Part shown: piece after piece, positions 1-64,000 of the stretch
Layout of the letters: each line of letters starts with the position of its first letter
Numbering within the stretch: the stretch's first letter is position 1
Assembly: GCF_001458315.1 (NCBI RefSeq)
Contig: NZ_CYRX01000010.1
Location: 1 to 64,000 of the forward strand
Source: Thalassobacter stenotrophicus
Lineage (GTDB): Bacteria > Pseudomonadota > Alphaproteobacteria > Rhodobacterales > Rhodobacteraceae
Direction of reading: 5' to 3'
Length of the DNA stretch: 64,000 nucleotides
Program-made: the position numbers and the translations under genes
Notes under the pieces: generated by a model
Database searches by the model: none
What the model was told of the DNA's origin: nothing
Seen by the model: the letters and a program-made list of their open reading frames with translations, nothing else

Positions 1-40
1 AATCCGTCCGGGGTCAGGGGAAACACGTCCCCAAGCGGGT

Positions 41-874
41 TTGTGCAACAAAGCCCTTTTGAACCAGAATAGTTGTAAAAATAAAATTAGAGAACCCGTC
101 GCCAACATAATTGAAGAGTATCTTCCATCTTTCAAGTGTTCAGAAGTGGATGCCATTGACCGTTCAGGTCCGCCTTCGAGCCATATGTATGCCCTCAGAT
201 TAATACATGCGGACAGAAGCGCTTATAAAGAATTGGGATACTCTCCCGACATTCTTGATTTGACAGAGCTACGACGAGATGTACAAGAACTAATCACGAA
301 AATTGATGATTTATCTGCAGAGACTGTGGAGGAGTTGACACTTTCATCTCTGTTCCCATTGAACGTGGAGGATGACAATTGTGCCCCAAAATTTTACTCG
401 TCCGTAGGACTGTCTAAGTTTGTACTTAGAAGACTTCTGAACGACGTGACACGCGTAAAGCGCAGATCTAAATACTTTAGAGAACCAACCCAAAGACGAA
501 ATTTAGTGAACTGGCGTGCCGCATCGGTTGCTAAAGTGGCTCTAGATGTATGGGGGCGCGGGACGTGGGATGGACCTATTACAAGAACACCGGTTGAAGT
601 ATCTGATAGCGAAATCAAAGACTACCTTGAGAACGGACGGTGTTTCGCTCACAACGCTGCTACTTTAAGTCCCAGTGCGAACAGTACTCCCTTCGAACTT
701 CATATGATACGAATACGACATTGCACGGAAAAGATGTATACGCCGGGGCCGCTTGGTCGCTTCCTACAGGCTCTTTTTCAAGAGCTTGAAATCGTAACTG
801 AAGACGGTGAGCCAATAGAGGCCGCGACCGCACTGAAATCATTGAAGAAGATCAGAAAAGAATTTCAAAAGTAA
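41..874 (+). CDS. Hypothetical protein, island gene, possibly 5' partial
   Basis: I do not recognise this family. The frame has a TTG at 41 but stays open back to base 2 with no stop and no convincing ribosome-binding site, so the true start may lie before the window. The product (277 residues from the TTG) is soluble, charged and mostly helical-looking, with no signal peptide or membrane segment. It has a basic middle part around residues 130-165 and a Lys-rich C-terminus. It uses many AGA and ATA codons, unlike the GC-rich genes further right, which fits acquired DNA. It stands just upstream of the AlpA-like regulator. Confidence 0.6.
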   Translation: MCNKALLNQNSCKNKIREPVANIIEEYLPSFKCSEVDAIDRSGPPSSHMYALRLIHADRSAYKELGYSPDILDLTELRRDVQELITKIDDLSAETVEELTLSSLFPLNVEDDNCAPKFYSSVGLSKFVLRRLLNDVTRVKRRSKYFREPTQRRNLVNWRAASVAKVALDVWGRGTWDGPITRTPVEVSDSEIKDYLENGRCFAHNAATLSPSANSTPFELHMIRIRHCTEKMYTPGPLGRFLQALFQELEIVTEDGEPIEAATALKSLKKIRKEFQK

Positions 875-970
875 GCCGTAAGCCCGAGAATTTAATTTTA
901 CGGGTAACGCAATCATTTTTGAAAACCTCCATGATCCTTGGTGAGCTTATTAAAACCAAGGAGAGATAAA

Positions 971-1159
971 TTGTTGGAGAAACATCTGCGTCGTGGAGCT
1001 GTGGGGGAGATTACAGGTCTCAGCCGCAGCGCAATATACGATAAAATGAGCCGCAATGAGTTTCCGCGTCCGGTCCGGATTGGGCGTCAGGCCGTTGCTT
1101 GGCCTGAAAGCGCCATTTCTGAATGGCTCGCAAGTTTGCAGTCATCTGACCAAGCGTGA
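971..1159 (+). CDS. AlpA-family helix-turn-helix regulator
   Basis: A 62-residue DNA-binding protein of the AlpA/excisionase-like (MerR-fold) type. The visible pattern is a helix-turn-helix followed by the diagnostic segment with FPRPVRIG, then VAWPESAISEWLAS near the C-terminus, where the wing and last helix lie. Such proteins usually control excision or replication genes of integrated elements. The frame is open from 938, but the TTG at 971 is preceded by a good AAGGAGAG site (about 958-965) and gives the usual family length, so I use it. It lies upstream of the primase operon, which it may regulate (inference). Confidence 0.8.
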   Translation: MLEKHLRRGAVGEITGLSRSAIYDKMSRNEFPRPVRIGRQAVAWPESAISEWLASLQSSDQA

Positions 1160-1259
1160 CAAGACCTAGCCAAACGAGTGGACGGGGTTGAATCTGAATT
1201 TCACAAACCTTCGACAGCTTCGCACGCCGTTTTGTTCAAACGAATTAAAGGAATGCAAA

Positions 1260-1385
1260 ATGAAAATATCGCCAATCCGCCATGTGAACTACCTCGCATC
1301 TTTATGCTTAGAAGAGCACGAGCGCTCATCTATTGATTGGGCCTTTTCAACAAGCCGCGAGGCTATTGCGCACTCGATTGCATAG
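1260..1385 (+). CDS. Possible small protein, 41 residues
   Basis: A short frame starting at ATG 1260 with an AAAGGA sequence about 9 bases upstream. The product has no recognisable domain. It contains a run of acidic residues and a DWAF segment. The frame is also open upstream to TTG 1188, without a good ribosome-binding site. It lies between the AlpA-like gene and the winged-helix-like gene on the same strand. Coding status is uncertain; it may be a leader region. Confidence 0.3.
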   Translation: MKISPIRHVNYLASLCLEEHERSSIDWAFSTSREAIAHSIA

Positions 1386-1451
1386 GCGGTGTGAAATCTG
1401 CATTGCGCATTTCTATGCGTCCTGGGCTGAGGTGTTTACAGGAGTGCATTC

Positions 1452-1919
1452 ATGAACGTAAGCGCACGCAGCTCCCGAGTTCGTATGGTCGCAGGCCATT
1501 CAAGAGAAAAACCGGCCCTGGTTATTGAGATTAACCGCACAGTCTCTCAGTTGCGAAAAACCATGCGGAGAAACCGTGAGATGTTTCCCCCAAGCCTTCG
1601 TAATCAACTCTCGAATTTGGTTGGGCATAGCGCTCGCATCCATGCGCGTAATTTAAGGTACGTCCATCCGGGAATGAAGAAAATGGCTGAGTGGGGCGAA
1701 TGTAGTGAGCGCCAAGCCCGCGCTAACTTCTCAATGCTGAAGGCCGCTGGAGTAATAGTTCCGCATTCCTATGGGAACGGCGGACGGCGTGCGGCACGCT
1801 TCAAAATAAATCCTATAGCTTTGAAGGTCTGGTTGGTACGCCAAGGGGCTAAGCCGCATCCAACACTATTGGCTCGTCTAGACCGCTTTCTAACTCCAAA
1901 AAATCGCGAGTTTAGCTAA
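1452..1919 (+). CDS. Winged-helix-like DNA-binding protein of the island
   Basis: A basic 155-residue protein without a family I can name. Residues about 65-120 read as a helix-turn-helix: a helical stretch, then a segment with CSERQARANFSMLKAAGVI, which resembles the recognition part of replication-initiator and helix-turn-helix proteins, followed by a Gly/Arg-rich wing and a basic end. The start is ATG 1452 with an AGGAG site 8 bases upstream. The stop overlaps the next ATG as TAATG, so the two genes are probably translationally coupled. Its place before the primase suggests a role in element replication or control (inference). Confidence 0.55.
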   Translation: MNVSARSSRVRMVAGHSREKPALVIEINRTVSQLRKTMRRNREMFPPSLRNQLSNLVGHSARIHARNLRYVHPGMKKMAEWGECSERQARANFSMLKAAGVIVPHSYGNGGRRAARFKINPIALKVWLVRQGAKPHPTLLARLDRFLTPKNREFS

Positions 1920-2134
1920 TGAGAAACCCGGAGAAAAACCCGGAAGCCAGTTCCGCCGGTATACTGACTAAGTCGGGGGTGGCGGAGCCAGGATGCGCTG
2001 TGGGGCATCTTTCCCACCTAAACGGTCGTCTTCAGCCCCAACAGCAGACCGAGGTGCTCCCCTTCATTTTCTGCTCCTCTGGCGGAGTATTCCTGCCAAG
2101 AGAAAAGGGGGGAGAGCTCAATGCTTTCTGCTGA
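1919..2134 (+). CDS. Small hypothetical protein coupled to neighbours
   Basis: A 71-residue frame that starts in the TAATG stop of the preceding gene and runs 14 bases into the primase gene in another frame. There is no known domain; the N-terminus is polar and Pro-rich, the middle has a Gln tract, and the C-terminus has two Cys. Spacing on both sides is what a coupled operon would show, which is the main support. It may instead be non-coding spacer whose overlaps are accidental. Confidence 0.4.
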   Translation: MRNPEKNPEASSAGILTKSGVAEPGCAVGHLSHLNGRLQPQQQTEVLPFIFCSSGGVFLPREKGGELNAFC

Positions 2135-3137
2135 AAAAATAGGATCGGGTGAATTTCCCGTGACTGACATCCACGATGAAGCCGGGTATCTGTGGCGGGA
2201 CGTACTTCAACATTTGGGTTTCGATTCGAAATTTCTTTGTAATCGGCACGGGCCCTGTCCGCTTTGCGGAGGCAAAGATCGCTTCCGGTTCGATGACAAG
2301 AGTGGGACAGGTACCTACTTTTGCAATGGTTGTGGCCCGGGCACCGGTATCGATCTGCTCATGAAGCGAGATCAATTGTCATTTGCTGATGCCGCGGCAC
2401 GCGTTCGTCGTACTTTGGTTTCATGTCCGGATAGACGTACAAAGACGGCATCTGCCTCTACTAAGCAAATTCGGAATAACCACGATGAATGGGCTCGCGC
2501 TGAGCGCAAAAAACTATGGAGTCGTGGCATTGCGGTCGAACATCAAGATCCAGTGGACACGTATCTCCAGCACCGAGGGATCGACCTTGATGCGTTCCCT
2601 CCGACACTACGCTGGTTACCACCGGGGCAGGGCAAGGGGCGATGGGACGCTATGCTCGCAGCCGTTCAGGCGCCTGACGATCGCGTTGCTACGCTTCATT
2701 ATACGTTGCTTAACGAAGGGCGAAAGGCGCCCGTAAACTCACCTCGACGGTTTGCCAAAGGGGCCGTAGCTCGGGGGTCTGCGGTGCGCCTCGCGCCACC
2801 GGCGCCCATTCTTGGGATTGCAGAGGGGATCGAGACCGCACTTGCTGCAAAGTTGCTCTTCGGGACGCCTACATGGGCGGCACTCAGCGCCGGCATGATG
2901 CAGTCTTGGCAGCCACCTACGGGCACCACCCGCGTCATCATATTCGCTGACAATGACGGAAATAGTGCCGGCAGCAAAAGCGCCGAATGCCTCATCCAGC
3001 GGCTGACGAATGAAGGCATTCAAACGACCCTTAGGATGCCCTCACAAGTTGATACTGATTGGGCTGACTTCGTGTCTTTGCCCAGCATTAAGAGCGCCTG
3101 CCAGCGCGAAATTAACTTTGGAAAGGTTAAACTATGA
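2121..3137 (+). CDS. P4-type zinc-ribbon and Toprim primase-like protein
   Basis: A 338-residue protein likely to make RNA primers for replication of the element. Residues 40-72 form a P4-type primase zinc ribbon with Cys46, Cys49, Cys68 and Cys71. A linker domain follows (about 130-225), then a Toprim domain: the EGIETAL glutamate motif at 235-241, FADND at 275-279 and DTDWADF near 311-317. There is no helicase domain after it, unlike the full P4 alpha protein, so it would need a host or partner helicase. The start at ATG 2121 has a GGGGGGAGA site just upstream. Its stop overlaps the next gene as ATGA. Confidence 0.85.
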   Translation: MLSAEKIGSGEFPVTDIHDEAGYLWRDVLQHLGFDSKFLCNRHGPCPLCGGKDRFRFDDKSGTGTYFCNGCGPGTGIDLLMKRDQLSFADAAARVRRTLVSCPDRRTKTASASTKQIRNNHDEWARAERKKLWSRGIAVEHQDPVDTYLQHRGIDLDAFPPTLRWLPPGQGKGRWDAMLAAVQAPDDRVATLHYTLLNEGRKAPVNSPRRFAKGAVARGSAVRLAPPAPILGIAEGIETALAAKLLFGTPTWAALSAGMMQSWQPPTGTTRVIIFADNDGNSAGSKSAECLIQRLTNEGIQTTLRMPSQVDTDWADFVSLPSIKSACQREINFGKVKL

Positions 3138-3406
3138 CAGATCGTGAAAAAATTCTGCTTCTGTTCGAAGTGATCTGGGACTTCTCGCTCAATGAGGACA
3201 ACCCTCTCAGTTTTATCGATCATATCGGATTTGATATTGCTCTGATTTCTACCGCGCACCAGCTGCCAGACGCGCTTTTAGGGTTCTACCGTGATCGCAC
3301 AGGTGACTATGATGTCGCCCGTCTTGAAAGGGATATGGACACATGGGCCCCAATGGTCACCGCACTCGAGGCGGCGGCTGCTGCTAAGAAGGGAACTTTA
3401 GCCTAA
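3134..3406 (+). CDS. Small acidic hypothetical protein
   Basis: A 90-residue acidic protein I do not recognise. It looks helical throughout, with hydrophobic stretches (ILLLFEVIWDF near the start) but no membrane segment or signal peptide, and ends in an Ala-rich tail. It overlaps the primase stop by four bases (ATGA) and its own stop overlaps the next start (TAATG). It is therefore part of the same coupled operon and may act with the primase; no function can be read from sequence. Confidence 0.6.
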   Translation: MTDREKILLLFEVIWDFSLNEDNPLSFIDHIGFDIALISTAHQLPDALLGFYRDRTGDYDVARLERDMDTWAPMVTALEAAAAAKKGTLA

Positions 3407-3816
3407 TGATTTGTGAACGCCTCGCGCAGATCGACATCCGGTCGTTTGGCAAGTCTCCGCCTTTTGGTCGCTTCCACCATGCAGGGTGCCCGGTCAATAT
3501 CACCTCAACAACCTGTCACTTTGGCGGAGTCCGCTACTGGTTCGTGTGCCCGATGTGTGGTCGTCGCTGTGCGGTACTGTATCCCACAAAGTGTAGAAAA
3601 TGCGTTGGTGCACGTTACTCCGTCGAGCGCGAAAGTGTCGCAAATCGGCGGATAACGCGTGCGATCCGGTTACGTCAAAGGCTTGGGCAGAAAGGCGGCG
3701 GTATATGTGTTCCATTGCCCCCGAAGCCCAAAAGGATGCGCTGGCATACCTATCTTCAGCGCTGTCGGAAGATCAAAGCATTAGAGGACAATATCTGGGC
3801 GTCCCAAGCCCTCTGA
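3406..3816 (+). CDS. Zinc-ribbon protein of the island
   Basis: A 136-residue basic protein with a treble-clef-like cysteine pattern: CPMCGRRC around residues 48-55, then CRKC near 63-66, which should bind one zinc. The N-terminal half is beta-rich with aromatic residues around the cysteines; the C-terminal half is Arg/Lys-rich and probably binds nucleic acid. Proteins of this look are common near primases in alphaproteobacterial islands, but I cannot name a function. The start at 3406 is coupled to the preceding stop (TAATG). It is the last gene of the island operon. Confidence 0.6.
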   Translation: MICERLAQIDIRSFGKSPPFGRFHHAGCPVNITSTTCHFGGVRYWFVCPMCGRRCAVLYPTKCRKCVGARYSVERESVANRRITRAIRLRQRLGQKGGGICVPLPPKPKRMRWHTYLQRCRKIKALEDNIWASQAL

Positions 3817-4006
3817 AGTCAGGCCACTAAGGTGTTAGTCATCCCTCCCGGTAAAGGATGAAACTCTAAGCAGGATGGGGAGTGCGGAACACATTATCAG
3901 AGCGACCAATGAATAAGATGCTGGCGTGAAAGCCTAAGAGCGTCGCTAGAAGTATGAGATTGGCGATGCCACGTTTTATAATTGAGGCCAGCTCGGCAGG
4001 CCGCGC

Positions 4007-4375
4007 AAAACGGTTATCCTGGTTGACGATGACGCCAAAGACCGCAAGATGACGGAGTAGTCTATAAGCAACAGAAGCTTCAACGTGCTCCTCGCAGCAT
4101 CGGCTTATCTGGCGGACTAAACCCCATAAGAAGCCGTACCCTATATCATTCTGGTAGACATAGACAGGGACGGGCGCGACGGCTGACCCTTTGCGCAAGG
4201 GTTGCGCGCTAGGGAATGGCCCCACATCCCGATCATCATCATCTCCGGTCATGCGGACGAAGAACGAAAAAGCGGCCAGAGGCTTGCTTTGGATGAGGCA
4301 TTCCAGCCCAAACCCTCTCACTTCGACAACCTCGCAATGCAGATCGCCGAATTTCTCAAGATCAGGCTGCTGTGA
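4007..4375 (+). pseudogene. Decayed receiver-domain response regulator
   Basis: One continuous plus-strand frame reads as a receiver domain of about 122 codons, interrupted by four stops (4058, 4103, 4127 and 4184). It begins KTVILVDDDA, the beta1 strand with the acidic pocket. It continues through YIILVDID, which holds the phospho-acceptor Asp, then WPHIPIIIISGHADEE (beta4 and its loop) and FQPKPSHF (the conserved Lys-Pro). It ends in a normal stop at 4373. The frame has not shifted, so the damage is mostly nonsense substitutions plus a probable small in-frame loss at the second stop-rich part. No intact kinase partner is nearby. It sits between the island and the catabolic cluster. Confidence 0.8.
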
Positions 4376-4873
4376 AAGGGCGCGCCGTCTGATGCGGAAA
4401 ATGGTGCGTACCATGCCAGAACTAGCCATTGGTCGCAAAGTGTTAAGGGTAGAAACTGCTCGCGCACCAGATCTTCAAGCAACGAGTGTCGAGTGACGAG
4501 TAGGAGCCTATTTTGACAAATTCTGGAATGAGTACCGAGGCCAAAACACCCTTTCGAAGCAGTCATTGAAGCCTGCCTTTGCACCTCACTAATCATGATC
4601 CGGGCATGTTCACCGCAATCTCAATAGTCGGATCGGCATCATAACACCTCCGTATTCACATTTCTAAATTGCCTTCCAGCAGCTCCTATATGGCATTCGG
4701 CGGCCACGAGGATTGGGTCATTGTAGAGCCGCAGCGGTCTATTTGGGCAAAGACTTCGGCCAAGAGTGAAAACGATCCGTGAAATATGTTTCATAGGGCT
4801 GCCGCTTGAAATTGTCTCAGCGCGACTTGAGGTGCGGTGGCCCAAGCAGTGCTGCCTCAACTCTCTCACTGAT
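4376..4873. other. Non-coding stretch with no supportable gene
   Basis: About 500 bases without a credible gene. Frames on both strands are short, lack ribosome-binding sites and do not resemble known families. A segment near 4806-4860 vaguely recalls a LuxR-type helix-turn-helix but is interrupted and cannot be supported. The stretch is probably decayed DNA like the neighbouring pseudogene. Confidence 0.5.
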
Positions 4874-4888
4874 AGGTTAGTGATACTT
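4874..4888 (+). promoter_or_regulatory. 15-bp palindrome, operator copy 1 (LysR-type box)
   Basis: GTTAGTGATACTTAC is an inverted repeat (one arm mismatch) lying 57 bases before the acyl-CoA synthetase start. It fits the LysR T-N11-A pattern. Closely related 15-mers stand at 9005-9019 and 23995-24009, before the fusion enzyme and the porin. The LysR gene at 8012-8977 is the natural candidate regulator (inference). Confidence 0.55.
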
Positions 4889-4944
4889 ACAGGATTTATT
4901 CTGATTGTAATTGCAGGTTAAGCCTCTGATTGGGAGGAGAACCA

Positions 4945-6549
4945 ATGCAAATCGATGTTACGCCTAGGCCAGCAGCCTCGGCCCAGTCAGGGTATGAGGT
5001 GATTGACTGGGTCGGCTACCATGCCGCAGTCAAACCCTCAGCCATAGCCATGCGAGAACTGCCATCGGGGCGCGTGCAAACCTATGGTGGGATGCACATT
5101 CGTGTGGGCAAGATCGCAGCAGGGCTGCGCGTCCGCGGTGTTGAGGCCGGCGATAGGGTCGCTTTCTTGATGCCCAATTCATCAGACATCATGGATTTGA
5201 CCTTCGCGGTATGGCGGCTTGGAGGGGTGGTGTTGGCGCTGAACCATCGGTTATCCGCGCAAGAATTGGGTTTTATCCTAAACGATGCGGGTGCGCAGGT
5301 GGTCGTTCACGACGCGAGCCTATCTGAACTTGTAAGCGAAATCGATGCGCCGGCGGTGACTGATTGGATCGCGTCTAACGGTGACGGAAGCGACAGCCCC
5401 TTTGAAGCTGCCATCGCTTCGCAGAGCACACCTGTTTCGGATCGTATCCCACAGCACCTGCAAGACCAGTGCATGCTGATGTATTCATCAGGTACGACAG
5501 GGCGACCTAAGGGCGTCATTATCACCCATGGTATGATCCATTTTTCGGCATCCGGCAGTTTCGGGCCATGCCGTACATCTTCCAATAGCGTTTCACTTGC
5601 AGCGATGCCGCTGTTTCATATCGCGGCAATGAATGTCAGCTGCTTGCCGATGTTTTCGATCGGAGCCACTAGCATCATCATGCGAGCTTTTGAGCCTGAA
5701 GCCGTGCTGACCGCGATTTCAAACCCTGAGCTTGGTGTCACGCATACATTCGCTGTTCCGGCCGCTTTCAATGCGTTGCGCGAAAGTGCCAGCGCGGAAA
5801 CCTCTGATTTTTCTCGTTTGGTCACGGTTATTTCCGGGGCCGAGACGGTGCCCGAACCACTTGTAAAATGGTGGGCGGATCGTGGCGTGCAGATCCTTGA
5901 GGGTTACGGGCTGACGGAGACTGCTTCGGCGGGCTGCCTGCTGCCCCACGCGGACGTCGGCCGCAAACACGGCTCGACCGGCATGCCGACCATGTATGGC
6001 CCCATGAAAATCATGAAAGATGAAATGACCGAAGCTGGGGCAGACGAACTGGGGGAAATCTGGGTGCGGGGGCCTGTTGTGACACCAGGATACTGGAACT
6101 TGCCAGAAGCCACGGCGGAAGCCTTTTATGATGGATGGTTCCGTACCGGCGATATCGGGCGCAAAGACACTGAGGGGTATCTGTATATCGAGGACCGCTT
6201 GAAGGACATGTACATTTCAGGTGGCGAAAACGTGTATCCTGCCGAAGTTGAAAATGTCCTTTATGAGCACGCTGCCATCGTGGAAGCAGCGATCATCGGT
6301 GTGCCTGACAAACGTTGGGGGGAGGTCGGCTGCGCGGTTGTAGTCCTGCGCCCTGACATCCCATTTGACGCCGCCGAAATTGAAACACTGTGCGAAGGAA
6401 AACTCGCACGTTTCAAGCGGCCAGCACATGTCGTCCTGCTGGACGCATTGCCACGAAACGGAACCGGCAAGGTTCTCAAGCACGAACTTAGAAAAATTGT
6501 GGAATCCGGCGAAGTCCGGTATTCAGAGACTCTGGGGAGAAAGCAATGA
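4945..6549 (+). CDS. Acyl-CoA synthetase, AMP-forming
   Basis: A 534-residue member of the ANL adenylating family that activates a carboxylic acid to its CoA thioester with ATP. Visible motifs are the phosphate loop SSGTTGRPKG (181-190), YGLTETAS (the A5 region), GWFRTGDIG with the ribose-binding Asp, the hinge region KDMYISGGENVYP, and the C-terminal PRNGTGKVLK with the catalytic Lys. Length is normal for medium- and long-chain or cyclic-acid ligases. The ATG at 4945 follows a GGAGG site; an earlier in-frame TTG at 4930 would remove that site, so I reject it. It overlaps the transporter start by ATGA. Substrate cannot be told from sequence. Confidence 0.9.
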   Translation: MQIDVTPRPAASAQSGYEVIDWVGYHAAVKPSAIAMRELPSGRVQTYGGMHIRVGKIAAGLRVRGVEAGDRVAFLMPNSSDIMDLTFAVWRLGGVVLALNHRLSAQELGFILNDAGAQVVVHDASLSELVSEIDAPAVTDWIASNGDGSDSPFEAAIASQSTPVSDRIPQHLQDQCMLMYSSGTTGRPKGVIITHGMIHFSASGSFGPCRTSSNSVSLAAMPLFHIAAMNVSCLPMFSIGATSIIMRAFEPEAVLTAISNPELGVTHTFAVPAAFNALRESASAETSDFSRLVTVISGAETVPEPLVKWWADRGVQILEGYGLTETASAGCLLPHADVGRKHGSTGMPTMYGPMKIMKDEMTEAGADELGEIWVRGPVVTPGYWNLPEATAEAFYDGWFRTGDIGRKDTEGYLYIEDRLKDMYISGGENVYPAEVENVLYEHAAIVEAAIIGVPDKRWGEVGCAVVVLRPDIPFDAAEIETLCEGKLARFKRPAHVVLLDALPRNGTGKVLKHELRKIVESGEVRYSETLGRKQ

Positions 6550-7952
6550 CCAGCACATCAATCGGATGGGGCACGCGGCTCGCCTATGGGATCGGGTCCA
6601 TCGCCTACGGCATCAAGAACAACGGCTTTGCTACGTTCCTGATGATTTACTTCAACCAAGTATTGGGGTTGCCTGCGATCCTGGTTGGTCTTTCATTGTT
6701 GATAGCCTTGCTTTTTGACGCGGTATCGGACCCGTTGGTCGGGTACATTTCCGACCGCCATAACTCGCGATTAGGGCGTCGACATCCGTTCATGTATGCA
6801 GCGATCTTGCCGACCTGTATCGCCTATTTCTATATGTGGACGCCCCCAGATCTGGGTCAAACTGGCTTGTTCATCTATCTGACAGTGATGGCGATCACAG
6901 TACGTCTGTCGGTCACATTCTTCGAGGTTCCCAATTCTGCTTTAATTGGGGAGTTAACGCACGATTATGACAAGCGCACAGCCCTTTCAGGTTTGCGCTT
7001 GATGATGGGCTGGCTGGCCGGTGTCATCATGGCCGTTGTGGTCTACCGCGTGTTTTTGGCGCCGTCGGTTGAATACGACGACGGGATCATGAACCTTGAG
7101 GGCTATAAGAGTTACGCGATTACGGCAGCAATTGTGATGGGGGTGGCAATGCTGATTTCATCGTTGGGAACGCATCGCGCTATCAAGCATTACTCAAAGC
7201 CGGACGCCGAAAGCGAAGGCCATGGGTTTTCGTTCATGCAAAACGTCAAGTATATTTTTCGTAACCGGTCTTTCCGCGCGGTCTTTATCGGGACGGTCTT
7301 TAGCAGTCTTGTCGCTGGGATTGCTACGACGTTGCAGCTCTATTTCGGCATCTACTACTTCGGTTTGTCTACCGGTCAGCTAGGGCTCGCGGCGCTAACG
7401 ATGGTTCCCTCTGCGATCATCGCCTTTTTGGGGACGTCTCAATTAAGCAAGGGGCGCGAAAAGAAGTCGGTCGTTGTCACGCTGTCCTGGATATCGATGG
7501 TTTTGTCGGTGATCTTAATCGCGGCGAAATCAGCAGGAATTCTGCCCGAGAACGGATCGACAGACATGTTCTATGTCGTCGCTCTTGCGACCTTTGTGAC
7601 AACGGCTGTAACGATTTCACTTTCGATCATGAGTGTTTCGATGGTCGTTGATCTGGTCGAGGGCGATGAGCGCAATACAGGGCACCGTGCCGAAGGGCTT
7701 TATTTTGCTACGTTCTCCTTTACCGCCAAGATTGTGACCGGCTTTGGCACGTTCGTGTCGGGTGCACTTTTGACATTTGGCGCATCACCTGGAACGGGCG
7801 AGTTAATGAGCGAAGAGGTAATGCAAGGCATCGCGCTGCCTTATGCAATTTTGATGGTAGTGCTACATATTGCGTCGATTTACTGCCTGCGCCGCTTCGG
7901 TCTGACCCGCGATGGCCATACCGATAATTTGCAAGCGGTTCAGAAAATCTAA
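6546..7952 (+). CDS. MFS carrier of the GPH (MelB-like) cation symporter family
   Basis: A 468-residue inner-membrane carrier with about 12 hydrophobic segments. The loop after the second segment, FDAVSDPLVGYISDR followed by GRRHPFM, is the hallmark of the glycoside-pentoside-hexuronide:cation symporter family. Family members mostly import sugars or uronates with Na+ or H+. Here the gene is translationally coupled (ATGA) to an acyl-CoA synthetase in a fatty-acid-like cluster, so an organic acid or other non-sugar substrate is more likely (inference). A strong hairpin follows the stop and separates it from the convergent LysR gene. Confidence 0.85.
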   Translation: MTSTSIGWGTRLAYGIGSIAYGIKNNGFATFLMIYFNQVLGLPAILVGLSLLIALLFDAVSDPLVGYISDRHNSRLGRRHPFMYAAILPTCIAYFYMWTPPDLGQTGLFIYLTVMAITVRLSVTFFEVPNSALIGELTHDYDKRTALSGLRLMMGWLAGVIMAVVVYRVFLAPSVEYDDGIMNLEGYKSYAITAAIVMGVAMLISSLGTHRAIKHYSKPDAESEGHGFSFMQNVKYIFRNRSFRAVFIGTVFSSLVAGIATTLQLYFGIYYFGLSTGQLGLAALTMVPSAIIAFLGTSQLSKGREKKSVVVTLSWISMVLSVILIAAKSAGILPENGSTDMFYVVALATFVTTAVTISLSIMSVSMVVDLVEGDERNTGHRAEGLYFATFSFTAKIVTGFGTFVSGALLTFGASPGTGELMSEEVMQGIALPYAILMVVLHIASIYCLRRFGLTRDGHTDNLQAVQKI

Positions 7953-7974
7953 GAAGTAATAGGCTTGTCTTAAA

Positions 7975-8000
7975 AGTGGCCATCTTTCGGGATGGCCACT
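7975..8000. terminator. Bidirectional terminator hairpin
   Basis: A perfect 10-bp stem (AGTGGCCATC with GATGGCCACT) around a six-base loop lies between the convergent carrier and LysR genes. It is placed 22 bases after one stop and 11 after the other. A long T-run is absent, so termination strength is uncertain. Confidence 0.6.
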
Positions 8001-8011
8001 ACTTGTTGAAT

Positions 8012-8977
8012 TCAGGGTAATCCCGCCCCGGCCCGGAATTCATTTACACCGTAGCGCAACACCGTCTGGATATGTGACAGCAACTGGTGGGCCGCAGGGG
8101 GCAGGGGGCGCTGGTTAAGCCACGCAGCCACGCCGGGGATTGTGCGCCGATTGTAAGGCCAGTCGATGATGTCCAGCTTGCAGACTTGCCCCGTGTCGAT
8201 TTCTTTTCGCACGATAAATTCCGGCAAAGTAGCTACAGCATTGGTAAGCAATAACAACTGTCGCAGCAAACCAAGACCTTGAGAGGTCAGGAATGTGTCA
8301 CGCAGGGTGCTAATATCAGGGAACGTTTCGGGATATGCTTCCATGATCCCCCACAAGAACCAGTCTGGCACATCGCCGCCAATCACCGAATAGGTTGTGA
8401 GAGTTTCGATCCCGATGGGCCCTTGTCCAACAAGGGGATGATCTGCGGAACACAAGACAACCGGTGGCACCAATTCAAGCGCGCGGTAGCGCAAGGCATC
8501 GGATTCGCGGTCGGGTCGCAGCCCGATGTAAATGTCGATCTGACGTTCTTCCAGGTAGCGTTCCCACTCGTTACGATTACAAATGATGACTTTGAAGCGC
8601 CAGTCAGGGTGCGACGTGATCAGTCGCGCCATAGCCGGTGCCAAGAGGCTTTCAGAGACGGTTGGGTCGGTTCCGATCAGCAATTGACCGGCCTCAAGAT
8701 CGCGCAGCATTTGGACGTCGCGGGCCGCGGCTTCCATTTCGTTAATTGCGATTCGCGCAGCAGCGATAATCCGTTCGCCAAGGGCCGTCGGCACCGTTTC
8801 GTTTCGGGAACCGTCATGGCGGGTGCGGTCAAACAGTTCGGTGCCGTGTTCGGCCTCCAGCCGTTTAATGGTCTGACTGACAGCAGAATGTGAAATTCCA
8901 AGTTTTTGGCCAGCTTTGCGGAAGTTTCCCGTGTCAGCCAGCGCAACAAGCTGTCGAAGATGTCCAAGGCTGTCCAT
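8012..8977 (-). CDS. LysR-family transcriptional regulator
   Basis: A 321-residue LysR-type regulator. Residues 1-60 carry the winged helix-turn-helix (HLRQLVALADTGNFRKAG, then SHSAVSQTIKRLE). Residues about 90-300 form the periplasmic-binding-protein-like effector domain. It is divergent from the fusion-enzyme gene, with a 15-bp T-N11-A palindrome at 9005-9019 in the shared promoter, the usual LysR arrangement of autoregulation plus activation of the divergent operon. Two related palindromes before the acyl-CoA synthetase and the FadL-like porin suggest a wider local regulon. The inducer is unknown, probably a pathway intermediate. Confidence 0.9.
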   Translation of the reverse strand: MDSLGHLRQLVALADTGNFRKAGQKLGISHSAVSQTIKRLEAEHGTELFDRTRHDGSRNETVPTALGERIIAAARIAINEMEAAARDVQMLRDLEAGQLLIGTDPTVSESLLAPAMARLITSHPDWRFKVIICNRNEWERYLEERQIDIYIGLRPDRESDALRYRALELVPPVVLCSADHPLVGQGPIGIETLTTYSVIGGDVPDWFLWGIMEAYPETFPDISTLRDTFLTSQGLGLLRQLLLLTNAVATLPEFIVRKEIDTGQVCKLDIIDWPYNRRTIPGVAAWLNQRPLPPAAHQLLSHIQTVLRYGVNEFRAGAGLP

Positions 8978-9004
8978 TTCTCATTCCCTCCCGTCGATCA
9001 TTTG

Positions 9005-9019
9005 GTAATCATTGCTTAC
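9005..9019 (+). promoter_or_regulatory. 15-bp palindrome, operator copy 2 (LysR-type box)
   Basis: GTAATCATTGCTTAC lies in the 96-base divergent promoter between the LysR gene and the fusion enzyme, with GTAA/TTAC arms and the T-N11-A spacing. Its outer positions match the copies at 4874 and 23995. Confidence 0.55.
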
Positions 9020-9073
9020 ACGATTTATCATTTCTGTAATCGAAGGCAAGGTTTTCCAGTAACTGGAGGAACC

Positions 9074-12000
9074 ATGCAGAACTTCAACGGAAAGACAGCG
9101 TTCATTACTGGTGGCGCGGGTGGTATCGGATTGGCGATTGCCAGCAGCCTTGGTGACTGGGGTGCCAAGATCATGCTCTCGGACCTGAGCGAAGACCGCC
9201 TGAAAGAGGCTGTCGCATCGCTTGTGGAGAAGGGCGTGGACGCCGATTACGTCGTCTGCGATGTGGCAAATGCGGACAGTGTCGATCTGGCGGCGCGCCG
9301 TACGCTGGAGAGGTTCGACAAGGTCCACATTCTTGTGAACAACGCGGGTGTATCCTGTGGCGGGCCGACAGGAGAAATCCCCCTTGATGACTGGCACTGG
9401 AGTGTTGGCATCAACCTAATGGGAGTTGTGCACGGGGTTGAGATTTTTACCCCGCTGATCAAAGCGCACGGCGAGGGCGGACACATCATCAACACGGCAT
9501 CAATCGCCGGTCATATCGCATTTGCCAGCGGCGCGCCGTATGTGGCAACGAAGTTCGCGGTCGTCGGTTATTCCGAAACGCTGCGCGAGGACCTCGCGGG
9601 AAGTGGGATCGGCGTCAGCGTTTTATGCCCTGCGTGGGTACGCACCGACATCAACAAATCGCAAACGATGCGGCCATCCCGCTCAAAGATGGATAACGTC
9701 GAAGCCTCTGAAAGCATGAAGCTTGTCGAGACGTTGGTGGACAATGGAATGGATCCAAGCGTCATCGGTAACTTGGTCGTGGATACGATCCAACAGGATC
9801 GGTTTTATGCCTTCACCCATGCCGAAATGCTGCCCCACATCGAGGCGCGTACCGAACGTCTGCGCGCGGATTATGCGGCCAGCTTGGCCAGCATCGAACG
9901 CAGAGACGGGGCCTATGAGGCCTCCGGCGATCTTGAAGTGCTTATTATTGGAGCAGGGTTTTCTGGGGTCTGTGCGGGGATCAAGCTGCGCGAGGCAGGC
10001 ATTACGAATTTCCGGATTTATGACAAAGCCGACGGCATCGGTGGTACATGGTATCTGAACACCTATCCCGGTGCCGCCTGCGATATCCAATCGCATTTTT
10101 ATAGCTACTCGTTTGAACCAAACCCCAATTGGAGCCGCCTTTACGCGCCCCAGCCTGAAATCCAAGCCTACATTGAGCATTGTGCCGACAAATACGGCGT
10201 GCGCAAACACATCCGGCTCGAGCGCAAAATCGCATCGATCATTTATGACGATGTAGATGGCGTTTGGACCACGACATTTGAAGACGGTGAGGTTGTCAGA
10301 TCACGGTTCGTGATTAACGGCTCAGGCGGGTTGCATGAACCAAACTATGCGCCCTTCAAGGGCGATGACAGATATCAGGGCGTCAAAATGCATACGGCGC
10401 GGTGGGATCATTCGTTTGATCCTACGAACAAGCGCATTGCGGTGATCGGTAGTGCGGCCAGTGCCATTCAGGCGGTGCCGCAACTGGCGAAAGTTGCAGC
10501 CAAGGTCAGCCTCTATCAACGCACGCCCAACTACATCGCGCCCCGACTGGATTTTTCTTATACAGACGAGCAGATCGAGGCCTACCGTGTCGACCCAACG
10601 CTGATCAAAACCGATCGTGATGATATGTATTGGGACCGTGAAAACCGGCTCTACCCTATTGTTAAAAACGAAGCGATCCGCCGAGCTGCCGCCGAGGATA
10701 TAAAATCCGCAATGCGCAGTCAGGTGACCAAGACAGAATACCACGATGCGCTCATGCCGGACTATGAATTGGGCTGTAAACGCATCCTGATCTCTGATGA
10801 TTTCCTGCCTTCCTTGAACCGTGACAACGTGGCGTTAATCACCAGCCCGATTGCCGAGATGACAGAAACCGGGATCATTACGGAGAACGGTGTTTCCGAG
10901 GAGTTTGACGCAATCATTTACGCGACCGGCTTTGATGTTCAGGGGCACCAGTTTTCAATGGATATTCGGGGCGAAGAGGGCCTTGCGCTGTCCAAGTGGT
11001 GGGAAAACGGCTCGGAGGCTTATCGCGCGACGATGGTACCGCATTTTCCAAATTATTTTCTGGTGACGGGGCCAAATGCGGGTGTCGGAACGACGTCGAT
11101 CGTCCATCTGATCGAGCAGTCGGTCGGCTGGATCGTGCAGGCCGTGCAGAAGGCTGGCAACGACCTGAGCGTGACGGTGAGCAATGAAGTCACGCGCTCC
11201 TATAACGAAGCGTTGCAGAAAGAGCTGTCGCAGACAGTTTGGGCCTCGGGTTGTAAGAGTTGGTATCTAACGGATGATGGCCGGATCGAAACGCTGTTCC
11301 CCGGGAATGCGCAGGATTTTGAAGCGCAGATGCGTGATGTTGATCCCAGCGAAGTGACGTTCTTCAAGCTTGAGGGCGGGCGCAAGGAAACCGTAGACCT
11401 GATGCTGGCTGCACCGGAGGTAAGCACATCGGTCAAGCCGTATGAGGGCACGTTCGATCCAGCGTTCAAAGATGTCGCCGAGGCATTTGCCGCCAATTTT
11501 GCAGATCGTGGAGAGGTCGGCGCAAGCCTATGTCTAGCGGTTGACGGCAAAACGGTTGTCGACATTTGGGGCGGCATCTCCGCACCAGCGAGCAAGGCGG
11601 CGTGGCAGCGTGATACGATTGTCCCTGTCTACTCCTGTACCAAAGCCGCGACGGCCATGTGTGCGCATCTGTTAGTGGACCGCGGTCTGCTTGATTTGGA
11701 CGCGGCGGTCGCGAATTACTGGCCCGAATTTGCTGCCAATGGCAAAGACTGTGTGACAGTGCGGATGTTGCTAAACCATTCCGCCGGAATTCCGGCTTTG
11801 CAGGCAAAGGTGCCGCCACAGGGGTTCATTGATTTTGAGGCGACCGCCGCGATGTTCGCGGCACAGGCGCCATTCTGGACGCCCGGCACAAAGAACGGCT
11901 ATCACATGGTCAGCTTTGGCTGGCTTGTGGGCGAAGTCGTGCGACGGGTTTCCGGCAAATCGCTGGGCGCGTTCTTCCGCGATGAGATCGCGGGGCCGTT

Positions 12001-12598
12001 GGGGCTTGATTTCTGGATCGGGCTGCCTGCGAGTGAAGAAAAACGGCTGGCGCAGGCTATTCCATTCGTGCCCCCAGCAGGGACACCACCGTCAGAATTC
12101 CTAACGACGCTAATGTCCGACCCGGGTTCGATACAGTTCCTGTCTTTCATGAACACCGGCGGGTTTGACATGAACCAACGCGCCTATCGTGCAGCCGAGA
12201 TTGGCGGGGCGGGGGGCGTGGCCAACGCCCGTGGTCTGGCGGGAATGTTTGCGCCGCTGACGACGGCCAAAGGCTATCTGTCCCGGTCACGCATTGATGC
12301 CATGCGCAAGCCCTCGATGGAAACGGAGCGTGATGAGACGCTGTTGATACCGACGCGCTTTGCCGAAGGGTTTATGCTGTCGATGCCCAACCCAAAACAG
12401 CCAGCGGGTGCATCCGTGCGACTAGGCGAGGGCGCATTTGGCCATGTCGGGATGGGCGGCAGCATCGGCTTTGCCGATCCGAATGCAGGTTTCGCTATGG
12501 GCTATGCGATGAACAAACTGGGCGGTGGCATTCTCTTGAACGAGCGGGGCCAATCGCTGGTCGATGCCGCCTACGCAACTGTTGGAGAGACCGTATAA
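9074..12598 (+). CDS. Trifunctional fusion: SDR + Baeyer-Villiger-type monooxygenase + beta-lactamase-fold esterase
   Basis: A single 1174-residue frame with three enzymes. Residues 1-275 are a classical short-chain dehydrogenase: TGGAGGIG (12-19), Asp37 after beta2 (NAD preference), NNAG (89-92), Ser143, Tyr156 and Lys160. Residues 285-780 are a class B flavin monooxygenase: FAD motif GAGFSG (293-298), GGTWYLNTYPG (323-333), a Baeyer-Villiger fingerprint at 434-445 (Tyr in place of the first Phe, then the HT and WD), a second Rossmann site GSAASA, and ATGFD (617-621). Residues 795-1174 are a serine beta-lactamase-fold hydrolase: S854-x-x-K857, Tyr943, GHVG (1123-1126). Together they suggest alcohol to ketone to ester to alcohol plus acid. 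ATG 9074 has an excellent GGAGGA site; the longer open frame runs into the LysR gene. Confidence 0.92.
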   Translation: MQNFNGKTAFITGGAGGIGLAIASSLGDWGAKIMLSDLSEDRLKEAVASLVEKGVDADYVVCDVANADSVDLAARRTLERFDKVHILVNNAGVSCGGPTGEIPLDDWHWSVGINLMGVVHGVEIFTPLIKAHGEGGHIINTASIAGHIAFASGAPYVATKFAVVGYSETLREDLAGSGIGVSVLCPAWVRTDINKSQTMRPSRSKMDNVEASESMKLVETLVDNGMDPSVIGNLVVDTIQQDRFYAFTHAEMLPHIEARTERLRADYAASLASIERRDGAYEASGDLEVLIIGAGFSGVCAGIKLREAGITNFRIYDKADGIGGTWYLNTYPGAACDIQSHFYSYSFEPNPNWSRLYAPQPEIQAYIEHCADKYGVRKHIRLERKIASIIYDDVDGVWTTTFEDGEVVRSRFVINGSGGLHEPNYAPFKGDDRYQGVKMHTARWDHSFDPTNKRIAVIGSAASAIQAVPQLAKVAAKVSLYQRTPNYIAPRLDFSYTDEQIEAYRVDPTLIKTDRDDMYWDRENRLYPIVKNEAIRRAAAEDIKSAMRSQVTKTEYHDALMPDYELGCKRILISDDFLPSLNRDNVALITSPIAEMTETGIITENGVSEEFDAIIYATGFDVQGHQFSMDIRGEEGLALSKWWENGSEAYRATMVPHFPNYFLVTGPNAGVGTTSIVHLIEQSVGWIVQAVQKAGNDLSVTVSNEVTRSYNEALQKELSQTVWASGCKSWYLTDDGRIETLFPGNAQDFEAQMRDVDPSEVTFFKLEGGRKETVDLMLAAPEVSTSVKPYEGTFDPAFKDVAEAFAANFADRGEVGASLCLAVDGKTVVDIWGGISAPASKAAWQRDTIVPVYSCTKAATAMCAHLLVDRGLLDLDAAVANYWPEFAANGKDCVTVRMLLNHSAGIPALQAKVPPQGFIDFEATAAMFAAQAPFWTPGTKNGYHMVSFGWLVGEVVRRVSGKSLGAFFRDEIAGPLGLDFWIGLPASEEKRLAQAIPFVPPAGTPPSEFLTTLMSDPGSIQFLSFMNTGGFDMNQRAYRAAEIGGAGGVANARGLAGMFAPLTTAKGYLSRSRIDAMRKPSMETERDETLLIPTRFAEGFMLSMPNPKQPAGASVRLGEGAFGHVGMGGSIGFADPNAGFAMGYAMNKLGGGILLNERGQSLVDAAYATVGETV

Positions 12599-12599
12599 G

Positions 12600-14357
12600 A
12601 TGGCCGACCGCTTGCTTTGCGAAACTGATATGGCGTTCCAGTTATTTGATTGGTTGAATGTGGAGAGCCGTCTCTCAGACAGTGAGTTTGATGGAGAGAC
12701 TGCGCGTGCCTATTTCGACTTATCCCAGAAACTGGCCGCCGATCACTTTCTACCCCATTACAAAACTTCCGACATGCATGAGCCGCGTTTAGAGAATGGG
12801 CAGGTCCATGTTTTACCTGAAATCGGGACCGCTCTAGCGGAGTTCCGCGATCTGGGCCTCTTCGGGGCCAGTTTCCCCGAAAACCTTGGCGGAATGGGGT
12901 TACCTTATCTTCTCTCCAGCGCGTCCTATGCTTGGTTTGCGGCGGCGAATTGTTCGTCTATTGGCTATACAATGCTGACGGGTGCGAACGCCCGTCTGCT
13001 CGCGGCGTTTGGCAATAAAGTGCAGATTGATACCTTCGCACGTCCGCAGATTGAGGGGCGCTGGTTTGGCACCATGTGCTTGTCCGAGCCGCAGGCCGGA
13101 TCAGGATTGGCTGATGTTCGCACCCGCGCAGTGGCTGATGGGGCCGATGCTCACGGTCCGCGTTACAGGCTGACGGGCAACAAGATGTGGATCTCTGGCG
13201 GGGATCAAGACATTTCAGAAAACATCGTGCATTTGGTCCTGGCCAAAGTACCCAACGATGCGGGTGATCTGCCCGACGGGACAGAGGGTATATCGTTATT
13301 TATCGTGCCCAAGGTGCTGCCCGATGGGACCCTGAACGACATTGCGGTTGCCGGTCTCAATCACAAGATGGGCAATCGGGGCACGTCAAATTGCCTGTTA
13401 AACTTTGGCGAAGGTGACGGCGCTGTCGGCTGGATGGTTGGGGAACCAGGTCAAGGCCTGCGCCAAATGTTCATGATGATGAACGAGGCTCGCATCGCCG
13501 TGGGCTTCGGGGCTGCCGCGCTAGCCTGCCGGGGCTATTTGCTCGCCGTGGATTATGCGCGGGAAAGGCTGCAAGGCCGCGCAATCGGCCAGCGGGAGGG
13601 GGCGCCCGTTGCTATTATCGAACATACGGATGTGCGCCGGATGCTGCTGGCGATCCGCGCCTATAGCGAAGGGGCGATGGGGCTATGCCTTTATTGCGCC
13701 GCTCTTGTTGACCGGCCTGACGATGCCGAAGATGCCGCGTTGCTTGAATTATTGACGCCGGTTGCTAAGACATTTCCGTCCGAGTACGGGCCTAAGGCCA
13801 ATGATCTGGCGATCCAGATTCACGGCGGCTACGGTTACACCCGCGATTTTGATGTTGAGCAGCTCTATCGAGACAATCGCCTGAATCCGATTCACGAAGG
13901 CACGACTGGTATTCAGGCCCTCGACCTACTTGGCCGCAAGATTTTGCGCGAAGGGAGCGGGTTAAAGGTGCTGGAACGCAGGATCGACGACACCTGTGCA
14001 AGGGCTGAGGCTTTCCCGGAGTTGTCTGGCAATGCCGCTGCCTTACGCGTGGCACTGTCGCAGGTTTTCAGCACGGTTGACGCAGTCCGCACACACCCCA
14101 AGGACCGACAGATGGATAACGCTGCGCCGTTTCAGACAGCGTTTTGCTTGGTTGTTGTCGCGTGGATATGGCTGGATCAAGCAGTAGCTGCCCATTCTTT
14201 AGAGCAAGGTCTGCCGCAGAATGATCGCCTGCGGGAGGGTAAGACCACCACCTGCCGCTACTTCTTCACCTTAGAACTCCCGATGGCTGCTCCGCTTCTG
14301 GCGCAGGTGGCATCGGGTTGTGATGTCACCCGAACTGCCGATCCGGCCCTTTTTTGA
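12600..14357 (+). CDS. Acyl-CoA dehydrogenase, long DmdC-like type
   Basis: A 585-residue flavoprotein dehydrogenase of the long subfamily that includes DmdC (3-methylmercaptopropionyl-CoA dehydrogenase). It forms a 2-enoyl-CoA and passes electrons to ETF. Motifs: MCLSEPQAGSGL (FAD/substrate region, about 159-170), NKMWISGGDQD, and HEGTTGIQALD (432-442) with the putative catalytic Glu433; the extra C-terminal helical domain fills the rest. It starts one base after the fusion-enzyme stop with GGAGAG upstream, so it is co-transcribed and probably oxidises the CoA ester of that enzyme's product. DMSP catabolism itself is not indicated by the neighbours. Confidence 0.85.
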   Translation: MADRLLCETDMAFQLFDWLNVESRLSDSEFDGETARAYFDLSQKLAADHFLPHYKTSDMHEPRLENGQVHVLPEIGTALAEFRDLGLFGASFPENLGGMGLPYLLSSASYAWFAAANCSSIGYTMLTGANARLLAAFGNKVQIDTFARPQIEGRWFGTMCLSEPQAGSGLADVRTRAVADGADAHGPRYRLTGNKMWISGGDQDISENIVHLVLAKVPNDAGDLPDGTEGISLFIVPKVLPDGTLNDIAVAGLNHKMGNRGTSNCLLNFGEGDGAVGWMVGEPGQGLRQMFMMMNEARIAVGFGAAALACRGYLLAVDYARERLQGRAIGQREGAPVAIIEHTDVRRMLLAIRAYSEGAMGLCLYCAALVDRPDDAEDAALLELLTPVAKTFPSEYGPKANDLAIQIHGGYGYTRDFDVEQLYRDNRLNPIHEGTTGIQALDLLGRKILREGSGLKVLERRIDDTCARAEAFPELSGNAAALRVALSQVFSTVDAVRTHPKDRQMDNAAPFQTAFCLVVVAWIWLDQAVAAHSLEQGLPQNDRLREGKTTTCRYFFTLELPMAAPLLAQVASGCDVTRTADPALF

Positions 14358-14366
14358 CCTAATGAA

Positions 14367-15299
14367 ATGACAAAGAACATGGCACAAACCAACGAACAAA
14401 CGATACGATTTGACAACCGCGTTGCGATCGTCACTGGCGCAGGCGCGGGGCTTGGCCGCTCTCACGCACTGGATCTCGCGCGGCGCGGGGCAAAAGTCGT
14501 CGTGAATGATCTTGGCGCTGTAGCTGCACAGGCCGTCGTTGACGAGATTACCGCCGCTGGTGGTGAAGCCGTTGCCCACAACGCCAACGTCACCGATGAG
14601 GCGCAAGTCAAGGAGATGGTAGATCAGGCGATTGCGCGTTGGGGGCGGATCGACATCCTTGTCAACAATGCTGGTATCCTGCGCGACAAATCGTTTAGCA
14701 AAATGACGTTGGATGATTTTCGCTTGGTTTTGGATGTACATGTCATGGGGGCGGTTGTTTGCACCAAGGCTGTTTGGGACCACATGAAAGAGGCAAGCTA
14801 TGGCCGCATCGTGATGACATCGTCATCATCGGGCATTTATGGCAACTTCGGCCAGTCCAACTACGGTTCCGCTAAGATGGGGTTGGTCGGGCTGATGAAC
14901 GTCCTGCATATCGAGGGTGAAAAATATGACATCCGTGTCAATGCCCTGTCCCCGACTGCAGCGACACAGATGACCGAAGGTTTGATTTCTCCCGAGGCAC
15001 TTGAGCTGATGACGACGCAAAGCGTGTCGGCTGGTCTGTGCTATTTGGTGAGTGAAGATGCTCCGTCGCGGTTGGTACTTTGCGCTGGGGCAGGGGCCTA
15101 TGCTGCGGCCAAGGTCTATGAAACCGAAGGCCTGTATTTGGAACCGGATCAGCAGACAGCAGAAGGGGTCGCGGCAAACATCGATGCGATCACTGATGAG
15201 GCCGGTCAGCATCCCTATGTTCAGGGCTTTCAGCAGACATTCAAATTTGTGGGTAAGGCGGCGAACCATTTCGGCGTCGACCTTAAGGGAGGGTTGTAA
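14367..15299 (+). CDS. Short-chain dehydrogenase, HSD17B4-like (3-hydroxyacyl-CoA type)
   Basis: A 310-residue SDR resembling the dehydrogenase unit of peroxisomal multifunctional enzyme 2. Motifs: TGAGAGLG (23-30), NDLG after beta2, NNAG (100-103), Ser153 region, Tyr166 and Lys170. The C-terminal extension (about 240-310) is typical of that subfamily. It probably oxidises a 3-hydroxyacyl-CoA to the 3-ketoacyl-CoA, directly before the thiolase encoded three bases downstream. The start is uncertain: ATG 14367 and ATG 14379 both lack a strong ribosome-binding site. Confidence 0.85.
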
Positions 15300-15301
15300 T
15301 C

Positions 15302-16498
15302 ATGCGCGATGCCGTCATCGTTTCAACTGCGCGCACTCCGATCGGCAAGGCCTATCGCGGTGCGTTCAATGCAACTCCTACCCCGACACTGGCCGGCCAT
15401 GCTATTGAACATGCCGTTGCCCGTGCCGGCATCGACCCCGCCCGCATCGAGGATGTGGTGCTGGGGGCCGCACTACAGCAAGGCACGAATTTCATGAATG
15501 TGGCCCGAAATGCGGCGATCCGCGCGGGCCTGCCTGTCAGCGTGGCGGGGCAAAGCATTGATCGCCAATGTGCCAGCGGCATGATGGGTATCGCCACCGC
15601 TGCCAAGCAAATCATTTGCGACGGTATGGACGTGACCGTTGGCGGTGGTGTCGAGAGCATCTCGATGAACCAGGTGCCCCAATCGTTCCAGACCACCGAT
15701 GCATGGATCAAAGCCAATAAGCCCGCGCTTTACATGACCATGCTGGAAACCGCCGAAAACGTGGCCGAGCGGTTCAACGTCAGCCGCGAGGCCCAGGATG
15801 AATATGCTTTGGCATCCCAGCAGCGCACTGCGGCAGCCCAAGATGCCGGCAAATTCGACGACGAGATCGTCGCAATGAGGGCGGTCAAAAAGGTCGTGGA
15901 CAAGGTCACAAAAGAGGTTTCGGACGAGGAGGTGACACTTTCAAAAGATGAAGGCAACCGGCCCGCCACTACACTAGAAAACCTTCAGAGCCTTAACCCC
16001 GTTTTTGCTGATGGGCAGGTCGTCAAGCAAGGACAATACATCACAGCAGGCAACGCCAGCCAACTTTCGGACGGTGCGTCAATAAGCGTGTTGATGGAGG
16101 CCCGTATCGCCGAAGCTGAGGGATTGGAACCACTGGGCCGATATGTGGGGATGTCGGTTGCGGGTTGCGAACCTGACGAGATGGGCATTGGCCCGATCTA
16201 CGCTGTGCCCAAACTGCTAAAGGCAAACGGTCTGAAGATCGACGACATCGGACTGTGGGAGCTAAACGAGGCTTTCGCCAGTCAGGTCATTGCTAGTCGC
16301 GACCATCTAGGCATCCCCGACGAGCTGTTGAACGTCAACGGCGGGGCGATCTCGGTTGGTCACCCCTACGGAATGTCCGGCGCGCGCATGGTCGGCCATG
16401 CACTGATCGAGGGCAAACGGCGCGGTGCGCGGTATGTCGTTTGCACTATGTGCATCGGAGGAGGCATGGGCGCCGCTGGTTTATTTGAGGTTTTATGA
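15302..16498 (+). CDS. Acetyl-CoA acyltransferase (thiolase)
   Basis: A 398-residue thiolase that cleaves 3-ketoacyl-CoA with CoA, releasing acetyl- or propionyl-CoA. The nucleophile is Cys90 in DRQCASG, the activating His is His354 in VGHPYGMSG, and the second catalytic Cys is Cys384 in CIGGGMG. It follows the HSD17B4-like dehydrogenase with a two-base gap, completing a beta-oxidation step pair. Length and motifs are intact. Chain-length or ring preference cannot be told. Confidence 0.9.
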
Positions 16499-16600
16499 AA
16501 ATAGAAATCGCCTGATGTGTCATCACATGCGCGAGGCGAACCGATGCACGGCCACGTTTGAGGAAACGTAAAACTGCATTTCAACCAAGGGAGAGAGAAG

Positions 16601-16987
16601 ATGAAAAAACTGATTGGCGCGGCGCTGACTGCGATTGCAATGACCACACCTGCGGCCGCAAACGAGCCTTACGGTATCTGGGAGACAAAGCGCGACCGTA
16701 AAGGCGCCTATTTGCATGTGCGCGTGCACCCTTGTGACAACAATGCTGAAATGTTGTGTGGGACGGTTCATCAAACCTTTAACACACCTCACACGGAAAT
16801 TGTCGGCCGGCCCATCTTCTGGGACTTGCAGCCTACAAGTAACACCAAGTGGGGCGGCGGCACAGTTTGGGATGCTGAAACCGACCGGAATTTTGATGCC
16901 AAGGTCATCATGGGATCGACCCGCTTGCGTGTAGAGGGCTGCGTGGGTTTCTTGTGTGATGGTCAAAACTGGTCCCGCGTTCAGTAA
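16601..16987 (+). CDS. Secreted DUF2147-family protein
   Basis: A 128-residue exported protein. Residues 1-21 are a signal peptide ending in PAAA. The mature part matches the DUF2147 pattern: an early GIWETK segment, a strand with cysteine, and a late GCVGFLCDGQNWSRV ending. The function of this family is not established; members are small beta-rich periplasmic proteins often found near lipid or fatty-acid genes. A GGGAGAGAG site precedes the ATG. It sits between the thiolase and the NMO-like gene on the same strand and may be part of the operon. Confidence 0.75.
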   Translation: MKKLIGAALTAIAMTTPAAANEPYGIWETKRDRKGAYLHVRVHPCDNNAEMLCGTVHQTFNTPHTEIVGRPIFWDLQPTSNTKWGGGTVWDAETDRNFDAKVIMGSTRLRVEGCVGFLCDGQNWSRVQ

Positions 16988-17050
16988 ATTCAACTTCTCA
17001 GAACGACAAAGGGCGTGAGCATCCGCTGCGTCCCACCAAGGAGGGATTAT

Positions 17051-18025
17051 ATGCAGACCCGAATGACCCGTCTGTTCGGGATCACGCATCCAATTATGCA
17101 AGGTGGCATGCACTACGTTGGGCTTGCACCCTTAGCGTCCGCCGTATCAAACGCGGGCGGGCTGGGCACTATCACGGCGCTGACTCTCGGTACACCTGAG
17201 CGTTTGGCAGCGGAAATTGCTACCTGTCGTTCACTGACCGAAAAGCCATTTGCGGTAAACCTGACATTTCTGCCCAGCATCAATGCGCCTGATTATCCAG
17301 CTTTGATAGACGCGATCATCGCGGGTGGTGTCGGGGTGGTTGAAACCGCTGGCCGTAGCCCAGAACGCTATATGAGGACCCTAAAGGACGCGGGGATTAC
17401 AGTGATCCACAAATGCACCTCCGTACGCCATGCTCTAAAAGCGCAAGACATAGAATGTGACGCCGTCTCTATCGACGGCTTTGAGTGCGGCGGACATCCG
17501 GGCGAAGATGATATCCCCAATATGATCCTGCTGCCGCGCGCTGCGGATGAACTGGAGATCCCGATAGTAGCCTCAGGCGGTATGGCGGATGCGCGCTCTC
17601 TCGTGGCCGCACTCGCGTTGGGCGCGGAGGGGATTAACATGGGCACTCGATTTGTCGCAACACGTGAGGCCCCCGTGCATGACAACGTACGTCAGGCCAT
17701 TGTTAAGGCCAGCGAACGTGACACGCGGTTGGTTATGCGACCTCTGCGCAATACTGAACGCGTACTGATAAATCCCGCGGTTGAAACCATCCTTGAGACG
17801 GAGGCGGCCCGAGGCGACGATTTGGTTTTTGGTGATATCGCCCCTCAAGTCGCAGGGGTTTATGGCCGCGTCATGAAGGATGGCGAAACGGATGCTGGCG
17901 CTTGGTCTTGCGGGATGGTGGCGGGGCTGATCAACGACGTGCCGACATGTGCCGATTTGATCGAACGGATCATGCAGGATGCCGAACACCTTATCTCTGA
18001 CCGCCTTACCCGGTTCGTGACATGA
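17051..18025 (+). CDS. NMO-family flavoprotein, IpdC-like
   Basis: A 324-residue TIM-barrel FMN protein of the nitronate monooxygenase superfamily. Visible are the N-terminal HPIMQGGM, SNAGGLG, KCTSVRHA, SIDGFECGGHPGED and ASGGMADARS phosphate-binding segments. The segment after the TSVRHA motif resembles IpdC, a flavin enzyme acting on CoA thioesters of steroid C/D-ring fragments, rather than true nitroalkane oxidases. ATG 17051 has AAGGAGGG upstream; the frame is open from GTG 17015. The stop overlaps the crotonase start by ATGA. An acyl-CoA redox role is inferred from context. Confidence 0.8.
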   Translation: MQTRMTRLFGITHPIMQGGMHYVGLAPLASAVSNAGGLGTITALTLGTPERLAAEIATCRSLTEKPFAVNLTFLPSINAPDYPALIDAIIAGGVGVVETAGRSPERYMRTLKDAGITVIHKCTSVRHALKAQDIECDAVSIDGFECGGHPGEDDIPNMILLPRAADELEIPIVASGGMADARSLVAALALGAEGINMGTRFVATREAPVHDNVRQAIVKASERDTRLVMRPLRNTERVLINPAVETILETEAARGDDLVFGDIAPQVAGVYGRVMKDGETDAGAWSCGMVAGLINDVPTCADLIERIMQDAEHLISDRLTRFVT

Positions 18026-18792
18026 CCGAATACGTTAGTCTTCAACGAAACGGCCTGGTTGCAACGATTTTGTTGAAACGGCCCGACGCTTATAATGCTC
18101 TAAACGAGAAAATGCGGCTGCAACTGGCGCAGGCAGTCGCAGAGGTCGAGGCCGATGCGACCCTGCGCGTGGTTGTTATTGCAGGCGTGGGGCGCGGGTT
18201 TTGCGCAGGGGCAGATATCAAGTCGCGGTCTGCCAAAACGTCTGGTGAGGTCTTGGAGGAGGAATTTCGTCCCTGCCTCGCGCCCATATGGAGCAGCGAC
18301 AAGATCTATATTGCGGCGGTGCATGGCTATGCCGCCGGGATCGGGGCCGCCATCGCACTGGCATGTGATCTAATCGTTATGGAGAACACAGCAAAGTTAG
18401 CGTTGGCATTTGCGGCCATAGGCCTGATCCCCGATGGTGGGCTGTGCTGGCACCTGACCCGTGCACTTGGATCGCGCCGCGCACTTGAAGCTATTGTCGA
18501 GGGCCAAAGCCTAGATGCAGAGCTCTGCGCTAAGACTGGTCTGGCCAACAGGATCACGGATCCTGGCGATGCCTTGGCAACAGCACAAACTTGGGCTGCA
18601 ACCATCGCAGATGCGGCACCGTTGGCCGTTACCGCCGCAAAGCGGCTGGTGGCGCAATCTGGTCAGATGGATATACACGATATATTTTCCTATGAGGCAA
18701 AAGAGCAGACGCACCTTGCGCAATCAAAGGATCATGATCGTGGCGTCGCGGCCTTTCTGGGCCGCGAAACGCCGGTATTCAAAGGCAGCTAG
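18022..18792 (+). CDS. Enoyl-CoA hydratase/isomerase, PaaG-like active site
   Basis: A 256-residue crotonase-fold enzyme. The oxyanion hole is visible in GRGFCAGADIKS and AAGIGAAIALACD. At the acid-base positions, the first glutamate of typical hydratases is replaced (AAIGL) and the second position shows IPDGG, as in PaaG-type isomerases where a single Asp works. It may thus shift a double bond rather than, or as well as, hydrate it (inference). It is coupled to the NMO-like gene by ATGA, and its stop overlaps the convergent acyl-CoA dehydrogenase gene by four bases. Confidence 0.85.
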   Translation: MTEYVSLQRNGLVATILLKRPDAYNALNEKMRLQLAQAVAEVEADATLRVVVIAGVGRGFCAGADIKSRSAKTSGEVLEEEFRPCLAPIWSSDKIYIAAVHGYAAGIGAAIALACDLIVMENTAKLALAFAAIGLIPDGGLCWHLTRALGSRRALEAIVEGQSLDAELCAKTGLANRITDPGDALATAQTWAATIADAAPLAVTAAKRLVAQSGQMDIHDIFSYEAKEQTHLAQSKDHDRGVAAFLGRETPVFKGS

Positions 18793-19886
18793 ACTAGATC
18801 AAATTGCATATAGCGCGCCAGATGGTGGTCCGCGTTACCCATTTCGTGATCGATCATCACCAGACGTTTCGCGAAATGACCCATCTCGTATTCCCACGTC
18901 ATGCCGATACCACCGTGAAGCTGGATCGCCTCTTCGGCGACCAATGTGCCGATCCGCCCGATGGAGTATTTGGCGGCTGATAGGGCCTTGTCGCAATCTG
19001 TCTCAGATTTATTCACGGCAGCGGCAGCATTGATGACGGCGGAGCGCGCCTGTTCGATCTCAAGCAAAACCTGAGCCATGCGATGTTGCAGCGCTTGAAA
19101 GCGTCCAATAACGGTGCCGAACTGTGTGCGGGTGCGAAGATAGTCCAACGTGGTTTCCTTGATCGCCTCCATGATGCCGAGAGCTTCGGCACATATGGCG
19201 AGGCACGCCCAGTTTTCGGCGGTACGCACGATCGTATCGGCGTGATGCGCTGATCCAAGGAGGGCATCGCTCGATATGGCTAAATCTGCGAAATGAATAT
19301 CACTAGCCGATCCACCATCGAAGGTGTCGTGATGGGTTATCGCAACGCCATTGGCTGTCGGGTCGATTAGAAAAAAGGACGCCTGTGCTGCGTCCGCGCC
19401 GCTTTGCGCACTGAGGACAATGGTATCGGCACCTGCGGCAAATTTCACCATGGGTGCGGTCCCGTTCAGGATCCAGCCAGCCTCAGATTGCTTTGCAGTT
19501 ACCCTGTCACCGGTTGTATGCGCTTGAGCGACAACGTAGCGGCTGGCGCCAGTTATTACCTTCGCCAACCGCTCAAAATCCCCTGCCGCGGCAAGGACGT
19601 GGCCTGAACGTAGCACACAATCGAGCAATGGTTCGACGACCAGTCCGCGGCCCAATTCTTGAAAGACAGCTGCAACGTCAAAAGCAGAGCCGCCAAAGCC
19701 CCCCTGTTCTTCGGTAAAGAAGACCCCAAACATCCCCAATTCGGCGAGGTTGTTCCAATGGACATCGCTGAACCCTTGGGGGCTGGCTGCTGCATCGTTC
19801 CGGTCCGACAGATTGTATTCATTCTGGATATAGCGGGCAAGAGTATCGACCACCATTTGCCGTTCTTCAGTGTGTGTGAAGTCCAT
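18789..19886 (-). CDS. Acyl-CoA dehydrogenase, PimD-like (small subunit of a pair)
   Basis: A 365-residue acyl-CoA dehydrogenase. The N-terminal helical domain, middle beta domain and C-terminal helical domain are all present, and LHGGIGMTWEYEMG is the usual late motif. A clear catalytic glutamate motif of the YEGT type is missing. It lies eight bases after a second acyl-CoA dehydrogenase on the same strand. Pairs like this (PimC/PimD, mycobacterial FadE28/29 and FadE26/27) form heterotetramers acting on dicarboxylyl- or bulky ring-bearing acyl-CoAs. The heteromer is inference from pairing and length. Confidence 0.85.
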   Translation of the reverse strand: MDFTHTEERQMVVDTLARYIQNEYNLSDRNDAAASPQGFSDVHWNNLAELGMFGVFFTEEQGGFGGSAFDVAAVFQELGRGLVVEPLLDCVLRSGHVLAAAGDFERLAKVITGASRYVVAQAHTTGDRVTAKQSEAGWILNGTAPMVKFAAGADTIVLSAQSGADAAQASFFLIDPTANGVAITHHDTFDGGSASDIHFADLAISSDALLGSAHHADTIVRTAENWACLAICAEALGIMEAIKETTLDYLRTRTQFGTVIGRFQALQHRMAQVLLEIEQARSAVINAAAAVNKSETDCDKALSAAKYSIGRIGTLVAEEAIQLHGGIGMTWEYEMGHFAKRLVMIDHEMGNADHHLARYMQFDLV

Positions 19887-19894
19887 GATATTTC

Positions 19895-21061
19895 CTAAAG
19901 CCCCAGGATCATCTTGCTGATGATGTTCTTCTGAATTTCGTTTGATCCGCCATAGATCGAGAGTTTTCGGTTGTTGAAATAGACGCCTGCTGCGTTCGTT
20001 GCGCCGGCGGGGGCCTGTTCGCCTGACCGCAGTGCTTGTGCGTCGCGCCCCACCACGCGACGGATGAGGCTGTCGAGCTCTTGATGGATTTCTGAGCCGA
20101 GGATCTTGAGCATCGAACTCTCTGCGCCGGGAGCCCCTCCACCCGCAACTGAGGCAAGGACACGCATGTTAGTGGTGTCCATGTTCGCCAGATCAATCTC
20201 AACCCGGGCGATCCGAGCCGCCAGAAGCGCCTTTTCATGGACGGAAAGGCTACGAGATTTTTCGGCAAACAAGTCTTTCAGCCGTGTAAGTTTTTTCTTA
20301 GACGCACCAACCATTGCAATGCCGGTGCGTTCATATGTCAGAAGGTATTTTGCGTAAGTCCAGCCTTCGTTCTCGGCACCCACAAGGTTTGAGGCCGGCA
20401 CGCGGACGTTGGTAAAGAACACTTCGTTGATCTCGTAGCCGCCATCGATTGTGCGGATTGGGCGCATCTCGATCCCCGGCGTGGCCAAGTCGATCAGCAA
20501 GAATGAAATACCCGCCTGCGGTTTGCCTTCGTTTGACGTGCGGACAAGGCAAAAAATCATATTCGCGTATTGGCCCAGTGTGGTCCACGTCTTTTGCCCG
20601 TTGACGATGTAATCATCACCATCGCGCACCGCTGTTGTACGAATGCTGGCTAGGTCCGAACCTGCTCCGGGTTCCGAATAGCCCTGACACCACCAATCTG
20701 TGCCGTCGATCATGCGAGGCAGATAGTAATCGCATTGTTCCTGCGAGCCGAACTTCATCAACACAGGCGCAAGCATCTTGAAATTAAACGCTAGCACCTT
20801 GGGTGCATCGGCACGGGCCATTTCCTCATCGAAAATATGGGTCTTGACCGGCCCCCATCCCGTTCCGCCAAATTCGACAGGCCAGTTGTAGGCGAGCCAG
20901 CCTTGGCGGCGCAGGATCGCATGCCAGTCCAGTAGTTGCTCCTTGTTTAGATAACCGCCCTCCGCAACGATCCGTGCGTATTCAGGAGGCAGGTTGTTTT
21001 CGACGAAGTCGCGCACCAGAGCGCGAAAGTCTTCATCCTCGGGCGAAAAGGTGGTGTCCAT
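19895..21061 (-). CDS. Acyl-CoA dehydrogenase, PimC-like (large subunit of a pair)
   Basis: A 388-residue acyl-CoA dehydrogenase resembling the large subunit of pimeloyl-CoA dehydrogenase. It shows WPVEFGGTGW near residue 60, GYSEPGAGSDLAS, NGQKTWTT and the C-terminal IYGGSNEIQKNIISKMILG. First gene of the two-gene pair; promoter 33 bases upstream carries the CATAC-type palindrome at 21094-21109. Reduced FAD would be reoxidised by the ETF encoded at 25242-26923. Substrate class (cyclic or dicarboxylic acyl-CoA) is inferred from family. Confidence 0.87.
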   Translation of the reverse strand: MDTTFSPEDEDFRALVRDFVENNLPPEYARIVAEGGYLNKEQLLDWHAILRRQGWLAYNWPVEFGGTGWGPVKTHIFDEEMARADAPKVLAFNFKMLAPVLMKFGSQEQCDYYLPRMIDGTDWWCQGYSEPGAGSDLASIRTTAVRDGDDYIVNGQKTWTTLGQYANMIFCLVRTSNEGKPQAGISFLLIDLATPGIEMRPIRTIDGGYEINEVFFTNVRVPASNLVGAENEGWTYAKYLLTYERTGIAMVGASKKKLTRLKDLFAEKSRSLSVHEKALLAARIARVEIDLANMDTTNMRVLASVAGGGAPGAESSMLKILGSEIHQELDSLIRRVVGRDAQALRSGEQAPAGATNAAGVYFNNRKLSIYGGSNEIQKNIISKMILGL

Positions 21062-21093
21062 CGTAGATCCTCCAGCGGTTCAATTCCACAAAA

Positions 21094-21109
21094 CATACCA
21101 ATCAGTATG
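21094..21109. promoter_or_regulatory. 16-bp palindrome, TetR-type operator copy 1
   Basis: CATACCAATCAGTATG, six-base arms (one mismatch) around four bases, 33 bases before the acyl-CoA dehydrogenase pair. An almost identical site is at 22297-22312, and both are followed by GTTTT-like sequence. The TetR gene between them is the likely regulator. A weaker GTAAGTAAAATGAAC half-match to the LysR-type box is at 21125. Confidence 0.65.
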
Positions 21110-21156
21110 TTTTACGAAAACGCTGTAAGTAAAATGAACCAATGCTTGCCCAGACG

Positions 21157-21804
21157 CTATGCGCGCGCGGTCAGTGTTCCGAGAGCCATTTGTGCGATGA
21201 GCTCTGCAATCTCGAGGTGGGTTTCATCTGTGTCTTCAGGACGAGCCTGATACCAGAAGATTGGCGCATTCAAGAGCACAAGCACGCTGTTTACAGTAAC
21301 CGAAATCGATTGCTGGGCAAAGCTGGTGTCCTTTTGCCCCGCCGTTATCACATCTCGAAACAGATCTTCATATCCGGCTTGCATGGATTTTATGTCATCC
21401 AGCAGTTCGCGTTCATGGGTTGGCAAGTCTGAACGCAGCCCCGCGCGCAGGTTTTCGACGACGACACGATGGTAAGGCAAATCGGCAAGGATACCCATGA
21501 CATGTGCACGGGCCATCGCCAGAAACCGCTGTGTCGTTGGTGCCGGAGTGTTTGCAATCGGTTTTACACGGCTAAGCACGGACAAGATCGACTGTTTTCG
21601 CACGGCCAACAGCAACTCACCCTTGCTGTTGAAGTGATGATAAACCTTGCCTTTCGAAGCGCCCATCTCTTGTGCGACTTGATCCATAGACGTGGCATCT
21701 ACACCGTTTTTTGCAAAGCAAATTGCGGCCGTTCGAACGATCTCTGGCTTAAGGTTTGCGCGGCTCAATGGTCTTTCGTCTCCGGTTGTCAGCTGCTTAT
21801 GCAA
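21157..21804 (-). CDS. TetR/AcrR-family regulator
   Basis: A 215-residue TetR-type repressor. Residues about 18-65 form the DNA-binding domain: a first helix, then ATSMDQVAQEMGASKGKVYHHFNSKGELL, the typical helix-turn-helix. The rest is the helical ligand and dimer domain. In acyl-CoA catabolic clusters such regulators commonly sense acyl-CoA. It lies between two copies of the CATAC palindrome (21094 and 22297), which are its probable operators. Its start overlaps the MaoC gene by eight bases, so it is co-transcribed and probably autoregulated. Confidence 0.88.
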   Translation of the reverse strand: MHKQLTTGDERPLSRANLKPEIVRTAAICFAKNGVDATSMDQVAQEMGASKGKVYHHFNSKGELLLAVRKQSILSVLSRVKPIANTPAPTTQRFLAMARAHVMGILADLPYHRVVVENLRAGLRSDLPTHERELLDDIKSMQAGYEDLFRDVITAGQKDTSFAQQSISVTVNSVLVLLNAPIFWYQARPEDTDETHLEIAELIAQMALGTLTARA

Positions 21805-22264
21805 AGATGGCGAGGGTCAGCCAATCGGCGACAAGAGCGGGCTTGGCTCCGCCTTCAATTTCTACTGTCATTGCGCTTGTTTGCAACAGTTGGCTATCTG
21901 ATTTACGGATAATATCTTTTGCGACGAACCGCCCCCGCACGCGCGCGCCGGATGGCACTGGCGTCAGAAAACGGACCTTGTCAAAGCCGTAGTTCATTCC
22001 CATGACTTGACCATCCTGGTTGGGAAAACTGTCAAATGCAAATCGGCTGGCCAACGATAAAATAAGGAAGCCATGGGCAATTGTCCCGCCGAAGGGGGAC
22101 TCTGCCGCGGCGCGGGCCGGGTCATTGTGGATGAATTGCCGGTCCAATGTGACGGTGCCAAACTCATCTATCATTTTCTGATCGACGGTTTGCCAGTCCG
22201 ACACACCTATTTCAGTGCCGAGGCGATTTTGGAGTGCGGTGAAGGCTGTATCGATAAAGGGCAT
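21797..22264 (-). CDS. MaoC-like (hot-dog) enoyl-CoA hydratase
   Basis: A 155-residue single hot-dog protein of the MaoC/NodN type. The hydratase motif is visible as FIHNDPARAAAESPFGGTIAHGFLILSL, with the catalytic Asp and His; GMNYGFDKVRFLTPV is also typical. It would hydrate a 2-enoyl-CoA. The gene is first in a minus-strand pair with the TetR regulator and is divergent from the iron alcohol dehydrogenase across a promoter with the 22297 palindrome. Confidence 0.87.
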   Translation of the reverse strand: MPFIDTAFTALQNRLGTEIGVSDWQTVDQKMIDEFGTVTLDRQFIHNDPARAAAESPFGGTIAHGFLILSLASRFAFDSFPNQDGQVMGMNYGFDKVRFLTPVPSGARVRGRFVAKDIIRKSDSQLLQTSAMTVEIEGGAKPALVADWLTLAIFA

Positions 22265-22296
22265 GGCGGTCTTGTCCGTATTGATTTCGTTGACAC

Positions 22297-22312
22297 CATA
22301 CTCACTAGTATG
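22297..22312. promoter_or_regulatory. 16-bp palindrome, TetR-type operator copy 2
   Basis: CATACTCACTAGTATG, perfect six-base arms around CACT, in the divergent promoter between the MaoC-TetR pair and the iron alcohol dehydrogenase. It matches the copy at 21094. One bound repressor could control both directions. Confidence 0.65.
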
Positions 22313-22355
22313 TTTTTTGTCGAGAAGCCTTACGAATTAAAGAAAGCCTGATGCT

Positions 22356-23525
22356 ATGACTTTGGCACATGATAGTTTCGCCTTCGACACCGTGCCTTCC
22401 GTTAGGTTCGGCGCAGGTTGCCTTGGTCAAATCGGGTCGATCGCAGGTGAAACAGTCGGCAAAACCTGTCTTGTTGTCACCGATCGCGGTCTTGTGGCGA
22501 CCGGTATCGTGGATCAAGCACTTGCAGCTTTACACTCGTGCGGGATCCATTGCGAAGTCTTTGACCAGGTTGAGGCTGATCCATCCGAGGCGACAGTCTT
22601 ATCGGCAGTTGCACAGGCGAGGGCGCTTGGCTGCAACAGTATCATCGGGCTTGGGGGCGGGTCTTCTCTCGATGTGGCGAAGCTAGTTGCGTATCTTGCT
22701 GGAACAGGTGAGCAGATCAGCGACATTTACGGAGTGGGACTAGCATTGGGCAAGCGTTTGCCGCTGGTGTTGGTTCCTACGACATCAGGGACCGGATCCG
22801 AGGTCACACCGATCGCAATCGTAACGACACCAAGCCAAGAGAAAATGGGGGTGGTGTCATCGGCGTTATTGCCTGACGTAGCGCTTCTTGACCCGCTCCT
22901 AACCCTCGGGCTGCCAGCGAATATCACGGCGGCGACAGGAATTGATGCGATGGTGCACGCCATTGAGGCCTACGCCTCCGCTAGTCCAAACAACAATCCC
23001 ATCTCACGCACCCTCGCACTTCAGGCATTGCGTCTGCTCGGTGGCGCGCTCTTGCGCGGAGTGCATCAGGGTGATGACCTTGGAGCGCGATCAGACCTTT
23101 TGATCGGTTCCATGCTGGCCGGACAGGCCTTCGCAAATTCTCCGGTCGCAGCTGTGCATGCGCTCGCCTATCCGATTGGCGGGCATTTCAAAATTCCACA
23201 CGGGCTCTCCAACGCATTGGTCCTTCCGCATGTCTTGCGGTTCAACATCAACACCGCCCCGGATGCCTACGCGCAAATGGCGTCTGCTGCCTTTCCGAAG
23301 TTGGCGGATGTTCCCAAAGCTGAAAGGGCTGCGGCCTTCTGCAATTGTCTCGAAGGTTTGTCGCGCAGTTGCAACTTACCACAACGCTTGCGCGATGTCG
23401 GTATTGCGCGCGAAGCCCTGCCGATGATGGCACGCGACGCCATGAATCAGACCCGACTTCTCATAAACAACCCGCGTCCAGTCACTGAGGCAGACGCCCT
23501 ATCCATCTACGAGGCCGCATGGTGA
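22356..23525 (+). CDS. Iron-containing alcohol dehydrogenase
   Basis: A 389-residue group III (Fe-type) alcohol dehydrogenase. Motifs: GGGSSLDVAK for NAD(P), VPTTSGTGSEVTP, DAMVHAIEAYAS, and the metal-binding HALAYPIGGHFKIPHG. It would oxidise a primary alcohol to aldehyde or act in reverse. In context the alcohol released by the fusion enzyme's esterase step is an attractive substrate (inference); no aldehyde dehydrogenase is present nearby. It overlaps the thioesterase start by seven bases. Confidence 0.88.
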   Translation: MTLAHDSFAFDTVPSVRFGAGCLGQIGSIAGETVGKTCLVVTDRGLVATGIVDQALAALHSCGIHCEVFDQVEADPSEATVLSAVAQARALGCNSIIGLGGGSSLDVAKLVAYLAGTGEQISDIYGVGLALGKRLPLVLVPTTSGTGSEVTPIAIVTTPSQEKMGVVSSALLPDVALLDPLLTLGLPANITAATGIDAMVHAIEAYASASPNNNPISRTLALQALRLLGGALLRGVHQGDDLGARSDLLIGSMLAGQAFANSPVAAVHALAYPIGGHFKIPHGLSNALVLPHVLRFNINTAPDAYAQMASAAFPKLADVPKAERAAAFCNCLEGLSRSCNLPQRLRDVGIAREALPMMARDAMNQTRLLINNPRPVTEADALSIYEAAW

Positions 23526-23962
23526 ACCGCCCTGAACCCCCAACCCGTGCAGAATATCTGACGTTTAGAACGATCACCACGCGGTGGTTCGATAACGACA
23601 TCTATGGACATATGAACAATACGGTTCACTACGAACTCTTTGACACCGCTGTGAATGGTCTCCTTGTCGAAAAACGTATTCTCAGCTTGCGAGATAGTTC
23701 TGCGGTTTTTCTTGTTGTCAGTTCTGGCTGCAACTATTTTTCGGAGCTTGCCTTTCCGGACGTCATCAATGCGGGTCTCAGCGTCACAAAGCTGGGAACG
23801 TCATCAGTGCACTACGATATCGGCTTGTTTGCTGGAGAAAGCGGTCGTGCCGCGGCGCGTGGGCACTTCATACACGTAAACGTAGATCGAGAATCACGAC
23901 GGCCAATTCCTATCTCAGATCAGGCTCGCATGGTCCTGAGCGAGCTGGTTGTATCCGAATGA
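23519..23962 (+). CDS. Acyl-CoA thioesterase, 4HBT type
   Basis: A 147-residue hot-dog thioesterase. The catalytic segment TRWFDNDIYGHMNNTVHYELFD contains the 4-hydroxybenzoyl-CoA thioesterase-like Asp motif. It hydrolyses an acyl-CoA to free acid, which may drain dead-end thioesters and spare CoA. It is coupled to the iron alcohol dehydrogenase (overlap of seven bases) and is the last gene of that operon. Confidence 0.85.
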   Translation: MVNRPEPPTRAEYLTFRTITTRWFDNDIYGHMNNTVHYELFDTAVNGLLVEKRILSLRDSSAVFLVVSSGCNYFSELAFPDVINAGLSVTKLGTSSVHYDIGLFAGESGRAAARGHFIHVNVDRESRRPIPISDQARMVLSELVVSE

Positions 23963-23994
23963 AACGTTGCGTTTCTGAGCACTTCACAAGTGCA

Positions 23995-24009
23995 GTAAGT
24001 AAAACTTAC
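23995..24009 (+). promoter_or_regulatory. 15-bp palindrome, operator copy 3 (LysR-type box)
   Basis: GTAAGTAAAACTTAC is a perfect inverted repeat with six-base arms around AAA, 90 bases before the porin start. It is the best copy of the motif also seen at 4874 and 9005. Confidence 0.6.
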
Positions 24010-24098
24010 CTCATTTATTGAGTGAGTAATCTGAGATTAACGTCCCCAAGGCGACGCGCGGAGGCTGTGGGCGCTGAAATTCTTTGGGAGGAGCAATA

Positions 24099-25160
24099 AT
24101 GAAACTGAAAATCACCACCAGTGCCGCGATCCTTGGCGCCGTAGCGACAACTGCCTCGGCAGGTTCGCTTGAAAGAAACAATATGCCGATCGAACTCTTG
24201 TTTGACTCGGGAAACGTGGTGCAGTTCTCGTATACTGCCCCAAACCTAAACCTATCGGCAGCACCATTCGGCAGCACAGGCAGCGTTTTGAATGATTTCA
24301 CTACAGTCGGGTTAGCCTTCAAAACCGACATCAACGATGATCTCGCGCTCGGTGTGTTTTTCAATCAACCATTCGGTGCTGACAACGGCTACGAAGGCCC
24401 CGGCGCCGCAGGCCTTGCCATCGACTTTCAGAGCAATGAACTGGCGGCTGTTCTCAGTTACCAGATGAATCAAAATCTTTCGCTCCACGGCGGTGTCCGT
24501 GTGGTGGAGAGTGAACTCAATCTAAGCATACCAATCCCATCACCTTCCTTCCTCTATACATTGGACGCCAAGTCAGACAGAGGGTTTGGCTACTTGTTAG
24601 GTGCGTCTTATGTTGTGCCCGAACGGGGTGCTCGCGTTACACTGACCTATCAATCGTCCGTGAAACACAATTTCGAAAGCACCGAATTCGTTGGAGCAAC
24701 AATTGACGGGAACACAGAGGCCGAACTGCCGCAGTCGCTCAAATTGGACGGTGAGATTGCGCTAAACTCAAGCACTTTGCTGTTTGGCAGTGTGAAGTGG
24801 TCCGACTATTCGAATTTCGACGTCGCTGCGCCGGGATACGCGGGGATTGCCGGGCAGGTTAGTGTCATCGACTACAACGAAGACAACATTAACGTCAGCG
24901 TCGGTCTGGGACGGTCGATCAACGACGAATGGTCGGGCTTTGGCATCCTGGAAGCCCAACTCACAGATGGAGAAGCGAACGAGCTGCGCCCCTATGATGG
25001 TAGCCGGGCACTGACACTCGGCGCACGTTACACGAGCGGTCAGTATGAAATTACGGCCGGTGCGCAATATCGACAGTTCGGCGATGCGACTGTTAGCGGT
25101 GCTACGTTCTCTGGAAATGATGCGGTTTCGCCGTTCCTGCAGATCGCCTATTCGTTCTAA
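24099..25160 (+). CDS. FadL/TodX-like outer-membrane hydrophobic-compound porin
   Basis: A 353-residue outer-membrane beta-barrel of the FadL/Toluene_X type, admitting long-chain acids or hydrocarbons. Residues 1-21 are a signal peptide ending TASA. The mature N-terminus is followed by alternating amphipathic strands, and the last residue is Phe (QIAYSF), the barrel-assembly signal. ATG 24099 is preceded by GGGAGGAG; the in-frame TTG at 24084 is rejected for removing it. An operator palindrome stands upstream and a strong terminator follows. Its presence says the substrate of the cluster is hydrophobic. Confidence 0.85.
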   Translation: MKLKITTSAAILGAVATTASAGSLERNNMPIELLFDSGNVVQFSYTAPNLNLSAAPFGSTGSVLNDFTTVGLAFKTDINDDLALGVFFNQPFGADNGYEGPGAAGLAIDFQSNELAAVLSYQMNQNLSLHGGVRVVESELNLSIPIPSPSFLYTLDAKSDRGFGYLLGASYVVPERGARVTLTYQSSVKHNFESTEFVGATIDGNTEAELPQSLKLDGEIALNSSTLLFGSVKWSDYSNFDVAAPGYAGIAGQVSVIDYNEDNINVSVGLGRSINDEWSGFGILEAQLTDGEANELRPYDGSRALTLGARYTSGQYEITAGAQYRQFGDATVSGATFSGNDAVSPFLQIAYSF

Positions 25161-25171
25161 TCCCGAACTGA

Positions 25172-25205
25172 GGGCGACCGCTGATGCTCAGCAGTCGCCC
25201 TTTTT
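25172..25205 (+). terminator. Rho-independent terminator after the porin
   Basis: A GC-rich stem (GGGCGAC.GCTGA with TCAGC.GTCGCCC) followed by five T. It isolates the porin from etfBA. Confidence 0.85.
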
Positions 25206-25241
25206 CTGTTCTTAAAGATGATGAAGCTGGAGAAGCCGCTG

Positions 25242-26000
25242 ATGAAGGTCCTCGTGCCCGTCAAACGCGTGATTGATTATAACGTGAAGGTCCGTGTGAA
25301 AGCGGATGGGAGCGGTGTTGATCTCACCAACGTTAAAATGTCTATGAACCCTTTTGACGAGATTGCCGTCGAGGAAGCAATCCGCCTGAAAGAGGCCGGC
25401 AAAGCCGAAGAGGTGATCGCGGTTTCCATTGGCGTAAAACAGGCGCAGGAAACGCTGCGCACGGCGCTTGCGATGGGTGCAGATCGTGCGATCCTCGTGG
25501 TGGCCACCGATGATGTGCATGAAGATATCGAGCCACTGGCCGTTGCAAAGATCCTCAAGGGTGTGATCGACGAAGAGCAGCCCGGCCTTGTGCTGACGGG
25601 CAAGCAAGCAATCGACAACGACATGAACGCCACGGGCCAGATGCTCGCCGCACTGACCGGTTGGGGGCAGGGCACGTTCGCTTCCGAACTGGACGTGGAT
25701 GATGACACCGCCACCGTGACCCGCGAAGTGGACGGTGGATTGCAGACGATCAAGATCAAGATCCCCGCCATCGTGACTGTCGATCTGCGTTTGAATGAGC
25801 CGCGTTATGCGTCGTTGCCCAATATAATGAAGGCGAAGAAGAAGCCTTTGGATGAAAAGACACCGGCGGACTACGGCGTTGATACGACACCACGTCTAGA
25901 GATCGTTGGCACCACCGAACCGGGAGCCCGCTCGGCGGGTATCATCGTGGGCTCGGTGGATGAACTGGTTGATAAACTCAAAGAAGTGGGAGCTGTATAG
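25242..26000 (+). CDS. etfB: Electron transfer flavoprotein beta subunit
   Basis: A 252-residue ETF beta subunit with AMP-binding and subunit-contact motifs. The N-terminus [16 protein letters not shown] and the internal [16 protein letters not shown] (recognition region) are diagnostic. It accepts electrons from acyl-CoA dehydrogenases and passes them to ETF:ubiquinone oxidoreductase. ATG 25242 gives the normal family start with GGAG nine bases upstream; the earlier ATG at 25218 adds eight atypical residues. It overlaps etfA as TAGTG. Confidence 0.95.
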
Positions 26001-26923
26001 TGACTGTTCTTTTGCTTGCCGAAGTCACCGATGGTGCACTGAATACGGACGCGACAGCAAAGGCGATGTCTGCGGCCAAGATGCTGGGCGATGTGGTGAT
26101 ACTGTGCGCGGGCGCAACCGCGAAGGACGCCGCCGACGAGGCCGCGACACTAGGTGCCTCAAAAGTCTTGTTGGCAGAAGATGATGTGCTGGGCCACCGT
26201 TTGGCCGAAAGTACGGCGGACCTAATCGTATCGTTGGCTGGTGACTATGACCACATTGTCGCCCCGGCGACTACGGGTGCTAAAAACGTAATGCCCCGAG
26301 TTGCCGCGCTGCTTGACGTGATGGTGATCTCCGACGCCTCTGCCGTGTTTGACGCCGACACCTTCGAGCGCCCGATCTATGCGGGCAACGCCATCCAGAC
26401 GGTAAAATCCTCGGATGCCAAGAAGGTCATTACCTTCCGCACCTCGACATTTGAACCGGTGAAGGCCTCCGAGTCGTCCGCCATTGAAAGCGTGGCTGTG
26501 CCTGCCAGCTCCAGTCTGTCGGAATGGGTTGAGGACAAAGTTGCCGTGTCTGATCGTCCTGAACTGACGTCGGCTGGTGTTGTTGTGTCTGGTGGTCGCG
26601 GTGTCGGCTCTGAGGATGACTTCAAGCTGATCGAAGGCTTAGCCGATAAGTTGGGCGCCGCAGTTGGCGCATCCCGTGCGGCGGTTGATTCCGGTTACGC
26701 GCCGAACGACTGGCAGGTTGGCCAGACGGGTAAGGTTGTGGCCCCTGATCTTTACGTTGCTGTCGGCATCTCCGGCGCGATACAGCACCTTGCCGGTATG
26801 AAAGATTCTAAGGTGATCGTAGCGATCAACAAAGATGAAGAGGCTCCGATTTTTCAGGTGGCTGACTTCGGACTGGTCGCTGACTTATTCGATGCCGTGC
26901 CAGAACTGACTGAAAAGCTTTGA
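26000..26923 (+). CDS. etfA: Electron transfer flavoprotein alpha subunit
   Basis: A 307-residue ETF alpha subunit, GTG start coupled to etfB by one base. The C-terminal FAD domain is complete: [50 protein letters not shown] and [15 protein letters not shown]. It forms the heterodimer that serves the several acyl-CoA dehydrogenases of this window (12600, 18789, 19895, 55969, 57149). Confidence 0.95.
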
Positions 26924-27606
26924 GGCAGATCGAACTATAAGCCTTACACAAGCAAGATCCTATTTATTTGCCATTGTCGTTGCGATCATAAAATCAGTTT
27001 GGCGCAAGCGGGATTGGTTGGCGGAGCATTCTCACCACATCATGGCCGAATGAAGCGTGAACCGTTTTGGATGGCGTTCTAATATAATAAAATGCATCTT
27101 CAATGTTTCTGGCGCTACGGGCTCAAAAGGCTGAAAACAGTTAGACAACAGACATTCAGCAGTGTTGGTCGAAAGGCTGAAAAGTCTTTCTGACGAGACG
27201 TTCATGCAAATCACAAAGAATGACTGGTAAGGGCCAAAACTACTTGATGTAGCGCTCTGATCGATGTTCTGGAACCCGCTTTTGAGTTGACCTTGGAAGA
27301 TATGCCTTAGGGATGTTTGGTGACGGGAAGGCAGCAATCTAATATAGCAATCAATGCAATAACCGAAGTGGTATGCACTGCATGTCTATGTCTTGCCCGC
27401 GAGACGGCCTGATGGGTCGCAAACGCGTCATTCGGGTCAAGACGACACCGCCAGCTTTTTCTCATATGAGCACCGCAACGGAAAAATTACGCCGCTCAAA
27501 TAAATGCTAGGCCTTCACAATCCAATTGGTGGATAAAATGGGGGGGGGGTGCGCTCTCACCCCAATCTTCTAAGTGCTGGTTTTTAAGGCATTTATCCAC
27601 GGTGAG
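26924..27606. other. Intergenic stretch without a supportable gene
   Basis: About 680 bases between etfA and the tRNA. No frame has a credible start site and composition. A run of ten G (27540-27549) stands downstream of the tRNA (on its strand), next to CTCTCACCCC that could pair with it, so it may belong to a tRNA terminator hairpin. I see no other structure. Confidence 0.5.
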
Positions 27607-27696
27607 TGGCGGAGACACAGGGATTCGAACCCTGGGTAGGCTTGCACCCACACCGGTTTTCGAAACCGGCCCGTTCGACCACTCCGGCATATCTCC
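27607..27696 (-). tRNA. tRNA-Ser (anticodon CGA)
   Basis: The minus strand folds as a class II tRNA: a seven-pair acceptor stem (GGAGATA with TGTCTCC), a D-arm, an anticodon stem CCGGT/ACCGG around loop TTCGAAA (CGA anticodon), a long variable arm and a T-arm with GGTTCGAATCC. The encoded CCA follows the discriminator G. Reads UCG codons. Confidence 0.95.
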
Positions 27697-27857
27697 GCAG
27701 ACCAGCGGTCACTCTGGTGGCGTGCGGTCTAGGGGCAAACTGGCGGGGGTGCAAGCAGGTTTTGCCACCAATATGCGTAAAGGTTAAGGCGCGTCCCTTG
27801 GCAGGCCTCGTAATCCCCCCATCTATAGGGTGTGACCGACGCCAAAAGGAGATCTCG

Positions 27858-28727
27858 ATGCTGCGTGCTGCCCTCATTCTAGCCGCGGGCTTTGTGCTTG
27901 CACCCCTCAGCATTCCGAGCGTTTCGGGGATTGTTTCCGCTCAAACCCAAGCGCCCGCAGGGTTGCCCGCGATCAAACACACACAGTTGATGGAAGCACT
28001 TAGGCTGCGCGACATCATCGAGGTCGTTGCTGCCGAAGGCATCGCCGCAGGCCCTGAGATTGAGGAAGACATGTTTCCCGGACGCGGGGGCTTTGGCTGG
28101 AAGGTTGAGCTAGAGCGCATTTATGACATCCCCCGCGTGATGGGCATCATGTCCGACGACATCAGGGCCAACGTGTCAGAGGCCGACGCGGATGTACTGA
28201 TCTCATTTCTTGGTAGCCCGCTGGGAAAGCGCATCGTTGAGGGCGAGGTGGCCGCACGGGCCGCGATGCTGGACGAAGACGTTGATCAGGCCGCTACCGA
28301 TCTTGCGCAAAAAATGCGCCGAGAGGGGGGCAGGCGGGTCGAACAGATTGCCGAGTTCATCGCAGCCTATGATCTTGTGACTTCCAACGTCGTGGGCGGG
28401 CTCAATTCCAACTACGCCTTCTATCAGGGGCTCGCGGCGGGCGGGGCTTTGCCGGACTCGATGACGGAGGATCAAATCGTGAATGAGGTGTGGTCCCAGC
28501 AGGACACCATCACAACCGAGACCGAGGATTGGCTGTATGCCTATTTGCTGGCGTCCTATGCAGGGTTGAGCGATGATGAGATGCAAACCTACATCGCCTT
28601 TGCCCGTACCGATGCGGCACAGGCGTTCAACGGGGTTTTGTTCGACAGTTTCGGCACAGTCTTCACGTCGATCAGTCGCGCACTCGGCCGGGCAGTCGCA
28701 GACCGGATGTTGGCGCAGGACATATAG
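27858..28727 (+). CDS. Exported DUF2059-domain protein
   Basis: A 289-residue protein with an N-terminal signal sequence (about residues 1-34, ending near VSAQ). The rest is helical and matches the DUF2059 pattern: two similar halves with ADVLISFLGSPLGKRIVEGE and DDEMQTYIAFARTDAAQAFNGVLFD. The function is not known; the family is periplasmic. The ATG at 27858 has AAAAGGAG upstream. The open frame extends back into the tRNA gene, so earlier starts are rejected. Confidence 0.8.
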   Translation: MLRAALILAAGFVLAPLSIPSVSGIVSAQTQAPAGLPAIKHTQLMEALRLRDIIEVVAAEGIAAGPEIEEDMFPGRGGFGWKVELERIYDIPRVMGIMSDDIRANVSEADADVLISFLGSPLGKRIVEGEVAARAAMLDEDVDQAATDLAQKMRREGGRRVEQIAEFIAAYDLVTSNVVGGLNSNYAFYQGLAAGGALPDSMTEDQIVNEVWSQQDTITTETEDWLYAYLLASYAGLSDDEMQTYIAFARTDAAQAFNGVLFDSFGTVFTSISRALGRAVADRMLAQDI

Positions 28728-28758
28728 GGTTGTCGCCGCGGCCCGTTTGAGTTGGCGG

Positions 28759-28787
28759 TTGACACAGCACCCCCCATAAAGGATACC
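28759..28787 (+). promoter_or_regulatory. Putative promoter of the L21-L27 operon
   Basis: A perfect TTGACA box at 28759-28764, then a 17-base gap and GGATAC (28782-28787) as a weak -10. It leaves a leader of about 130 bases before rplU, long enough for ribosomal-protein autoregulation. Confidence 0.4.
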
Positions 28788-28921
28788 CCAGCCACGCCGT
28801 GCGGGATTCCCTCGCGCGGTGTTTGTTGTTTTGTCCCGATCACGGGACACGCTGTCCGAGGCAAATGAAACGCCGGTGCATGCCGGGGCCACAGGATGCG
28901 ACAGAAAAAAGGAAGCAGCCA

Positions 28922-29578
28922 ATGTTCGCTGTTTTGAAAACTGGCGGCAAACAGTACCGCGTCCAATCGGGCGACGTACTGCGTGTCGAAAAACTGGCCG
29001 CAGAGGCCGGTGAGAAAATCCAATTCAATGATGTGCTGATGCTCGGTGGTGACACTGTCACTGTTGGCGCACCTTTGGTGGACGGTGCCGCGGTTCAGGC
29101 CGACGTTATCGACCAAATCAAAGGCGAAAAGCTGATCCACTTCGTGAAGCGTCGTCGCAAGCACTCCTCCAAACGCACCAAGGGCCACCGTCAAAAACTG
29201 ACGCTGATCCGCGTGACGGACATCCTTGCTGCTGGCGCAGATGCCTCTGGCGTCAAAGCCGCTGTTGGTGCCGGTTCGGTTGCTGGTGTGGCTGTTGCTG
29301 CAACTGCACCTGCTGCTGCCAAAAAAGCCGCTCCTAAAAAGGCTGCAAAAGCTGAGGCCGCTCCTGCTGCCGCTGCTGGCGCAGACGATCTCAAGAAGCT
29401 GTCCGGTGTCGGCCCAGCCCTTGAGAAGAAGCTGCTTGCAGCCGGCGTGACAACCTTCGCACAGATCGCAGCTTGGTCGCCCGAAGACGTTGCTGCAATC
29501 GACGAGCAATTGTCGTTCAAAGGCCGTATCGAGCGTGAAGGCTGGATCGAACAAGCCAAAGAACTGGCTAAAGGTTAA
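28922..29578 (+). CDS. rplU: 50S ribosomal protein L21 with C-terminal helix-hairpin-helix extension
   Basis: Residues 1-103 are a complete L21 ([31 protein letters not shown]). Then comes an Ala/Lys-rich linker (about 104-152) and a folded C-terminal part (153-218) with [26 protein letters not shown], a helix-hairpin-helix-like element. Total 218 residues against about 103 for E. coli L21. Similar tails occur in Rhodobacteraceae L21 and in some NuoE proteins; the role is unknown. It is followed by rpmA after 11 bases. The frame is open before 28922 but ATG 28922 matches the family start. Confidence 0.93.
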
Positions 29579-29589
29579 GGAGAGAAAGC

Positions 29590-29859
29590 ATGGCACATAA
29601 AAAAGCAGGCGGTTCCTCCCGCAACGGTCGCGACTCCGCTGGACGTCGCCTTGGTGTTAAACTCTACGGTGGCCAAGCGGCTATCCCCGGGAACATCATC
29701 GTGCGTCAACGGGGCACCAAGTGGTGGCCAGGCCAAGGCGTCGGCATGGGCAAAGATCACACGATCTTTGCAACTGTCGAAGGCGCCGTGACCTTCCACA
29801 CAGGTCTCAAAGGCCGCACGTTTATTTCGGTTCTGCCAGTGGCGGAGGCCGCTGAGTAA
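29590..29859 (+). CDS. rpmA: 50S ribosomal protein L27
   Basis: An 89-residue L27 beginning [16 protein letters not shown] and containing [11 protein letters not shown], all family-typical. Its N-terminal tail reaches the peptidyl-transferase centre. AAGGAGAG precedes the ATG. It is the second gene of the rplU-rpmA operon, ended by the terminator at 29888. Confidence 0.97.
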
Positions 29860-29887
29860 GCCGACCCGAAATAATGCCAGACATTTA

Positions 29888-29916
29888 GGGGATCGGTGAA
29901 AACCGGTCCCCTTTTT
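29888..29916 (+). terminator. Rho-independent terminator after rpmA
   Basis: GGGGATCGGT pairs with ACCGGTCCCC (one G-T wobble) around GAAA, followed by five T. Confidence 0.9.
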
Positions 29917-29933
29917 CCTTTCAGGAGGTCAGA

Positions 29934-30434
29934 ATGACCCCCGATCCGATTTTCACATCTCGACTGTGCCTGCGTCCGTTTACGGGCGCTGATCGCGCTG
30001 CGGTGACCGAAGGTCTTAATGACTTGGCGGTGTCACAATGGTTGGCACGGGTCCCATACCCGTTCAGCCAAGCTGACCTGTCGGTGATGCAATCCGAAGT
30101 TCCCTCAAGCTGGCCGGACCTGATGGTGATCGCCAAAGACACCACGGTCATCGGCGCCGTAACGACCCATCCGCATTTCGGGTTCTGGATCGCGCGGCCC
30201 CATTGGGGCAATGGTTACGGGCGTGAGGCGGCGCGTGCAGCTTTGAAATTCGCCCTTGCACGAAACAGCACCGTGCACAGCGGCTACTTCGCGGGCAATT
30301 CGGCCAGTGCACGTATCCTGCATGGCCTGGGCTTCACGATCACGTCGCGCGGACGCACGCACTGCCGCGCCTTGGGTCGAGAATTGCCAGACGTCACACT
30401 GATATGCACCGCGCAGGGCAGGGTGGCCGCATGA
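29934..30434 (+). CDS. GNAT acetyltransferase, RimJ/RimL-like
   Basis: A 166-residue N-acetyltransferase using acetyl-CoA. The N-terminal TSRLCLRPFTGAD and the CoA-loop region ARPHWGNGYGREAARAALKFA (about residues 84-104) mark the RimJ/L subgroup, which acetylates protein N-termini or small amines. GGAGG precedes the ATG. The stop overlaps the LysE-type gene as ATGA. Substrate unknown. Confidence 0.85.
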   Translation: MTPDPIFTSRLCLRPFTGADRAAVTEGLNDLAVSQWLARVPYPFSQADLSVMQSEVPSSWPDLMVIAKDTTVIGAVTTHPHFGFWIARPHWGNGYGREAARAALKFALARNSTVHSGYFAGNSASARILHGLGFTITSRGRTHCRALGRELPDVTLICTAQGRVAA

Positions 30435-31036
30435 GTGTCGCGTCTGCTTCCTTTCTGGTCTTTGCCGCCAGCCAAGTCGGCACGCCGGGGCCAGCCAATA
30501 TGGCGCTGATGGCAACCGGTGCGCGGTATGGGCTGCGCGCGGCTTGGCCGTTTGTGGCGGGCGTAGCCCTTGGCAAACAATTGATCATTTGGCCCATGGG
30601 CCTTGGCTTGATGGAGCTGGCAACCAGCTATCCGGCTGTTTTCAGCGCGCTCAAATACATCTCCGCCGCGTATATCCTGTGGCTCGCGTGGAAGGTCGCG
30701 AACCTGCGCCTTAACACAACAGATGCGCAGGACCGCGCGCCCGGATTTTTAGCGGGACTTATTGTGCACCCGCTCAACCCCAAAGCTTGGGCCATGATCA
30801 CGGCTGGCTTTACCAATTTCGTGGCTCCCGGCACTCCGCCACTCGAAGCCACAGCCATTATCGCTTTGTGCCTTTTGACCTGTCAGATCGTTTTGCACCC
30901 GGTCTGGACCTCGGCGGGGGCGTTTATTGCTGCGCGCGTCGCGGGCACCGGCGCAGAGCGAACCTTGATGCGTATTTTAGCAGCTTTGACCGTTGCAAGC
31001 GTACTTTTCGTGTTGTTCGGAGGAGGAACCCCATGA
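30431..31036 (+). CDS. LysE-family amino-acid/metabolite exporter
   Basis: A 201-residue inner-membrane protein with about six hydrophobic segments and the family signature TPGPANMALMATGARYG near residue 18. LysE/RhtB proteins export amino acids or related compounds. ATG 30431 is coupled to the GNAT stop; GTG/TTG starts further upstream would overlap more. It is sandwiched between two GNAT genes, which hints at modify-and-export of an amine or amino acid (inference). Confidence 0.87.
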   Translation: MSVASASFLVFAASQVGTPGPANMALMATGARYGLRAAWPFVAGVALGKQLIIWPMGLGLMELATSYPAVFSALKYISAAYILWLAWKVANLRLNTTDAQDRAPGFLAGLIVHPLNPKAWAMITAGFTNFVAPGTPPLEATAIIALCLLTCQIVLHPVWTSAGAFIAARVAGTGAERTLMRILAALTVASVLFVLFGGGTP

Positions 31037-31575
31037 CACACACTTTATTTCAACAAACAACCATTCCAACCGAGCGGTTTACCCTGCGCCCTCTTAGGAC
31101 GTCCGACCAAGGCCTGATTGAGGTCTATGGCGGCGATGCGCGTGTCGCCAAGATGACAGCCGAAATCCCCCATCCGCTGCCCCCCGGTGCGACGGCGGCG
31201 TATATCGCGCGGGTCACGCAGCCTGACAGCGACGAGGTGGTTTGGGCCATGGACGCATCCGGCACCGGGTTGTCCGAACTTGTCGGCCTGATTTCGCTGA
31301 AACAAATGGACCGCAAACAGGCTGAGATCAGCTATTGGGTCGCCCCTGTTGCGTGGAACACCGGCCTCGCATCTGAGGCGGTCTCTACCTTGGTAGAAGC
31401 CAATCCCCTCGACAACGACACGCTTTTCGCAAGCGTTTTCCAAGACAACCCAGCCTCCGGGCGGGTGCTCACGCATGCGGGTTTTGCCTACATCGGTCCG
31501 GCTGAGGCGTTTTCCGTCGCGCGCAACACAACTGTTGCCACATGGACCTATCATCGGAACATGCGCAGTGCTTGA
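31033..31575 (+). CDS. GNAT acetyltransferase
   Basis: A 180-residue RimJ/RimL-type acetyltransferase: PTERFTLRPLRTSDQ at the start, YWVAPVAWNTGLASEAVSTLVE for the CoA loop, and ENPASGRVLTHAGF-like late motif (here QDNPASGRVLTHAGF). It is coupled to the LysE-type gene by ATGA and has GGAGGAGG upstream. Different in sequence from the GNAT at 29934. Substrate unknown. Confidence 0.85.
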   Translation: MTHTLFQQTTIPTERFTLRPLRTSDQGLIEVYGGDARVAKMTAEIPHPLPPGATAAYIARVTQPDSDEVVWAMDASGTGLSELVGLISLKQMDRKQAEISYWVAPVAWNTGLASEAVSTLVEANPLDNDTLFASVFQDNPASGRVLTHAGFAYIGPAEAFSVARNTTVATWTYHRNMRSA

Positions 31576-33773
<2,198 letters not shown>

Positions 33774-33797
33774 GGAGGCCCGGAGGAGGGCGACGGC

Positions 33798-35063
<1,266 letters not shown>

Positions 35064-35075
35064 GGACCTAATATC

Positions 35076-36248
35076 ATGACAAAACGCCCTAATCTCGTGC
35101 GTCGCACGGGCTTTCCCGAAAGTGTGAGCCGCGCTGTTGTCACGCCACTTCAGCCTTCAGTGGTCTATGCATCCCCCGATATTGACACGCTGCACGCCCA
35201 GTATGAGGGCCGCGCCACAGGCTATACTTATGGCCGCGAAGGCCACCCCAACGCAGACGTTCTGGCACAGAAAATCGACGCCATGGAAGGCGGCGAGGGC
35301 GGGATCATCCTCGGTTCTGGCATGGCGGCAGTGTCCGCGACCCTGATGGGGTTGCTTAGTGCGGGCGATCACATTGTCGGCGGAAATCAGCTGTACGGCC
35401 GTTCGCTGCGTATGCTGAACCAAGACCTGCCGCGCTTTGGCATCACCACCACTTTGGCCGATCCCACGGACGCACAGGCCTTTGCCGACGCCATCCGCCC
35501 CGAGACCAAATTGATCCTGATTGAGGCCGTCTCAAACCCCACTTTGCGTGTGGCGGATATGGAGGGGATCACCAAACTCGCGAAAGAGCGCGGGCTGATC
35601 CTTGTGGTCGATAACACCTTTACCACCCCTGTTGGCTACCCGGCCTATGCCGAAGGGGCTGATGTTGTGATCCACTCCGTGACCAAGCTGATGGCGGGGC
35701 ATTCGGATGTGACTTTGGGCTATGTTTTGGCGCGCGACGCGGGCAACAGCAAGGCGATCTACGACACTGCGGTGACCTTTGGTTTCACCCCATCGCCCTA
35801 TGAATGTTGGCTGGCGGAACGCGGGCTCTACACGTTCGACCTGCGCTTTGACCGCGCGCAAGAAACCGCGATCAAGTTGGCCGATTTTCTGGCCACACAC
35901 CCCGCGGTGGCGCAGGTTTTGTACCCCGGTCGCGCGGATCACCCCGATCACGCCCGCGCGCAAACCGTTCTGAACGGGATGTGGGGCAACATGGTCAGCT
36001 TCAAACTGCGCGGCGGCGAGGATGAGGCGAACCGGCTGGTCCGCGCAGCCCCGCAACTGGCCTTTGCCCCGACGCTCGGGGATGTCGGCACAACGCTGAG
36101 CCATCCGGCCAGCAGTTCGCACCGCGGTCTCACGCCAGAGGGGCGCGCGGCACTCGGCATCACGGATGGGTTTTTCCGCGTGTCTGTTGGGATTGAGCCA
36201 TGGGATGTCCTGCAAGCGGACTTTGAGCAGGGCCTCAGCGCGGTCTAA
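35076..36248 (+). CDS. PLP-dependent trans-sulfuration-family enzyme
   Basis: A 390-residue Cys/Met-metabolism PLP enzyme (cystathionine gamma-synthase/beta-lyase/methionine gamma-lyase superfamily). Visible are YEGRATGYTYGREGHPN, SGMAAVSATLM, EAVSNPTLRVAD and the Schiff-base Lys in HSVTKLMAGHSD. The family is certain; which reaction it catalyses is not, as specificity residues overlap. It lies 12 bases after proA and may be in the same operon. Its stop overlaps the convergent gene by four bases. Confidence 0.88.
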   Translation: MTKRPNLVRRTGFPESVSRAVVTPLQPSVVYASPDIDTLHAQYEGRATGYTYGREGHPNADVLAQKIDAMEGGEGGIILGSGMAAVSATLMGLLSAGDHIVGGNQLYGRSLRMLNQDLPRFGITTTLADPTDAQAFADAIRPETKLILIEAVSNPTLRVADMEGITKLAKERGLILVVDNTFTTPVGYPAYAEGADVVIHSVTKLMAGHSDVTLGYVLARDAGNSKAIYDTAVTFGFTPSPYECWLAERGLYTFDLRFDRAQETAIKLADFLATHPAVAQVLYPGRADHPDHARAQTVLNGMWGNMVSFKLRGGEDEANRLVRAAPQLAFAPTLGDVGTTLSHPASSSHRGLTPEGRAALGITDGFFRVSVGIEPWDVLQADFEQGLSAV

Positions 36249-36652
36249 ACTTCGCGCAAGTCCTGTGCGTTTTGGTTCAACTGAAACAGCTCAATGTTCA
36301 GCCCCGGTGCAGAGCGCGCGATTTCGCGCTGCACCAGCTTGGCGTTAGGCAATACTTCACTGGCGATGATCAACATGCCCTCAAAGGCCTGCGTCGCCAG
36401 ATACTCTGCCAGCTCCACGGCATCGAACGTTTTCGTCAGTAGGGGTGCCAGCACGGTATCCGCACCACGATCCGCAATCAGTTCAGGCGACAGATCACGA
36501 AAGCTTAGGTGTTCAATCTGATCATAGCTCGAATCCAAAATCCGCCGCGGAAGTGCCCCACGATAACCATCAGGCAATTCAACAGCGATCAATCGGCGTG
36601 CGGTACGCCCCAACGGGCGGGACCCGGTCTGGTCGCGCGTGGTGCTTGTCAT
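36245..36652 (-). CDS. Conserved hypothetical protein next to phoR
   Basis: A 135-residue soluble protein I cannot assign. It has an alternating strand/helix look (RRLIAVELPD, then ADTVLAPLLTKTFDAVELAEYL, then GMLIIASEVLPNAK) suggestive of a small Rossmann-like or receiver-like alpha/beta fold. ATG 36652 has GAGG six bases upstream, better than the longer start at 36700. It is divergent from phoR, 121 bases away. No link to phosphate control can be shown. Confidence 0.6.
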   Translation of the reverse strand: MTSTTRDQTGSRPLGRTARRLIAVELPDGYRGALPRRILDSSYDQIEHLSFRDLSPELIADRGADTVLAPLLTKTFDAVELAEYLATQAFEGMLIIASEVLPNAKLVQREIARSAPGLNIELFQLNQNAQDLREV

Positions 36653-36772
36653 GCTTGTCCTCATATGTTGAAGCTGGTCTGAAAAGCTTCGCGAGTTCAA
36701 TTAGCATATTGCTAACATAATATTCGCATTTTGAAAAGGCCCGTTGGTCTGTGCGAGAAACGGCGGCGAGAA

Positions 36773-37843
36773 ATGGATGATGCACGGCATGAGCCGGATC
36801 TTATTGATGAAATAACCGGGGCGCTGCCGGGGGCTGTGGTTTTGTTGGACAAAGCCGGGCGTGTGGCGCGCGCAAATCCGCCTGCACGGGCTTTGCTAGG
36901 TGATTGGGTTATTGGCCGGTCGTATGTGAGCGTTCTGCGCCAGCCCGAGGTCCTCAGCCCGATTGAGGCTGCGTTTTTTGACAGCAAAAGTGGTGAGGCT
37001 GATTTTACCCACACCGAAGGAGCGGTCGACACACTCTACCGCGTGCGCATCCGCCCCTTGGCTGGGTTGGCGGGGGCAGGGCAAGTGCTCCTGCACTTTG
37101 AGGATATATCAGAGCAATCCCAGGCCCTTAGCTTTCGTCGCGGATTTGTAGCCAATGTTAGCCATGAGTTAAAAACCCCCTTAACGGCGCTGTTGGGTTT
37201 CATTGAGACGTTGAATGGCCCCGCCCGCAACGACCCCGAGGCGCAGCGTCATTTCCTAAGCCTGATGTCCCGTGAGGCGCGACGCATGAACCGCCTCGTG
37301 TCAGACTTGCTCTCGCTCAGCCGGGTGGAGGCGGGGGAACGCACGCGGCCTAAACGGCGTGAAGACCTTGTATCGCTTGTGCGCATCGCGTTGGAGCCGC
37401 TGAGCGAAATTGCATCGGATGCAGGCGCGGTCATCCGGACCGACCTACCCGATGAGGCGGTTGTGCGCGCCGACGCGGACCAAGTGATCCAGATCGTGAC
37501 GAACTTAACGGAAAACGCAGTGAAATATGGCGGCGGCGAGGTCGAGCTGTCGCTGCGCCAGATCGGCTATGATGGTCAATTGCGCGGCCCCGCATGGCAA
37601 TTGTGTGTGCGTGACAATGGGCCGGGGATCGATCCGCTGCATGTGCCGCGATTGGCGGAACGATTCTACCGGGTCGACACACACCGGTCGCGCGGGCAAG
37701 GCGGAACGGGGTTGGGGTTGGCAATTGTGAAGCACATTGCGCAACGTCACCGAGGGCGCCTCAAGATCGAGAGTGAGATGGGAAAGGGCTCTGAATTTAC
37801 GGTATTATTCCCGGTTGAACGGGATCAAAGCACAACATCCTAA
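36773..37843 (+). CDS. phoR: Phosphate-regulon sensor histidine kinase
   Basis: A 356-residue kinase. Residues about 12-110 form a PAS domain, 120-185 the HisKA dimerisation domain with His131 in NVSHELKTPL, and 230-350 the ATPase domain with the N box (LTENAVKYGG), VRDNGPGID and GGTGLGLAIVKH. No membrane segment is visible, unlike E. coli PhoR, so it is probably cytoplasmic and relies on PstSCAB-PhoU for the signal (inference). The ATG at 36773 is the most plausible start; the frame is open from 36731. Confidence 0.85.
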   Translation: MDDARHEPDLIDEITGALPGAVVLLDKAGRVARANPPARALLGDWVIGRSYVSVLRQPEVLSPIEAAFFDSKSGEADFTHTEGAVDTLYRVRIRPLAGLAGAGQVLLHFEDISEQSQALSFRRGFVANVSHELKTPLTALLGFIETLNGPARNDPEAQRHFLSLMSREARRMNRLVSDLLSLSRVEAGERTRPKRREDLVSLVRIALEPLSEIASDAGAVIRTDLPDEAVVRADADQVIQIVTNLTENAVKYGGGEVELSLRQIGYDGQLRGPAWQLCVRDNGPGIDPLHVPRLAERFYRVDTHRSRGQGGTGLGLAIVKHIAQRHRGRLKIESEMGKGSEFTVLFPVERDQSTTS

Positions 37844-37901
37844 CCCAAAGTGCGACCCAAAAACCGCGCGTCCTTTAACTTTTGTAAAATTGATTTTGCG
37901 A

Positions 37902-37930
37902 CTGTCATAAAACTGTTACCTGACCGTCAC
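37902..37930 (+). promoter_or_regulatory. Pho box upstream of pstS
   Basis: Three seven-base units, CTGTCAT (37902), CTGTTAC (37913) and CCGTCAC (37924), recur every 11 bases with A-rich spacers. This is the PhoB binding pattern. It lies 95-123 bases before pstS and predicts induction on phosphate starvation. Confidence 0.9.
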
Positions 37931-38024
37931 AAAAGCGCAGCACGGTGACATTAGGCAGTCCCCACAAGGCGGCATTAACGCTTTCTTGACTATGTAAACA
38001 CGAGACCCAATCCAGGGGGATAAC

Positions 38025-39050
38025 ATGTCTCTGACGAAACTCACAGTTTCCGCGCTGGCCATCGCCGCCGTTTCCGCAACCACAGCCTCGGCCCGTGATC
38101 AGGTCCAAGTTGCCGGCAGCTCGACCGTGCTTCCTTATGCATCCATCGTCGCCGAAGCCTTTGGCGAAAACTTCGACTTCCCAACACCTGTTGTTGAATC
38201 CGGCGGATCGTCCGCTGGTCTGCGCCGCTTCTGCGAAGGTGTGGGCGAAAACACCATCGACATCGCAAACGCGTCCCGCGCGATCCGCGAAAAAGAAGTC
38301 GCTGCATGTGCCGAAAACGGCGTGACCGACATCGTCGAAGTCCGCATCGGTTATGACGGCATCGTCTTTGCCTCGCGCATCGAAGGTCCAGCCTACAACG
38401 CGTTCTCGCCGTCCGACCTGTTCAACGCGCTCGGCGCCAAGGTTCTGGTCGACGGCCAACTGGTCGACAACCCACACACCAAATGGTCCGACTTTAACGC
38501 TGATCTGCCCGACGCAGACATCATCGGCTTTATCCCCGGCACCAACCACGGCACCCGTGAAGTGTTTGAGGAAAAAGTGATCGCGGCAGGGTGTGAAGCC
38601 ACAGGCGCGTTCCAAGCCATGATGGACGCAGGCATGTCCGAAGACGACGCTGAGGATGCATGCCTTGCGACACGTTCCGACGGCCTGTCGGTCGACATCG
38701 CGGGCGACTACACCGAGACTTTGGCGCAATTGTCCGCCAACCCCAACGGTATCGGCGTGTTCGGCCTCGCGTTTTACGAAAACAACCAAGACACGTTGAA
38801 AGTGGCCACGATGGACGGTGTCATGCCCTCCACTGCATCGATCTCCACCGGTGAATACCCCGTTTCGCGCCCATTGTACTTCTACATCAAAGAAGCCCAC
38901 ATCGGCGTGATCCCCGGCCTCAAAGAGTTCGCTTCGTTCTTCGTTGCCGATGAGCTTGCTGGCCCAGACGGCCCACTCGCCGAATACGGCCTCGTGTCCG
39001 ACCCGGCTTTGGCTGAAACACAGGCCACAGTTGCTGGCGCAGGCAGCTAA
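38025..39050 (+). CDS. pstS: Phosphate-binding periplasmic protein
   Basis: A 341-residue phosphate-binding protein. Residues 1-23 are a signal peptide ending TASA. Phosphate-binding segments VAGSSTVLPYA near the mature start, ESGGSSAGLRRFCEG and ANASRAIREKE are seen. It feeds PstCA. A GGGGGATAAC region precedes the ATG, and the Pho box lies upstream. A strong hairpin follows its stop. Confidence 0.95.
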   Translation: MSLTKLTVSALAIAAVSATTASARDQVQVAGSSTVLPYASIVAEAFGENFDFPTPVVESGGSSAGLRRFCEGVGENTIDIANASRAIREKEVAACAENGVTDIVEVRIGYDGIVFASRIEGPAYNAFSPSDLFNALGAKVLVDGQLVDNPHTKWSDFNADLPDADIIGFIPGTNHGTREVFEEKVIAAGCEATGAFQAMMDAGMSEDDAEDACLATRSDGLSVDIAGDYTETLAQLSANPNGIGVFGLAFYENNQDTLKVATMDGVMPSTASISTGEYPVSRPLYFYIKEAHIGVIPGLKEFASFFVADELAGPDGPLAEYGLVSDPALAETQATVAGAGS

Positions 39051-39073
39051 GGTCGTCTAGACACCTCACGACC

Positions 39074-39098
39074 GAAGGGCGCAGCTTCTGCGCCCTTC
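39074..39098 (+). promoter_or_regulatory. Intercistronic hairpin between pstS and pstC
   Basis: A perfect 11-bp stem (GAAGGGCGCAG with CTGCGCCCTTC) around CTT, without a T-run. Its position suggests partial termination or protection of pstS mRNA, so that the binding protein is made in excess of the permeases. Confidence 0.65.
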
Positions 39099-39152
39099 AT
39101 TACGCCGGGACTTGGGGTTTCGGTGACTTGTACTGCCGATAAGGACCGCACC

Positions 39153-40622
39153 ATGCCTGTGATTTGGATTTTGACCCTGATCCTTGTGTTTTCGATCATC
39201 GGGTTTTTCCTCGGGCGGGCCCGGGCCATGACATCGGCAGGGGGCGATATGCGCAGTCTGCATTCGCTGCCCAGCTATTATGGCTACAACTCAGCGCTTT
39301 TTTTGGCCGTACCATCGCTGATCTTGTTGGGTCTTTGGTTGATCCTTCAGCCGATCTACATCGAAAGCCGCATCAGCAGCCTGTTGCCCGAAACCGCGAT
39401 TTCTGAGGACACGACCCGTTCCTTGGTTATGTCCGACGTACGCCGCGTGGCCGAAGGACTTGATGTTGCGGTGGATCAAGGCGCGATGACCGCAGATGAA
39501 GCCCGCAATATCCGCACCGAATTCGTCGACGTGCGGGAACGGTTGGGCAGCGTCGGTGTGGCCCTTGGGTCCGAGGTTGATGCACCGATCCTGAACGCCG
39601 CCCAACAGTACCGTGAGCTGTCCAGCACGATGAACATCGTGATGACGGTTCTTGTCCTTGCGCTTGGGGCGGCGGGGCTGACCTTTTCCTATGTCCGCAC
39701 GGACAAAGACTTCCGCGCGCGCAACGTCGTTGAAAGCGTGATCAAGGGTCTGTTGATCCTGGCCTCGACCATCGCGATCCTGACCACCGTCGGCATCGTC
39801 TTTTCCATGTTGTTTGAGACGCGCAATTTCTTCACTCAATACAACTGGGTCGAGTTCTTCTTTGGCACAGTCTGGGACCCCAGCTTTTCGGGGCGCGGTG
39901 GATTGTCCGAGTTCGGCCTGATCCCGCTGTTGTGGGGCACGCTCTATATCTCATTCATCGCGCTGTCGGTGGCTGTGCCCATCGGGCTATTCGCGGCGAT
40001 TTACATGTCCGAATACGCCAGCCCCCGGATGCGGTCCTTCGCCAAGCCGGTGATTGAGGTTCTCGCGGGTATTCCGACCATCGTTTACGGCCTGTTCGCG
40101 CTGATCACTGTAGGGCCGTTCCTGCGTGACTTCATTGCGGAACCTATGGGGCTGGGCTCGTCCTCCTCATCGGTGATGACCGCCGGTTTGGTCATGGGCA
40201 TTATGTTGATCCCCTTCGTGTCATCGCTATCGGATGACATCATCAACGCCGTCCCCCAAGCCATGCGCGACGGGTCCTTTGGACTTGGCGCCACCCATTC
40301 GGAGACGATCCGTCAGGTCGTCATTCCGGCCGCGTTGCCCGGCATCGTTGGTGCGATCCTTCTGGCCACATCCCGCGCGATAGGGGAAACGATGATCGTG
40401 GTATTGGGGGCAGGGGCTGCGGCAAAGCTGGACCTCAATCCCTTTGAGGCCATGACCACCGTAACCGTTAAAATCGTCAGCCAACTCACGGGTGACACTG
40501 ACTTTTCCAGCCCAGAAACGCTTGTGGCCTTTGCTCTTGGCCTCACGCTTTTTGTTATGACCTTGGGTCTGAATGTGCTGGCCCTCTACATTGTTCGTAA
40601 ATACCGGGAGCAGTACGAATGA
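39153..40622 (+). CDS. pstC: Phosphate ABC transporter permease PstC
   Basis: A 489-residue permease. The long N-terminal part (about 1-210, with membrane segments near 1-25, 50-70, 165-185 and an extracytoplasmic loop) is the alphaproteobacterial PstC extension. The core permease (about 270-489) holds six segments and the EAA loop (AMRDGSFGLGATHSETIRQVVIPAALPG). ATG 39153 has AAGGA upstream; the open frame begins at 39123. It overlaps pstA by ATGA. Confidence 0.93.
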   Translation: MPVIWILTLILVFSIIGFFLGRARAMTSAGGDMRSLHSLPSYYGYNSALFLAVPSLILLGLWLILQPIYIESRISSLLPETAISEDTTRSLVMSDVRRVAEGLDVAVDQGAMTADEARNIRTEFVDVRERLGSVGVALGSEVDAPILNAAQQYRELSSTMNIVMTVLVLALGAAGLTFSYVRTDKDFRARNVVESVIKGLLILASTIAILTTVGIVFSMLFETRNFFTQYNWVEFFFGTVWDPSFSGRGGLSEFGLIPLLWGTLYISFIALSVAVPIGLFAAIYMSEYASPRMRSFAKPVIEVLAGIPTIVYGLFALITVGPFLRDFIAEPMGLGSSSSSVMTAGLVMGIMLIPFVSSLSDDIINAVPQAMRDGSFGLGATHSETIRQVVIPAALPGIVGAILLATSRAIGETMIVVLGAGAAAKLDLNPFEAMTTVTVKIVSQLTGDTDFSSPETLVAFALGLTLFVMTLGLNVLALYIVRKYREQYE

Positions 40623-41947
40623 GCGACGCAACCGCCAACAGCACCCCCGCCACGCCGTCCGCCTCGTCGCTGTTCAAGCAAGACGACCGGGTCAAGCGCC
40701 GCAACGCGGCCGAGAAACGCTTCAAAGCTTACGGCCTGACGGCCATTGGCGTCGGTGTGACGATGCTGATCATTCTGGTGTCCTCGGTGCTGAGCCAAGG
40801 TCTCAGCTCGTTCCGCCAGACCTTTGTGACATTGCCGATCACCGTCACTCAGGCTGAGTTTGAGGCTGCTGAAGCTTCGATGCTCAAGACCGGTAAATAC
40901 AAAAAGCTGATCCAGCGCGGGCTGGAACAGCGGCTTGCCACGGCGGAATTGGGCGACGTTGTGTCGATCAAGGATGCGATGGGTCTTTTATCGGGGCAGG
41001 CACCCGCTGATCTGCGGATGGCGGCCTTGGCCAATCAAACGTGGCCGCTGCGCCAAGAGTTTCGGTTTCTCGCCAACGGACGTGTGGATGGCTACTTCAA
41101 AGGTCGCGTGACCATGGAGATCGCCGAGCGTGATAGCCGCATCTCGCCCGAGCAATTGGAACTGTCGCAGCAACTCGCGGATGCAGGGATCATGGAAACC
41201 CGCTTCAACCGCGGTTTCCTGACCCGCACGGATGGCTCTCCCACACGGCCAGAGGCGGCGGGTCTTGGCGTCGCGTTCTTGGGCTCACTCTATATGATGA
41301 TGGTGGTTTTGGCCTTGGCGCTGCCCATCGGTGTCGCCACCTCGATCTATCTTGAGGAATTAGCCCCCAAGAACCGCTGGACCGATCTGATTGAGGTCAA
41401 CATCTCAAACCTCGCTGCGGTGCCGTCCATTGTGTTCGGGATCTTGGGTCTGGCGATCTTTATCAACTTTGCGGGCCTGCCGCAGTCAGCCCCATTGGTC
41501 GGCGGTTTGGTCCTGACGTTGATGACATTGCCCACGATCATCATCGCAACGCGCGCATCGCTCAAATCGGTGCCCCCGTCGATCCGCGACGCGGCCCTTG
41601 GTCTTGGCGCCTCCAAAATGCAGACCGTGTTCCACCATGTCCTGCCCTTGGCGGCCCCCGGTATCTTGACCGGCACGATCATCGGACTGGCCCAAGCGTT
41701 GGGTGAAACCGCGCCTTTGCTCCTGATCGGCATGGTCGCATTGGTGCAAAACTACCCCTCAGCCCCACCTGCGGGACTAGAGGACCCGGCCACAGCCCTG
41801 CCAGTGCAGGTGTACATTTGGACCACACGGTCCGATCCGGCCTTCGTGGAAAGAGCCTCGGGCGCGATCATCGTCCTGCTGGCTTTCCTCCTGATCATGA
41901 ACATCGCGGCCATTTTGTTGCGCCGCCGGTTTGAACGCCGCTGGTAA
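40619..41947 (+). CDS. pstA: Phosphate ABC transporter permease PstA
   Basis: A 442-residue permease with the long N-terminal DUF3333-type extension (about 1-200, one early membrane segment then a soluble domain) seen in alphaproteobacteria. The permease core follows, with the EAA loop SIRDAALGLGASKMQTVFHHVLPLAAPG. Coupled to pstC by ATGA; pstB starts seven bases after its stop. Confidence 0.93.
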   Translation: MSDATANSTPATPSASSLFKQDDRVKRRNAAEKRFKAYGLTAIGVGVTMLIILVSSVLSQGLSSFRQTFVTLPITVTQAEFEAAEASMLKTGKYKKLIQRGLEQRLATAELGDVVSIKDAMGLLSGQAPADLRMAALANQTWPLRQEFRFLANGRVDGYFKGRVTMEIAERDSRISPEQLELSQQLADAGIMETRFNRGFLTRTDGSPTRPEAAGLGVAFLGSLYMMMVVLALALPIGVATSIYLEELAPKNRWTDLIEVNISNLAAVPSIVFGILGLAIFINFAGLPQSAPLVGGLVLTLMTLPTIIIATRASLKSVPPSIRDAALGLGASKMQTVFHHVLPLAAPGILTGTIIGLAQALGETAPLLLIGMVALVQNYPSAPPAGLEDPATALPVQVYIWTTRSDPAFVERASGAIIVLLAFLLIMNIAAILLRRRFERRW

Positions 41948-41953
41948 GAGGGT

Positions 41954-42757
41954 ATGGATATGAATGACATGCGATTGACGGAGAGAGCTGTGGACACCAA
42001 CCAGCTAAAGATTACAGCGCGCGACGTGCAGGTCTTTTATGGCGACAACCACGCCATCAAGGACGTCACGGTCGATATCCAAGACAAGACGGTCACTGCG
42101 TTTATCGGCCCGTCGGGGTGTGGTAAATCAACGTTCCTGCGGTGTTTGAACCGGATGAACGACACGATTGATATTTGCCGGGTTGAAGGCAAGATCCTCT
42201 TGGACGATGAGGATATCTACGACAAACGCGTGGATCCCGTGCAACTGCGCGCCAAGGTCGGGATGGTTTTTCAAAAGCCCAACCCGTTCCCTAAGTCGAT
42301 CTATGACAACGTCGCTTACGGCCCCAAAATCCACGGGCTGGCCCGTTCCAAGACCGAACTGGATGAGATCGTCGAAACATCACTGCGCCGCGCCGCCCTT
42401 TGGGATGAGGTCAAAGACCGTCTCACCGCACCGGGCACCGGGTTGTCCGGCGGCCAGCAGCAACGTCTGTGTATTGCGCGTGCCGTCGCGACCTCGCCCG
42501 AGGTATTGTTGATGGATGAGCCATGCTCAGCCCTCGACCCGATTGCAACGGCTCAGGTCGAGGAATTGATCGACGATCTACGCTCCCGGTTTTCGGTCGT
42601 GATCGTGACCCACTCCATGCAACAGGCCGCGCGCGTCAGCCAAAAAACCGCGTTTTTCCACTTGGGCAATCTGGTTGAATTTGACGACACGACCAAGATT
42701 TTCACCAACCCCGAAGACCCGCGCACCGAAAGCTATATCACCGGCCGCATCGGTTAA
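41954..42757 (+). CDS. pstB: Phosphate ABC transporter ATP-binding protein
   Basis: A 267-residue ABC ATPase: Walker [10 protein letters not shown], signature LSGGQQQR, Walker [14 protein letters not shown] and the switch His in VTHS. It powers PstCA and, with PhoU, takes part in phosphate signalling. The ATG at 41954 is used; an ATG at 41960 is also possible. Confidence 0.96.
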
Positions 42758-42783
42758 CTGCCAAGGCAAAGAAAGCACTTTAG

Positions 42784-43497
42784 ATGGTTGAACAAGAACA
42801 TATTGCGTCCGTTTTTGACCGTGATCTCGAAGCCATTCAGGCGATGATCATGAAGATGGGCGGGCTGGTTGAGCAAAGCATCGACCAATCGATCACGGCA
42901 TTGGTGAACCGCGACAGCGAGCTGGCTTTGGCCGTGCGCTCCGCTGACAAAACCATTGATGCGTTAGAAGAACAGGTCTCGACAGAGGCTGCCCGTGTTA
43001 TCGCGCTGCGCGCGCCCCAAGCGTCTGACTTGCGCACAGTTTTGTCCGTTTTCCGGATTGCCGCCAACCTTGAGCGTATTGGCGATTACTCCAAGAACAT
43101 CGCGCGCCGGACCGGCGTTGTGTTGGAGCATGACCGCATCGATGGTTCATCCGAGGCGCTGCGCCGCATGGCCCGCTCGGTCGAGATGATGCTCAAGGAC
43201 GTGCTGGATGCCTACATCCAACGCGACCCCGATCTGGCCCTTGATGTCCGTGCCCGCGACCACGATGTGGACCAAATGTACGACGCGCTGTTCCGCAATT
43301 ATCTGACCCACATGATGGAAGATCCGCGCAACATTACTGTCTGTATGCACGTGCATTTCATGGCCAAAAACGTGGAACGCATGGGCGACCATGTGACATC
43401 CATCGCCGAACAGGTGGTCTACCTTGTCACGGGCGAAGTTCCCGACGAAGAGCGTAGCAAAATGTCGAGCGTGTCACCCGACGCGCCCACCGCATAG
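42784..43497 (+). CDS. phoU: Phosphate signalling protein PhoU
   Basis: A 237-residue helical protein with two PhoU repeats. The metal-binding helices are seen in ERIGDYSKNIARR (first half) and ERMGDHVTSIAEQ (second half). It links transporter state to PhoR and restrains the regulon under phosphate excess. It lies between pstB and phoB. Confidence 0.95.
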   Translation: MVEQEHIASVFDRDLEAIQAMIMKMGGLVEQSIDQSITALVNRDSELALAVRSADKTIDALEEQVSTEAARVIALRAPQASDLRTVLSVFRIAANLERIGDYSKNIARRTGVVLEHDRIDGSSEALRRMARSVEMMLKDVLDAYIQRDPDLALDVRARDHDVDQMYDALFRNYLTHMMEDPRNITVCMHVHFMAKNVERMGDHVTSIAEQVVYLVTGEVPDEERSKMSSVSPDAPTA

Positions 43498-43512
43498 GTT
43501 TGAGGACCCGCC

Positions 43513-44202
43513 ATGTCACGCGATCCAATGGTTTTGGTGGTTGAGGACGAACCCTCTCAGCGCGAAGTGTTGAGCTACAATTTGAAGGCCGAGGGCTACC
43601 AACTTCTCACGGCAGAGGCCGGGGATGAAGCGCTGACGCTGGCGCGCGAAGAAGAACCGGACCTGATCTTGCTCGACTGGATGTTGCCAGAGGTCTCAGG
43701 GATTGAGGTGTGCCGCCAGCTAAAAGCAAAGCCATCTACCGCGCGCATTCCTGTCATCATGCTCTCGGCGCGATCTGAGGAAGTTGACCGTGTGCGCGGG
43801 CTCGAAACCGGCGCGGATGACTATATGGTCAAGCCGTACTCGGTGGTGGAACTGATGGCCCGCATTCGGACCCAGCTGCGCCGCACACGTCCCGCGGCCC
43901 TTGGCGAAGAGCTCTCATTTGAGGACATTCGCATGGACGTGGGCGAGCACCGCGTTTACCGCGCTGAAATGCCTGTGGACCTTGGGCCGACCGAATTCCG
44001 GCTTCTATCGGCCTTCATGGAACGGCCCGGGCGGGTTTGGTCGCGCGATCAGCTGTTGGACCGGGTTTGGGGGCGCGACATCTATGTCGACAGCCGAACT
44101 GTCGATGTCCACGTGGGGCGCCTGCGTAAGGCGCTGCGTAATGCCACCCAATCCGAAGACCCCATTCGTACCGTGCGCGGCGCGGGCTACGCGCTGGGGT
44201 AG
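43513..44202 (+). CDS. phoB: Phosphate-regulon response regulator PhoB
   Basis: A 229-residue OmpR-type regulator. The receiver domain (1-120) has EDEPS, phospho-acceptor Asp55 in LLDWMLPEVSG and the Lys in VKPYS. The winged helix (about 130-228) has WSRDQLLDRVWGRDIYVDSRTVDVHVGRLRKAL. Its target is the Pho box at 37902. It ends the pst-pho operon, seven bases from a convergent LacI gene. Confidence 0.96.
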   Translation: MSRDPMVLVVEDEPSQREVLSYNLKAEGYQLLTAEAGDEALTLAREEEPDLILLDWMLPEVSGIEVCRQLKAKPSTARIPVIMLSARSEEVDRVRGLETGADDYMVKPYSVVELMARIRTQLRRTRPAALGEELSFEDIRMDVGEHRVYRAEMPVDLGPTEFRLLSAFMERPGRVWSRDQLLDRVWGRDIYVDSRTVDVHVGRLRKALRNATQSEDPIRTVRGAGYALG

Positions 44203-44208
44203 GGCGGT

Positions 44209-45240
44209 TTAACGCAGCCCAATGTCCTGTTTGGGCGGCGCTAAGGTGCCGCGCATGATAAACTCGGTTTGCAGCTCTGGGTTAGGGGGCGGTGTTTCGC
44301 CTGAAATCTTGGCCAAGAGCTGCTCTGCCGCCTGACGACCCATCTCGCTTTGCGGAACGCGAACGGTAGTTAGGCCCGGGTGAACGGCCCGCGCCAAGCC
44401 AATATCATCAAAGCCAACGATCGAAATATCACCGGGGATATCAAGGCCCATCTCGCGCGCTTGGATCATCGCACCCGCTGCCAGAACATCGTTGCCACAG
44501 ATGATCGCAGTGGGGTGCGGCCGGGTTGAATAGGCGGTCACGAACGCCTCAGCGCCCATCTGCAAAAGGTATTTAGCCTCGGTCACCGAGAGAAGCGCCG
44601 CGCCACGCCCATGATCCGAGATCGCCCGACGCACACCATCCAAACGCGCCTGCGCCCGGTCGTTTGAAGCACATTCCCCGCTGATCATCGCGATGCGTCG
44701 ATGCCCCTGCATCAGCACACGTTGCGTTGCATCATAGGCGGCAGCCGCGTTGTCAAAACCCACACAAGTTTGGTCGCTATCAGCATGGGCGCACCAACCC
44801 AATACATGGGGCACGCCGTGCTTTTCAATGAAATCCAGCGTTGTCCAAGGACGATCCGCTCCCACTAACAACAACCCCGCAGCACCATGCGCCAGAAGTT
44901 GGCGCACTTGATACAGCTCTTTCTCGGGATCGAAATCTGTGGTCGCGATCAACAGCGTGATGCCGTTTTCATCAAGAACTTCTTGAAAGGCCTGCACACC
45001 ACTGGCGAAGATCGCGTTCGATAGGGTGGGGATGACGGCACCAACCGTGCCCGTCCGGTTGGACGCCAGCACGCGCGCGCCGAAATTTGGTGTATATCCA
45101 AGCTCCAAAATGGCTGCATTGATCTTGGCCCGGGTATCGGCCGCCACCTTGTCGGGATCATTCAAAGCCCTTGAAATGGTGGCAGAAGAGACGCCAGCGC
45201 GCTCAGCGACATCCTTGAGAGTTGCTTTGGCGGTGCTCAT
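44209..45240 (-). CDS. LacI-family repressor of the sulfonate operon
   Basis: A 343-residue LacI-type regulator. The helix-turn-helix is TLKDVAERAGVSSATISRALNDPDKV (residues about 6-31), followed by the hinge and a periplasmic-binding-protein-like effector domain. ATG 45240 has GGGAGG five bases upstream; the longer start at 45273 has none. It is divergent from hpsN across two LacI operators (45282 and 45303), so it probably represses that operon and itself. The inducer is likely a sulfonate such as dihydroxypropanesulfonate (inference). Confidence 0.9.
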   Translation of the reverse strand: MSTAKATLKDVAERAGVSSATISRALNDPDKVAADTRAKINAAILELGYTPNFGARVLASNRTGTVGAVIPTLSNAIFASGVQAFQEVLDENGITLLIATTDFDPEKELYQVRQLLAHGAAGLLLVGADRPWTTLDFIEKHGVPHVLGWCAHADSDQTCVGFDNAAAAYDATQRVLMQGHRRIAMISGECASNDRAQARLDGVRRAISDHGRGAALLSVTEAKYLLQMGAEAFVTAYSTRPHPTAIICGNDVLAAGAMIQAREMGLDIPGDISIVGFDDIGLARAVHPGLTTVRVPQSEMGRQAAEQLLAKISGETPPPNPELQTEFIMRGTLAPPKQDIGLR

Positions 45241-45281
45241 GACGGCCTCCCGTTTCGATCCTTGGTTCATCATAACCCAAA

Positions 45282-45295
45282 TGTAAGCGCTTGCA
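45282..45295. promoter_or_regulatory. LacI-type operator O2 (imperfect)
   Basis: TGTAAGCGCTTGCA, a near-palindrome centred on the CG of AGCGCT, 23 bases (centre to centre) from the perfect copy at 45303. It lies closer to the regulator gene, suited to autoregulation. Confidence 0.8.
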
Positions 45296-45302
45296 CAGAG
45301 CC

Positions 45303-45320
45303 AATGTAAGCGCTTACATT
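45303..45320. promoter_or_regulatory. LacI-type operator O1 (perfect palindrome)
   Basis: AATGTAAGCGCTTACATT is an 18-bp perfect palindrome with the central CG typical of LacI/GalR operators. It lies 64 bases before hpsN. Confidence 0.9.
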
Positions 45321-45383
45321 GATCTCAAGGCGAAGATTACGATTCGCACTCCGATCTCTAGGTCTTTTGAAAACGAGGCGCTC

Positions 45384-46691
45384 ATGACGCGGGAATATCT
45401 GAAAAAAGCGACGAAAACGGCTCAAACCGACGCAAGTGATGTGCGTGCAACGGTGATGGGTATCCTTGATGACATTCAGGCCGGTGGCGATGAAGCGGCC
45501 CTGCGCTATGCCGCCAAGTTCGATCAATGGGACGGTCCCGTTTTGCTGACGTCCGAGGATATTGCGGCAGCTGCCGCTAAGGTCCCACAGCAATTGAAGG
45601 ATGACATCGCATTTGCACACAACAACGTGCGCAACTTCGCTGAGACGCAAAAAACCACGATGACAGACGTCACGCTTGAGGTTGTTCCCGGCCTTATCGC
45701 AGGTCAAAAGGTCATCCCGGTGCAAGCAGCGGGCTGCTACGTTCCGGGCGGGCGTTACAGCCACGTGGCCAGCGCAATCATGACCGTGACAACGGCTAAA
45801 GTGGCCGGTTGCAAACACATCACCGTCTGCTCCCCCCCCAAACCCGGTGAGGGTGTGAACCCCGCAATCATCTACGCCGCGCACCTGTGTGGCGCGGACA
45901 AAATCCTGTCGATGGGCGGGGTTCAGGGTGTCGCAGCAATGACTTATGGTCTGTTCGGATTGCCCGAGGCCGATATCCTCGTGGGCCCCGGCAACCAATT
46001 CGTCGCCGAAGCAAAACGCATTTTGTTTGGCCGCGTGGGCATCGACATGGTTGCAGGCCCGACGGACAGCTTGATCCTTGCGGACAAAACCGCGGACGCC
46101 TTCCTTGTGGCGACGGACCTCGTCAGCCAAGCGGAGCACGGCTACAACTCACCCGTCTGGTTGGTCACGGATGACCGCGATTTGGCCGAAACCGTCATGA
46201 CGATGGTGCCCAAGCTGATCGAGGACCTGCCCGAATTGAACCGCGACAACGCAGAAGCCGCGTGGCGCGACTATGCCGAGGTCATCCTCTGCGCCGATCG
46301 CGCCGAGATGGCAGCGACCTCAGACGAATACGCGCCTGAGCACCTAACGGTCATGGCCGAAGATCTTGATTGGTGGCTCGACACGCTCAGCTGCTATGGC
46401 TCGCTGTTTTTGGGCGAAGAGACCACGGTTTCCTTCGGCGACAAAGCATCCGGCACCAACCACGTTTTGCCGACCTCGCGTGCGGCGAAGTACACAGGCG
46501 GGTTGTCGGTACACAAGTTCATGAAAATCGTGACATGGCAGCGCGCCACTCGAGAGGGCTGCAAGCCTGTGGCCGAAGCGACGGCGCGTATTTCACGGCT
46601 TGAAGGGATGGAAGGCCACGCACGCGCTGCGGATGCGCGTTTGGCCAAGTTCTTTCCCGGGGAAAACTTCAACCTGACGGCGGCTGAATAA
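45384..46691 (+). CDS. hpsN: Dihydroxypropanesulfonate 3-dehydrogenase (HisD-like)
   Basis: A 436-residue histidinol-dehydrogenase-fold enzyme. Zn-ligand regions SQAEHGYNS, SGTNHVLPTS and EGHARAADARL match those of HisD. The neighbours are sulfonate genes (SDR, zinc dehydrogenase, sulfopyruvate decarboxylase, lactate-type dehydrogenase), not histidine genes, so it is read as HpsN, which oxidises (R)-2,3-dihydroxypropane-1-sulfonate to (R)-3-sulfolactate with NAD. ATG 45384 is the start; the upstream open frame crosses the operators and is rejected. Confidence 0.85.
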   Translation: MTREYLKKATKTAQTDASDVRATVMGILDDIQAGGDEAALRYAAKFDQWDGPVLLTSEDIAAAAAKVPQQLKDDIAFAHNNVRNFAETQKTTMTDVTLEVVPGLIAGQKVIPVQAAGCYVPGGRYSHVASAIMTVTTAKVAGCKHITVCSPPKPGEGVNPAIIYAAHLCGADKILSMGGVQGVAAMTYGLFGLPEADILVGPGNQFVAEAKRILFGRVGIDMVAGPTDSLILADKTADAFLVATDLVSQAEHGYNSPVWLVTDDRDLAETVMTMVPKLIEDLPELNRDNAEAAWRDYAEVILCADRAEMAATSDEYAPEHLTVMAEDLDWWLDTLSCYGSLFLGEETTVSFGDKASGTNHVLPTSRAAKYTGGLSVHKFMKIVTWQRATREGCKPVAEATARISRLEGMEGHARAADARLAKFFPGENFNLTAAE

Positions 46692-46693
46692 TC

Positions 46694-47449
46694 ATGGCTC
46701 CTGGCCTTTGGAACATCGCCGGAAAGGTGGCTTGTGTGACGGGGGCCAGCAGTGGCTTAGGGCGGTCTGCCGCAACGGCTCTGGCTTTTGCTGGATGCAA
46801 GGTTGTCGGCGTTGCCCGGCGGGCTGACGCGCTGGAGGAATGGCGGGCCGATGTGGGTGGCAAGACTGCCTGCGTAACATCTGATCTTGGCGACAGGTCT
46901 TGTTTAGGTGATACATTATCTGCGGTTCGTAAGCCGTTCGGTGATATTGATATTCTGATCAATGCGGCAGGTATCAATACGCGGATGCCCGCGGATACGA
47001 TCTCTCACGAGGATTGGGATCGCACCTTGGAACTTAACCTAAATACGCCTTTCTTTTTGGCGCAGGGGTTGATGCCGGGGATGAAGAAAAACGGCTGGGG
47101 TCGGATCGTGAATTTCGCTTCGTTGCAGTCCGAACGTGCGATGCCCAATGGCATAAGCTATGGCGCGTCCAAGGGCGGCATTGCCCAAGTCACACGCGCA
47201 ATGGCGGAGGCTTGGTCGCCCTATGGGATTACTGCAAACGCTTTGGCGCCAGGTTTTTTTCGCACCGAACTGACCGGACCCGTGTTCGAGGACGAGGTGC
47301 TTTCGCAAAAGCTTGCGGATCAGACGTGCATCGGCCGCAATGGTGAGCCCGCGGATCTAGACGGTCCGTTGCTCTTCTTTTGTTCCGACGCGAGTGCGTA
47401 TGTAACGGGGCAGGTGCTATACGTGGATGGGGGGTTCACAGCGAAATGA
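46694..47449 (+). CDS. hpsO: Short-chain dehydrogenase, probable dihydroxypropanesulfonate 2-dehydrogenase
   Basis: A 251-residue classical SDR: TGASSGLGRSAA (Rossmann), NAAGINT, SLQSERAMPNGISYGASKGG (Ser, Tyr, Lys) and the C-terminal YVDGGFTAK. Its place between hpsN and the zinc dehydrogenase matches HpsO, one of two dehydrogenases that interconvert the enantiomers of dihydroxypropanesulfonate through the 2-keto form. The letter O for the SDR is from the usual gene order, not proof. It overlaps the next gene by ATGA. Confidence 0.7.
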   Translation: MAPGLWNIAGKVACVTGASSGLGRSAATALAFAGCKVVGVARRADALEEWRADVGGKTACVTSDLGDRSCLGDTLSAVRKPFGDIDILINAAGINTRMPADTISHEDWDRTLELNLNTPFFLAQGLMPGMKKNGWGRIVNFASLQSERAMPNGISYGASKGGIAQVTRAMAEAWSPYGITANALAPGFFRTELTGPVFEDEVLSQKLADQTCIGRNGEPADLDGPLLFFCSDASAYVTGQVLYVDGGFTAK

Positions 47450-48450
47450 AGGCTTTGGTTTACACAGGCGTGGAAGCGCTTTCATACATGGATGTGCCTG
47501 ATCCGGTGCCCGCTGAGGGCGAGGTTTTGGTCAAAATTCAAGCCTCCGGAATTTGCGGCTCTGATATGCACGCGTTTCTGGGTCACGACGCACGGCGTCC
47601 TGCGCCATTGATCCTTGGGCATGAGGCTGCAGGCATCATCACCGGCGGCGTCCGTGACGGCGAACGCGTGACGATTAACCCATTGATGGCATGTGGTGTT
47701 TGCCTTGATTGCGAGCGAGGACACACCAACCTTTGCGCGCATCGACAGATCATTTCCATGACACCCCGCGAAGGCGCTTTTGCGGATTATGTCGCGATCC
47801 CTGCACATAATTTGGTCACCGTACCTGATCACGTGCCTTTTGAGCATGCCGCCCTCGCGGAGCCAATTGCCTGTGGATGGCAGGGGGCGCGGCAGGCGCT
47901 TCACGGCTTTAGCCAACCAACGGCAGAGCTGTCCGCCCTTGTTCTGGGCGGTGGGGCGATTGGTGTCGGCGCGGCACTGTCCCTAAAGGCGCAAGGCGTT
48001 GAAAAGGTGTCTATTCTAGAACCCAACCCAATCCGCCGAGCACGGCTCGAAAGCCTTGATGGCATCACGATCCTGAGCCCTGAAGAAACCCCGGATGAAG
48101 GTACCGCCGATATCGTCGTGGATGCGGTCGGCTATGCCGCCACCCGTGTTACGGCCAGTCGGTGCGCCGCGCGCGGTGGGGCAATTGTGCACATCGGGCT
48201 CGGAGAAGATGAAGGCGGCCTTGATATTCGTCGCATGACGCTTCTTGGGATCCGTTTTTTGGGCATCTACACCTATACGACCCAGGATTTCAAAGACACT
48301 GCTCAGGCAATCTTTGATGGTCGCATGGGGCGGTTAGATTGGATCGACATGCGTCCGCTTTCACAAGGTGCAAGCGCTTTCACTGATATCCGCGCCGGCG
48401 CAACATCCGCTGCGAAAATTATCCTCAACCCTACATCCGGCTCGGTTTGA
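47446..48450 (+). CDS. hpsP: Zinc alcohol dehydrogenase, probable dihydroxypropanesulfonate 2-dehydrogenase
   Basis: A 334-residue medium-chain dehydrogenase. The catalytic zinc site is in GICGSDMHAF and LGHEAAG, the structural zinc cluster in CGVCLDCERGHTNLC, and the NAD motif in VLGGGAIGVG. Its stereochemical partner would be the SDR before it (HpsO/HpsP pair). ATG 47446 is coupled by ATGA; the longer frame to 47380 lies inside the SDR gene. Confidence 0.7.
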   Translation: MKALVYTGVEALSYMDVPDPVPAEGEVLVKIQASGICGSDMHAFLGHDARRPAPLILGHEAAGIITGGVRDGERVTINPLMACGVCLDCERGHTNLCAHRQIISMTPREGAFADYVAIPAHNLVTVPDHVPFEHAALAEPIACGWQGARQALHGFSQPTAELSALVLGGGAIGVGAALSLKAQGVEKVSILEPNPIRRARLESLDGITILSPEETPDEGTADIVVDAVGYAATRVTASRCAARGGAIVHIGLGEDEGGLDIRRMTLLGIRFLGIYTYTTQDFKDTAQAIFDGRMGRLDWIDMRPLSQGASAFTDIRAGATSAAKIILNPTSGSV

Positions 48451-48477
48451 GCCATCACCCTCAAGGAGTATAAGCCC

Positions 48478-48975
48478 TTGTCAATAAGCAAGAAAATCGT
48501 TGACGATTTCGTCGCAAACGATGTGTCCTTTATTACGACGGTTCCGTGCAAACAGCTCGGCGGCGTTATCGAAGAGTGCGAAGCGCGCCCCGAGATTTAC
48601 CACATTCCGTCGAACAAAGAAGACGAAGGCATGGGCCTGTGCGCTGGCGCATTCATGGGCGGCAAACGCCCGGCGATCATTATGCAGAACACTGCAATCG
48701 GTGTGACAATCAACACGCTCGTGACCCTCACGCAGTTTTACCGGATGCCTCTGCCGATGCTGATTTCGTACCGGGGTGAGCTAAAAGAGCCAGTGGCCTG
48801 CCAAGCGGAGATGGCCGTTCACACCAAGGCCTTGTTGGCACAGCTGAACATCCCGACATACCATTTTCACAAGGAAGCCGACGTTGAAGAATTCGACGCG
48901 ATCCTGAAATACACCTTCATGTGCAACAAACCCGTCGCGATCCTGACTGATGCGACGTTCTGGGGAGGTTACTGA
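48478..48975 (+). CDS. comD: Sulfopyruvate decarboxylase alpha subunit
   Basis: A 165-residue TPP-enzyme PYR domain. Visible are SFITTVPCKQLGG, IPSNKEDEGMGLCAGAFMGGKRP (including the catalytic Glu that activates TPP) and QNTAIGVTINTLVTL. With ComE it decarboxylates 3-sulfopyruvate to sulfoacetaldehyde. TTG start with AAGGAG nine bases upstream, an unusual start codon here. The gene is separate from comE, as in roseobacters, whereas methanogen and fused forms exist. Confidence 0.87.
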   Translation: MSISKKIVDDFVANDVSFITTVPCKQLGGVIEECEARPEIYHIPSNKEDEGMGLCAGAFMGGKRPAIIMQNTAIGVTINTLVTLTQFYRMPLPMLISYRGELKEPVACQAEMAVHTKALLAQLNIPTYHFHKEADVEEFDAILKYTFMCNKPVAILTDATFWGGY

Positions 48976-48976
48976 T

Positions 48977-49531
48977 ATGATCCGCTCTGAAATTCTGCGC
49001 GAAATCGCACCAATTCTGCGCCCGCATCTTGTTGTGTGTAACATCGGTCTGCCCAGCCAAGAGCTGCATTCTATCGATGATCAGCCCACCAACTTCTACA
49101 TGCTGGGTACCATGGGTCTGGCCAGTTCGATCGGTTTGGGCGTCGCTTTGGCGCAGGACAAAACCGTTATTTCGATTGATGGCGACGGTTCAATCCTGAC
49201 CAACATGGGCACATTGCCTACCATTGCCAACAATGTGGCAGACAATTTCATCCTTTTGATCGTTGATAACGGCTCTTACGGTTCAACCGGTGATCAGCCG
49301 ACATACGCCGGCAAACTTACGTCCTTGACCGCAGTGGCCAAGGCCTGTGGCTGTGAAAACGTGGTGGAATGCCAAGACGTCGACACCGGAAAAGTGCTGC
49401 AAGAGGCGATCGACAGCAAAAAGATGACGATCATTGTGTGCAAATGCGACAGCGGCAACATCAAACTACCTGTCATCACTCGCGACCCGGTCAATATCCG
49501 GGATCGGTTTATGGAGGCGGTGAAAGCCTAA
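48977..49531 (+). CDS. comE: Sulfopyruvate decarboxylase beta subunit
   Basis: A 184-residue TPP-binding PP domain. The TPP/Mg motif runs from DGDGSILTNMG through NFILLIVDNGSYGSTG. It binds the cofactor pyrophosphate and completes the ComDE active site. ATG 48977 has GGGGAGG upstream; the earlier GTG/TTG frame at 48950 overlaps comD and is rejected. Confidence 0.87.
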   Translation: MIRSEILREIAPILRPHLVVCNIGLPSQELHSIDDQPTNFYMLGTMGLASSIGLGVALAQDKTVISIDGDGSILTNMGTLPTIANNVADNFILLIVDNGSYGSTGDQPTYAGKLTSLTAVAKACGCENVVECQDVDTGKVLQEAIDSKKMTIIVCKCDSGNIKLPVITRDPVNIRDRFMEAVKA

Positions 49532-49534
49532 GCC

Positions 49535-50659
49535 ATGATCCGCGGCCCCTGGAAAACCGACATTCATTCATACGAAGATGCCCGGGCTGCGGCCCAGCGG
49601 TATCTGCCTTGGATGGTGTTCGACTATATCGATGGGGCCGCGGGCACAGGGGCAGGGGAGGCGCGCAATCGTGCGGCTCTCCGCTCCATTCAATTGACCC
49701 CTCGCGTTCTGCGCAACGTCAGCGCTCGGGATATTTCGACCACAGTTTTTGACCAGCTCTGTCAGGTGCCCTTCGGCATCGCGCCCATGGGGATGTGCAA
49801 TCTATCGCGACCAGGCGCGGACCTGATGTTGGCCAAGATTGCAGCGCAACACAATGTCCCCATTGGCGCATCAACTGTTGCGTCTACATCATTGGAAGAT
49901 ATGCATAAAGCCTCTGATGGCAATGCGTGGTTTCAACTCTACTTCAGCGGTGATGGTTCCGGCACGGAGCGGCTTGTTCAGCGCGCCAAAGACGCCGGTT
50001 ACAAGACATTGATTGTCACTTTGGACGTGCCAGAGGTCGGTCGCAGACCGCGTGAATTGCGCCGTGGCTTCAAAATGCCGTTCAAGATTGGCCTGCCGCA
50101 GTTCATTGATTTTGCGCTCCATCCCGAATGGTCCATCGGTTCATTGATCGCGGGCAAACCGGACATGGCCAACTTCACCGAACCAGGTTGGGAATTTGAT
50201 CGCACCGAAAGCCGCGCGCGCGCCGATTGGGGCTTTTTGAAGCGTATCCGCCAGATGTGGGACGGCAATCTGGTGGCCAAAGGGGTTTGTCACGTGGGCG
50301 ATGCGCTCAAATTGCGCGACGCTGGTGTTGATGCGATCCAAGTCTCAAGCCACGGTGGCCGTCAGCTGGACAGCGGCGTGCCACCAATCGAAGCGCTGCT
50401 AGATATCCGCAACGCAATCGGTCCAGACTTTCCGTTATTCTATGACACCGGCGTGCGAAGCGGCGAGGACATTGTGAAGGCCTATGTCCAAGGTGCATCG
50501 TTCGTGTTCTTGGGGCGTGGAATGCAATTCGCGTGCGCAGCCGGTGGGGCCGCAACGCTGGCGCAATACTGGGATTTGCTAGCGCAAGATGTCTCAATCA
50601 CGATGGCGCAGCTCGGATGCACGACGATTGAAGAACTCAAACATCTGCGGATGCAATAA
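49535..50659 (+). CDS. slcD: FMN-dependent (S)-sulfolactate dehydrogenase-like
   Basis: A 374-residue alpha-hydroxy-acid oxidase/lactate dehydrogenase-family TIM barrel. Motifs: FDYIDGAAGTG, APMGMCNLSRPGADL, the catalytic SSHGGRQLDSG (the His and Arg near residue 270), and DTGVRSGEDIVKA for FMN phosphate. In this operon it should oxidise sulfolactate to sulfopyruvate, feeding ComDE. The name SlcD rests on context plus family; a plain lactate or mandelate dehydrogenase is the alternative. It is the last gene of the operon. Confidence 0.78.
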   Translation: MIRGPWKTDIHSYEDARAAAQRYLPWMVFDYIDGAAGTGAGEARNRAALRSIQLTPRVLRNVSARDISTTVFDQLCQVPFGIAPMGMCNLSRPGADLMLAKIAAQHNVPIGASTVASTSLEDMHKASDGNAWFQLYFSGDGSGTERLVQRAKDAGYKTLIVTLDVPEVGRRPRELRRGFKMPFKIGLPQFIDFALHPEWSIGSLIAGKPDMANFTEPGWEFDRTESRARADWGFLKRIRQMWDGNLVAKGVCHVGDALKLRDAGVDAIQVSSHGGRQLDSGVPPIEALLDIRNAIGPDFPLFYDTGVRSGEDIVKAYVQGASFVFLGRGMQFACAAGGAATLAQYWDLLAQDVSITMAQLGCTTIEELKHLRMQ

Positions 50660-50749
50660 ATTAAATCAATGACTTGCGGAGCACTCTTTATCTATGCAAG
50701 TCAGGTAGAATACATAATATTGATTATGGGACTTATGACCTGAGGAAGC

Positions 50750-51532
50750 TCAATCCCACAATGGCGCCCGCTTTTCAAGGAATGCTGCGATCCCTTCGGC
50801 GGCTTCATCGCCTTCCCAAGTATCCGCCAGTGCCTCAATCGACGCATCGATGATCTCTGTCGTGATTGGTGCCCCAAGCTTACGTGCCATCGCTTTCGCG
50901 GCGCCGACAGCACGCGGCGCAACCTTCAGATAAGGCGCGGCTTCTTGCATCGCACGTGCGCTCAATTCGGCCTCAGGTACAACGTCCGCAACCAAACCAA
51001 GCGCCCGCGCTTCAGCCGCATCAAACCGCCGAGCCGACATAAACACACGCCGCGCAGCACCCTCGCCCAAACGCGCAACCACATACGGCCCAATCGTCGC
51101 CGGTATCAGCCCAAGCCGCGTTTCTGTCAGGCCAAACGTTGCAGTATCCGCGGCGATCACTACGTCACACACACAGGCCAAGCCCACGCCGCCGCCCATC
51201 GCAGCCCCGTGGATTTCCGCGATCAATGGCACTGGCATTTCGTTCAAAGCATTGAACATCATGGCAAGTTTACGGGCTTCGACGATCCGTGTCGCACGAT
51301 CAGCCTTGATCTGATCATGCATCCATCCCAAGTCACCACCAGCACAGAAAACAGATCCTTCACCCCGAAGGATAATGGCCCGTGCGGTCGGATTTTTGGC
51401 CATTTCTATTGCAAAATCAGTCAGTTCCGCAATCATTGTGGCTGACAAAGCGTTCCGTTTTTCTGGCCGGTTGAGTGTCAAGACCATTACGCCAGAACCA
51501 TCTGACGCGATATGCAGGGTTTCATACGCCAT
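50750..51532 (-). CDS. liuC: 3-Methylglutaconyl-CoA hydratase
   Basis: A 260-residue crotonase-fold enzyme. GEGSVFCAGGDLGWM and GAAMGGGVGLACVCDVVIA form the oxyanion hole; LTETRLGLIPATIGPYVV carries one catalytic Glu. In the leucine pathway it hydrates methylglutaconyl-CoA to HMG-CoA. It is the last gene of the long minus-strand operon and overlaps the HMG-CoA lyase start by one base (TAATG). Assignment comes from position beside the carboxylase and lyase. Confidence 0.85.
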   Translation of the reverse strand: MAYETLHIASDGSGVMVLTLNRPEKRNALSATMIAELTDFAIEMAKNPTARAIILRGEGSVFCAGGDLGWMHDQIKADRATRIVEARKLAMMFNALNEMPVPLIAEIHGAAMGGGVGLACVCDVVIAADTATFGLTETRLGLIPATIGPYVVARLGEGAARRVFMSARRFDAAEARALGLVADVVPEAELSARAMQEAAPYLKVAPRAVGAAKAMARKLGAPITTEIIDASIEALADTWEGDEAAEGIAAFLEKRAPLWD

Positions 51533-52386
51533 TACTCTGGTCCCTTTAAGGTCTTGGCAAATTGCGATGCCTGAGCCAGAGCATCTTGGCTAATCCCACT
51601 CTCAAACCCACGTTTCTCAAGGTGTACCACAAGGTCCTCTGTGGCTAGATTGCCTTGCGCGCCCGGCGCATATGGACAGCCACCCAAGCCACCAATGGCA
51701 CTATCAAAGATGCGCAAACCGTATTCCAAGGCCACGTCGACATTATCAAGCGCCAGCCCATTCGTTGCGTGAAAATGCCCCGCCAATTGGGCTGCCGGCA
51801 TAACAAGCAAGACCGCGTCCAGCATTGCCGCGATCCGGTCAGGCGTGCCCTGCCCGATTGTATCGCCGAGCGAAATCTCAGTGCATCCCATAGCGGCAAA
51901 TGCCTCAACCACGCGGACCACATCCGAGGGCGAAACCGGGCCATCATAGGGACAGTCCGTCACGCACGAGACGTATCCGCGAACGGGCAACCCAGCAGAT
52001 TGGGCCTCCGTTGCAACTTCAGAAAATAGATGAATACTATCCTCTACAGACTTGTTTATATTAGCCTTGCTAAAACCTTCTGAGGCAGAAGCGAAGATTG
52101 CGACACCATCAACTTTCGCCTCAACCGCCCTCTTTAGCCCCCGCAAATTCGGCGTGAGGGCTGTGTAACGTACGCCAGCCGTACGTGTCATTCCCGACAA
52201 CACTTCAGCCCCATCAGCCATCTGTGGCACCCATTTTGGGCTGACGAAACTGGCCACCTCGATCTCGGGGAAACCGCACTTGCTCAACAGGTCAACCAGC
52301 GCGATCTTTTTCTCCGTCGGGATCAGGGCTGCGATATTTTGCAATCCATCACGCGGCCCAACTTCAACAATTCGAACATCAGTCAT
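51532..52386 (-). CDS. liuE: Hydroxymethylglutaryl-CoA lyase
   Basis: A 284-residue TIM-barrel lyase splitting HMG-CoA to acetyl-CoA and acetoacetate. EVGPRDGLQN at the N-terminus, VSCVTDCPYDG, and the metal ligands in HFHATNG are present, as is GLGGCPYAPGAQGNLATEDLV, which has the catalytic Cys. ATG 52386 overlaps the MccA stop; the longer ATG at 52407 is less typical. Confidence 0.93.
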   Translation of the reverse strand: MTDVRIVEVGPRDGLQNIAALIPTEKKIALVDLLSKCGFPEIEVASFVSPKWVPQMADGAEVLSGMTRTAGVRYTALTPNLRGLKRAVEAKVDGVAIFASASEGFSKANINKSVEDSIHLFSEVATEAQSAGLPVRGYVSCVTDCPYDGPVSPSDVVRVVEAFAAMGCTEISLGDTIGQGTPDRIAAMLDAVLLVMPAAQLAGHFHATNGLALDNVDVALEYGLRIFDSAIGGLGGCPYAPGAQGNLATEDLVVHLEKRGFESGISQDALAQASQFAKTLKGPE

Positions 52387-54355
52387 CTTGGGTCTCTTCG
52401 AACTCAATCAAGACGGCGTTGTCACTAACCTGCGTGCCCGGAACCACTGTGACGGACGATATGACACCGTCTTTGGGGGCCACGAGTGTGTGCTCCATCT
52501 TCATGGCTTCCATCACGATCAGCGGCGTACCTGCCTCAACATGATCACCGACTGCACATGAAACTGCTTTGATCACCCCTGGCATAGGCGCCGTGATACG
52601 GCCATCACCTGCGGCTGCCTCTGCTTGTCCGCCCTGCGGACGCCGTTTGAAGACAAAGGCTTTGCTCTGAGAAAAGACGGTGACAGTCTCTTTGTCACGA
52701 TGCACGCGATAAGAGCGCCCCGGCCCATCGTCCTGTGACACAAGAATTCGGGCATCATCGCGCATTTCCACGATGTAAAGGCTTTCATCGACGATGTAAC
52801 CGCTCTCACCGGCATCCGTCACGCCGACTTCAACGCTTTGATCACCGTGCGCAAGGTGACAAACATAGCGCGCCTGCCCCCATGCACGCCATCCGCGCAG
52901 TGGCTGTGCCTGAAGCAAATCCAACATAGTGAGAGCCGCGAGCGCCCATGAAGCCGCGTCCGGTTCACTATCTTGTGTCAACGTATCCAGATGGTTTTCA
53001 ATCAACCCGGTATGGACCGCTCCGGTCTCAAAAGCAGACAAAGAGGCCAATTGATGAAGAAACGTGACATTCGTTGTCGGCCCCACGATGCGCGTATCTT
53101 CAAGAGCCTGCGTTAGCCGCGAAAGCGCTGCCTCACGCGTATCACCGTGGGTGATGAGCTTGGCAATCATCGGATCGTACCAGGCGCTGATCGCATCCCC
53201 CTGCGCCACGCCACTATCTACCCGAATATCACCGTGCGCAAAGGACGCCCCAGGCGGAAACGCGACCTGAGCACAGCGCCCCGTTGCAGGCAGAAAGCCC
53301 TTGGGGACATCCTCGGCATAAATGCGCGCCTCCATCGCATGTCCACTAAGGGGGATATCAGCCTGCTCTAGCGGCAACGGGAGGCCCGCAGCAACGTTAA
53401 GCTGCCATTCAACAAGATCAATTTCGGTGATCGCTTCGGTGACCGGATGTTCAACCTGAAGGCGCGTGTTCATTTCCATAAACCAGCATCCGTCGGCCCT
53501 TAGCGGGCCAGAGCCATCCACGATGAATTCAACCGTCCCTGCCCCGACATATTTGACCGCCCGCGCAGCACGTAGGGCGATATCACCCAAGTGTGCGCGC
53601 AGTTCTGGCGTCATTCCGGGCGCCGGAGCCTCCTCGATAACTTTTTGATGACGGCGTTGAAGCGAGCAGTCACGTTCATAAAGATGAACAAAATTCCCGT
53701 GGCTGTCGGCAAACACCTGCACTTCAATATGCCGAGGATGGGTGATGAATTTTTCGATCAAAACAGATGGATCGCCGAAGCTGGCTTCACCCTCTCGTTG
53801 GGCGCCTTCAAGCGCCTGCAAGAAATCCTCAGGGCGCGTGACATGGCGCATTCCCTTGCCCCCACCACCCGCGCGAGCCTTGATCATGACAGGATAGCCG
53901 ATTTCAGCGGCCTGTTGCGCGAGAACTTCAGGAGATTGATCCGCCCCGTGGTACCCCGGCACGACCGGCACGCCGGCTTCAGCCATCAACGCCTTTGCCG
54001 CATCCTTAAGCCCCATTGCGCGGATGGCCGACGCAGGTGGGCCGACGAAGACGGCACCAGCCCCCTCGACAGCCTCCACAAATGCGGCGTTTTCCGAGAG
54101 AAACCCATAGCCCGGATGAACCGCATCCGCCCCAGTAAGCCGGATTGCAGCAATTAGATTATCGATATTCAGGTAGCTTTCCTGCGCGACCGCGGGGCCA
54201 ATATACGCGGTCTCATCCGCCATTCGCACATGCTGCGCATCGCGATCGGCATCGGAATAAACAGCAACCGTACGGATCCCCATGCGACGCGCAGTGGAGA
54301 TAACTCGGCACGCAATTTCGCCCCTATTGGCGATTAAGAGTTTTTTAATTCCCAT
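52379..54355 (-). CDS. liuD: Methylcrotonyl-CoA carboxylase alpha (biotin) subunit
   Basis: A 658-residue biotin carboxylase plus biotin carrier. Residues 1-445 form the biotin carboxylase with ATP-grasp (KARAGGGGKGMRHV, EMNTRLQVEHPVTE). The C-terminal 75 residues are the lipoyl-like biotin domain with the modified Lys in EAMKMEHTL. It makes carboxybiotin for the beta subunit. Propionyl- or geranyl-CoA carboxylase are the alternatives, less likely with isovaleryl-CoA dehydrogenase, HMG-CoA lyase and hydratase beside it. Confidence 0.92.
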   Translation of the reverse strand: MGIKKLLIANRGEIACRVISTARRMGIRTVAVYSDADRDAQHVRMADETAYIGPAVAQESYLNIDNLIAAIRLTGADAVHPGYGFLSENAAFVEAVEGAGAVFVGPPASAIRAMGLKDAAKALMAEAGVPVVPGYHGADQSPEVLAQQAAEIGYPVMIKARAGGGGKGMRHVTRPEDFLQALEGAQREGEASFGDPSVLIEKFITHPRHIEVQVFADSHGNFVHLYERDCSLQRRHQKVIEEAPAPGMTPELRAHLGDIALRAARAVKYVGAGTVEFIVDGSGPLRADGCWFMEMNTRLQVEHPVTEAITEIDLVEWQLNVAAGLPLPLEQADIPLSGHAMEARIYAEDVPKGFLPATGRCAQVAFPPGASFAHGDIRVDSGVAQGDAISAWYDPMIAKLITHGDTREAALSRLTQALEDTRIVGPTTNVTFLHQLASLSAFETGAVHTGLIENHLDTLTQDSEPDAASWALAALTMLDLLQAQPLRGWRAWGQARYVCHLAHGDQSVEVGVTDAGESGYIVDESLYIVEMRDDARILVSQDDGPGRSYRVHRDKETVTVFSQSKAFVFKRRPQGGQAEAAAGDGRITAPMPGVIKAVSCAVGDHVEAGTPLIVMEAMKMEHTLVAPKDGVISSVTVVPGTQVSDNAVLIEFEETQDD

Positions 54356-54364
54356 AAACCTGTC

Positions 54365-55969
54365 CTACATCCGAAATACGCCAAATCGGGTGTCCCCGAT
54401 TGGCGCGTTAGCACAGGCCGATAGCGAAAGGCCGAGGATATCGCGTGTTTTGCGCGGATCGATAATACCATCGTCCCACAACCGCGCCGAGGCATAGAGT
54501 GGATGGGACTGGGCTTCAAACATGTCGAGCGTGGGTTGCTTGAATGCGGCTTCGTCCTCCTCGCTCCACTCGCCACCCTTACGCTCAATTCCATCGCGCT
54601 TTACGGTCGCCAGAACACCGGCCGCCTGCGCGCCGCCCATGACCGAAATCCGACTGTTCGGCCACGTCCAAACAAACCGCGGATCATACGCGCGCCCGCA
54701 CATCCCGTAGTTGCCAGCACCAAACGAACCACCGATCAGCACCGTCACCTTGGGCACCGCAGATGTTGCCACAGCGGTCACAAGCTTGGCGCCGTCCTTC
54801 GCGATGCCGCCGCTTTCGTAGGCGCGACCGACCATAAATCCTGTGATATTTTGCAAAAAGATCAATGGTATTTTGCGCTGAGAGCACAATTCGACAAAAT
54901 GCGCGCCCTTCAATGCGGCCTCTGAGAACAGGACGCCATTGTTGCCGATGATGCCGACAGTTTGGCCCCAAATCTCTGCGAAGCCGCACACGAGGGTCGT
55001 GCCAAAACGCGCTTTGAATTCGTCAAACCGCGATCCGTCTACCAGCCGTGCAATCACCTCACGCACGTCATATGGGGTGCGTAAATCGGCGGGAACCACG
55101 CCGAGCAATTCGGACGGATCAAACAGCGGAGCGTCGTGATCCGCTAGCAGCGCGCGTTCCTTTTGTGGACCGAGCGAGGATACTGCTTGGCGGACCAGTT
55201 CCAACGCGTGTGCATCGTTCTCCGCCAAATAATCCGCAACACCCGAAAGGCGCGTATGAACGTCACCACCCCCTAAATCTTCGGCATTAACAACTTCGCC
55301 AGTGGCAGCCTTGACCAAGGGGGGACCGGCCAAAAAGATCGTGCCCTGTTCCTTAACAATGATCGTGACATCAGACATCGCTGGCACATACGCACCACCA
55401 GCGGTACACGACCCCATTACGGCTGCGATCTGCGGGATGCCTTTGGCGGACATATTGGCTTGGTTAAAGAAAATCCGGCCAAAATGGTCACGATCGGGAA
55501 AGACCTCATCCTGATTGGGCAGGTTCGCACCGCCACTGTCGACAAGGTAGATACAGGGCAGGTGGTTGGCCTCAGCAATCTCTTGAGCGCGGAGGTGTTT
55601 CTTAACAGAGACGGGAAAATACGTACCGCCCTTAACTGTTGCGTCGTTGCAAAGGATCATCACCTCGCGCCCGCAGACGCGACCAATCCCAGCCACCATG
55701 CCGCCAGCAGGACAGGCGTCATCATACATTCCGTGCGCTGCGAAAAGACCGACCTCAAGGAACGGTGAGCCCGGATCGAGCAGTTGATCCACTCGGTCGC
55801 GCGTGAGCAGTTTGCCCCGCTCAACGTGCCGCGCGCGCGATGCATCACTGCCACCACGCAACGCGGCCTCGGCCACCTCTTGCACCTCGCCAAGGGCTTC
55901 TAGGTGCGCATGTTCGTTGGCCTTGTAAGTGTCTGATCCAACGACAATCGATGAGGTCAAAACGCCCAT
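54365..55969 (-). CDS. liuB: Methylcrotonyl-CoA carboxylase beta subunit
   Basis: A 534-residue carboxyltransferase with two crotonase-like halves. [24 protein letters not shown] near the N-terminus, [37 protein letters not shown] and [20 protein letters not shown] are typical of the MCC beta family. It transfers carboxylate to 3-methylcrotonyl-CoA. It lies between the dehydrogenase and the alpha subunit; it overlaps the dehydrogenase stop by one base. Confidence 0.95.
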
Positions 55970-57132
55970 TAGGACATGGCTCCCATCATCTCACGACCGA
56001 TAAGCATGCGACGGATCTCAGAGGTCCCTGCCCCGATCTCCATCAGTTTGGCATCACGGAAAATCCGGGCAACGGCACTGTCGTTGACGAACCCCGCACC
56101 GCCCATGGCCTGCACCCCTTGGTGCGCCACGTTCATTGCCTCCTCCGAGGCATATAGTACGCACGCGCTGGCGTCTTGGCGCGTCACCTCACCCCGATCA
56201 CAAGCGGCAGCAACGGCATAAACGTAAGCCCGGGCAGAATTCATCTTGGTGTACATATCCGCAATTTTGCCCTGCATGAGCTGGAAGTTTCCAACCGGCT
56301 GGCCGAACTGCTTGCGCTGAGCCACGTAGGGCATCACCTCATCAAGGCACGCCGCCATAATCCCGGTGCCAATGCCCGACAGCACAACCCGTTCATAATC
56401 AAGGCCGGACATCAGGACCTGAACGCCCCGCCCTTCTTCGCCAAGGACGTTGTCATAGGGCACCTCGACGTTGTCAAAAACCAGCTCAACCGTGTTGGAC
56501 CCTCGCATCCCCAATTTGTCAAAATGCGCCGATTGCGTGAAGCCGGGCATGTCTTTTTCGATCAGAAATGCGGTTATACCTTTGCTACCAGCCTCCGGGT
56601 CGGTTTTTGCGTAAACGACCAATGTGCCAGCTTCACCGCCGTTGGTGATCCAGTACTTTGTGCCGTTTAACAGGTAATGATCATTACGTTTTTCCGCGCG
56701 CAGCTTCATCGATACAACATCTGAGCCCGAGCCGGCTTCGGACATTGCCAAAGCACCAACCTTCGCCCCAGACATCAAATCCGGCAAGTAGCGCGCCTTT
56801 TGCTCAGCCGAGCCGTTGATCGCAATTTGGTTAACGCACAGATTTGAATGCGCTCCATAAGACAGCGAAACGGACGCGCTTGCGCGGGCGATTTCCTCAA
56901 CCGCGACCACGTGAGCGAGGTACCCCATGCCTGACCCGCCGTCCGCCTCTGGCACGGTAATGCCCAAAAGGCCCAGCTCACCAAGCTCTTTCCACATATC
57001 TTCGGGAAAACAATTGGTTGCGTCAATTTCTGCCGCGCGTGGCTTCAACCGCTCTTGTGCCCAACGATGGACCATATCACGCAGCGCGTCGATCTCTTCT
57101 CCGAGGCCGAAATTCATTGTTGCTGTGAACAT
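55969..57132 (-). CDS. liuA: Isovaleryl-CoA dehydrogenase
   Basis: A 387-residue acyl-CoA dehydrogenase. The catalytic Glu lies in [17 protein letters not shown], the helix-G position peculiar to isovaleryl-CoA dehydrogenase. [20 protein letters not shown] and [16 protein letters not shown] are also present. It converts isovaleryl-CoA to 3-methylcrotonyl-CoA. A near-perfect fit with the carboxylase genes downstream. Confidence 0.94.
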
Positions 57133-57148
57133 CTGTTCTTCCTCTGCC

Positions 57149-58291
57149 TTAACCTTGCACCATCGCGCGTGCGATGATCATCCGCATAATCTCATTCGTG
57201 CCTTCAAGGATTTCGTGCACGCGCAAATCGCGGACGCGTTTTTCGATCCCGTAGTCAGATAAATATCCATACCCACCATGTAGTTGCAGGCAATCGTTCA
57301 CAACTCGAGAGCCCGCTTCGGTCACGAACTTTTTGGCAATGGCGCAATGGTGGGTCGCGTCAGGCGCCTTATTATCTAGCTTCCACGCCGCTTGACGCAG
57401 CAAAACGCGGGCGGCTTGCAACTCAACCTCCATATCAGCCAAACGGAATTGCAGCGCTTGGAATTGATCAATCGAACGACCAAATGCTTTACGCTCCGCC
57501 ATATAAGCCAGCGTATCATCAAGTGCCGCTTGTGCCGCGCCGAGCGAGCAGGCCGCGATGTTCAACCGTCCTCCATCAAGCCCCGCCATTGCATAGGAAA
57601 AGCCGCGCCCTTCCTCACCCAACAGGTTCTCGGCCGGGACTTTACAATCGTCTAGCTGAACCTGACGGGTGGGTTGGTTGCGCCAACCCATCTTGTCCTC
57701 AAGCCCGCCAAACGATAGACCATCCGCGTCTTTTTCAACGATGAGAGCGCTTACACCCTTTGGTCCTGGCTCGCCCGTGCGGCTCATAACGATGTAAGCG
57801 TCCGCATAACCGCCGCCAGAAATGAACGCCTTGGTCCCCGTCAGCGCGTAGCCTTCGTTTGTCCGCTCTGCGCGTGTTTTCAAAGCGGCAGCGTCCGACC
57901 CTGATCCCGGCTCCGTAAGGCAATACGCGAAAAACCGCTCCATCGAGACAGCACCCGGCAGCATGCGGCCTTTGAGGTCTGCATCACCAAAGCGATCAAT
58001 CATACCGGCGCACATGTTGTGAATAGACAAGAACGCCGCCACAGACGCGCATCCCCGCGACAGCGCTTCGAACACTAAGGTGCCATCCAACCGAGAGAGG
58101 CCCGAACCGCCCGCGTCTTCGGACACGAACAAACCGCCAAATCCCAACTCGGCCAGCTTGGGCCACAGGTCTTTTGGAATTTCGCCCGCTGTGTCCCACG
58201 CGGCTGCGTGTGGGGCAATCTCAGCCTCAGTAAAGGCTTTGGCCATGTCGAAAATGGCTTCTTGTTCGGGGCTTAGTGCGAAATCCATCAT
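57149..58291 (-). CDS. Acyl-CoA dehydrogenase, isobutyryl-CoA-type
   Basis: A 380-residue acyl-CoA dehydrogenase. [42 protein letters not shown] and [17 protein letters not shown] (Glu in the usual C-terminal position) are seen. The sequence looks like ACAD8-type isobutyryl-CoA dehydrogenases of valine catabolism; 2-methylbutyryl-CoA is an alternative. It follows the SDR directly (TAGATG junction), so one operon serves more than leucine. Confidence 0.82.
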
Positions 58292-59050
58292 CTACCTCGG
58301 GGTCAAACGGGTGGCACCATCCAAACGGATGACCTCACCGTTAAGAAAGTCGTTATCAATAATATGGGCCACGAGGGAGGCGAACTCCTCCGGCGCGCCC
58401 AGACGGGATGGGTTGGGAATGCCTGCGGCCAGTGCTTCCTGCACGTCCTCGGGCAAACCTTTGACCATCGGGGTGCCGAAAATGCCGGGCGCAATAGCGG
58501 CCACCCTGATCCGGGCCTTGGCCAAATCGCGCGCCATCGGCAAAGTCATGCCAACGATCCCGCCCTTGGAAGCCGCATAGGCCGCTTGTCCAATTTGACC
58601 CTCGTAGGCCGCGATGGACGCGGTGTTGATAATGACGCCAACGCAAGCATCTTCGGATGAAAGCGCTGCCATCCCAGCGGCAGACTGGCTGGCCACGTTA
58701 AAGCTACCCACGAGGTTCACGTTGATCACCTGCTGAAATAACGCCGCATCATGGGCACCTTCGCGTCCCACCGTACGCGCAGCTGGCGCGATCCCTGCGC
58801 AGTTCACGCAGATACGTTCCTGACCTTGAGCCGCGCGCGCCTGCGCCAAAGCGTCGGCGACGTCTTGGGGTTGGGTGACGTCCACTGCGATGAAGTCTGC
58901 CCCCAGTTCGGCGGCCACATCCGCCCCGCTTGGCGCACGGTCCAACAAGGTGACCGGCGCACCCGCAGCCCGCAATCGTGTGGCCACTGCGCGCCCCAAT
59001 CCAGACGCGCCACCAGTCACAATCGCCGGTGTATTCGCTCCAATTTGCAT
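58292..59050 (-). CDS. Short-chain 3-hydroxyacyl-CoA dehydrogenase, HSD10-like
   Basis: A 252-residue SDR: TGGASGLGRAVA, NCAGIAPA, TASIAAYEGQIGQAAYAASKGG (Ser, Tyr, Lys), and the C-terminal IDNDFLNGEVIRLDGATRL. It resembles the mitochondrial HSD17B10, which oxidises 2-methyl-3-hydroxybutyryl-CoA. That would fit isoleucine breakdown with the thiolase next to it (inference). Confidence 0.83.
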   Translation of the reverse strand: MQIGANTPAIVTGGASGLGRAVATRLRAAGAPVTLLDRAPSGADVAAELGADFIAVDVTQPQDVADALAQARAAQGQERICVNCAGIAPAARTVGREGAHDAALFQQVINVNLVGSFNVASQSAAGMAALSSEDACVGVIINTASIAAYEGQIGQAAYAASKGGIVGMTLPMARDLAKARIRVAAIAPGIFGTPMVKGLPEDVQEALAAGIPNPSRLGAPEEFASLVAHIIDNDFLNGEVIRLDGATRLTPR

Positions 59051-59053
59051 AGC

Positions 59054-60232
59054 TTACACCCTTTCGATTGCGACCGCAGTCGCTTCACCACCGCCCAGAC
59101 AAATGACGGCCATGCCACGGCGCTGGTCATGTGTTTCGAGCGCGTTCAACAAGGTTACCAAAATCCGACTACCTGACGCCCCGATGGGATGACCAAGCGC
59201 GCAGGCTCCGCCATGGACGTTTACCTTTTCATGGCTCAGGTCCATATCACGGATAAACGCCATGGCGACCACTGCGAAGGCTTCGTTAACCTCCCACAGG
59301 TCCACATCGTCCGCGCCCCACCCTAACTGATCCAACAGCTTTTTCGCGGCGTGGATCGGTGCTGTCGTAAACCAATCTGGAGCATGCGCGAACGTCGCAT
59401 GGCCGCAAATCCGCGCGCGCGGGGTGAACCCGTGGGCCGCGACTTGCTCAGCTGAGGCCAGAACGACCGCGCTCGCGCCGTCTGAGATCGACGACGAGTT
59501 CGCTGCGGTCACCGTCCCGTCAGCTTTAAAGGCAGGTTTTAGCTGTGGAATTTTATCAGGCCGCGCCGACTGCGGCTGCTCATCAGCGGTCACGACATTC
59601 TCTCCCTTGCGGGTTTTGAGCGTGACCGGACTGATTTCAGATGCGAAATGCCCCGCCGCGTCGGCGCTCAATGAACGATTCAGCGAAGCGATCGCATAGG
59701 CGTCCTGATCGGCGCGCGTGAATTGATACGCCTCGGCGCATTGCTCTGCGAATACGCCCATGAGGGTGCCGGTTTGATACGCATCCTCCAGCCCGTCTGT
59801 AAACATATGGTCCAACAAAGATGCATGGCCCAAACGGGCCCCGGCGCGTGTTTTGGCCGAGAGATAGGGCGCATTTGACATGCTTTCCATCCCACCGGCG
59901 ACCACAACATCGCTAGTACCTGCCCGGATTTGATCAAAGGCAAGCATCGCCGTCTTCATGCCTGAGCCGCAGACTTTGTTTACCGTTGTGCACGGCACGT
60001 TAATGCTTAACCCCGCGCCCATAGCCGCCTGGCGTGCCGGTGCTTGGCCCAAGCCGGCGGGCAGCACGCAGCCCATGAGCACTTCATCCACGGCATCCAC
60101 CGAGATGTGGCCGCCCTCAAGTGCGCTTTGGATGGCTGCAGCGCCCAGTTCTGGCGTGGTCAAGTCTCGGAAAACACCTTGGAACCCGCCCATGGGTGTG
60201 CGGGCGGCGCCTACAATAAATACGTCTTTCAT
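59054..60232 (-). CDS. Acetyl-CoA acyltransferase (thiolase)
   Basis: A 392-residue thiolase. The nucleophile Cys is in [12 protein letters not shown], His in [14 protein letters not shown], and the third catalytic residue region reads [16 protein letters not shown]. It would cleave 2-methylacetoacetyl-CoA or acetoacetyl-CoA, closing branched-chain amino-acid degradation. It lies three bases before the SDR. Confidence 0.92.
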
Positions 60233-60233
60233 A

Positions 60234-61406
60234 TCAACTCTCTATTGGACGAAGGTCCGCAATCACCACACCATCACGAGGCAGCGCACCGGGCGCAAGC
60301 AACGTAACATCGGCACGGAGTTTTAGGATATCGTTGACAGACGCCGCGATTGCATCGGCATCGCCGCCATCAGTCTCAACCTGTACCGCGATGTGATCGG
60401 CACCATCAGCGCGGGTGACCTCAACCCGGGCACGGGCGACATCGGCATGACGCGCAACAAGGGTCGCAACCTGCTCAGGCCGGATAAACATCCCCTTAAC
60501 CTTGGCGGCTTGGTCCGCACGGCCCCGCCACCCCACAATTCTGCGGTTGGTACGGCCACAAGGCGTGTCGCCAGCAGCCATAAATGCGCTCAAGTCGCCC
60601 GTAGAAAACCTTAGCAACGGATTGTCGGGATTAAGGACTGTAACCAAAACCTCACCAATCTCACCCTGGGTAACGGGAGTACCCGTGCCGGGTGTGACGA
60701 TCTCAACGATGACGTCTTCGTCAATTATCATACCATCGGTGCAATCGCTGCTTTCGTAGGCAATCAGACCAGCGTCCGCCGTGGCATAGCATTGTCGACA
60801 GGTAATCCCGCGGTCGGCATAGGCCTGGCGCGTTTGCGGAAATAGCGGCCCAGCAGAGACGGCAGCATGGGTAATTCGCGACAGATCGAGACCCAATTCA
60901 GCCCCTTTATCGAGGATCGTGGCCAGATAATCTGGCGTCCCGATATAGGCGGTCGTGCCAATCGATGCCGCGACCTCGGCCTGCGCGGCCGTGTTGCCCG
61001 GACCCGCAGGAAACACGGTCATGCCATGAGCGCGCGCCGCACTCTCAAACATCATGCCGGCTGGTGTGAAATGATAGGCAAACGTGTTTTGCACAACGCT
61101 GCCTGCCTCTACCCCAATCGCACGCAGAAACCGACCCAAGCGCCAGTAATCAGGTGCGAGGCCTCCGGGTTCGTAAATCGGCCCGGGGGATTGAAAAATA
61201 TGGCTGACATTCTGGGCGCGCAGGGCACCCAATGGTGGGGTTACAGCCTGAGATGCGCACAATTCCCCCTTCCGTAACACTGGCAAAGCCGCCAATTCAG
61301 AAATGTCAGACATTTGTGCTGTTTCGGGAAACAGCGCGTGCAATTGGGCCAACTGCTCAGCCGCGCGCGCCTTGGGGGAGCGGACTTCCCTCGGATCTGG
61401 CATCAT
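60234..61406 (-). CDS. PaaK-like AMP-binding protein with an altered P-loop
   Basis: A 390-residue protein of the phenylacetate-CoA ligase fold. Late motifs are intact: YATADAGLIAYES (A5), FSTGDLSAF, RIVGWRGRADQAAKVKGMFIRPEQV (hinge) and a small C-terminal domain. The usual Ser/Thr/Gly-rich phosphate loop (SSGTTGKP) is replaced at the same place by FQSPGPIYEP. It may have lost or changed its adenylation chemistry. ATG 61406 is coupled to the ATPase stop by ATGA. It is sandwiched between branched-chain-type transporter genes and the catabolic genes. Confidence 0.75.
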   Translation of the reverse strand: MMPDPREVRSPKARAAEQLAQLHALFPETAQMSDISELAALPVLRKGELCASQAVTPPLGALRAQNVSHIFQSPGPIYEPGGLAPDYWRLGRFLRAIGVEAGSVVQNTFAYHFTPAGMMFESAARAHGMTVFPAGPGNTAAQAEVAASIGTTAYIGTPDYLATILDKGAELGLDLSRITHAAVSAGPLFPQTRQAYADRGITCRQCYATADAGLIAYESSDCTDGMIIDEDVIVEIVTPGTGTPVTQGEIGEVLVTVLNPDNPLLRFSTGDLSAFMAAGDTPCGRTNRRIVGWRGRADQAAKVKGMFIRPEQVATLVARHADVARARVEVTRADGADHIAVQVETDGGDADAIAASVNDILKLRADVTLLAPGALPRDGVVIADLRPIES

Positions 61407-62224
61407 GACAACCACCGTTTCCGACGACGATAGCTGCGCACATCGCGAAAGCTTTTGCGCCCCTCTTCGGACATTCCGAGATAGAATTCCTTAACGTCTG
61501 GGTTTTCACGCAGATCCGCTGCCGGGCCTTCCATCACCACCCGTCCGCTTTCGAGGATATAGCCATGGTGGGCAAACCGCAGCGCCACGTTGGTGTTTTG
61601 CTCTGCCAGCAAGAACGAAACGCCTTCTTGTTCATTCAGGTTTTTCACAATGGTGAAGATTTCTTCAACCAGCTGCGGCGCCAATCCCATCGATGGCTCG
61701 TCCAGCAAGATCGTCTCGGGGTGAGACATCAAGGCGCGACCGATTGCGCACATCTGCTGCTCACCACCAGAGGTATAGCCCGCCTGACTTTTGCGCCGCT
61801 CTTTGAGCCGCGGGAAGTAGTTATACACCATCTCAAGATCGTCCTGCACCGATCCACGCCCCTCTGTCCGGGTATAGGCCCCGGTCAGTAGGTTTTCTTC
61901 AATCGTGAGGTGTTCAAAACAGTGGCGACCCTCCATGACTTGGATCACGCCACGCTTCACCAGATCGGAGGGAGAGCTGTCTTGCACCCGCTCGCCACGG
62001 TAGATGATCGACCCTTTGGTAACCTCTCCACGCTCGGAGTGCAGCAGGTTCGAGATCGCCTTAAGGGTAGTGGTCTTGCCAGCCCCGTTGCCCCCCAAAA
62101 GTGCTGTGATGCCGCCTTTGGGCACCGTGAGCGAAACGCCCTTCAGCACGAGGATCACGTGGTTGTAGATCACCTCGATGTTGTTGACCTCTAGCAGGGT
62201 CTCAACTGGTGATTTGTCCAGCAT
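61403..62224 (-). CDS. livF: Branched-chain-type ABC transporter ATP-binding protein (LivF-like)
   Basis: A 273-residue ABC ATPase of the LivF type: Walker A LLGGNGAGKTT, signature TSGGEQQM, Walker B ETILLDEPSMGLAP. The C-terminus is longer than usual and ends in basic residues. ATG 62224 has AAGGA upstream; the longer frame crosses the intercistronic hairpin. It powers the importer with LivM and the binding protein next to it. Confidence 0.9.
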   Translation of the reverse strand: MLDKSPVETLLEVNNIEVIYNHVILVLKGVSLTVPKGGITALLGGNGAGKTTTLKAISNLLHSERGEVTKGSIIYRGERVQDSSPSDLVKRGVIQVMEGRHCFEHLTIEENLLTGAYTRTEGRGSVQDDLEMVYNYFPRLKERRKSQAGYTSGGEQQMCAIGRALMSHPETILLDEPSMGLAPQLVEEIFTIVKNLNEQEGVSFLLAEQNTNVALRFAHHGYILESGRVVMEGPAADLRENPDVKEFYLGMSEEGRKSFRDVRSYRRRKRWLS

Positions 62225-62249
62225 TGTGGTGTCCTTCCATCCGCAAATT

Positions 62250-62276
62250 GGACGGCGCCAAGTACTAGCGCCGTCC
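62250..62276 (-). promoter_or_regulatory. Intercistronic hairpin after the binding-protein gene
   Basis: A perfect 9-bp stem (GGACGGCGC with GCGCCGTCC) around nine bases, between the solute-binding-protein gene and livF. Like the pstS-pstC hairpin it may hold back downstream transcription or protect the upstream mRNA. Confidence 0.6.
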
Positions 62277-62288
62277 GTCACGAGGCCC

Positions 62289-63569
62289 TTAGAGGCAGCC
62301 CGGTGTGATGTTGTTTTCAGCGGCAAACGCGGCGCTGTCTTCTTTGATCAAAGGACCGGTCACGCTGTCATCGGGGGCAATGTAGTCGGTCAAAGCAACC
62401 CAAGTTTTGTCGATCGCGTTCCACTGCTGAACGATACCCAAACCGTTACCGCCGTGGTCCTGACAAGAAACCGAGAACTCTGGTCCAATGGCAGCCATGC
62501 CCAGCTCTTCCATCCGCGCGTTCGTGATGTTGAGCGTGGCCATACCTTCGCGCATTTGTGCGGCAGTAATGTCCGACACGCCGCTGATTTCCTGAGCGTT
62601 TGCAATGGCTTCAGAGGCAAGCATCGCAGCGTACATACCACGAGTGTAGAGCACCGAACCAAGGTTCGAGCCGTCACCTGCAGCGTTGCCAGCATCGTGA
62701 ACCAGCGACTTGATCTCACCGAAAACGGGCAGATCGCTAACACGGTTCATGTTCAGAGATTTGTAGCCGTTCGCCGCTTCACCGGCGGGTGTTACGTCAT
62801 GCTCGGCACCGGCCCACCAGTTGCCAATGAAGTTCTCCATTGGGAAGTTGATGTTCGCAGCTTCTTGCACCGCGACCTGGTTCATCACGCCCCAACCCCA
62901 CATCAGGACGTAGTCCGGACGTTCGCGGCGGATTTGCAGCCATTGGGATTTTTGCTCTTGGCCGGGGTGATCAACGGCAAGCTGCTTCAGCTCAAAACCG
63001 TGCAGTTTGGACAGATCTTCCAGCGTGCGGATCGGCTCTTTGCCGTAGGCCGAGTTGTGGTAGAGCAGCGCGAGCGTTTTGCCCTCAAGCGACCCACCAT
63101 TTTCCTCCAGCAGGTAGTTCACCATCACCGAAGCTGCATCCCAGTAGTTCGCGGGATAGTTGAACACCCAGTTGAACACCTCGCCGTTCGCCGCAGATGT
63201 CCGGCCATAGCCCATTGTGTGCAGTGGGATTTGGTCAACCGTCGCTTTGGGGATCAGCTGGTAGGTGATCCCGGTCGAGAGCGGTTGATAGATCAAAGCC
63301 CCCTCGCCCTTTGTGGACTCATAGCACTCAACGCCTTTTTCGGTGTTGTAACCTGTTTCGCATTCGATCACGCGGATCGGCTCCCCACCGATACCGCCGT
63401 CACGTGCGTTCAGCAGGTTAAAGTAATCCTGATAGCCGTCGGAAAACGGTGTGCCGCCCGCTGCATAAGGACCTGTACGATAGCTAAGGTCGGGAATGAC
63501 CAGATCCGCCAGTGCGGGCCCTGCGGCCAATGTCCCTGCCACAGCAGCAGCAATAAGTTTACATTTCAT
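62289..63569 (-). CDS. ABC transporter substrate-binding protein, branched-chain amino-acid type
   Basis: A 426-residue exported type I binding protein. Residues 1-21 are a signal peptide (ending GPALA). It starts with the usual Y-TGPYAAGGTPFSDGYQDYFNLLN pattern, and has WWAGAEHDVTPAG and several paired Cys. It delivers substrate to LivM/H/F. Branched-chain amino acids are the simple guess; the adjacent PaaK-like gene leaves aromatic or branched-chain acids open. Confidence 0.87.
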   Translation of the reverse strand: MKCKLIAAAVAGTLAAGPALADLVIPDLSYRTGPYAAGGTPFSDGYQDYFNLLNARDGGIGGEPIRVIECETGYNTEKGVECYESTKGEGALIYQPLSTGITYQLIPKATVDQIPLHTMGYGRTSAANGEVFNWVFNYPANYWDAASVMVNYLLEENGGSLEGKTLALLYHNSAYGKEPIRTLEDLSKLHGFELKQLAVDHPGQEQKSQWLQIRRERPDYVLMWGWGVMNQVAVQEAANINFPMENFIGNWWAGAEHDVTPAGEAANGYKSLNMNRVSDLPVFGEIKSLVHDAGNAAGDGSNLGSVLYTRGMYAAMLASEAIANAQEISGVSDITAAQMREGMATLNITNARMEELGMAAIGPEFSVSCQDHGGNGLGIVQQWNAIDKTWVALTDYIAPDDSVTGPLIKEDSAAFAAENNITPGCL

Positions 63570-63636
63570 CAGATGATACCTCCCAGTTTCAATTGTCTGA
63601 CATTTGGATTACCCCCGGTTGATCCGGGGTTTTGTA

Positions 63637-64000
63637 TTAGTAAGGGAAAGGCCAGCGCCGGAGTTTTTCCTTTGCCAAGCCCCAGATATGGGCAAGCCCA
63701 TGGGGTTCTTTGATCAAGAAGAACATGATCAACGCACCCACAATGACGAGCTGGAAGTGCGCAACCAAATCGGTGGGCCAGCCCAGCCAATCGACGCCCA
63801 CAATCTTGAGAGCAACGGGCAGCAGCACAAGGAACGCAGCCCCGGCAAAGCTGCCAAAGATCGAACCCAAGCCGCCGATGATAATCATGAACAAGACGAG
63901 GAATGACTTTTGGATACCAAAGGCCTCTCCCACCTCAACCGCGCCCAGATACACCGCGAAGAACAACGCCCCAGCGATGCCCACAAAGAAGGAGCTTACT
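63637..64000 (-). CDS. livM: Branched-chain-type ABC permease (LivM-like), 5' end missing
   Basis: The C-terminal about 120 residues of a LivM-type inner-membrane permease, running off the window. Visible are GIAGALFFAVYLGAVEV, MIIIGGLGSIFGSFAGAAFLVLLP (the conserved permease loop) and a final hydrophobic segment before LAHIWGLAKEKLRRWPFPY. The frame remains open to the last base, so the gene is partial. It lies upstream of the binding-protein gene in the same operon. Confidence 0.87.
   Translation of the reverse strand, partial: VSSFFVGIAGALFFAVYLGAVEVGEAFGIQKSFLVLFMIIIGGLGSIFGSFAGAAFLVLLPVALKIVGVDWLGWPTDLVAHFQLVIVGALIMFFLIKEPHGLAHIWGLAKEKLRRWPFPY

Follow-up and report, generated by a model that had tools for sequence, protein, structure and literature searches.

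The fused gene and its neighbors

The window, the whole 64,000-nucleotide stretch of Thalassobacter stenotrophicus DNA analyzed here, contains a rightwards-transcribed gene (9074–12598, + strand) in which an SDR, a Baeyer-Villiger monooxygenase (BVMO) and a family VIII esterase are joined in a single polypeptide of 1174 amino acids, followed by a stop codon. The ATG at 9074 is preceded by AACTGGAGGAACC, a good Shine-Dalgarno sequence, and the ribosome-binding site (GGAGG) with its spacer can be read directly from the sequence at 9060–9073 (+ strand). The first-pass annotation had described one uninterrupted 1174-codon frame, and the translation, the ribosome-binding site at the ATG and the lack of a stop codon at either domain junction bear this out; the stop-to-stop frame around the gene is longer, at 1234 amino acids. 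With the whole fused protein as query, the gene is the sole full-length match in its genome, and at an E-value of 0.001 neither a further BVMO nor a further family VIII esterase is found there.

A divergently transcribed LysR-type regulator (8012–8977, − strand; Pfam, synteny) lies immediately upstream, preceded by genes for an acyl-CoA ligase and an MFS_2 transporter (4930–7952, + strand; Pfam, synteny); relatives of the ligase sit beside a BVMO gene at locus L138 and near one at L046. Downstream, the ATG of an acyl-CoA dehydrogenase gene (12600–14357, + strand; Pfam, sequence, PDB relatives) follows the stop of the fused gene by one base, and is itself followed by near-contiguous genes for a (3R)-hydroxyacyl-CoA dehydrogenase-like SDR and a thiolase (14367–16498, + strand; Pfam and PDB). 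The directly downstream set also includes an enoyl-CoA hydratase, with ETF, MaoC and FadL-like porin genes further on. The porin and the downstream beta-oxidation genes would suit a hydrophobic substrate that is taken up and yields an acid for beta-oxidation. A steroid C/D-ring reading of the neighborhood was considered and dropped: an NMO-like neighbor matches PA1024-type proteins, and similarity to IpdE2 is far under its cutoff. Near the contig start, a Toprim/DUF7146 primase-like gene (2121–3137 of the window) lies in DNA of lower G+C content (51%) and may signal the boundary of a mobile element.

Three enzyme domains and two linkers

The SDR domain spans residues 1–275 (9074–9898, + strand), as defined by Pfam, its PDB relatives (LigL, LigO, LigD and 5ig2), AlphaFold and Foldseek. 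Pfam adh_short matches residues 7–197 (3e-50), and the classical TGxxxGxG, NNAG and Ser-Tyr-x3-Lys motifs are all present (TGGAGGIG 12–19, NNAG 89–92, Ser143, Tyr156 and Lys160), with the key residues invariant in the SDR alignment. A full SDR fold is predicted for this domain, with a mean AlphaFold pLDDT of 81 and a Foldseek TM of 0.82 to 5ig2. The nearest solved relatives are 3ioy, 5ig2 and the Lig C-alpha dehydrogenases, the last of which oxidize secondary alcohols. Asp37 stands at the end of the second strand, and the closest solved relatives, 5ig2 and LigL, bind NAD/NADH; from these features the SDR looks NAD-dependent.

The middle domain (residues 288–765; 9935–11368, + strand) is a BVMO by Pfam, by its PDB relatives (steroid and cyclohexanone monooxygenases) and by motif positions. 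Pfam Pyr_redox_3 and FMO-like matches cover residues 289–621 (8e-14 and 7e-12), solved BVMOs are homologous over both halves of the domain (E=2e-72), and the nearest of these are steroid, cyclohexanone and phenylacetone monooxygenases. The motifs comprise GAGFSG 293, GGTWYLNTYPG 323, a fingerprint at 434–445, QRT 482, CKR 568–570 and ATGFD 617. The active-site Arg is present, and QRT 482 and CKR 568–570 align with the matching stretches of steroid monooxygenase. The Arg of QRT and the Lys of CKR mark the NADPH-dependent type I BVMOs, so that this domain looks NADPH-dependent.

The BVMO domain departs from the textbook pattern at two places. The fingerprint reads Y-QGVKMHTARW-D, in which Tyr replaces the first Phe of FxGxxxHxxxW(P/D), and the second dinucleotide site is G-S-A-A-S-A in place of GxGxxG. 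Because the closest BVMO relatives share G-S-A-A-S-A, the degenerate site is a feature of the clade. All of the catalytic residues named in the first-pass annotation are found where it placed them, but its account of the BVMO motifs needs amending on these two points. Class B monooxygenases are promiscuous and sometimes oxidize sulfur or nitrogen rather than ketones, and this, together with the deviation at 434, could mean that the monooxygenase acts on sulfur, nitrogen or another non-ketone, or else that the SDR is a reductase, such that the chemistry would not run from alcohol to ester. We regard this as quite unlikely, given that the closest solved relatives are true BVMOs, that the active-site Arg is in place, and that an esterase is the logical next step after ketone oxidation.

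That esterase, of the beta-lactamase fold, occupies residues 790–1174 (11441–12595, + strand; Pfam, PDB carboxylesterases 8j5v and 5gmx, motif positions). Pfam Beta-lactamase (PF00144) matches residues 805–1151 (2e-65), and 8j5v (1e-82) and 5gmx are the nearest solved carboxylesterases. The nucleophile motif S-x-x-K (S854-C-T-K857) and the catalytic Tyr943 of family VIII carboxylesterases are present, as is GHVG at 1123–1126. The Pfam matches of all three domains are far above chance level and, with the active-site residues, they uphold the earlier description of a single chain with three complete enzymes arranged in the order of the reactions. Structure prediction, which had been proposed for all three active sites, gives the model of the SDR domain described above and a poor one for the full-length protein (pLDDT 63, pTM 0.47); because of the latter, domain arrangement and channeling cannot be judged from it.

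The domains are joined by two linkers. The first, of ~12 residues (about 276–287; 9899–9934, + strand), is defined by comparison with L074 and L138 and corresponds to the point at which the SDR gene ends and the BVMO gene begins in unfused relatives. The second, of ~24 residues (about 766–789; 11369–11440, + strand), is defined by sequence and a start-codon scan and contains an ATG at codon 777. The sequence shows no stop codon at either junction, the start-codon scan finds no start there with a properly positioned Shine-Dalgarno sequence, and G+C by codon position remains protein-like through both. The fusion is known from a single assembly, as would be expected if two or three genes had been joined by an assembly or sequencing artefact. 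Such an origin is nevertheless very improbable: it would require two independent in-frame joins, both the stop of the SDR and the start of the BVMO are missing and the linker is short, frame and base composition are continuous, and the surrounding contig is 255 kb long, in a genome with a listed completeness of 100% and contamination of 0.12%.

The nearest candidate for an internal start is the in-frame ATG at codon 777, which has AAGGAA ~12 bases upstream, lies near the point where free esterases start, and is possibly a weak start. Initiation here would also yield a free esterase, and fused and separate forms would coexist. The spacing between AAGGAA and the ATG exceeds the usual, however, and the BVMO is without a comparable internal start site, and we consider a second product of this kind unlikely.

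Distribution of the fusion and its unfused relatives

The whole protein was used to search 149 genomes of the family, 385 of the class, 293 of the order, 398 of the phylum, 350 of a second class in the phylum and four of the family of genome G372, with a total of 1583 genomes, the source genome included. In these genomes no further match that passes the listed thresholds extends over two of the domains, none of 72,556 plasmid records has a match covering 80% of the query, and the 25 loci from a pattern scan of 84,980 species genomes include no equally fused protein. These searches are samples, and Actinobacteria were covered by the pattern scan and plasmid records only. Several candidates were rejected: joined matches at L046, L052 and L067 in the pattern scan are separate neighboring genes, and for long stop-to-stop frames in G378, G367, G1000 and other genomes no SDR or esterase domain was matched in the BVMO frame (the SDR is in a different frame in G378 and on the opposite strand in G367). 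A 760-amino-acid frame of G092 contains no N-terminal domain that can be recognized. A natural SDR-BVMO-esterase chain was also not found in the literature searched, where most subscription journals are outside coverage. The first-pass annotation was aware of no described three-enzyme fusion of this order, and none was met in genomes, plasmids or literature; its suggested domain-architecture search yields no second SDR, BVMO and beta-lactamase protein in these three genome and plasmid collections. The novelty is in the natural architecture, each component enzyme family being well known.

The first two enzymes are neighboring genes elsewhere, as had been pointed out earlier, and head-to-tail SDR-BVMO pairs occur at two loci, both in alphaproteobacteria. 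At L074 (G372) the SDR (50% identity to the window domain) and BVMO (46%) genes overlap by four bases (GTGA) and adjoin a divergent LysR gene whose product is 46% identical to that of the window and in the equivalent place. At L138 (G649, of the same family as the window), genes for an SDR (49%), a BVMO (49%) and an acyl-CoA ligase (35%) lie in succession, with four bases between the SDR stop and the BVMO ATG. In separate trees the window SDR groups with the G372 and G649 SDRs (five-row group, SH-aLRT 95) and the window BVMO with the corresponding BVMOs (ten-row group, SH-aLRT 100). Alignments that mixed all three domains misplaced the SDRs, and separate alignments were used for folding. At L073 (G137; 7968–10196), the BVMO belongs to the clade of the window BVMO, the SDR next to it is distant (25%), and stop and start meet as TGAATG. 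The SDR-BVMO pairing has therefore arisen more than once. The L073 SDR stop and BVMO start share a reading frame, leaving this pair one stop codon short of a fusion.

Relatives of the esterase mostly stand alone. BVMO genes are nearby in G342 and in G309, G407 and G181 (the latter three of one genus, including Tistrella), which amounts to only 4 of ~31 esterase loci retrieved with broad flanking DNA, from two lineages; an esterase relative is also near a BVMO gene in Brevibacterium (L067). At L122, L124 and L125, from three genomes of the genus that includes Tistrella, a relative of the esterase is transcribed divergently from a BVMO-acyl-CoA ligase pair, and another esterase copy lies close by. 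L108 (3930–6438) has two family VIII esterase genes in tandem with overlapping frames, 55% and 54% identical to the window esterase domain. Judged by sequence comparison, the unfused relatives appear to explain the origin of the fusion: an SDR-BVMO operon would have lost the stop of its SDR gene and the start of its BVMO gene, with an esterase gene joining in frame either before or after that event.

Predicted reactions and comparison with known systems

We propose, with a probability of roughly 60%, that the protein is a natural trifunctional catabolic enzyme that would convert a secondary alcohol, via ketone and ester or lactone, to an alcohol and an acid. The N-terminal SDR would use NAD+ to oxidize the secondary alcohol and so form a ketone, the BVMO would insert one oxygen atom of O2 to give an ester or lactone at the expense of NADPH, and the C-terminal esterase would hydrolyze this product to an alcohol and a carboxylic acid, which would pass, as its CoA ester, into the adjacent beta-oxidation operon. 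The earlier proposal of this reaction order gains support from that operon, which would take the acid, and the same steps, beginning with a secondary alcohol and ending with an alcohol and an acid, make up the known route of subterminal oxidation. Hydrophobic ketones or secondary alcohols would be the likeliest substrates, for example alicyclic compounds or those formed when alkanes are oxidized subterminally, and the benefits of fusion may be a fixed stoichiometry and the keeping of ketone and ester close to the next site.

The first-pass annotation also suggested that nicotinamide is recycled within the protein. A self-sufficient fusion of this type uses one shared nicotinamide, whereas the SDR (Asp37, NAD/NADH-binding relatives) is predicted to use NAD and the BVMO (QRT, CKR) NADPH; since these predicted cofactors differ, self-contained recycling is unlikely, and the fused enzyme probably needs a separate NADPH supply.

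A single-chain cascade, in which three consecutive steps lead to alcohol and acid with the intermediates held within the protein, is possible, though less likely than not. The three domains may instead be active yet joined merely for co-expression, without channeling and perhaps without acting in series on one substrate. The predicted cofactor mismatch agrees with this, as does the rarity with which the esterase, unlike the SDR, lies beside BVMO genes in relatives, and the poor full-length AlphaFold model gives no structural sign of active sites facing each other. Domain order matches reaction order, however, and several genomes have SDR-BVMO pairs, with different SDRs; both points speak against joining for co-expression alone, which we consider fairly unlikely.

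The unfused SDR-BVMO operons described above are a closer comparison than the mycobacterial mymA operon raised in the first-pass annotation. The L074 and L138 pairs have the same SDR and BVMO clades in the same order, with LysR beside the former and acyl-CoA ligase beside the latter, but code for two separate proteins, and the esterase is neither fused nor adjacent. LigD, LigL and LigO share with the SDR domain its fold, an NAD-type site and secondary alcohol oxidation, but are stand-alone lignin-dimer enzymes ~28–36% identical to it. The three activities also occur in matching order in the subterminal alkane oxidation proposed from proteomics for Thalassolituus oleivorans, where a secondary alcohol dehydrogenase, a BVMO and an esterase are three separate proteins (PMC6304351).

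Engineered fusions of alcohol dehydrogenase and cyclohexanone monooxygenase convert alcohol to lactone in one chain, and in one of the two orders tested the dehydrogenase is N-terminal, as it is here (PMC5624969). They differ in being man-made, with a glycine-rich linker and no hydrolase, and in being designed for redox-neutral NADP(H) cycling, with one of the dehydrogenases assayed with NAD+ (PMC5624969). Biocatalysis groups make such fusions by hand for one-pot lactones, and a natural fusion that includes a hydrolase would supply such a scaffold ready-made, would reveal a domain order and linkers accepted by evolution, and would allow direct tests of substrate channeling along the route of subterminal oxidation.

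A BVMO-alpha/beta hydrolase fusion of Burkholderia glumae (L105, WP_251108010.1) likewise arose naturally and has a hydrolase C-terminal to its BVMO-type monooxygenase, but this hydrolase is an Abhydrolase_3 instead of a beta-lactamase fold and there is no SDR domain. This plasmid gene (L105, 4956–7421) is annotated only as an alpha/beta hydrolase, adjoins GMC oxidoreductase and aldehyde dehydrogenase genes, and is present in many B. glumae plasmid records.

Follow-up and report, generated by a model that had tools for sequence, protein, structure and literature searches.

A predicted DarR-like TetR repressor with two putative operators among CoA-thioester genes of Thalassobacter stenotrophicus

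The window analyzed here, the whole stretch of 64,000 nucleotides at the start of contig NZ_CYRX01000010.1 of Thalassobacter stenotrophicus, contains a TetR-family gene (21157..21804, minus strand) flanked by two palindromes, and the question that it raises is whether both are operators of the repressor encoded between them and, if so, which genes and which signal this repressor would connect. A sequence-only reading had described twin CATAC palindromes beginning at 21094 and 22297, with shared arms and a common T-rich sequence downstream, one before a pair of acyl-CoA dehydrogenase (ACAD) genes, the other in the divergent promoter of a MaoC and an iron-containing alcohol dehydrogenase (Fe-ADH) gene, and the TetR gene in between. 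All of these elements were recovered: CATACCAATCAGTATG (site 1) occupies positions 21094–21109, within the 95-bp gap between the TetR gene and the ACAD gene at 19895..21061 (minus strand), and CATACTCACTAGTATG (site 2) occupies positions 22297–22312, within the 91-bp gap between MaoC (21797..22264, minus strand) and Fe-ADH (22356..23525, plus strand). The T-rich flank common to both sites is a piece of a longer palindrome, AAACATAC...GTATGTTT, which is clearer in relatives, and the MaoC gene also lies between the two sites. We propose that the palindromes are very probably the operators of a DarR-like TetR repressor that would be released by a metabolite and would control the MaoC-TetR unit, the Fe-ADH/thioesterase unit and the ACAD pair.

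The order of features along the window is a small-subunit type ACAD gene (18789..19886, minus strand), the large-subunit type ACAD gene, site 1, TetR, the MaoC-type hydratase gene (PF01575), site 2, Fe-ADH (PF00465 and PF25137), a 4HBT-type thioesterase gene (23519..23962, plus strand; PF13279) and the gene of a FadL-like porin (24084..25160, plus strand). The TetR gene has a TTG start and its frame overlaps the stop of MaoC, the first gene of the predicted MaoC-TetR unit; the thioesterase frame overlaps the Fe-ADH gene, with which it is likely to be co-transcribed. The distance from the site to the minus-strand start codon is 32 nt in both cases (ACAD at 21061, MaoC at 22264). A weak sigma-70-like match for MaoC (TCGACA-N17-TATGGT, 22295..22323, minus strand) has site 2 across its spacer and second hexamer, one match being found and 1.0 expected from shuffles, which is no better than chance. 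The best solved relatives of the Fe-ADH protein are methanol and 1,3-propanediol dehydrogenases. The large ACAD scores best with the PimC model (427 of 624 bits) and the small one with the PimD model (252 of 653 bits), and they are called PimC-like and PimD-like here with both scores below the cut-off. Steroid ring degradation was considered as a pathway in view of the ACAD pair and an NMO-like protein at 17015; the IpdE2 model reaches 128 of 450 bits with the small ACAD.

Five-base arms are short, so that the palindromes might be thought to have arisen by chance, and in the window alone three matches with at most one mismatch are equalled in 3 of 100 shuffles, which is weaker evidence than the count in the genome. 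Within the own genome (3,592,055 bases in 33 contigs), CATAC-N6-GTATG has exactly two copies, at 21094 and 22297, and the reversed control pattern has none; instead of many unrelated copies, the scan thus yielded two exact ones, both beside the TetR gene. With a 20-base consensus and up to three mismatches, 14 places were retrieved versus 12 for the reversed control; zero or one mismatch was encountered only at the two window sites, and two mismatches at one other place. Since the sites are unique in the genome and conserved with the TetR clade (see below), a chance origin is rejected, its probability being practically nil.

The window TetR protein contains a TetR_N helix-turn-helix (PF00440, 52.9 bits against a cut-off of 24), which places it in the TetR family, together with a TetR_C_24 domain; 17 NCBIfam models match it, none of them at its own cut-off. 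Its best solved relative is DarR (Mycolicibacterium, Rhodococcus; PDB 8suk, 8sva, 8svd, 8sua, 8sv6, 8t5y; PMC10636190) with 105 bits over residues 16–213, the homology extending over the whole length, and the first solved TetR that is not a DarR is PfmR of Thermus thermophilus (PDB 3vpr) with 46 bits. In the reciprocal search, the DarR sequence retrieved the window TetR from the own genome with 104 bits and the next protein with 23 bits. The relationship is distant, 62 of 198 residues (about 31%) being identical. An AlphaFold model (pLDDT 91.4, pTM 0.86, 27-sequence alignment) was compared, in a second look, with the 999 chains ranked highest by Foldseek; the six best matches to the predicted fold are all DarR entries (Z 23.2–25.1, rmsd 2.0–2.5, 193–199 residues aligned), and after them come 3him (Z 21.4), PfmR (21.2; 20% identity), KstR2 (20.3), 2ibd (19.7) and AibR (19.2–19.4). 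KstR2 and AibR (PDB 4w97, 4w1u, 5k7f, 5k7h, 5k7z; 18–20% identity) are acyl-CoA-responsive TetR repressors, and the titles of the AibR entries name isovaleryl-CoA and operator DNA as bound partners. PfmR is also, according to PMC10636190, the strongest structural neighbour of DarR. Judged from its sequence and modelled fold, the window TetR is a distant homologue of actinobacterial DarR.

The likeness extends to the DNA. According to PMC10636190, DarR binds ATACT(N)4AGTAT, with Lys44 and Gly45 reading a TxC motif. Site 2, the predicted operator 2 in the MaoC-TetR/Fe-ADH divergent promoter region, is spelled ATACT-CACT-AGTAT and matches this operator exactly, and site 1, the predicted operator 1 upstream of the ACAD pair, is spelled ATACC-AATC-AGTAT and has one mismatch. 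The DNA-reading pair corresponds to Lys51-Gly52 of the window protein and is kept in all 27 sequences that were retrieved without use of a helix pattern; the larger count of 107 of 107 takes in 80 loci picked by a KG pattern. A second DarR dimer relies on another TxC half-site (PMC10636190). Neither window site has this third half-site, so that one dimer per site is as likely here as two; it is present in 30 of 56 distinct sites of relatives.

The window TetR protein was searched against 394 family genomes, one per genus, and a TetR clade, delimited by a break in E-value between 2.9e-22 and 3.4e-13, was found in 27 of them, the own genome included. A phylum-wide search of 299 genomes gave six with E up to 1e-20, again including the own genome, and a search at genus level found no second genome. 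CATACYNNNNRGTATG occurs in 79 of the 394 genomes: 25 of the 27 clade genomes contain it, as do 54 of the 367 that lack the clade (Fisher p 2.8e-17). Some of the 25 have exact copies away from TetR, and where the clade is absent the frequency of the pattern is close to background, the reversed control likewise being present in many genomes. At the 26 other clade loci, a site within 600 bp upstream of TetR is seen in 19 if one arm mismatch is tolerated (15 exact), an exact site lies 1.6–1.8 kb upstream, ahead of a MaoC gene, in two, an exact site is found only 5.6–6.1 kb away in four, and one has no site. When 4.6-kb cuts round the DarR-like genes are considered, 17 of the 26 contain an exact site, as compared with none of 20 control loci of weaker TetR matches. 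At three loci from three genera (L054, L055 and L056, genomes G154, G004 and G337) the only exact sites are 5.8–6.1 kb upstream of TetR, which may be the distant end of a common gene cluster.

These counts bear on the alternative that the sites serve another regulator, either the LysR protein encoded at 8012–8977 or another TetR, and stand beside the TetR gene by operon layout only. The window does contain that LysR gene, and proximity assigns an operator indirectly; however, the sites track the TetR clade across genomes and not the 20 other TetR loci, the same motif is the one bound by DarR (PMC10636190), and a LysR match was seen in only 3 of 81 sequences of a neighbourhood survey, the window's own included. 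We therefore consider such a regulator highly unlikely. The sequence-only reading had suggested one acyl-CoA-sensing repressor for both units, separate from the LysR set. That one TetR repressor acts on both sites is strongly supported by the comparison, through the uniqueness of the sites, their conservation with the clade, the homology with DarR and the control of 0 of 20, all at the level of sequence. That the sites are independent of the LysR gene fits the data, since they accompany the TetR gene at loci that gave no LysR match. The comparison likewise supports the prediction that TetR regulates its own gene through the MaoC-TetR promoter.

A second set of relatives was scanned without a preset motif. 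The pattern KG[RK][IV]YH[HYW][FY]xS retrieved 316 relatives, and the best 80 loci among them formed a named set that overlaps the family set. In the 600 bp upstream of these, 13,312 palindrome types (1,024 five-base arms with 13 spacers) were counted. CATAC-N6 ranks first with 34 of the 80 loci, the best unrelated type reaching 6 of 80, and ranks 2–5 (AACAT-N10, ACATA-N8, ATACT-N4 and AAACA-N12) are sub-frames of the same motif. The density of exact sites over the 80 loci peaks at −600..0 with 0.713 per kb, is zero at −1.5..−0.6 kb, and amounts to 0.126 per kb at −3..−1.5 kb and 0.032 at −6..−3 kb; downstream it is 0.018 per kb at 0..+0.7 kb, zero at +0.7..+3 kb and 0.008 at +3..+6.7 kb. With one mismatch allowed in the arms, 54 of the 80 loci have a site within 600 bp upstream, and 53 have an exact site anywhere in the locus. 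If exact sites up to 6 kb upstream or 0.7 kb downstream of the match start are counted together with one-mismatch sites in the 600 bp upstream, 73 of the 80 loci have a site, 56 of the sites being distinct, and seven have none (L060, L064, L068, L069, L071, L074, on a 3.1-kb contig, and L106). Positions outside the selected arms are also kept: a pyrimidine at 6 and a purine at 11 in all 56 distinct sites, and A at −1 and T at 18 in 51 of them. Beside an intact GTATG, nine loci have the altered half-site CAGAC (L099, L110, L119, L120, L122, L123, L127, L131, L136) and nine others CATTC (L102, L104, L107, L109, L111, L116, L118, L134, L138), possibly lineage-specific changes of the operator.

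The genes that accompany the site in relatives give insight into the targets. Five Planktomarina-type loci (L061, L063, L067, L072, L073) keep the set of Fe-ADH, thioesterase, MaoC, TetR and ACAD genes together with the site, in the order thioesterase, Fe-ADH, a further ACAD, site, MaoC, TetR, an ECH-type gene, large ACAD and small ACAD; no second site was seen before the ACAD pair in these loci, where the ACAD genes lie downstream of TetR in the same direction. L060 has the same gene set without the site. The site separates TetR from a divergent ACAD pair in the Shimia-type loci L078 and L086, and from a unit showing SDR and MaoC matches in the Mesorhizobium-type loci L117 and L137. In L082 two exact sites flank TetR as in the window, the second one before a gene whose product has biotin carboxylase and carboxyl transferase domains. 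Both operator positions of the window thus recur in relatives, and the common theme is CoA-thioester metabolism. AMP-ligase matches occur near other clade loci in 26 of 81 sequences.

In L067, the gene between MaoC and TetR encodes an APH-type kinase, and ECH and 3-hydroxyacyl-CoA dehydrogenase domains are joined in a single gene, so that the stretch 3130–8760 of this locus, near the operator, carries ACAD, MaoC, APH-type kinase, TetR and a FadB-like fusion. The pair of ACAD and APH-type genes resembles ACAD10/11 and the LvaA route for 4-hydroxy acids; by this analogy, it may hint at 4-hydroxy acids as the substrate class.

The ligand side has to be considered separately from the DNA side. It could be argued that the window TetR is a true DarR, whose affinity for DNA would rise with cAMP or c-di-AMP bound at the dimer interface, as PMC10636190 reports for the site that includes Arg165 and the signature W-x6-Q-x7-L. 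DarR is indeed the closest solved relative, and Trp177 and Tyr178 of the nucleotide site (DarR numbering) are kept; on the other hand, Asp159, Leu162, Arg165, Arg179, Ile181, Gln184 and Leu192 differ, the window protein having Asn at 165, Asp at 184 and Ile at 192, and the signature is found in none of 107 relatives (27 of the family set and 80 of the named set, overlapping). Furthermore, the own genome gave no match to diadenylate cyclase (PF02457), the control search finding matches in 11 of 14 genomes. A cyclic-nucleotide-strengthened DarR in the window is thus very unlikely, and a DarR-type repressor released by a metabolite is preferred. As to the inducer pocket, residues corresponding to H94, H105, V108, Y138, L168 and N172 of DarR are kept, and those at M66, N97, H109 and R135 differ, Arg135 being replaced by Gln. 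Gene context, and the acyl-CoA regulators ranked below DarR among the fold matches, point to a CoA thioester as the most probable inducer, a proposal to which we give about even odds.

In the mechanism that we propose for this metabolite-released repressor, the dimer would bind sites of the AAACATACY-N4-RGTATGTTT type through Lys51-Gly52 of its recognition helix. Bound at 22297, it would block MaoC-TetR, and hence its own gene, together with the divergent Fe-ADH/thioesterase unit; bound at 21094, it would block the ACAD pair. It would then be released by a ligand bound in the pocket typical of TetR proteins, this ligand most likely being a CoA thioester or some other pathway intermediate. The whole looks like a DarR-type repressor with an operator pair wired to CoA-thioester catabolism. 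DarR itself is described, in PMC10636190 and PMC10745434, as autoregulated and as having acyl-CoA genes among its targets, its physiological inducer being left open in the former; the predicted window targets differ from those of DarR in being MaoC, the ACAD pair and Fe-ADH. A tentative and rather doubtful extension is that one operator code is common, across phyla, to actinobacterial DarR and its relatives in proteobacteria, whereas the signal differs: the cyclic-nucleotide site would be confined to the actinobacterial branch, and members of the wider family would repress CoA-thioester catabolism until a CoA thioester or a related metabolite releases them. Were this so, mycobacterial DarR might respond to an inducer of that class as well.

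Written forms of the consensus operator were not found in the open-licence literature, and no description of a proteobacterial DarR-type operator was found there by title or abstract start, which is no proof of absence. The operator proposed for EdcR of Caenibius tardaugens, TnnCnnTACnAnTnGTAnnGnnA (PMC8700777), has TAC/GTA arms in another layout. The palindromes proposed in PMC12882949 are unrelated to the window sites, and PheR of Sphingobium, an IclR regulator according to PMC13273656, is irrelevant here. The value of a recognizable operator, AAACATACY-N4-RGTATGTTT, for a TetR clade of Rhodobacterales, Rhizobiales and some others is that the corresponding regulons become readable from genomes; moreover, the clade is tied to DarR, and the DNA code of DarR reaches beyond the proteins with the nucleotide site.

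Two further observations concern the left part of the window. A single open frame of 1171 residues (9083–12598, plus strand) comprises an SDR (about 1–264), a Baeyer-Villiger-type flavin monooxygenase (from about 280), whose best solved relatives are steroid and cyclohexanone monooxygenases, and an EstB-like esterase (about 787–1166). Judged from these domains, one chain might convert an alcohol via ketone and ester to an acid. Among 198 family genomes a full-length match was found in the own genome only, the other matches listed covering single parts, and the frame may be the product of a stop missed in assembly. A primase-like gene (2121–3137, plus strand) with Toprim_3, DUF7146 and primase zinc ribbon matches suggests a mobile element at the left of the window.
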